A stretch of 23,071 nucleotides of DNA from a bacterium (GTDB taxonomy: Bacteria; UBA9089; CG2-30-40-21; SBAY01), in the NCBI GenBank assembly GCA_040757115.1, contig JBFLYA010000044.1, positions 1 through 23,071 of the forward strand, given 5' to 3'. A program made the translations under genes and the position numbers. The notes under the pieces were generated by a model. That model saw nothing but the letters and a program-made list of their open reading frames with translations, did no database searches and was not told the origin of the DNA. Numbering within the stretch: position 1 is the first letter of the stretch; every line of letters starts with the position of its first letter. Positions 1 to 23,071 of this stretch are shown here, piece by piece.

Positions 1-35
1 ATTTTAACCCAAAGGTATGGGTTTATGGGAATTAG
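1..35 (+). CDS. 3' end of PD-(D/E)XK-type coiled-coil protein (partial)
   Basis: Only the last codons and the TAG stop at 33-35 are inside the window. They encode a C-terminus reading DFNPKVWVYGN (the first codon is cut), identical to the end of the complete homologue at 10969-11676. This is therefore a further copy of that gene, truncated by the window edge. It converges on the giant protease gene at 317-8209, as its homologue converges on the second protease. Confidence 0.85.
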   Translation, partial: FNPKVWVYGN

Positions 36-92
36 TGAATTAGAGAATATATAATCTGTGTTATCTGTTCATCTGTGTTCCAAAAATTAATA

Positions 93-292
93 GGACGCAG
101 ATTTTCGCAGATTATCAGGATTAAAATTAAAATAAATATAATTTTTTCACTAAAAGTTATTCGTGTCTTTCGTTTATTCGTGCCCTTTGTATGCAAATAT
201 TTTGGAACACGAAGAACACAAATGGACAAATACCACGAATGAAGGAAAGGAAAACTATCAAAAATTCTGTAAATCTGCCTTCATCTGCGTCC
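93..292. repeat. GGACGCAGAT palindromic element with a second inverted repeat inside it
   Basis: GGACGCAGAT at 93-102 is perfectly inverted at 283-292. The left half (93-147) matches 11700-11754, and the right half (about 259-292) matches the right half of the compact 71-bp copies at 10485-10555 and 22137-22207. Between the halves lies another inverted repeat with ends ATTCGTG (159-165) and CACGAAT (234-240), rich in CACGAA words. The simplest reading is a GGACGCAGAT element interrupted by a CACGAA element. No coding capacity is evident. Confidence 0.75.
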
Positions 293-316
293 CAAAAATT
301 CCTCTGCGTCCCCAAA

Positions 317-3300
317 TTACCTGATGATGGCGAGCTTGCCTATCTTCTTTTTCCCATCGTCAGTAGTCAACACATAAATATACACACCACTATCTACCTT
401 CTTCCCATAATTATCCCGAACATCCCAAATCCAGGTGGCGCGTTTGCCTTCTTCGTCTCTGAGTAAACTACCTGAGATGTCGTAGATACGAATCTGGGTA
501 TTCTCTGGTAATCCCTCAAAAACGATATTTTCATCCCCGCGGCTTGGCTTGAACGGATTCGGATAGACCACCACCGCATCAAAACCCGCCGGTATCCCTT
601 CCCCAATCAAAATAAATGTCCCAAAATGCGGTATATTGCCATAGATAAAATTACTTCCGACTAAAACCTGTGCATTGGCTACCTCCACCCACTTCGATTC
701 AATTGATTCCTCATCCAGGATGTATAATTTCAATGTCTCCTCGGCTATATTCTTTGGTGGCTCAGGGTAATAAATCGTCACTCTGGTCGTTCGTGTCCCA
801 AAATCACCCTCTATCGGTTTTTTATCTCCATCTTTAGCTACTATGCGGATAATGGTGTCAGTTAGCAGACAAAATCCCGGGTTATAATGATTCATCCGCA
901 AATTCGCTATCTTAATCTCATCCTCATCCAGACCTGGTTTATCTATCTTTAGGTAATAATCTTTACTTACACTATGAGGCTTAATGTCTATCTTCAAGTC
1001 TCCCTCTTCAACCTTTACATTACTTGCGTCATCGTATAACACCGCAAAATTATTACTCTGAGACTCTATTACCTCGTCTCTAAGACTGATACGGACATCA
1101 GGTCCTGCCTTGTTAGTCTCAATCATTACTGTGCCGGTAGATATACCGTTTTTGAAGGTAATAAAGGCAGGTTTTATTTGACCAAAGTTAGTTGTAAGAG
1201 AACCTGTCTGGTTGTAATCACTTGCCAGATTGCCATACCTATCCCGGGCAGTTACTTTAATCCCAAACTTCGTGTTGATAATCTGATGGTTAATCGGGTC
1301 AAACTCAAATCGACTCACTCTACCAGACCTGACAGTTATGCTGGCTGTTCCAATTATCTCCTCTGAAAATCGGGACTCGGGGCTCGGGGCTCGGGACTCG
1401 GGACTCGGGACTCGGGGCTCGGGGAGATTATTTCTTTCCTCCCCCTTAATCCACATCCCGAGGGGGACAGATTCATTTGTGAGATGAAGGTTCATAACCG
1501 CTTCTCTTACTGTGTAGGTAAGTGTTCCTTTGCCTGGTTTTGTCCCGGCGACAAAAGTCGTGTTTGTGCCAATAACATTGGTCAACTCGCCCAGTTCACT
1601 TCCTACTTCCCATTTCCCATTTCCTACCTCTTTCTCATTCCCATATTTGTCATATCCATAAGCGGTAAATGTGGAAGTCCCGGCTACCTCTACCACCACC
1701 TCTTTGGGCAGAATGGTTATCTTTGCCAGTTTTCCTGGCACAATTCGGATATTAGCCGTGCCAATGACCCCTTCTGCACTTACCTTGATGATGCCTGATG
1801 TTGCCTTTGTGCCAGCAGTAAATGTGGTCATTGTGCCGAAAATATTACTCAAACTCCCTATCTCATTTCCTACTTCCCATTTCCCATTTCCCACTTCTTT
1901 CTCATTCCCATAACCATCATAGCCTCTGGTGGTGAATAATTGTGATTCATCAGGCAGCAAGGTTACACTTCCTGGTATAACCTCAATCAAGGAAAGACTG
2001 CCAGCCTGGACTAAAAATGGATTGCTTGTGCCTGTTTTTCCCTGGTAACCTGCCGTAATCGAGGTTGTACCTACTCTGGTGATAGAACCAATGCCATCCC
2101 AGATACCTGCCATAAAGTTGGTGGTTATCTTCGGATTCAAGGTCAGCGAGGTATCCTCTAACTGGACTTTATCACTAAAGTTAAGCATAGTGTTACCGTA
2201 AGAATCTTGTGCCATAATCTTGATGGGAAAATGGACACCCGCAAGACAATTGCTAATAGTCCCAATCAGGAAATGGTCAAGGCGGTTATGACTAACTAAG
2301 AATGGATTGCTTGTGCCTGTTTTTCCCTGGTAACCTGCAGTAATCGCGGTTGTGCCTGCTCTGGTAATAGAACCAATGCCAGCCCAGATACCTGCCATAA
2401 AGTTGGTGGTTATCTTCGGATTTAAGCTCAGCGAGCTATCCTCTAACTGGACTTTATCACTAAAGTTAAGCACCGTGTTACCATAGGCATCCCGGGCTAT
2501 AATGGTTATGGGAAAAGCAACGCCTGCAACACAATTGCTCATAGTCCCAATCAGGAAATGGGCAAGGGTGTTATGGCTAACTAAGAAGGGATTGCTTGTG
2601 CCTGTCTTTCCCTGGTAACTTGCCGTAATCGCACTCGTGCCTGCTCTGGTAATAGAGCCAATACTATCCCAGATACCTGCCATAAAGTTGGTGGTTATCT
2701 TTGGATTCAATGTCAGGCTGGTATCTTCCAATTGCACCTTATCGGTAAAGCTGGTTACTGTATTGTTGTAGGCATCTTTGGCGGTGATAACAACAAAGAA
2801 GTCTATCCCGGCAGTTTGATTGGTGATAGTGCCGATTAAGAAATGGTTGAGGCTACTGGGGATGATAAAGAAGGGATTGCTTGTGCCTGTTTTCCCCTGG
2901 TAACTTGCCGTAATCGCGGTCGTGCCTGCTCTGGTGATACTAACTGTGCCATCCCAGATGCCCAGGCTAAAGTTTGTGGTTTTAGTCGGGCTAATGGTGC
3001 GGCTGGTATCAGTTAGTGTGGCGGATGAGTTAAACATATCAGCGATATTTCTCCAGCGGTCATAGGCCTTGATGCTGACTGGAAAACTAATACCTGCGGT
3101 TTGAGTAGTTATGCTGCTAATGACAAAATACTCTACCTCGCCGCCACAGACCCAGAAGGGGTTACTTGTGCCTCGAATATCCCCATAAATGGCAGTAATA
3201 CTGGTAGTCCCTCTTACTGTGATAGAGCCAAATCCATCCCACATACCATTTATAAATGAAGTAGTTTGAGTAGGTTTAAGGCTGTTACTTAAGTCAATTA

Positions 3301-6300
3301 GCGTTACTGTCATGGTAAAAGGAATAGGATTTTCGTAGGCATCTTTGGCGGTGATTTTAATCGGGAAATTCATCCCCGCAGTCTGGGTAGCAATAGTATC
3401 GAAGGTGAACATTGCTAATTCGCCAGAAGTGGTAGTAATAGTGCCGGAGGTAGCAGGTGGTAGAGTAGATAGGAGTTTTATCCTGACTTTATCATTGGCA
3501 TTAGGTGAAACCCAGTAGGTAATCGTGCCTATCTGACCTGCAGAATTAGTAGTTACCGTAGTGGTAGATAATATGCCTTCTGTGCCTGTGATAACCTCTA
3601 TCCCTATATTGCAGATTATCCCTGATGAACCCACCGGATTATTGTAGGCATCAGTCAATTGGGCAGTGACGCTTACTGAACCCCCTGCCAGGATGTAGAT
3701 AGGATTTTCAGGATAGACGATGAATTTAAATGGCTCGCCTGCTCGGACATAAAAAGGATTGCTTGTGCCTGTTTTACTCTGGTAGCCTGCCGTAATCGCG
3801 GTTGTGCCTGCTCTGGTGATGCTAACTGTGCCATCCCAGATGCCACCAGTGAAGTTAGAGGTGATAGTAGGTTGGATGGTTTGAGAAAGGTCAGAGAGTC
3901 CGACTTTATCTTTGAAATTTAGCACTACATCACCAAATTCATCATAAGCAGTCATCTTTATTTGAAATCCTGTCCCTGCTATTTGAGGAGAGGAAATTGT
4001 GCCAAACAGAAAATATTCTACGCCAGTGATATAGAAGGACGCCCTTGCCTCATATCCTGAAATAAGTCCATAGGCAGTAATGGTTATCGTGCCAAATCCC
4101 TGGTCATTAACGGTAAAGGTAGTAGTAAAAGAACCACCAACAGAGGTAGATAGAGCAATAGTGGTAGTATTGCCAAATTCTATGCGAATGGTTTCTGTTG
4201 GGTAGAAATTGCACCCGCTAATAGTCACCCGCTTACCTACTACACCTCTTGTAGGTGAAATCCGGGTAATCATTGCTGGAGAGAGTGTTTTCTCAACCGC
4301 GATATTGGAAAGTGGGGAGAGATTGAAGTCATCATCCCTGGCGCGAATACAAAAGTAGTAGGTGGTAGTTGGGCAGAGGTTAGTTACGGTAAAAGATTCA
4401 GGAGAGCCAGCATCTTTGGGAACAATAGTGGATGTAGATTTATTAGTCAGGTGCCAGTTTTGTGGGGTAATGGTAAAGGTAGCGTAGCGGATGTAGTAGC
4501 AGGTAGAAGAGCCTTTATCTTTGTCATCACCAGGTGCAGTCCAGTTCAACTCAATAGAGGTAGGTTTGGGATTAAGAGCCTTAAGGTCAGTTATGCGAGA
4601 AGGGGGGACAATATCTGTATTATAGCAATTAGTCCGGCGCATATCGTGATTTGCCATCGGCCATTCCAGTGCACCTGGCGTACAACTACCCCAGTAGTCC
4701 CAGGCATATACCTTACTTAATGCCCAACTAATCTCTTTGAATTCCTCTCCACCGCAGACTATTTCTATATCGCCATCTAAATCCATATCTCCAACTACAA
4801 AAGGTGATGTCCTTTTATCACCTGGTTTTAAAAACAGGTCTATCTGCTTACTCCCATCACTATTCCAGATAGTAACCGTTCCCTTCATATCATTCCTGCT
4901 TTCTATAATCTCTAAGGATTTATCCTCATCCACATCTGCAATTACTGGATAAGATGGTCCTCTTTGTTGTAGTCCTCCTCCTTTGGGCCAACCAGGTACA
5001 TCACTACCATCAGGATTTAATACATATATAGAATATATACAATCAATAATTATTTCCATTTCTTTATCATTGTCAATATCTCCAGAGGTAACTGAATATG
5101 GATAGTTATAATCCATTCCTCCTACCTGTTTCGGATAGCCGATAATATCTGTTCCATCAGGATTTAAGGCGTGCAAAAATATCTTTGGTGAATCTTTTGT
5201 CACAATGAGAATCTCTAATTCATCATCATTATCAATATTACCTATAGCCAATCCATTAGAAGATATATTCCCTGAGATACTCTTAGGCCATTGTCCAGGG
5301 ATTAAGTTACCTTCGCTATTAAAGACATATATCTTATCAGAAAGGACAATAATTTCAAGATTACCATCTCTATCCAAATCTGCTATCATCGGGTGATACT
5401 CACGACGGGGAAGGGCTATATCCTTAGGCCAGGCCCCTTTTACTATTTCTCCTGTATGATGGAAGGCATAGAATTTATTGTTCATCCCTATAACAATCTC
5501 TAAATCCCCATCTCCATCTATATCCCCAAGTGCAGAGGAAGTTGCATCTGTTCCTGATACTGGAAATCCGGGGAGATTACTACCATCAGACTTGAAGATG
5601 TATGAGCCAGCTATATCAGTTAATATAACCTCTAACCTGCTATCATTATCCACCTCGGCTAAAATAGGAGAACATGCTGGATGACCAGGAATTGTCTTAT
5701 TCCAATTATCCATGAATTTGCCATTATGATGCCAGATATACGCACCTTCTCCTGGAGAAGCGGCTACTTCTAAATCTCCATCCCCATTTATATCCCCTAT
5801 GGCAGGGGATGACTCTATACGCATGTTTAGTGGCTCAGGGATAACAGGATAGCCCTCTTGATAGAAATTTATCTCTATAGATTTACAGGTGGTATTATTG
5901 ATTGTTCCTGCTTCTAAAATGGTATTATAAGGGTTGACTACTACATAGATTGGGTATTCTCCTATGGGTAGGCTTTGTTTCCAATCTATGGCGGTTGTTT
6001 CTTCTTCTTTACCCTTGATAACAGGAATAGTATTAGAGCCTATTTCTATGCCACCCTCACCAGGTTTGCCAAGGAAGAATTTTACTAATACATCTTTTGC
6101 ATCTATATCCCCGAGATTATGGATAATTGTAGAGATATTTGTCTGCTGGCCAGGTTTAGGAGATTGAGGAATAAGCTTGATATCAATTGGCTCAACGCAT
6201 AACTCTGCCTTACCTGGTTCTAATGCCACCCTTGAAATGGTCACTGCAGGGTCACCTAATAAATTGAACTCATTGTACCAGGTTTGAATATATGGATTCA

Positions 6301-8209
6301 TAAGTATAAGTTCTCCTATGGAAAATTCAGAGGATTGAAATTCACCGATAAATTGTAATGCCTTTATTATGTGTGGGTTACCAATGCCTGTCCTAGAAGA
6401 AGCGCCCCAATAGGCGATAGCACCACCTCCCTCTTTCTTCACAAAAGCCTCACCTATACAATTATCAAGTGGCTCTCCATAATCCCATAAGAAATCACCT
6501 GTTTCACAAGTATCAGCAAAGATTACCGGTAATTTATCTCCATTAGAAAGTTCATTGACATGGTAATAACTAAAACCATTCCCCTGAAGTATCCAGAGAG
6601 GCTGACTTCCGTGACCAGAATAGGTAACCAGAAGTTTTCCCGCATTGATAGCGTCAGATACCATATCTGGGCCAACATTCTGATTTCCTCCTAATCTAAT
6701 AGATGTAAATCCTACTGGCAAGAGATAATTATCTATTATGGGAGTAAAATCAACGCCATTTGAACCTTCTACAAACAAGAGGGTATTGTGCCATTCGCCT
6801 AAAACAGAGGTGCTTTCATAGCGGATTATCTTATCCACCATTGTTTTGGCATCGGTACCGGTTTCTACCGGTAACCGACCAATCATTAGATCTACGGTCC
6901 AATACACATACTCAGGGGCAGGAAGCCCTTCGTCATTAATACAGACATACCAGGAATCAGCTACTGGATTTTCGCCAGTAAAGACTTGATGAATTTCGCT
7001 AACGGGTTTACAAGGGATATAAGCGTCATATTTCTCTTCTCCATCGCCAAAGAGTAACACAAACCCAGGATGGTCATCCGCCATAGATGGGGCAGACCAA
7101 TTATTATAGACATATCGGATGAACTCCTTAATAGACGATGTAGGTGTGGCCATTGGGAATTCGTTATATATATCAGCAGTATTAACCACGGCTACATCAA
7201 AACCATTATATTGAGCGCGATGAGTAGTCAGGCTTCCTACATCCAAATTATGATAATAAGCAGAAGCGGTAATAATCAAGTAATCGGCAGAATTATTGGG
7301 AGATTTAAGGATGCTGGGGTAGGTCACTGTGCCTATCCTTTTAGGTGCTGGCTCACGGGATAAAACAGGAGGTTTGTAATTCAAGACAGATTTGCTCAAT
7401 GCATTAGCAAAAGGGGCTGCCATCGGTGGTGATTTCAGTGAAATACCTCTCCCTTTCGTAGGGATGTATTTCACCTCTATCCTCAGGTTAGAATAAATCT
7501 GAAGCTGGTTCTTAGCAGGGTTAAACTGGATAGGATAAATCCTGAGATAAAGTATCCTCTGGTCGCGCAGATAACTGGTATGATAAGTGATAATCTTATC
7601 CTCTGCAGGATACCAGATGTCTTGCGTGTAGAATTCTTTATCAATACAAAACTCCTCGCCAATATATTCATAGCCGTCCGGGGTTTTCTTTATTACTTGC
7701 TTTGGTACAGGGGAGATTAAGTAATTTTGGATTGCGGATTGCGGATTGCGGATTGCGGATTGCGGAACTAAAAACAGATTAATCTCTACACCATCGGGGA
7801 TAGCGAGTTGAACTGAGATAACGGGTAGTTTGGGTTTTCCAACCTCCTGAGTAAAGCTATATTCGTAGCCGGGAATGGTTAGCAGCGAAAATCGGGACTC
7901 GGGACTCGGGACTCGGGACTCGGGGCTCGAGAGTTGGGATTCGGGACCTGGGGTTTGGGATTCGGGAGTTGTCCCCCGCTGGAGGGGGGTAGGGGGAGGA
8001 ATCTGTCCTCTGCCTTCTGTCTTCTCTTCCACATTCATGCCAAAGATAGTTGCTTCTAATACAATCCCAGCGCTATCTTCTTTTAGTATTTTAAACTCTG
8101 GTTTGGTAGGGACCTGGACACCGTTAAATGGCACCCAGGTGTTTGCGGCGTAAGTCAGAGAATGAATAGAAAGTAGAATGATGACGAAACTAATTATCTT
8201 TTCTTTCAT
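317..8209 (-). CDS. Giant secreted gingipain-like (C25) cysteine protease, copy 1
   Basis: 2,630 residues from the chosen ATG at 8209. An in-frame ATG at 8278 is also open, but the signal peptide (MKEKIISFVIILLSIHSLTYA) begins at 8209. Approximate order: propeptide 23-300; C25 catalytic domain 307-652 with GHG (His533) and a Cys568 motif (ADTCETGDF), 35 residues apart as in gingipains, ending LGDPAVTIS; CARDB-like 673-780; FG-GAP-like propeller 790-1160 with eight Asp-rich motifs such as DINGDGDLEV, probably Ca-binding; FN3 1200-1313; IPT/TIG-like 1310-1397; seven Ig/invasin-like modules 1397-2073; further Ig-like domains to about 2380; FlgD-like C-terminal domain 2547-2630 (YPNPFKPSRG...GKLAIIR). 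Likely exported, surface-anchored or released, and activated by propeptide removal. In-frame short tandem repeats interrupt the propeptide and one Ig-like region. No recognisable Shine-Dalgarno precedes the start. Confidence 0.9.
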   Translation of the reverse strand: MKEKIISFVIILLSIHSLTYAANTWVPFNGVQVPTKPEFKILKEDSAGIVLEATIFGMNVEEKTEGRGQIPPPTPLQRGTTPESQTPGPESQLSSPESRVPSPESRFSLLTIPGYEYSFTQEVGKPKLPVISVQLAIPDGVEINLFLVPQSAIRNPQSAIQNYLISPVPKQVIKKTPDGYEYIGEEFCIDKEFYTQDIWYPAEDKIITYHTSYLRDQRILYLRIYPIQFNPAKNQLQIYSNLRIEVKYIPTKGRGISLKSPPMAAPFANALSKSVLNYKPPVLSREPAPKRIGTVTYPSILKSPNNSADYLIITASAYYHNLDVGSLTTHRAQYNGFDVAVVNTADIYNEFPMATPTSSIKEFIRYVYNNWSAPSMADDHPGFVLLFGDGEEKYDAYIPCKPVSEIHQVFTGENPVADSWYVCINDEGLPAPEYVYWTVDLMIGRLPVETGTDAKTMVDKIIRYESTSVLGEWHNTLLFVEGSNGVDFTPIIDNYLLPVGFTSIRLGGNQNVGPDMVSDAINAGKLLVTYSGHGSQPLWILQGNGFSYYHVNELSNGDKLPVIFADTCETGDFLWDYGEPLDNCIGEAFVKKEGGGAIAYWGASSRTGIGNPHIIKALQFIGEFQSSEFSIGELILMNPYIQTWYNEFNLLGDPAVTISRVALEPGKAELCVEPIDIKLIPQSPKPGQQTNISTIIHNLGDIDAKDVLVKFFLGKPGEGGIEIGSNTIPVIKGKEEETTAIDWKQSLPIGEYPIYVVVNPYNTILEAGTINNTTCKSIEINFYQEGYPVIPEPLNMRIESSPAIGDINGDGDLEVAASPGEGAYIWHHNGKFMDNWNKTIPGHPACSPILAEVDNDSRLEVILTDIAGSYIFKSDGSNLPGFPVSGTDATSSALGDIDGDGDLEIVIGMNNKFYAFHHTGEIVKGAWPKDIALPRREYHPMIADLDRDGNLEIIVLSDKIYVFNSEGNLIPGQWPKSISGNISSNGLAIGNIDNDDELEILIVTKDSPKIFLHALNPDGTDIIGYPKQVGGMDYNYPYSVTSGDIDNDKEMEIIIDCIYSIYVLNPDGSDVPGWPKGGGLQQRGPSYPVIADVDEDKSLEIIESRNDMKGTVTIWNSDGSKQIDLFLKPGDKRTSPFVVGDMDLDGDIEIVCGGEEFKEISWALSKVYAWDYWGSCTPGALEWPMANHDMRRTNCYNTDIVPPSRITDLKALNPKPTSIELNWTAPGDDKDKGSSTCYYIRYATFTITPQNWHLTNKSTSTIVPKDAGSPESFTVTNLCPTTTYYFCIRARDDDFNLSPLSNIAVEKTLSPAMITRISPTRGVVGKRVTISGCNFYPTETIRIEFGNTTTIALSTSVGGSFTTTFTVNDQGFGTITITAYGLISGYEARASFYITGVEYFLFGTISSPQIAGTGFQIKMTAYDEFGDVVLNFKDKVGLSDLSQTIQPTITSNFTGGIWDGTVSITRAGTTAITAGYQSKTGTSNPFYVRAGEPFKFIVYPENPIYILAGGSVSVTAQLTDAYNNPVGSSGIICNIGIEVITGTEGILSTTTVTTNSAGQIGTITYWVSPNANDKVRIKLLSTLPPATSGTITTTSGELAMFTFDTIATQTAGMNFPIKITAKDAYENPIPFTMTVTLIDLSNSLKPTQTTSFINGMWDGFGSITVRGTTSITAIYGDIRGTSNPFWVCGGEVEYFVISSITTQTAGISFPVSIKAYDRWRNIADMFNSSATLTDTSRTISPTKTTNFSLGIWDGTVSITRAGTTAITASYQGKTGTSNPFFIIPSSLNHFLIGTITNQTAGIDFFVVITAKDAYNNTVTSFTDKVQLEDTSLTLNPKITTNFMAGIWDSIGSITRAGTSAITASYQGKTGTSNPFLVSHNTLAHFLIGTMSNCVAGVAFPITIIARDAYGNTVLNFSDKVQLEDSSLSLNPKITTNFMAGIWAGIGSITRAGTTAITAGYQGKTGTSNPFLVSHNRLDHFLIGTISNCLAGVHFPIKIMAQDSYGNTMLNFSDKVQLEDTSLTLNPKITTNFMAGIWDGIGSITRVGTTSITAGYQGKTGTSNPFLVQAGSLSLIEVIPGSVTLLPDESQLFTTRGYDGYGNEKEVGNGKWEVGNEIGSLSNIFGTMTTFTAGTKATSGIIKVSAEGVIGTANIRIVPGKLAKITILPKEVVVEVAGTSTFTAYGYDKYGNEKEVGNGKWEVGSELGELTNVIGTNTTFVAGTKPGKGTLTYTVREAVMNLHLTNESVPLGMWIKGEERNNLPEPRVPSPESRAPSPESRFSEEIIGTASITVRSGRVSRFEFDPINHQIINTKFGIKVTARDRYGNLASDYNQTGSLTTNFGQIKPAFITFKNGISTGTVMIETNKAGPDVRISLRDEVIESQSNNFAVLYDDASNVKVEEGDLKIDIKPHSVSKDYYLKIDKPGLDEDEIKIANLRMNHYNPGFCLLTDTIIRIVAKDGDKKPIEGDFGTRTTRVTIYYPEPPKNIAEETLKLYILDEESIESKWVEVANAQVLVGSNFIYGNIPHFGTFILIGEGIPAGFDAVVVYPNPFKPSRGDENIVFEGLPENTQIRIYDISGSLLRDEEGKRATWIWDVRDNYGKKVDSGVYIYVLTTDDGKKKIGKLAIIR
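1372..1420. repeat. Heptanucleotide array, 7 x GGGRCTC, inside protease 1
   Basis: Seven contiguous 7-bp units (GGGACTC or GGGGCTC) run 1372-1420. On the coding strand they encode SPESR-like residues. The array lies in an extra stretch between Ig-like domains that is absent from the paralogue. Its left junction, GAAAATCGGGACTC (1365-1378), is identical to that of the array at 7887-7900, suggesting a mobile or copied element. Confidence 0.9.
1600..1627. repeat. Heptanucleotide array TTCCYAY x4 in an Ig-like domain of protease 1
   Basis: Four 7-bp units run 1600-1627. A sister array of four units is at 1867-1894 in the preceding Ig-like domain. Both encode the KEVGNGKWEVG stretch. The paralogue has both arrays at equivalent positions (13053-13080 and 13320-13347), so these arrays predate the module duplication. 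Confidence 0.85.
1867..1894. repeat. Heptanucleotide array TTCCYAY x4, second site in protease 1
   Basis: Units are TTCCTAC, TTCCCAT, TTCCCAT and TTCCCAC. They encode a Gly/Lys/Trp/Glu-rich loop in the first of two adjacent Ig-like domains. The phase is kept over four units. Confidence 0.85.
2021..2875. repeat. Three 285-bp tandem repeats encoding 95-aa Ig/invasin-like modules
   Basis: The anchor ATTGCTTGTG recurs at 2021, 2306, 2591 and 2876, an exact 285-bp period (95 codons). Each module ends in KTGTSNPFLV or a close variant and contains GSITRAGT. More diverged modules of the same family continue towards 4020. Extended, stalk-like or adhesive roles are usual for such stacks; that role is inference here. 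Confidence 0.92.
7729..7763. repeat. Heptanucleotide array (GGATTGC)x5 in the protease 1 propeptide
   Basis: Five perfect 7-bp units, coding for PQSAIRNPQSAIQN-like residues just before the conserved PVPKQV motif. The paralogue carries a different, octanucleotide array (19330-19361) at the equivalent position. Because 7 is not a multiple of 3, gain or loss of one unit would shift the frame. Confidence 0.9.
7894..7970. repeat. Heptanucleotide array of 11 units (GGGACTC and variants) in the protease 1 propeptide
   Basis: Four perfect GGGACTC units (7894-7921) are followed by seven degenerate ones (GGGGCTC, GAGAGTT, GGGATTC, GGGACCT, GGGGTTT, GGGATTC, GGGAGTT) to 7970. It encodes a Pro/Ser/Glu-rich stretch between the mature N-terminus and the conserved YSFTQEVGKPKLPVI segment. 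The paralogue has a different heptanucleotide array here (19513-19540). Confidence 0.9.
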
Positions 8210-8216
8210 ATCATAA

Positions 8217-8245
8217 ATTATAACACAAAATTCATTATAATACAA
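8217..8245 (-). promoter_or_regulatory. Sigma70-type promoter for protease 1, placed for a leaderless transcript
   Basis: Reading leftward, TTGTAT (8240-8245) is followed by 17 bp and then TATAAT (8217-8222), only 7 bp before the ATG at 8209. A start 7-8 nt beyond the -10 box would fall on or next to the first codon. There is no Shine-Dalgarno motif before this ATG, unlike the small secreted and PorV-like genes. Confidence 0.55.
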
Positions 8246-8254
8246 GTAATTATT

Positions 8255-8611
8255 GTAACTATTCACCACGAAGGACACGAAGAAAATTATAAGACATATC
8301 TTTTCGACCTGTGAAATAGGTTTAAATAAAATGCAAGAAACAGCGAAATACTACAAACAGATTGCTCCTACGGAGCTTTATTCATATTAGCTCCAGAGGA
8401 GCGATATGTTTGTAGAAAAATTATTTCCCTCATAACAAATTAGCTCCATCGGAGCGAGCTGTTTATTCTTTTTCTCACCCTAATTGGGGGATATTTGTAG
8501 CCCTATTTCACAGGTTGAAAAAAATTTGTAGTTATTGTCAGACACTACCGAAAATTACAAGACATTAAATTCCATTTCGTGTCCTTCGTGTTCTTCGTGG
8601 TGAATAGTTAC
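8255..8611. repeat. Three-level nested inverted repeats between protease 1 and small secreted gene 1
   Basis: Outer arms GTAACTATTCACCACGAAG (8255-8273) and their perfect complement (8593-8611) enclose middle arms ACCTGTGAAATAGG (8307-8320) / 8502-8515, which enclose inner arms CTACAAACA (8351-8359) / 8407-8415. Three small GCTCC-N3-GGAGC hairpins lie inside (8364-8376, 8390-8402, 8443-8455). No open reading frame of note is present. The arrangement looks like successive insertions of different palindromic elements into one another. Confidence 0.85.
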
Positions 8612-8652
8612 GAAAAAGGAAAATAGAATAGCAGAACGATTATCAAAAAGGA

Positions 8653-8688
8653 AAGAGAGACCCATCCCTTTCCGAACAGGTCTCTCTT
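8653..8688 (-). terminator. Rho-independent terminator after small secreted gene 1
   Basis: A perfect 10-bp stem, AAGAGAGACC (8653-8662) with GGTCTCTCTT (8679-8688), followed on the minus strand by a T-rich run (TCCTTTTTG). It lies about 40 bp past the stop of the gene at 8728-9369 and would separate it from the protease gene downstream. Confidence 0.8.
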
Positions 8689-8727
8689 CATTCATTCTAC
8701 ATCGCTACTCCTATAACTTTGATACAC

Positions 8728-9369
8728 CTATGGTGTCCTTACACGGAAATCGAGGTAGAATTCATCCTTGTATTCGGGGCCTGCTGGAGTATCCTGTTTT
8801 GGTGTAACCCTTGCCCATAGATCCTGATTATAGTTTACAGGGGAACCATTGACGATTGAAATTGGAGTGTTTGGGAAATTGCCATTGAAGGCAGGTGCAA
8901 GTGTAAACGAACCTGGCTTTGGGTGTCCAGCACCTGGTGTTACCAACGCATAGTATGTTGTGATAGTCGCTCCATCAGATCTCGCTATATGGTCACAACC
9001 TGACGCTGCTATTTCCAGCTGATATGTCGACCCGGGAGCTATTGCCCAGGCCCAGATATTCGTCCACATAATCATATAATCATTTTCACCTGGGATAGAT
9101 TCCCATACCAGGTGGTCATCGTCAATATCTACAATTATGTATGGTTCCTTACCGTAGTAAAAAGCATGGGTCATAGTAGCTGTTACGCGTGTTGATGTGC
9201 CTGCATAAGTAAATTTTGTGTTCACTCCTGTCCCCCAGGCGTAGTCAGTAGCAGGTTTATCAGTCTGCGTAAAATGAGCTGTAGTATCTTCTGCGTTTGC
9301 AGTAGTTGTATATCCGCCGACGATGAGTAACGCGAGTGTAATTAGACTGAGTGTAATTATCTTCTTCAT
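8728..9369 (-). CDS. Small secreted protein of unknown function, copy 1
   Basis: 213 residues with a clear signal peptide (MKKIITLSLITLALLIVGGYTTTANA). The start at 9369 has a strong Shine-Dalgarno (AGGAGGTGA) a few bases upstream. I do not recognise the family. The paralogue at 20175-20831 has the same layout, and roughly half the residues match by eye. Shared blocks are VDIDDDHL, NDYMI-WTNI, SGCDH (the Cys is conserved), TTYYA, GSFTLAPAFNG and YNQDLWAR. The composition, rich in Thr, Tyr, Asp and Gly, suggests a beta-rich extracellular fold. It sits between PorV-like and giant protease genes in both units and has its own terminator, which hints at high expression and a partner or substrate role. 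That role is inference. Confidence 0.85.
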   Translation of the reverse strand: MKKIITLSLITLALLIVGGYTTTANAEDTTAHFTQTDKPATDYAWGTGVNTKFTYAGTSTRVTATMTHAFYYGKEPYIIVDIDDDHLVWESIPGENDYMIMWTNIWAWAIAPGSTYQLEIAASGCDHIARSDGATITTYYALVTPGAGHPKPGSFTLAPAFNGNFPNTPISIVNGSPVNYNQDLWARVTPKQDTPAGPEYKDEFYLDFRVRTP

Positions 9370-9452
9370 CTTTATTCACCTCCTTTCGTTTTTAGATTTT
9401 TATATGTAAACTCTTCCAAAGCATTGTAGGGACTCACCACCTCCTTTTTTGC
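9370..9452 (-). promoter_or_regulatory. Leader with a second upstream Shine-Dalgarno-like motif, conserved between units
   Basis: Besides the proper SD, a second AAAAAAGGAGGTGGTGAG lies about 60 bp upstream (complement of 9434-9450). The same motif lies in the leader of the paralogue (20832-20913). In-frame GTG codons at the motif would read VVSPYNALEEFT... here and VVRYFNAGEELT in the other unit. The SD would be too close to those GTG codons for normal initiation, so a leader peptide is possible but unproven. Confidence 0.4.
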
Positions 9453-9468
9453 TTTTGAAGAAGGAATG

Positions 9469-9542
9469 GGACACAGATTTACACAGATGCACACAGATAA
9501 ATTATTTCCTAAAATTTGTGTTATCCGTGTTTATCCGTGTCC
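9469..9542. repeat. 74-bp palindromic element, GGACACAGAT family
   Basis: GGACACAGAT (9469-9478) pairs with ATCCGTGTCC (9533-9542) with one mismatch. Internal CACAGAT words oppose ATCCGTGT words. It has the same layout as the GGACGCAGAT elements at 10485-10555 and 22137-22207 and is probably a related subfamily. It lies between the small secreted gene and the PorV-like gene. Confidence 0.75.
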
Positions 9543-9557
9543 TAATATTATTTTCTT

Positions 9558-10463
9558 CTAAAACTTTATCCCCATCGACACGCGATTCATCTTTGTTGCT
9601 CCATCCATTTTGCCACTGGCGACATTGGCGAAGTCAGTTCGCAGGCTAAAGCCTGCGGCTATCACCTTAAAGCCAAAGCCATAGGTTAGACCACTTACTT
9701 CCCTCCCTTTATTGAGATAGCCTATTCGGACAGCAAGGATGTTATAGGTGTATTCCAAACCTACATTTGTCCCCAGTTTAGAGTTGTAAAGAGGCTGGTT
9801 CAGGTCTATTGTTCCGGTAAGATTTTCTATGGGACAATATGCTAGCCCTACGCGTAAATTTAGTGGTAGTTCATCACCTTCTATCTTCGTCCCAAGATTC
9901 TCTAAGCAAGCACCTAAGGTTAAATCAGGTAGTTGGGGATAGTAAAGCACGCCTAAATCCAGAGCAAATCCTTTGGCTTTGACCTTCTTTAAATCTCGCT
10001 GAATATACTTTAGATTACCACCGATAGATAGATTATCGGTGTAGGGTCTGGCATAAGCGAAGAGTAAAGCAAATTCATTCGGATTCAGGTTACCGGTAAA
10101 TTGATTTTGGTTATTGCGCGTCTCTATTTCACCCAGGTCTTGATAGATAATCCCACAAGCAAATACGCCTGCTTCATCTTCATCTTCCAATGGCTGGCAA
10201 TAGGTAAGTAATGTGCGGGCAGTATCCTCTCGTTTATCGCCATACATTGCAGAGACCTCTTTTTGTTTCAGGCGTGCTAATCCTGCCGGATTGTAATAAA
10301 TAGAGTCAACACTATCTGCCACAGCACAAAATGCCTCTCCCATTGCAGATGCCCTTGCTCCTACGCCCAGCTTTAAGAAATCAGCGCCGGTATCAGAAGC
10401 CGCCTGACAAATTATGGGAAAAGTTAGTATTGTTAGAATTAACGAAATAGTTTTGTTTAACAT
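9558..10463 (-). CDS. PorV/UPF0164-like outer-membrane barrel protein, copy 1
   Basis: 301 residues. The signal peptide (MLNKTISLILTILTFPIICQAA) is followed by the family hallmark GADFLKLGVGARASAMGEAF...SIYYNPAGLA, then alternating beta-strand segments and a C-terminal Phe as in outer-membrane barrels. In type IX secretion PorV shuttles cargo from the translocon to the attachment complex. A dedicated PorV-like partner for the neighbouring protease is my inference. SD AGGAGGT lies 8 bp before the start. Odd point: near the C-terminus the residues IAAGFSLRT are encoded by a perfect 8-bp-stem palindrome (9640-9657) and replace the shorter YQL stretch of the paralogue. Without a search I cannot separate PorV from PorQ or other UPF0164-type proteins. 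Confidence 0.85.
   Translation of the reverse strand: MLNKTISLILTILTFPIICQAASDTGADFLKLGVGARASAMGEAFCAVADSVDSIYYNPAGLARLKQKEVSAMYGDKREDTARTLLTYCQPLEDEDEAGVFACGIIYQDLGEIETRNNQNQFTGNLNPNEFALLFAYARPYTDNLSIGGNLKYIQRDLKKVKAKGFALDLGVLYYPQLPDLTLGACLENLGTKIEGDELPLNLRVGLAYCPIENLTGTIDLNQPLYNSKLGTNVGLEYTYNILAVRIGYLNKGREVSGLTYGFGFKVIAAGFSLRTDFANVASGKMDGATKMNRVSMGIKF
9640..9657. repeat. Palindromic element CGCAGGCT-AA-AGCCTGCG in frame inside the PorV-like gene 1
   Basis: A perfect 8-bp stem with a 2-nt loop. On the coding strand it reads TAGCCGCAGGCTTTAGCC... but is used in the frame that avoids its TAG. A related copy sits at 21174-21192, at the very end of the paralogous gene, where its TAG is the stop codon. 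Confidence 0.85.
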
Positions 10464-10484
10464 TTTATTTTACCTCCTTTTTTG

Positions 10485-10555
10485 GGACGCAGATTTTCGC
10501 AGATTATTAGGATAATATTTTTTAAAAATCCTGTAAATCCTGTACATCTGCGTCC
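10485..10555. repeat. 71-bp GGACGCAGAT palindromic element
   Basis: GGACGCAGAT (10485-10494) and ATCTGCGTCC (10546-10555) are perfect terminal inverted repeats, with AGGAT/ATCCT pairing inside and an A/T-rich centre. The copy at 22137-22207 appears identical. The element fills the gap between the orphan sorting domain and the PorV-like gene, and its last base abuts the TAG stop of the former. Confidence 0.88.
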
Positions 10556-10896
10556 TATTTTATTACTAATATCTTCTTAGTCCCAACTACACTTCCACCA
10601 ATATGTAATTGATAGAAATAGACGCCTGATGAGACTATATCACCATCATCGTTTCTACCATTCCATAGGGTAGTAATATTTGACCCGGCAAGTTTATCTT
10701 CCTCTAATGTCTTGACTAATTCTCCAGCAATGTTGTAAATCTTAATGACTATATGAGCATTCACGGTTAAATCATACGGAATCTTTGTTTCTTCCTGATT
10801 GGGATTGAATGGATTTGGGTAATTCTGGTAAAGTTTATTGGTAGTTGGTAGTGGAATAAGTGACTGTGCTAAAGTTTTAATGAACCAAAAAAAAAT
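10555..10896 (-). pseudogene. Orphan FlgD/T9SS-type C-terminal sorting domain, copy 1
   Basis: The frame is open for 113 codons from just after a TAA (complement of 10897-10899) to TAG at 10555-10557. It encodes a typical C-terminal sorting domain: LYQNYPNPFNPNQEET, then KIYNIAGELVKTLEE, then DDGDIVSSGVYFYQLHIGG...KKILVIK. It has no signal peptide, no preceding domain and no ATG; the only candidate start (GTG at 10764) would cut the domain in half. The sequence before YPNPFNP (AQSLIPLPTTNK) resembles the linker that joins such domains to a larger secreted protein. I therefore read it as the remnant of a cargo gene whose 5' part was lost, with the divergent nuclease promoter now at its edge. 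The same remnant occurs in unit 2. Confidence 0.75.
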
Positions 10897-10899
10897 TTA

Positions 10900-10928
10900 T
10901 TGACAGAAGGGGTAAAATAATGTAAAAT
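10900..10928 (+). promoter_or_regulatory. Strong sigma70 promoter of the nuclease-like gene
   Basis: TTGACA (10900-10905), 17 bp, TAAAAT (10923-10928). The expected start near 10935 leaves a leader of about 34 nt before the ATG at 10969. An SD-like AGAGGTGA is at 10955-10962. The identical arrangement precedes the third copy (22552-22580). Confidence 0.85.
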
Positions 10929-10968
10929 AATAAATGTTAAAAAATAGAATGTGAAGAGGTGATTAAAA

Positions 10969-11676
10969 ATGACTAAAGCGGAACTTAGGGATGTAGATAG
11001 AAGGATAGAGCGGCTTTTAAAGAGTCAGGAAGAGTTTAGAAAGAGTCAGGAAGAGGAATTTAGAAAGAGTCAGGAGGAATTTAGAAAGGGCAATGAGGAG
11101 CTTAGAGAGGCTCAGAAAAAGACCGATGAGCAACTTAAAAAAACCGATGAAGAATTAAGGGCTATGTTCAAAAAGAGAGAGGAGGAACAAAAGAAAGTTG
11201 ATAAACAAATAGAAAATCTGCTTAAATCCGTAGATGGTGTAACCAAAGGGATAGGAAGAATCCCCGAAGGATTAGCCTTTGCTTCTTTTAAAAGAATATT
11301 CAAAGGATTAGGGATGTCTATTGAATGGACCAATCCAAACCTGAGAAGAAGATGCAATGGAAAAGAGATGGAAATAGACATATTGAGTTTGGTGAAGAAG
11401 GATAACCAGAATTTCATTATCTCTATTGAAGCAAAGGTATATCTAACTATAAAAGATGTTGGTGATCTTTTAGAAGACATTAAGAACTTCTATAACTTTT
11501 TCCCTGAATACAGAGATATTCCTCTTATTGCTGGCTTGGCATTTACAAATTATGCAGAGAATGCAAAAGTATATGCAGAGAAGAAAGGCATTTACCTTCT
11601 CTCTCTATCTGATGACACAATGACCCTTGCCAACAGCAAAGATTTTAACCCAAAGGTATGGGTTTATGGGAATTAG
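10969..11676 (+). CDS. Coiled-coil PD-(D/E)XK nuclease-like protein (DUF3782/COG5493 type)
   Basis: 235 residues. The N-terminal ~85 residues are a charged coiled coil with heptad-like repeats (KSQEEFR, KSQEEEFR, KSQEEFR, KGNEELR). The C-terminal ~140 residues carry the signature of the PD-(D/E)XK fold: Glu100 in a helix, Asp137 (MEIDIL) and Glu154-x-Lys156 (IEAKV). Such proteins are usually annotated only as coiled-coil proteins of unknown function; nuclease activity is inferred from the motif. Cytoplasmic, with no signal peptide. It has its own promoter and SD, is divergent from the orphan sorting domain and converges on the protease gene, so it is probably not part of the secretion operon. 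It repeats with the module three times in this window (two copies partial). Confidence 0.85.
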   Translation: MTKAELRDVDRRIERLLKSQEEFRKSQEEEFRKSQEEFRKGNEELREAQKKTDEQLKKTDEELRAMFKKREEEQKKVDKQIENLLKSVDGVTKGIGRIPEGLAFASFKRIFKGLGMSIEWTNPNLRRRCNGKEMEIDILSLVKKDNQNFIISIEAKVYLTIKDVGDLLEDIKNFYNFFPEYRDIPLIAGLAFTNYAENAKVYAEKKGIYLLSLSDDTMTLANSKDFNPKVWVYGN

Positions 11677-11699
11677 TGAATTAGCGAATTAAAGATTTA

Positions 11700-11917
11700 G
11701 GACGCAGATTTTCGCAGATTATCAGGATTAAAATTAAAATAAATATAATTTTTTCTATCTGTAGTGAGCATCTTTAGATGCGCTCCCCTTTTTAATGCAA
11801 ACTTTCCATGAAACTACATTTCTATCCATGAAACGGGTCTAAAGACCCTCACTACATTTCTATCCATGAAACGGGTCTAAAGACCCTCACTACATTTCCT
11901 TACCTACATTTCCTTAC
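11700..11917. repeat. Half GGACGCAGAT element joined to GTAGTGAG/GGTCTAAAGACC repeats
   Basis: 11700-11755 matches 93-148 of unit 1 and then diverges abruptly. The rest holds a small hairpin (GCATCT-TT-AGATGC near 11769-11782), two 38-bp tandem units (11814-11851 and 11852-11889) each with GGTCTAAAGACC, and two 14-bp units CTACATTTCCTTAC (11890-11903, 11904-11917). GTAGTGAG at 11761-11768 is inverted at 11848-11855 and 11886-11893. The TTA that is the protease stop codon (11914-11916) lies in the last 14-bp unit. Confidence 0.8.
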
Positions 11918-14900
11918 CTGATAATCGCAATCTTGCCTGTCTTCTTCTTCCCATCACCAGTGGTCAACACATAGATGTATACCCCACTATCTATCTTCTT
12001 CCCATAATTATTCCGAACATCCCAAATCCAGGTGGCGCGTTTGCCTTCTTCATCTTTGACTAAACTACCTGAGATGTCGTAGATGCGGATTTGGGTATCT
12101 TCTGGTAACCCTTCAAAAACGATATTTTCATCCCCGCGGCTGGGCTTGAACGGATTCGGATAGACCACAACCCCATCAAAACCCGCCGCTATCCCTTCCC
12201 CAATCAAGATAAATGTCCCAAAATGCGGGACATCGCCATAGACAAAATTATTTCCGACTAAGACCTGTGCATTGGCTACCTCCACCCACCTCGATTCAAT
12301 TGATTCCTCATCCAGAATGTATAATTTCAATGTCTCCTCGGCTACATTCTTGGGTGGCTGATGGTAATAAATTATCATTCTGGTCGTTCGTGTCCCAAAA
12401 TCACCTTCTATCGGTCTCTTATCCCCATCTTTAGCTACTATGCGGATAATGGTGTCAGTTAGCAGACAAAATCCCGGGTTATAATGATTCATCCGCAAAT
12501 TCGCTATCTTAATCTCATCCTCATCCAGACCTGGTTTATCTATCTTTAGGTAATAATCTTTACTTACACTATGAGACTTAATGTCTATCTTCAAGCCTCC
12601 CTCTTCAACCTTTACATTACTTGCGTCATCGTATAACACAGCAAAATCGTTACTTTGAGACTCTATGCTCTCGGCTCTAATACTAATATGGACATCAGGT
12701 GCGGCTCGGTTAGTCTCAATTGTTACCGTGCCTATCTCTATGCCGTTATAGAAGGTGATACGGGCAGGTTTTATCTGACCAAAGTTAGTTGTAAGAGAAC
12801 CAGTGTGGTTGTAATCACTTGCCAGATTGCCATACCTGTCCAGGGCAGTTACTTTAATGCCAAACTTCGTATTGATAATCTGATGGTTAATCGGGTCAAA
12901 GTCAAATCGATTCACTCTACCAGATCTGACAGTTATGCTGGCACTGCCTTGTATCTGTTCTACTCTGCAGGTAAGTATCCCTTCCCCTGACTTTGTCCCG
13001 GCGACAAAAGTCGTGTTTGTGCCAATAACATTGGTCAACTCGCCCAGTTCACTTCCTACTTCCCATTTCCCATTTCCTACCTCTTTCTCATTCCCATATT
13101 TGTCATATCCATAAGCGGTAAATGTGGAAGTCCCGGCTACCTCTACCACCACCTCTTTGGGCAGAATGGTTATCTTTGCCAGTTTTCCTGGCACAATTCG
13201 GATATTAGCCGTGCCAATAACTTCTTCTGCACTTACCTTGATGATGCCTGATGCCGCCTTTGTGCCAGCAGTAAATGTGGTCATTGTGCCGAAAATATTA
13301 CTCAAATTCCCTATCTCATTTCCCACTTCCCATTTCCCATTTTCTACTTCTTTCTCATTCCCATTGCCATCATAGCCTCTGCTGGTGAATAATTGTGATT
13401 CATCAGGCATCAATGTTACACTTTCTGGCATAACCTCAATCAAGGAAAGACTGCCAGCCTGAACTAAAAATGGATTGCTTGTGCCTGTTTTTCCCTGGTA
13501 TCCTGCCGTAATCGCGCTCGTGCCTGTTCTGGTAATAGAGCCGATGCCAGCCCAGATACCTGCCACAAAGCTGGTGGTTAGCTTCGGATTTAAGCTCAGC
13601 GAGGTATCCTCTAACTGGACTTTATCACTAAAGTTAAGCATAGTGTTACCGTAAGAATCTTGTGCCATAATGGTGATGGGAAAAGGAATGCCCGCAAGAC
13701 AATTGCTAATAGTCCCAATCAGAAAATGGTCAAGGCGGTTATGGCTAACTAAAAAGGGATTACTTGTGCCTGTTTTTTCTTGGTAACCTGCCGTAATCGC
13801 GGTCGTGCCTGCTCTGGTGATAGAGCCAATGCCATCCCAGATACCTGCCACAAAGTTGGTGGTTAACTTTGGATTCAAGCTCAGCGAGGTATCCTCTAAC
13901 TGGACTTTATCACTAAAGTTAAGCATCGTGTTACCGTAAGAATCTTGTGCCATAATGGTTATGGGAAAAGGAACGCCTGCAACACAATTGCTAATAGTCC
14001 CAATCAGGAAATGGGCAAGGCTGTTATGGCTAACTAAAAAGGGATTGCTTGTGCCTGTTTTACCTTGATAGCCTGCCATAATCGCAGTAGTGCCTGCTCT
14101 GGTAATAGAGCCAATGCCATCCCAGATACCTGCCATAAAGTTGGTGGTTAGCTTTGGATTCAATGTCAGGCTGGTATCTTCCAATTGCACCTTATCGGTA
14201 AAGCTGGTTACCGTATTGTTGTAGGTATCTTTTGCAGTGATGACAACAGAGAAGTCTATCCCGGCAGTTTGATTGGTGATAGTGCCGATTAAGAAATGGT
14301 CGAGGCTACTGGGGATGATAAAGAAGGGATTGCTTGTGCCTGTTTTACCCTGGTAACTTGCCGTAATCGCGCTCGTGCCTGCTCTGGTGATACTAACTGT
14401 ACCATCCCAGATGCCCAGGCTAAAGTTTGTGGTTTTAGGCGGACTAATGGTGCGGCTGGTATCAGTTAGTGTGGCGGATGAGTTAAACATATCAGCGATA
14501 TTTCTCCAGCGGTCATAGGCATTGATGCTGACTGGGAAACTAATACCTGCGGTTTGAGTAGTTATGCTGCTAATGACAAAATACTCTACTTCACCCCCAC
14601 AGACCCAGAAGGTGTTACTTGTACCTCGAATATCCCCATAAATAACAGTAATACTGGTAGTGCCTCTTACGGTGATAGAGCCAGATCCATTCCACATACC
14701 ATCTATAAATGAAGTAGTCTGAGTAGGTTTAAGGCTGTTACTCAAGTCAATTAGAGTTACTGTCCTGGTAAAAGGAATAGGATTTTCGTAGGCATCTCTG
14801 GCGGTGATTTTAATCGGGAAATTCATCCCCGCAGTCTGGGTAGCAATAGTATCAAAGGTGAACATTGCTAATTCGCCAGAACTGGTAGTAATAGTGCCGG

Positions 14901-17900
14901 AGATAGCAGGTGGTAGAGTAGATAGGAGTTTTATCCTAACTTTATCGTTGGCATTAGGTGAAACCCAGTAGGTAATAGTGGCTATCTGACCGGTATTGGT
15001 AGTCGTAGTAGTGGTGGCGGATAGTGTTCCTGCTTTACCAGAAAGCACCACTACCTCTAAATTACAACTAATCCCTGCAGACCCAACCGCATTACCATAA
15101 ACATCGCTTAATTGGGCAGTGATGCTTACTGAACCACCCGCCAGGATGTAAACAGGATTTTCAGGATAGACGAGGAACTTAAATGGCTCGCCTGGCTGGA
15201 CATAAAATGGATTGCTTGTGCCTGTCTTACTCTGGTAACCTGCCGTAATTGCGGTTGTGCCTGCTCTGGTGATGCTAACTGTGCCATCCCAGATGCCACC
15301 AGTGAAGTTAGAGGTGATAGTAGGTTGGATGGTTTGAGAAAGGTCAGAGAGTCCAACTTTATCTTTGAAATTTAGCACTACATCACCAAATTCATCATAA
15401 GCAGTCATCTTTATTTGAAATCCTGTCCCTGCTATTTGGGGAGAGGAAATTGTGCCAAACAGGAAATATTCTACGCCAGTGATATAGAAGGACGCCCTTG
15501 CCTCATATCCTGAAATAAGTCCATAGGCAGTAATGGTTATCGTGCCAAATCCCTGGTCATTAACGGTAAAGGTAGTAGTAAAAGAACCGCCAACACAGGT
15601 AGATAGAGCAATAGTGGTAGTATTGCCAAATTCTATGCGAATGGTTTCTGTCGGGTAGAAATTGCACCCGCTAATAGTGACCTGCTTACCTACTACACCT
15701 CTTGTAGGTGAAACCAGGATAATCATCGCCGGTGAGAGTGTTGTCGCAAAGGTGATATTGGAAAGTGGGGAGAGATTGAAATCATCATCCCTGGCGCGAA
15801 TACAGAAGTAGTAGGTGGTAGTTGGGCAGAGGTTAGGGACGGTAAAAGATTCAGGAGAGCCAGCATCTTTGGGAACAATAGTGGATGTAGCTTTATTAGT
15901 CAAGTGCCAGTTTTGTGGGGTAATGGTGAAGGTAGCGCAGCGGATGTAGTAGCAGGTAGAAGAGCCTTTATCTTTGTCATCACCAGGTGCAGTCCAGGTT
16001 AAGGAAATAGAGGTAGGTTTGGGATTAAGAGCCTTAAGGTCAGTTATGCGAGAAGGGGGAACAATATCTGTATTATAGCAATTAGTCCGCCTTATGTCGT
16101 GATTTGCCATCGGCCATTCCAACGCACCCTTTTCACATTTACCTTCATAGTCCCAGATGTAGACTTTAGGTATTGCCCAGGCAATATGCATAAATTCTTC
16201 ACCTGCACAAATTACCTCTACATCCCCATCTAAATCAATATCGGCGATGACAAGAGGTGAAGTTCTTCTATCCTCTGGTTTCATAAGTAGATTTAACTTC
16301 TGCGTCCCATCGTTATTCCAGATAGTTATAGTGCCCTTTTTCATATAATATATACTTTCTATAACCTCAAACTGATTATCATTATCCATATCTGAGATTA
16401 ATGGATGAGATGGACCTCTTTGACTACCCGCTTTAGGCCAACCAGTTACATTACTCCCATCATGATTTAAGACATACAGGTAGTTACAAGTATCAATAAT
16501 CACCTCCATATCTCCATTATTATCGATATCTCCAAGAATAACTGAGTATGAGACATTGTAATCATTACCTCCTACTTGTTTTGGATAACCAAATACATCA
16601 CTACCATCGTAATTTAAGGCGTATAAAAATATCTTTGGTGACTGGTATGAGGCAATGATAATCTCTAACTCATCGTCACTATCAATATTTCCAACAGCAA
16701 ATACATCAGGAAAACCATCTGGATAGGGTATAGTTTTGGGCCATTGACCCGGAGCTAATTCACCATCACTTTGTAAAACATAGACCTTACCTTCTGTTGA
16801 GAAGGCTATAATCTCATGATTTCCATCTTTATCAATATCAGCAATAATAGGGTGATAGCCACCTTGTAGATTTATCTCTTTAGGCCAATCCCCATCTACT
16901 AATGTTCCGTTATGATGCCAGGTATAGAGCTTATCGTTCATCTCCACCACAATCTCAAGGTCTCCATCATTATCTATATCACCTATGGCAGGTGAGTTTG
17001 AATTCGTCCCCTCCTTAGGAAAACCAGGTACATTGCTACCATCATGATTCAGGACATAAAACCTTTTTCTACCACTTATGATAATCTCCAACTTATTATC
17101 ATTATCCATATCAGCTAAGATAGGTGTCCCTGCTATATCACCATTTTCTTCTACTGTTATTAGTTTAGGCCAGTTATCTACAAAGTCACCATTATGATGC
17201 CAGATATATAGATAATTCCCAGTAACTGCACTTACGACCTCTAAATCCCCATCACCATCTATATCTCCCACTGCTGGTGATACTTGTATCCTAAATGAAA
17301 GAGGTTGAGGTATTTTAGTCCAGCCCTGCTGATAGATATTCACCTCTATTGATTTATATGCAGTATTGTTAATAGTCTCTGCCTCTGGAATAGTATCATA
17401 AGGGTCTATGACTACATAAATCTTATACTCACCTATTGGTAAATCAGGAATCCAGTTTATCTCTGTTGTTTCTCTTCCTTTAGCATAAATTGTAGTTATT
17501 GTCTTAGACCCTATCTCTACACCATTTACTGGGTCTCCAAGGAAGAATTTAATCAATACATCTGCTGCATCTGTATCACCAAGATTATGAATAATGGCAG
17601 AGATTTTTGTTTTTTCATTTGGTCGTGGGAAGTTAGGATTAAAATTAATATCAATTGGTTCAATCTCTAATTCTGGCTTATTTTGTTCTAATCCTGCCCT
17701 TGAAATAGTCAATGCTGGGTCTCCTAACATATTCCATTCATGCTGCCAGAGGTAATTATATGAATTAAGTGTTAATTCACCGAGAGAGAAACTGTTATAA
17801 CTATACTCTGCCATAAATTGATATGCCTTTATAGGATAAATAATACCATCAGTTGTTCCTGCAGATGCTCCCCAATAAGCAATAGCACCACCATTTTCTT

Positions 17901-19725
17901 TCTTAAGGAAAGCCTCTGCAAGACAATCAGGAAACTTACTGTCATCCCATAAAAAATCAGCCGTATCACAAGCAGCGCCAAAGACAACAGGCAATTTATC
18001 ACTATTATAAAGGCTATTTACCTGTCTAACTGAAAACGGTGATTCCGTATTCATCGCCCACCCTAAAGGATGTCCATGTCCATTATAGGTTACTAATAAG
18101 TGACCATCATTAATTGCTTCAACAACTATTCCACCTGTACCTGTTTCTTCGATCTTAGTTACTTCAAACCCCCCAGGTAAGAGATAATAATTTATTAAGG
18201 CATCAAAGTCACCACCAAAACCTTTTCCATCTACCATTAAAACTTTATTCCGCCACTTTCCTGGTATAGGATTTTTTTCATATTCGATTATCTTGTTAAC
18301 CATCACCTTTGTGTCTGTTCCAGATTCTACAGGCAGTCGACCTATCATTATATCCATTGTCCAGTATTCCCAAGATAGACTTTCATCATTGATACAGACA
18401 TACCAAGTATCAGCTACTGGTTCACCTATATAGGGATATATCTCTCTAAGAAACTTTGGAGGTACATAGGAAAAATACTGTTTCTCACCATCTCCAAAGA
18501 TAACTACATAGCCAAGATGGTTATCTTCCATAGAAGGAGCAGACCAATTGTTATAGACATATTTGATAAAATCTTTGATAGAAGTAGTCGTTCCTTTCTC
18601 AGTAATAGGGAATTCGTTGTAGATAGCGGTGGTATTGACTATTGCGACATTGAAGCCGTTGTATTCTGCCCGATGCTCGGCTAATCTTCTTAAATCTTCG
18701 TTATTGTAGAATCCCTCAGAGGTAATAATCAGATAATCCGCAGAGTTTGCTGGGTCTTTCAGGTTGGTGATGTAGCTTAATGTTCCTGTTCTTTTAGTGG
18801 TAAGTGGTAAGTGGCGAGTGGTAAGTGGTTTGTAGTTTAAGAGTGTGTGTTTTAATACATTGGCAAAAGGTGAAGCCATCTCTGGTTGTTTTAGTGATAG
18901 AGGTACTCCCTTTTTACGCAGGTAGTTTATTTCTATCTTCAGGTTAGGATAGATTCTGAGTTCTTTTTTTGCAGGGTTGAATTGGATGGGATATATTTCT
19001 AACCTTAAGATGCGCTGGTCACGGATGTAGCCGATGGAAGCAATCTTACAAGGGTAATTGGGTAATTGGGTAATTGGGTAATTGTGCTTCGCAACACTCT
19101 TCGAATTGGGTAACTTCTTTGATTCTTCAGATTTTTCTCCCAGATAAATCTGGGAGTCCGGAGTCCTCAATTTATTGAGGGTTTCTCGATTCTTCAGTCC
19201 TTCAGTCTCCATAGGATACCAGATGTCCTGCTTGTAAAACTCTTCATCTATGAAAAATTCTTCAGCAACATATTTGTAGCCCTCTGGGGTGGTTTTTACT
19301 ACTTGCTTGGGGACAGGAAATATGACAATGGGTGAATGGGAGAATGGGTGAATGGGTGATGGGGAAGTAGAAGAGATTGAAATCTCTACGCCATCCGGGA
19401 TGGCAAGCATTAACTGGATTACGGGTAGTTTAGGTTTGCCGACTTCCTGAGTAAATCTGTATTCATGCCCTGGAATACTCAAAATCTGAAATGTCTCTGT
19501 TCCTTCACTCCGAGCTCCGAGCTCCAAGCTCCGAGCTTGCTTCACATTCACACCAAACACATTCGCTTCGAGCGTAATGCCTGAGCTATCATCCTTGACT
19601 ACCTCAATCTCTGGCGGAGTAGGAGAAGATACACCTTCTTTAAATGGCAGCCAGGTGCTTGCATAGGTGATACTTGAAAAGAGTATTAAGTTAATGCATG
19701 CAATAATTATCGTTTTATATATCAT
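11914..19725 (-). CDS. Giant secreted gingipain-like (C25) cysteine protease, copy 2
   Basis: 2,603 residues with signal peptide MIYKTIIIACINLILFSSITYA. Domain order matches copy 1: propeptide to ~325; C25 domain 329-667 with NGHGH (His550) and GAACDTADF (Cys586); CARDB-like 687-799; FG-GAP-like propeller 805-1176 with eight Asp-rich motifs (DIDGDGDLEV etc.); FN3 1217-1327; IPT-like 1327-1412; seven Ig/invasin-like modules 1412-2092; Ig-like domains to ~2360; FlgD-like C-terminal domain 2518-2603 ending GKIAIIR. The catalytic half is clearly diverged from copy 1, while the region from the FN3 domain to the C-terminus is nearly identical. The residues after the catalytic Cys and His differ between copies (CDTAD against CETGD; GHGHPLGW against GHGSQPLW), so substrate preference may differ. 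The propeptide has four in-frame short tandem arrays and a palindromic insert. No SD is evident before the ATG. Confidence 0.9.
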   Translation of the reverse strand: MIYKTIIIACINLILFSSITYASTWLPFKEGVSSPTPPEIEVVKDDSSGITLEANVFGVNVKQARSLELGARSEGTETFQILSIPGHEYRFTQEVGKPKLPVIQLMLAIPDGVEISISSTSPSPIHPFSHSPIVIFPVPKQVVKTTPEGYKYVAEEFFIDEEFYKQDIWYPMETEGLKNRETLNKLRTPDSQIYLGEKSEESKKLPNSKSVAKHNYPITQLPNYPCKIASIGYIRDQRILRLEIYPIQFNPAKKELRIYPNLKIEINYLRKKGVPLSLKQPEMASPFANVLKHTLLNYKPLTTRHLPLTTKRTGTLSYITNLKDPANSADYLIITSEGFYNNEDLRRLAEHRAEYNGFNVAIVNTTAIYNEFPITEKGTTTSIKDFIKYVYNNWSAPSMEDNHLGYVVIFGDGEKQYFSYVPPKFLREIYPYIGEPVADTWYVCINDESLSWEYWTMDIMIGRLPVESGTDTKVMVNKIIEYEKNPIPGKWRNKVLMVDGKGFGGDFDALINYYLLPGGFEVTKIEETGTGGIVVEAINDGHLLVTYNGHGHPLGWAMNTESPFSVRQVNSLYNSDKLPVVFGAACDTADFLWDDSKFPDCLAEAFLKKENGGAIAYWGASAGTTDGIIYPIKAYQFMAEYSYNSFSLGELTLNSYNYLWQHEWNMLGDPALTISRAGLEQNKPELEIEPIDINFNPNFPRPNEKTKISAIIHNLGDTDAADVLIKFFLGDPVNGVEIGSKTITTIYAKGRETTEINWIPDLPIGEYKIYVVIDPYDTIPEAETINNTAYKSIEVNIYQQGWTKIPQPLSFRIQVSPAVGDIDGDGDLEVVSAVTGNYLYIWHHNGDFVDNWPKLITVEENGDIAGTPILADMDNDNKLEIIISGRKRFYVLNHDGSNVPGFPKEGTNSNSPAIGDIDNDGDLEIVVEMNDKLYTWHHNGTLVDGDWPKEINLQGGYHPIIADIDKDGNHEIIAFSTEGKVYVLQSDGELAPGQWPKTIPYPDGFPDVFAVGNIDSDDELEIIIASYQSPKIFLYALNYDGSDVFGYPKQVGGNDYNVSYSVILGDIDNNGDMEVIIDTCNYLYVLNHDGSNVTGWPKAGSQRGPSHPLISDMDNDNQFEVIESIYYMKKGTITIWNNDGTQKLNLLMKPEDRRTSPLVIADIDLDGDVEVICAGEEFMHIAWAIPKVYIWDYEGKCEKGALEWPMANHDIRRTNCYNTDIVPPSRITDLKALNPKPTSISLTWTAPGDDKDKGSSTCYYIRCATFTITPQNWHLTNKATSTIVPKDAGSPESFTVPNLCPTTTYYFCIRARDDDFNLSPLSNITFATTLSPAMIILVSPTRGVVGKQVTISGCNFYPTETIRIEFGNTTTIALSTCVGGSFTTTFTVNDQGFGTITITAYGLISGYEARASFYITGVEYFLFGTISSPQIAGTGFQIKMTAYDEFGDVVLNFKDKVGLSDLSQTIQPTITSNFTGGIWDGTVSITRAGTTAITAGYQSKTGTSNPFYVQPGEPFKFLVYPENPVYILAGGSVSITAQLSDVYGNAVGSAGISCNLEVVVLSGKAGTLSATTTTTTNTGQIATITYWVSPNANDKVRIKLLSTLPPAISGTITTSSGELAMFTFDTIATQTAGMNFPIKITARDAYENPIPFTRTVTLIDLSNSLKPTQTTSFIDGMWNGSGSITVRGTTSITVIYGDIRGTSNTFWVCGGEVEYFVISSITTQTAGISFPVSINAYDRWRNIADMFNSSATLTDTSRTISPPKTTNFSLGIWDGTVSITRAGTSAITASYQGKTGTSNPFFIIPSSLDHFLIGTITNQTAGIDFSVVITAKDTYNNTVTSFTDKVQLEDTSLTLNPKLTTNFMAGIWDGIGSITRAGTTAIMAGYQGKTGTSNPFLVSHNSLAHFLIGTISNCVAGVPFPITIMAQDSYGNTMLNFSDKVQLEDTSLSLNPKLTTNFVAGIWDGIGSITRAGTTAITAGYQEKTGTSNPFLVSHNRLDHFLIGTISNCLAGIPFPITIMAQDSYGNTMLNFSDKVQLEDTSLSLNPKLTTSFVAGIWAGIGSITRTGTSAITAGYQGKTGTSNPFLVQAGSLSLIEVMPESVTLMPDESQLFTSRGYDGNGNEKEVENGKWEVGNEIGNLSNIFGTMTTFTAGTKAASGIIKVSAEEVIGTANIRIVPGKLAKITILPKEVVVEVAGTSTFTAYGYDKYGNEKEVGNGKWEVGSELGELTNVIGTNTTFVAGTKSGEGILTCRVEQIQGSASITVRSGRVNRFDFDPINHQIINTKFGIKVTALDRYGNLASDYNHTGSLTTNFGQIKPARITFYNGIEIGTVTIETNRAAPDVHISIRAESIESQSNDFAVLYDDASNVKVEEGGLKIDIKSHSVSKDYYLKIDKPGLDEDEIKIANLRMNHYNPGFCLLTDTIIRIVAKDGDKRPIEGDFGTRTTRMIIYYHQPPKNVAEETLKLYILDEESIESRWVEVANAQVLVGNNFVYGDVPHFGTFILIGEGIAAGFDGVVVYPNPFKPSRGDENIVFEGLPEDTQIRIYDISGSLVKDEEGKRATWIWDVRNNYGKKIDSGVYIYVLTTGDGKKKTGKIAIIR
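13053..13080. repeat. Heptanucleotide array TTCCYAY x4 in an Ig-like domain of protease 2
   Basis: Units TTCCTAC, TTCCCAT, TTCCCAT, TTCCTAC, equivalent to 1600-1627 in copy 1. A sister array is at 13320-13347 in the adjacent domain, equivalent to 1867-1894. Confidence 0.85.
13320..13347. repeat. Heptanucleotide array TTCCCAY/TTTCTAC, second site in protease 2
   Basis: Four 7-bp units; the last (TTTCTAC) has drifted from its counterpart in copy 1. The array is in frame and encodes a KEVENGKWEVG loop. Confidence 0.8.
13474..14328. repeat. Three 285-bp tandem repeats encoding 95-aa Ig/invasin-like modules (copy 2)
   Basis: The anchor ATTRCTTGTG recurs at 13474, 13759, 14044 and 14329, exactly 285 bp apart, as in copy 1. 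Some patches match a different-numbered module of copy 1 better than the positional equivalent, which suggests conversion between repeats. Confidence 0.92.
18796..18830. repeat. Heptanucleotide array (AGTGGTA)x5 in the protease 2 propeptide
   Basis: Five 7-bp units (AGTGGTA, AGTGGTA, AGTGGCG, AGTGGTA, AGTGGTT). They encode PLTTRHLPLTT just before the conserved KRTGT motif at the propeptide/catalytic-domain boundary. Copy 1 has an ordinary sequence (VLSREPAP) there. Confidence 0.88.
19052..19083. repeat. Octanucleotide array (GGGTAATT)x4 in the protease 2 propeptide
   Basis: Four perfect 8-bp units encoding PITQLPNYP-like residues, immediately before the conserved YIRDQRIL motif. It is part of a larger insert (about 19052-19210) missing from copy 1. 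Confidence 0.9.
19121..19206. repeat. Palindromic insert inside the protease 2 propeptide
   Basis: Two perfect hairpins: CTCCCAGAT-AA-ATCTGGGAG (19137-19156) and CCTCAAT-TT-ATTGAGG (19165-19180). The 10-bp direct repeat GATTCTTCAG occurs at 19121-19130 and 19188-19197. The frame stays open through the insert (ETEGLKNRETLNKLRTPDSQ...). Relatives of its GACTGAAGGACTGAA and CCCTCAATAAAT segments occur in the intergenic region at 19885-20075. Confidence 0.85.
19330..19361. repeat. Octanucleotide array (GGGTGAAT)x4 in the protease 2 propeptide
   Basis: Units GGGTGAAT, GGGAGAAT, GGGTGAAT, GGGTGATG. They encode SPSPIHPFSHSPI just before the conserved FPVPKQV motif, the same position as the (GGATTGC)5 array of copy 1. 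Confidence 0.88.
19513..19540. repeat. Heptanucleotide array (GAGCTCC)x4 in the protease 2 propeptide
   Basis: Units GAGCTCC, GAGCTCC, AAGCTCC, GAGCTTG. They encode ARSLELGARSEG at the position where copy 1 has the 11-unit GGGACTC array. Confidence 0.88.
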
Positions 19726-20090
19726 AATGGAATTTAAATTGAAATATAATTAAAATACGATTGAAATATATTGTTTTTTTTCTGCCAAATTCCATCTATT
19801 TCTACATATTTCTATTATATTTCCACCAATAAATATACCATAAAATAATACAGAAGTCAATTAGAAAAGCAACTAAAGGATTAAGAAACTGAAGGACTGA
19901 ACAAGAAAAATCGCCACGAAGACACAAAGGCACAAAGGAAACACAAAAAAACATAGTTTTAATCTTCGTGTATTAGTAACTTAGTGGCAATATTACAAAC
20001 AACCCTCAATAAATCTGTTCCTGACAGAGCCTGCTCCTGATAGGTTTCAGAAGTTCAGGAATTGAGGATTCCGAAACCATAGATAAAAAG
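19726..20090. repeat. Gene-free region with mutually inserted palindromic elements
   Basis: 19726-19870 is A/T-rich with no clear promoter. From 19885 the sequence resembles the palindromic insert of protease 2 but is split. GAAACTGAAGGACTGAA (19885-19900) is followed by a GCCACGAAG...CTTAGTGGC inverted repeat (about 19911-19988), then ACCCTCAATAAAT (about 20002-20013), then a hairpin with arms TTCCTGA/TCAGGAA (about 20018-20060), then TTGAGGATTCCG. The pieces outside the two inner inverted repeats rejoin to the contiguous order seen at 19165-19206. Confidence 0.65.
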
Positions 20091-20092
20091 AA

Positions 20093-20130
20093 AGACCTGA
20101 TTCTTTCCGGCCGAAAAAGAAATCAGGTCT
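20093..20130 (-). terminator. Rho-independent terminator after small secreted gene 2
   Basis: A perfect 10-bp stem, AGACCTGATT (20093-20102) with AATCAGGTCT (20121-20130), followed on the minus strand by TTCTTTTTATC. It matches the position of the terminator in unit 1, although the stem sequence differs. Confidence 0.8.
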
Positions 20131-20174
20131 CTCTTGTTTAATTAGGATACTCCTAGCTATTTTTATTCATACAT

Positions 20175-20831
20175 TTATGGTGTGGGTATGAATGAAAGTG
20201 TAATGTAGAATACATCCTCGTATATATCCATTGGGTCATTCTCTCTAATAACAATTCTTGCCCATAGGTCTTGGTTATACTTTACTCGCTTTCCATCCAC
20301 ACATGGTAATGGAGTTCCTGGCATATCACCATTAAAAGCTGGTGCAAGTGTAAATGAACCTTTACTTGGTTCTCTCCCACTTGGAGTTGCCATCGCATAG
20401 TATGTTGTAAGTGTCGCATTATCCGCATGGTTTCTCTTTACATGGTCACACCCTGATACTGCTATCTTTAGAGAGTGTGTACTTGTTGCAATTGCTGATA
20501 CATGGATATTCGTCCAGTTAATCATATAATCGTTACCTGGTATCATTCTCCCGTCCCACTCAAGATGGTCATCATCAATATCTACATACATACATGCTCT
20601 TCCATTAAAAGTATGCGTCATAGTTGCTACCCATGGTCCTGCACATTCCTTTTCATATGGAGTATTTTCACCTTTACCCCAAGCATAGGGATAAGCTGAT
20701 TGAGGTGGTGGAGTGTATCCGTCTTCTGGTGTAAAGAATGCTGCAGTAGCTTCTGCATAAACTGTAGTTGTGTATCCTCCTGTAATCAACACGCTAAGAG
20801 TAATTAGAGTAATAGCTAATAGATTCTTCAT
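20175..20831 (-). CDS. Small secreted protein of unknown function, copy 2
   Basis: 218 residues with signal peptide MKNLLAITLITLSVLITGGYTTTVYA. SD AGGAGGTGA lies just before the ATG at 20831. It shares VDIDDDHLEW, NDYMINWTNI, SGCDH, TTYYA, GSFTLAPAFNG and YNQDLWAR with copy 1, but the segment after the signal peptide (a Pro/Tyr-rich stretch) and the C-terminus differ. It contains three Cys residues against one in the mature copy 1. The family is not recognised. Its leader shares the double-SD arrangement of copy 1, and it ends at its own terminator. Confidence 0.85.
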   Translation of the reverse strand: MKNLLAITLITLSVLITGGYTTTVYAEATAAFFTPEDGYTPPPQSAYPYAWGKGENTPYEKECAGPWVATMTHTFNGRACMYVDIDDDHLEWDGRMIPGNDYMINWTNIHVSAIATSTHSLKIAVSGCDHVKRNHADNATLTTYYAMATPSGREPSKGSFTLAPAFNGDMPGTPLPCVDGKRVKYNQDLWARIVIRENDPMDIYEDVFYITLSFIPTP

Positions 20832-20913
20832 TTTTCTTCACCTCCTTTTGTTTTAGATTTTTATGTTAACTCTTCGCCAGCGTTGAAATATCTCACCACC
20901 TCCTTTTTTGCTT
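20832..20913 (-). promoter_or_regulatory. Leader with upstream Shine-Dalgarno-like motif (unit 2)
   Basis: Reading leftward, GCAAAAAAGGAGGTGGTGAG is followed by about 20 diverged bases and then a segment (GAAGAGTTAACATA...AAATCTAAAA) matching unit 1, before the real SD and ATG. The upstream GTG frame would give VVRYFNAGEELT and stop. No convincing sigma70 boxes are seen. Confidence 0.4.
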
Positions 20914-20944
20914 TTGAAGAGAGAAGTTTTTCGTAATTGTTCAC

Positions 20945-21146
20945 CGCAGAGACGCAGAGAATTTTCCACCTGTGCGGTTAAATGTAAAATGGATAATGTA
21001 AAATGAGAAATGTAAAATGTATAACTGAAAGGTAATGAGTCTTGTGAAGTACTAAAATTCCCCATTTTTCATTTCCTATTTTACATTTTACATTTATTTT
21101 TCCTTTGCGTCTCTGCGATGAATTAATCTAATCGCACAGGTGGAAA
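20945..21146. repeat. Interlocked inverted repeats between small secreted gene 2 and PorV-like gene 2
   Basis: Arm A CGCAGAGACGCA (20945-20956) pairs with 21106-21117. Arm B TTTCCACCTGTGCG (20963-20976) pairs with 21133-21146. Both are perfect. The order is A, B, A', B', so the pairs cross rather than nest. Between them are three 14-bp units beginning AATGTAAAATG (20981-21022) and an opposing TTTTACATTTTACATT segment near 21080-21094. Confidence 0.85.
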
Positions 21147-21173
21147 TTTACTCTTCAGAACTGACCCGAGCTA

Positions 21174-21192
21174 CGCAGGATACAAGCCTGCG
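21174..21192. repeat. CGCAGG/CCTGCG palindromic element at the 3' end of PorV-like gene 2
   Basis: Arms CGCAGG (21174-21179) and CCTGCG (21187-21192). On the coding strand it begins TAGCCGCAGGCTT, and that TAG (21194-21196) is the stop codon of the gene. It belongs to the same family as the in-gene element at 9640-9657. Confidence 0.75.
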
Positions 21193-21193
21193 G

Positions 21194-22114
21194 CTACCAA
21201 CTCACGGAGAGGGATATGCGGTTCATGTCTTCTGCACCATCCATTTCTCCACTTGATACATTGGCAAAATCAAGCTGATAGACTTTGTAGTTTATTCCAA
21301 ACCCATAAGTTAAACCATCTACCTTCCTGCCTTTGTCAAGATAGCCGAGCCTTATCGCCAGAATATTGTAGGTATACTCAATGCCTGCGTTTATAGCCAG
21401 CTTAGAATTATAAAAATGCTTGTTTAAGTCCAGTGATAGGAGAAGATTATTCATTGGTTGGTAGGCAAGCCCGGTTCGTAGATTTAGTGGTAATTCATCT
21501 CCTTTTATCTTACTACCGAGATTTTCTATGCACGCACCAAGGGTTAAATTTGGTATTTGAGTCTTGCACAAAACCCCAAAATCAATACCAAATCCCTTCC
21601 CTTTCATTTCCTTCAGGTTACGCTGGATGTATTTCAGGCTTCCACCTAAGGATACATTTTCATAATAGAGTTTGCTGTATGAGAGGATGAGGGCAAATTC
21701 AGATGGACTGATGTCTCCTGTGGGTGCATTAGCCTTGTTCCTGGTTTCTATCTTGCCTAAATCCTGATGTATTATGCTTATACCCATTACTCCATCTCCT
21801 TCCCATTCTTCAATCGGTTGGGCATAGCCTAAGAAGGTTCGCGAAGTATCCTCTCGCTTATCGCCATACATCGCCCAGACCTCTTTTTTAGTCAGATAGG
21901 CTAATCCAGCAGGGTTAAAGTAGATAGATTCTACACCATCTGCTACTCCACAAAATGCCTCTCCCATTGCAGATGCCCTTGCTCCTACGCCCAGCTTTAA
22001 GAAATCAGCGGCGGTATCCGCCCCTGCCTCGGCATTAGGGAGTAGAAAGTAGAGAGTAGAGAGTAAAGAAAGAAATAGAGTTATACTTACCTGTTGTACC
22101 TTTTTGTTTAACAT
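21194..22114 (-). CDS. PorV/UPF0164-like outer-membrane barrel protein, copy 2
   Basis: 306 residues with the hallmark ADFLKLGVGARASAMGEAFCGVADGVESIYFNPAGLA and a C-terminal Trp. The closest relative in the window is 9558-10463, with most motifs shared (MYGDKREDT, KYIQR, ENLG, GDELPLNLR, YTYNILA, GYLDKGR). SD AGGAGGT precedes the start. The signal peptide is longer than in copy 1, and its hydrophobic core (LSLLSTLYFLL) is encoded by a heptanucleotide repeat (22042-22069). The stop codon lies at the edge of a palindromic element. Probable role as in copy 1: an outer-membrane partner for export or attachment of the neighbouring C25 protease. Confidence 0.85.
   Translation of the reverse strand: MLNKKVQQVSITLFLSLLSTLYFLLPNAEAGADTAADFLKLGVGARASAMGEAFCGVADGVESIYFNPAGLAYLTKKEVWAMYGDKREDTSRTFLGYAQPIEEWEGDGVMGISIIHQDLGKIETRNKANAPTGDISPSEFALILSYSKLYYENVSLGGSLKYIQRNLKEMKGKGFGIDFGVLCKTQIPNLTLGACIENLGSKIKGDELPLNLRTGLAYQPMNNLLLSLDLNKHFYNSKLAINAGIEYTYNILAIRLGYLDKGRKVDGLTYGFGINYKVYQLDFANVSSGEMDGAEDMNRISLSVSW
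22042..22069. repeat. Heptanucleotide array (GTAGAGA)x4 within the PorV-like 2 signal peptide
   Basis: Units GTAGAAA, GTAGAGA, GTAGAGA, GTAAAGA. Copy 1 has no such repeat in its signal peptide. A one-unit change would shift the frame within the first 40 codons. Confidence 0.85.
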
Positions 22115-22136
22115 TTTATTTTACCTCCTTTTTTCG

Positions 22137-22207
22137 GGACGCAGATTTTCGCAGATTATTAGGATAATATTTTTTAAAAATCCTGTAAATCCTGTACATC
22201 TGCGTCC
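22137..22207. repeat. 71-bp GGACGCAGAT palindromic element (unit 2)
   Basis: Terminal inverted repeats at 22137-22146 and 22198-22207. By eye the sequence is identical to 10485-10555, although the neighbouring PorV-like genes have diverged. Confidence 0.88.
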
Positions 22208-22548
22208 TATTTTATTACTAATATCTTCTTAGTCCCAACTACACTTCCACCAATATGTAATTGATAGAAATAGACGCCGTTGGAGACGATGTCATTATCA
22301 TCATTTCTACCATCCCAGATAGCTTCGTAAGAGCCTGCTGAAATTCGACTTTCCTCAATTCTCCTGGTTAGCTCGCCGGCGATGTTGAATATCTTAATCT
22401 CTATCCTGGCACTATCTGTCAGGTCATACGGAATCTTTGTTACTTCCTGATTGGGATTGAATGGATTTGGGTAATTCTGGTAAAGTTTATTGGTAGTTGG
22501 TAGTGGAATAAGTGACTGTGCTAAAGTTTTGATGAACCAAAAAAAAAT
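22207..22548 (-). pseudogene. Orphan FlgD/T9SS-type C-terminal sorting domain, copy 2
   Basis: 113 open codons ending TAG at 22207-22209, same length as the unit 1 copy. The frame reads LYQNYPNPFNPNQEVTKIPYD, then IKIFNIAGELTRRIEES, then DIVSNGVYFYQLHIGG...KKILVIK. It has no ATG and no signal peptide. Both ends of the domain are nearly identical to unit 1, while the middle third differs at many positions. The same truncation in both units means it happened before the duplication, or was copied by conversion. Confidence 0.75.
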
Positions 22549-22551
22549 TTA

Positions 22552-22580
22552 TTGACAGAAGGGGTAAAATAATATAAAAT
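22552..22580 (+). promoter_or_regulatory. Sigma70 promoter of the third nuclease-like gene
   Basis: TTGACA (22552-22557), 17 bp, TAAAAT (22575-22580), with SD-like AGAGGTGA at 22607-22614. Same spacing as the copy at 10900-10928. Confidence 0.85.
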
Positions 22581-22620
22581 AATAAATGTTAAAAAATGGA
22601 ATATGAAGAGGTGATTAAAA

Positions 22621-23071: not shown

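Follow-up and report, generated by a model that had tools for sequence, protein, structure and literature searches.

The window analyzed here is the whole 23,071-nucleotide stretch of DNA that constitutes contig 44 of a draft genome totaling 4.3 Mb and split into 462 contigs, and at positions 8255–8611 it carries a 357-bp nest of inverted repeats, located between two minus-strand genes. One of these neighbors encodes a giant peptidase with a C25 peptidase domain and a type IX sorting domain; its likely start codon lies near position 8209, ~46 bp from the nest, and the other is an ORF at 8728–9369 (minus strand), followed by a terminator-like hairpin at 8652–8689. The window contains two giant paralogous genes of this kind (317–8278 and 11,914–19,725), encoding C25 (gingipain-like) peptidases with FG-GAP, CARDB and type IX sorting domains; both have internal 285-bp repeats, and PorV-like genes are found nearby. 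Short units of 7 or 8 nt, among them TCGGGAC and GGATTGC, are also repeated in tandem within the two genes (at 1370–1423, 7729–7766, 7892–7947, 18,796–18,829, 19,052–19,084, 19,327–19,363 and 19,508–19,537), where a change of copy number would cause a frameshift.

An earlier reading of this stretch, made from the sequence only, had described perfect arms of 19, 14 and 9 bp nested one inside another, and we found all three pairs where it had placed them: the outermost at 8255–8273 and 8593–8611, the intermediate at 8307–8320 and 8502–8515, and the innermost at 8351–8359 and 8407–8415. When mismatches are allowed, the arms lengthen to 33 nt (91%), 20 nt (95%) and 27 nt (85%). The same reading had put three GCTCC-N3-GGAGC mini-hairpins at the center; the window indeed holds three, but the 9-bp arms enclose just two of them, the hairpin at 8443 lying outside these arms, yet within the 14-bp ones. 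These palindromes are genuine and greatly exceed what chance would produce: eight shuffled contigs contained no inverted repeat of such strength vs 62 in the same real contigs, and the GCTCC hairpin pattern occurs 22 + 25 times genome-wide as compared to 0 for the reversed pattern. Folding of the 357-nt RNA, which the sequence-only reading had proposed as a check, predicts a very stable structure on both strands, with an energy 17.9 SD below shuffles on the plus strand and 12.2 SD below on the minus strand.

Table 1. Features of the nest, with positions in the window, strand and the evidence for each
Feature	Position	Strand	Evidence
Outer element, left end GTAACTATTCA, putative IS66-type terminal inverted repeat	8255–8265	+	End counts; family members with 8-bp duplications
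Left phased arm CCACGAAGGACACGAA of putative GxxExxY cassette	8266–8281	+	Pairs with 8576–8600; also present beside the GxxExxY genes of L030 and L092
Putative relic of GxxExxY gene 3' end	8282–8304	-	Reads KRYVL-stop, arm next
Middle element, left flank TATCTTTT	8297–8304		Right flank AAAAAAAT differs; target duplication absent
Middle element, ends CGACCTGTGAAATAGG / CCTATTTCACAGGTTG	8305–8517	+	8-bp duplications in the family; copies without outer element
Putative deletion point	8343		Sister copies have ~70 extra bp with a fourth GCTCC hairpin
Putative inverted REP unit pair, CTACAAACA..GCTCC and GGAGC..TGTTTGTAG	8351–8415	+	Y1 gene between such units in L074
Putative REP hairpin 1, GCTCCTACGGAGC	8364–8376	+	Pattern count
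Putative REP hairpin 2, GCTCCAGAGGAGC	8390–8402	+	Pattern count
Putative REP hairpin 3, GCTCCATCGGAGC	8443–8455	+	Pattern count
A-tract AAAAAAAT, right flank of middle element	8518–8525		Other insertions at the same place in C71, C2 and G001:C106
Outer element, right half	8520–8611	+	Recurs at 95–98% identity
Right phased arm TTCGTGTCCTTCGTGTTCTTCGTGG of putative GxxExxY cassette	8576–8600	+	Pairing; arm comparison
Outer element, right end TGAATAGTTAC	8601–8611	-	End pattern match

The ends of the outer layer belong to a pattern (GTAACNNTTCA) that was counted 200 times in an 800-kb sample, taken from the 40 longest contigs (the first 20 kb of each), vs twice for its reverse. Of 161 convergent pairs of such GTAAC ends, 24 have exact direct repeats of 8 bp at their borders, whereas exact repeats of 9, 10 or 11 bp border none. 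Ends starting with GTAA and 8-bp target duplications are hallmarks of IS66 elements, and the genome contains a decayed IS66-family DDE transposase gene (PF03050), interrupted by stop codons, between GTAACCGTTCAGG ends (L117:893 and 2445); terminal inverted repeats with a GTAA start are thus common to the outer layer and to the element carrying this gene. Owing to the end pattern, the 8-bp duplications and the IS66 transposase gene between matching ends, the outer layer is best filed as an IS66-type MITE, despite the absence of a duplication at the window copy (left flank TAATTATT vs right flank GAAAAAGG), for which recombination or misassembly is suspected, so that its membership rests on its ends and its sister copies. 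Like IS66-type MITEs, the family of the outer layer has short terminal inverted repeats, 8-bp duplications and internal deletions, and the genome contains a transposase gene bounded by matching ends. Besides lacking the duplication, the window copy differs from such MITEs in its interior, which consists of the phased CACGAAG arms of a putative GxxExxY nuclease cassette and not of a shortened transposase gene. The mover of this layer would be the IS66 transposase, whose resident gene is the one broken by stops.

The link to GxxExxY comes from CACCACGAAGGACACGAAG, which stands inside the outer ends and whose neighbors in other copies encode fragments of GxxExxY (PF13366) proteins. At one locus of the genome (L030, G000:C254) the same ends, and arms nearly identical to those of the window, surround an internally deleted GxxExxY gene, the remnants of which start with KFDELSN and end in a stretch of 36 residues (not shown) before the stop codon; in the sister species (L092, G001) the gene is intact and ends in GIKRFVL-stop, with the arm directly after. 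The window relic retains only the last codons of such a gene, i.e., its stop-codon end. Given that the gene is nearly gone in the window and that intact and half-deleted relatives exist, we regard the window copy as a derivative of the cassette and not as a member of it. PF13366 matches number 78 in the window genome (27 of them strong) and 70 in the sister species (24 strong); in other relatives the strong matches range from 0 to 5.

The middle layer has CGACCTGTG-type ends, and 11 of the 26 CGACCTGTG...CACAGGTCG pairs are flanked by an exact 8-bp duplication, with no other length being consistent. Since ends of this type enclose GxxExxY genes elsewhere (L100, L104 and L106), the middle layer represents a separate element family. 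None of the ISL3 (PF01610), IS66 and Y1 loci examined as sources of a transposase partner is enclosed by such ends, and the sole case among them in which a gene adjoins one middle-type left end is the Y1 gene of L074. The assignment of a transposase to each layer is provisional.

This locus, L074, comes from a sister species of the same genus, and its Y1 transposase gene (ORF 1489–1950, 153 residues; PF01797, E 8e-23) is bordered on one side by the left end of the middle element together with GCTCC units, and on the other by GCTCC units in inverted orientation. In REP/REPtron systems, short hairpins tagged with GTAG/CTAC form inverted pairs that flank an IS200-like Y1 (RAYT) gene (PMC3733652, PMC2817692). 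The core of the nest is alike in having tagged, inverted hairpin pairs that elsewhere surround an IS200-like Y1 transposase gene. It differs in that its GTAG tag (CTACAAACA at 8351–8359 and TGTTTGTAG at 8407–8415) stands several nt off the hairpin and in that a distinct CGACCTGTG-ended element, of a family with 8-bp duplications, surrounds the cluster. By this comparison the core hairpins are predicted REPs of an IS200-like (RAYT) transposase, in the sense of the two studies just cited. Sister copies have one pair of hairpins facing another, four in all, and the window copy is short of one, at 8343. The window genome itself has six Y1 matches, none with an adjoining GCTCC unit, and the strict core pattern gave no match in named genomes. 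A truncated Y1 transposase gene beside related GTTCC hairpins, terminating at a GTAAGCGTTCAGG end, was seen in the same genome at L065 (G000:C14, ~690–920).

A whole-genome search with the complete structure (query 8240–8625) returned a single occurrence, and the whole 357 bp was absent from the relatives searched; a phage search with the nest gave no match. Its parts, on the other hand, are dispersed. The core with the middle arms occurs without the outer layer at C290, C153, C105 and C3 (89–96%), the right half of the outer element recurs at 10 or more places, the outer arms alone are found at many more, and outer-type elements without the middle layer are present as well. In G008, which represents another family of the same phylum, the middle element and core exist in many copies, with no match to the outer layer among the matches listed. 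The solo copies that the sequence-only reading had proposed to look for were thus found for each layer, and its view that different element families were inserted one into another stands, every layer existing without the others; the opposite outcome, a 357-bp structure recurring intact with no solo layers, was not encountered. With one copy only, a single recurring 357-bp element is ruled out. As the whole occurs once and each layer is found alone, we take the nest to be, very probably, composite: three mobile elements, non-autonomous and independent of each other, that inserted one after another into a single intergenic region.

Most likely, the outer IS66-type MITE with its GxxExxY arms would have landed first, and the REP-carrying middle element would then have landed in its A-tract, with the REP cluster inside the middle element being reduced at some stage from four hairpins to three. 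The A-tract position is occupied in other outer copies by two GTAAC elements with the duplication AAAAAATT (C71 and C2), and in G001:C106 by a second middle-type element. Verified insertion duplications are A/T-rich 8-mers (72% A+T). Nesting would follow from the abundance of such elements in non-coding DNA, which tolerates insertions and of which they form about one third, together with a preference for A/T-rich 8-bp targets. An empty site was not found in the sister species, where the neighboring genes are only ~66–71% identical and too divergent for this comparison. Two further nests were observed. One, in the sister species (L085, G001:C90, 1380–2400), is multi-level, has intact 8-bp duplications at two levels (CCTATTTC and GATAATTT) and is cleaner than that of the window. 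The other is a second composite within the window, at 20,933–21,146, with both end types, GTAATTGTTCACCGCAGAGACGCAGAG and then CCACCTGTGCGGTTA...TAATCGCACAGGTGG, around a AAATGTAAAATG palindrome; its arms interlock rather than nest cleanly, and its middle-type ends have no 8-bp duplication.

The window copy of the nest lacks an 8-bp duplication at either level, which counts against the composite reading, insertion at this very site being presumptive. Flanks that are discordant at both levels fit one crossover between dispersed copies, or misassembly, and either event may have cost the nest its duplications. The second possibility, namely that assembly of the draft fused distinct copies of a repeat, two in number, within the middle element, is the rival that survives best, and we consider it unlikely. 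Besides the discordant flanks, it is favored by a repeat copy number that is hard for short reads and by the fragmentation of the genome, in which a chimeric join within repeats is possible; against it, nests with clean duplications exist elsewhere (C71 and G001:C90), and a biological crossover would look identical.

A preferred insertion into the loops of existing palindromes had also been suggested, and, in its strongest form, palindromic elements would actively target loops or extruded cruciforms, so that the insertion mechanism itself makes nests. Such targeting would suit the several multi-level nests in two genomes (the one described here, 20,933–21,146 and G001:C90) and the one spot inside the outer element that was hit repeatedly. 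The 800-kb sample, with 154 kb of non-coding DNA, contains 208 non-redundant inverted-repeat elements, covering 52 kb, and 25 of the 194 elements of up to 700 bp lie inside another, vs 24.5 ± 4.5 under random sequential insertion into non-coding DNA. This shows no excess, in a crude test that takes ORFs as a proxy for coding, scores built-in architecture as nesting and misses arm-breaking insertions. A modest loop preference, up to about two-fold, would be compatible with the count, and none is needed. Furthermore, the reused landing site is an A-tract and the duplications are A/T-rich, which explains the repeated use of one place without loops. We find active loop targeting very improbable. 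Least credible of all is a single large element, an RNA or cruciform kept for function, for example in regulating the downstream peptidase gene: the strong predicted folding on both strands makes such a structure possible and its position just upstream of the likely peptidase start would suit it, but inverted repeats by nature fold strongly, so that the RNA or cruciform reading needs no explanation of its own, all Rfam families scored below threshold when compared with the nest, and the whole, found once and absent from the relatives searched, is built of layers that each belong to a dispersed repeat family.

In the window's genus, inverted repeats immediately flank 25 of 27 GxxExxY genes on either side (score of at least 12), as compared to 11 of 178 unrelated ORFs of the same genome (p = 8e-15). 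The arm repeats vary from gene to gene, match from left to right and consist of short units such as CGCAGAG, CACAAAG, ACACAGAT and CACGAATT, among others. Among 80 named relatives, drawn from archaea and many bacterial phyla, 54 also have matching inverted arms at a score of at least 15, vs 20 of 237 mixed flanks taken between loci; the scan used five closer GxxExxY proteins, a 15-protein alignment being too diverse, and these 80 are the best of at least 587 hits and were found with one GxxExxY subgroup, and so the armed proportion may differ family-wide. A control with neighboring ORFs at the named loci (31 of 46 vs 21 of 125, score 12) is weak because those flanks overlap the arms, and mismatched flanks and unrelated ORFs serve better. 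The proteins encoded at these loci (L165–L244, many bacterial phyla and archaea) are 58–72% identical to the query, and their N-termini often translate the repeat arm (e.g., MNHRDTEAQR), such that annotated starts may be wrong. In Sphingomonas parapaucimobilis the gene and its arms lie between fabD and fabG, where S. paeninsulae has a short spacer and no gene; likewise, Bacteroides finegoldii has a GxxExxY gene with arms after radA, and Phocaeicola massiliensis has none at that place. A plasmid search with one GxxExxY query found relatives in just 8 of 72,556 records.

The predicted structure of a GxxExxY protein (pLDDT 96.7) resembles PD-(D/E)XK nucleases. Its best structural match is SSO0001 (Z 9.6, 99 residues, rmsd 3.8), which we take to be a Cas4 protein, and Cas4, lambda exonuclease and Holliday junction resolvases are among the further matches. 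D67, E77, K79 and Q91 are invariant in 30 GxxExxY sequences; a sequence search against solved structures gave no match for the protein. Within the window's genus, high-identity copies end at GTAAC or CGACCTGTG ends, so that there the cassette travels as cargo.

From these comparisons the GxxExxY family looks like an unrecognized mobile nuclease cassette. More tentatively, it is possible that GxxExxY genes with their phased, inverted short-period arms form a distinct, undescribed class of mobile cassettes, in which the Cas4-like PD-(D/E)XK nuclease would move or copy the cassette by acting on the cassette's own arms, or on their junctions or cruciforms, and that many of the odd palindromes of short period in environmental genomes would be remnants of it that have lost the gene. 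A search of the open-access literature returned nothing on these arm sequences and no description of GxxExxY genes between matching inverted phased repeats, GxxExxY itself being almost absent from it. The nearest parallel comes from Candidatus Thiomargarita nelsonii, whose hupL MITE was put forward by the authors of that study as possibly the first MITE from a PD-(D/E)XK element (PMC4853749). There, too, gene-less repeats are tied to a PD-(D/E)XK nuclease gene, but the gene is of the PD-(D/E)XK_2 type (PF12784) and not PF13366, and phased inverted arms and a cross-phylum spread were not noticed in that account.

To summarize, the nest shows a pile-up of short palindromes for which random landing in tolerated DNA suffices, and its outer layer ties widespread short-period palindromes (CACGAAG, CACAGAG, CGCAGAG and so on) to one family of unknown function, GxxExxY. 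If GxxExxY genes are mobile, common and so far unexplained repeats of environmental genomes would gain an origin, and a small nuclease would gain a testable role.
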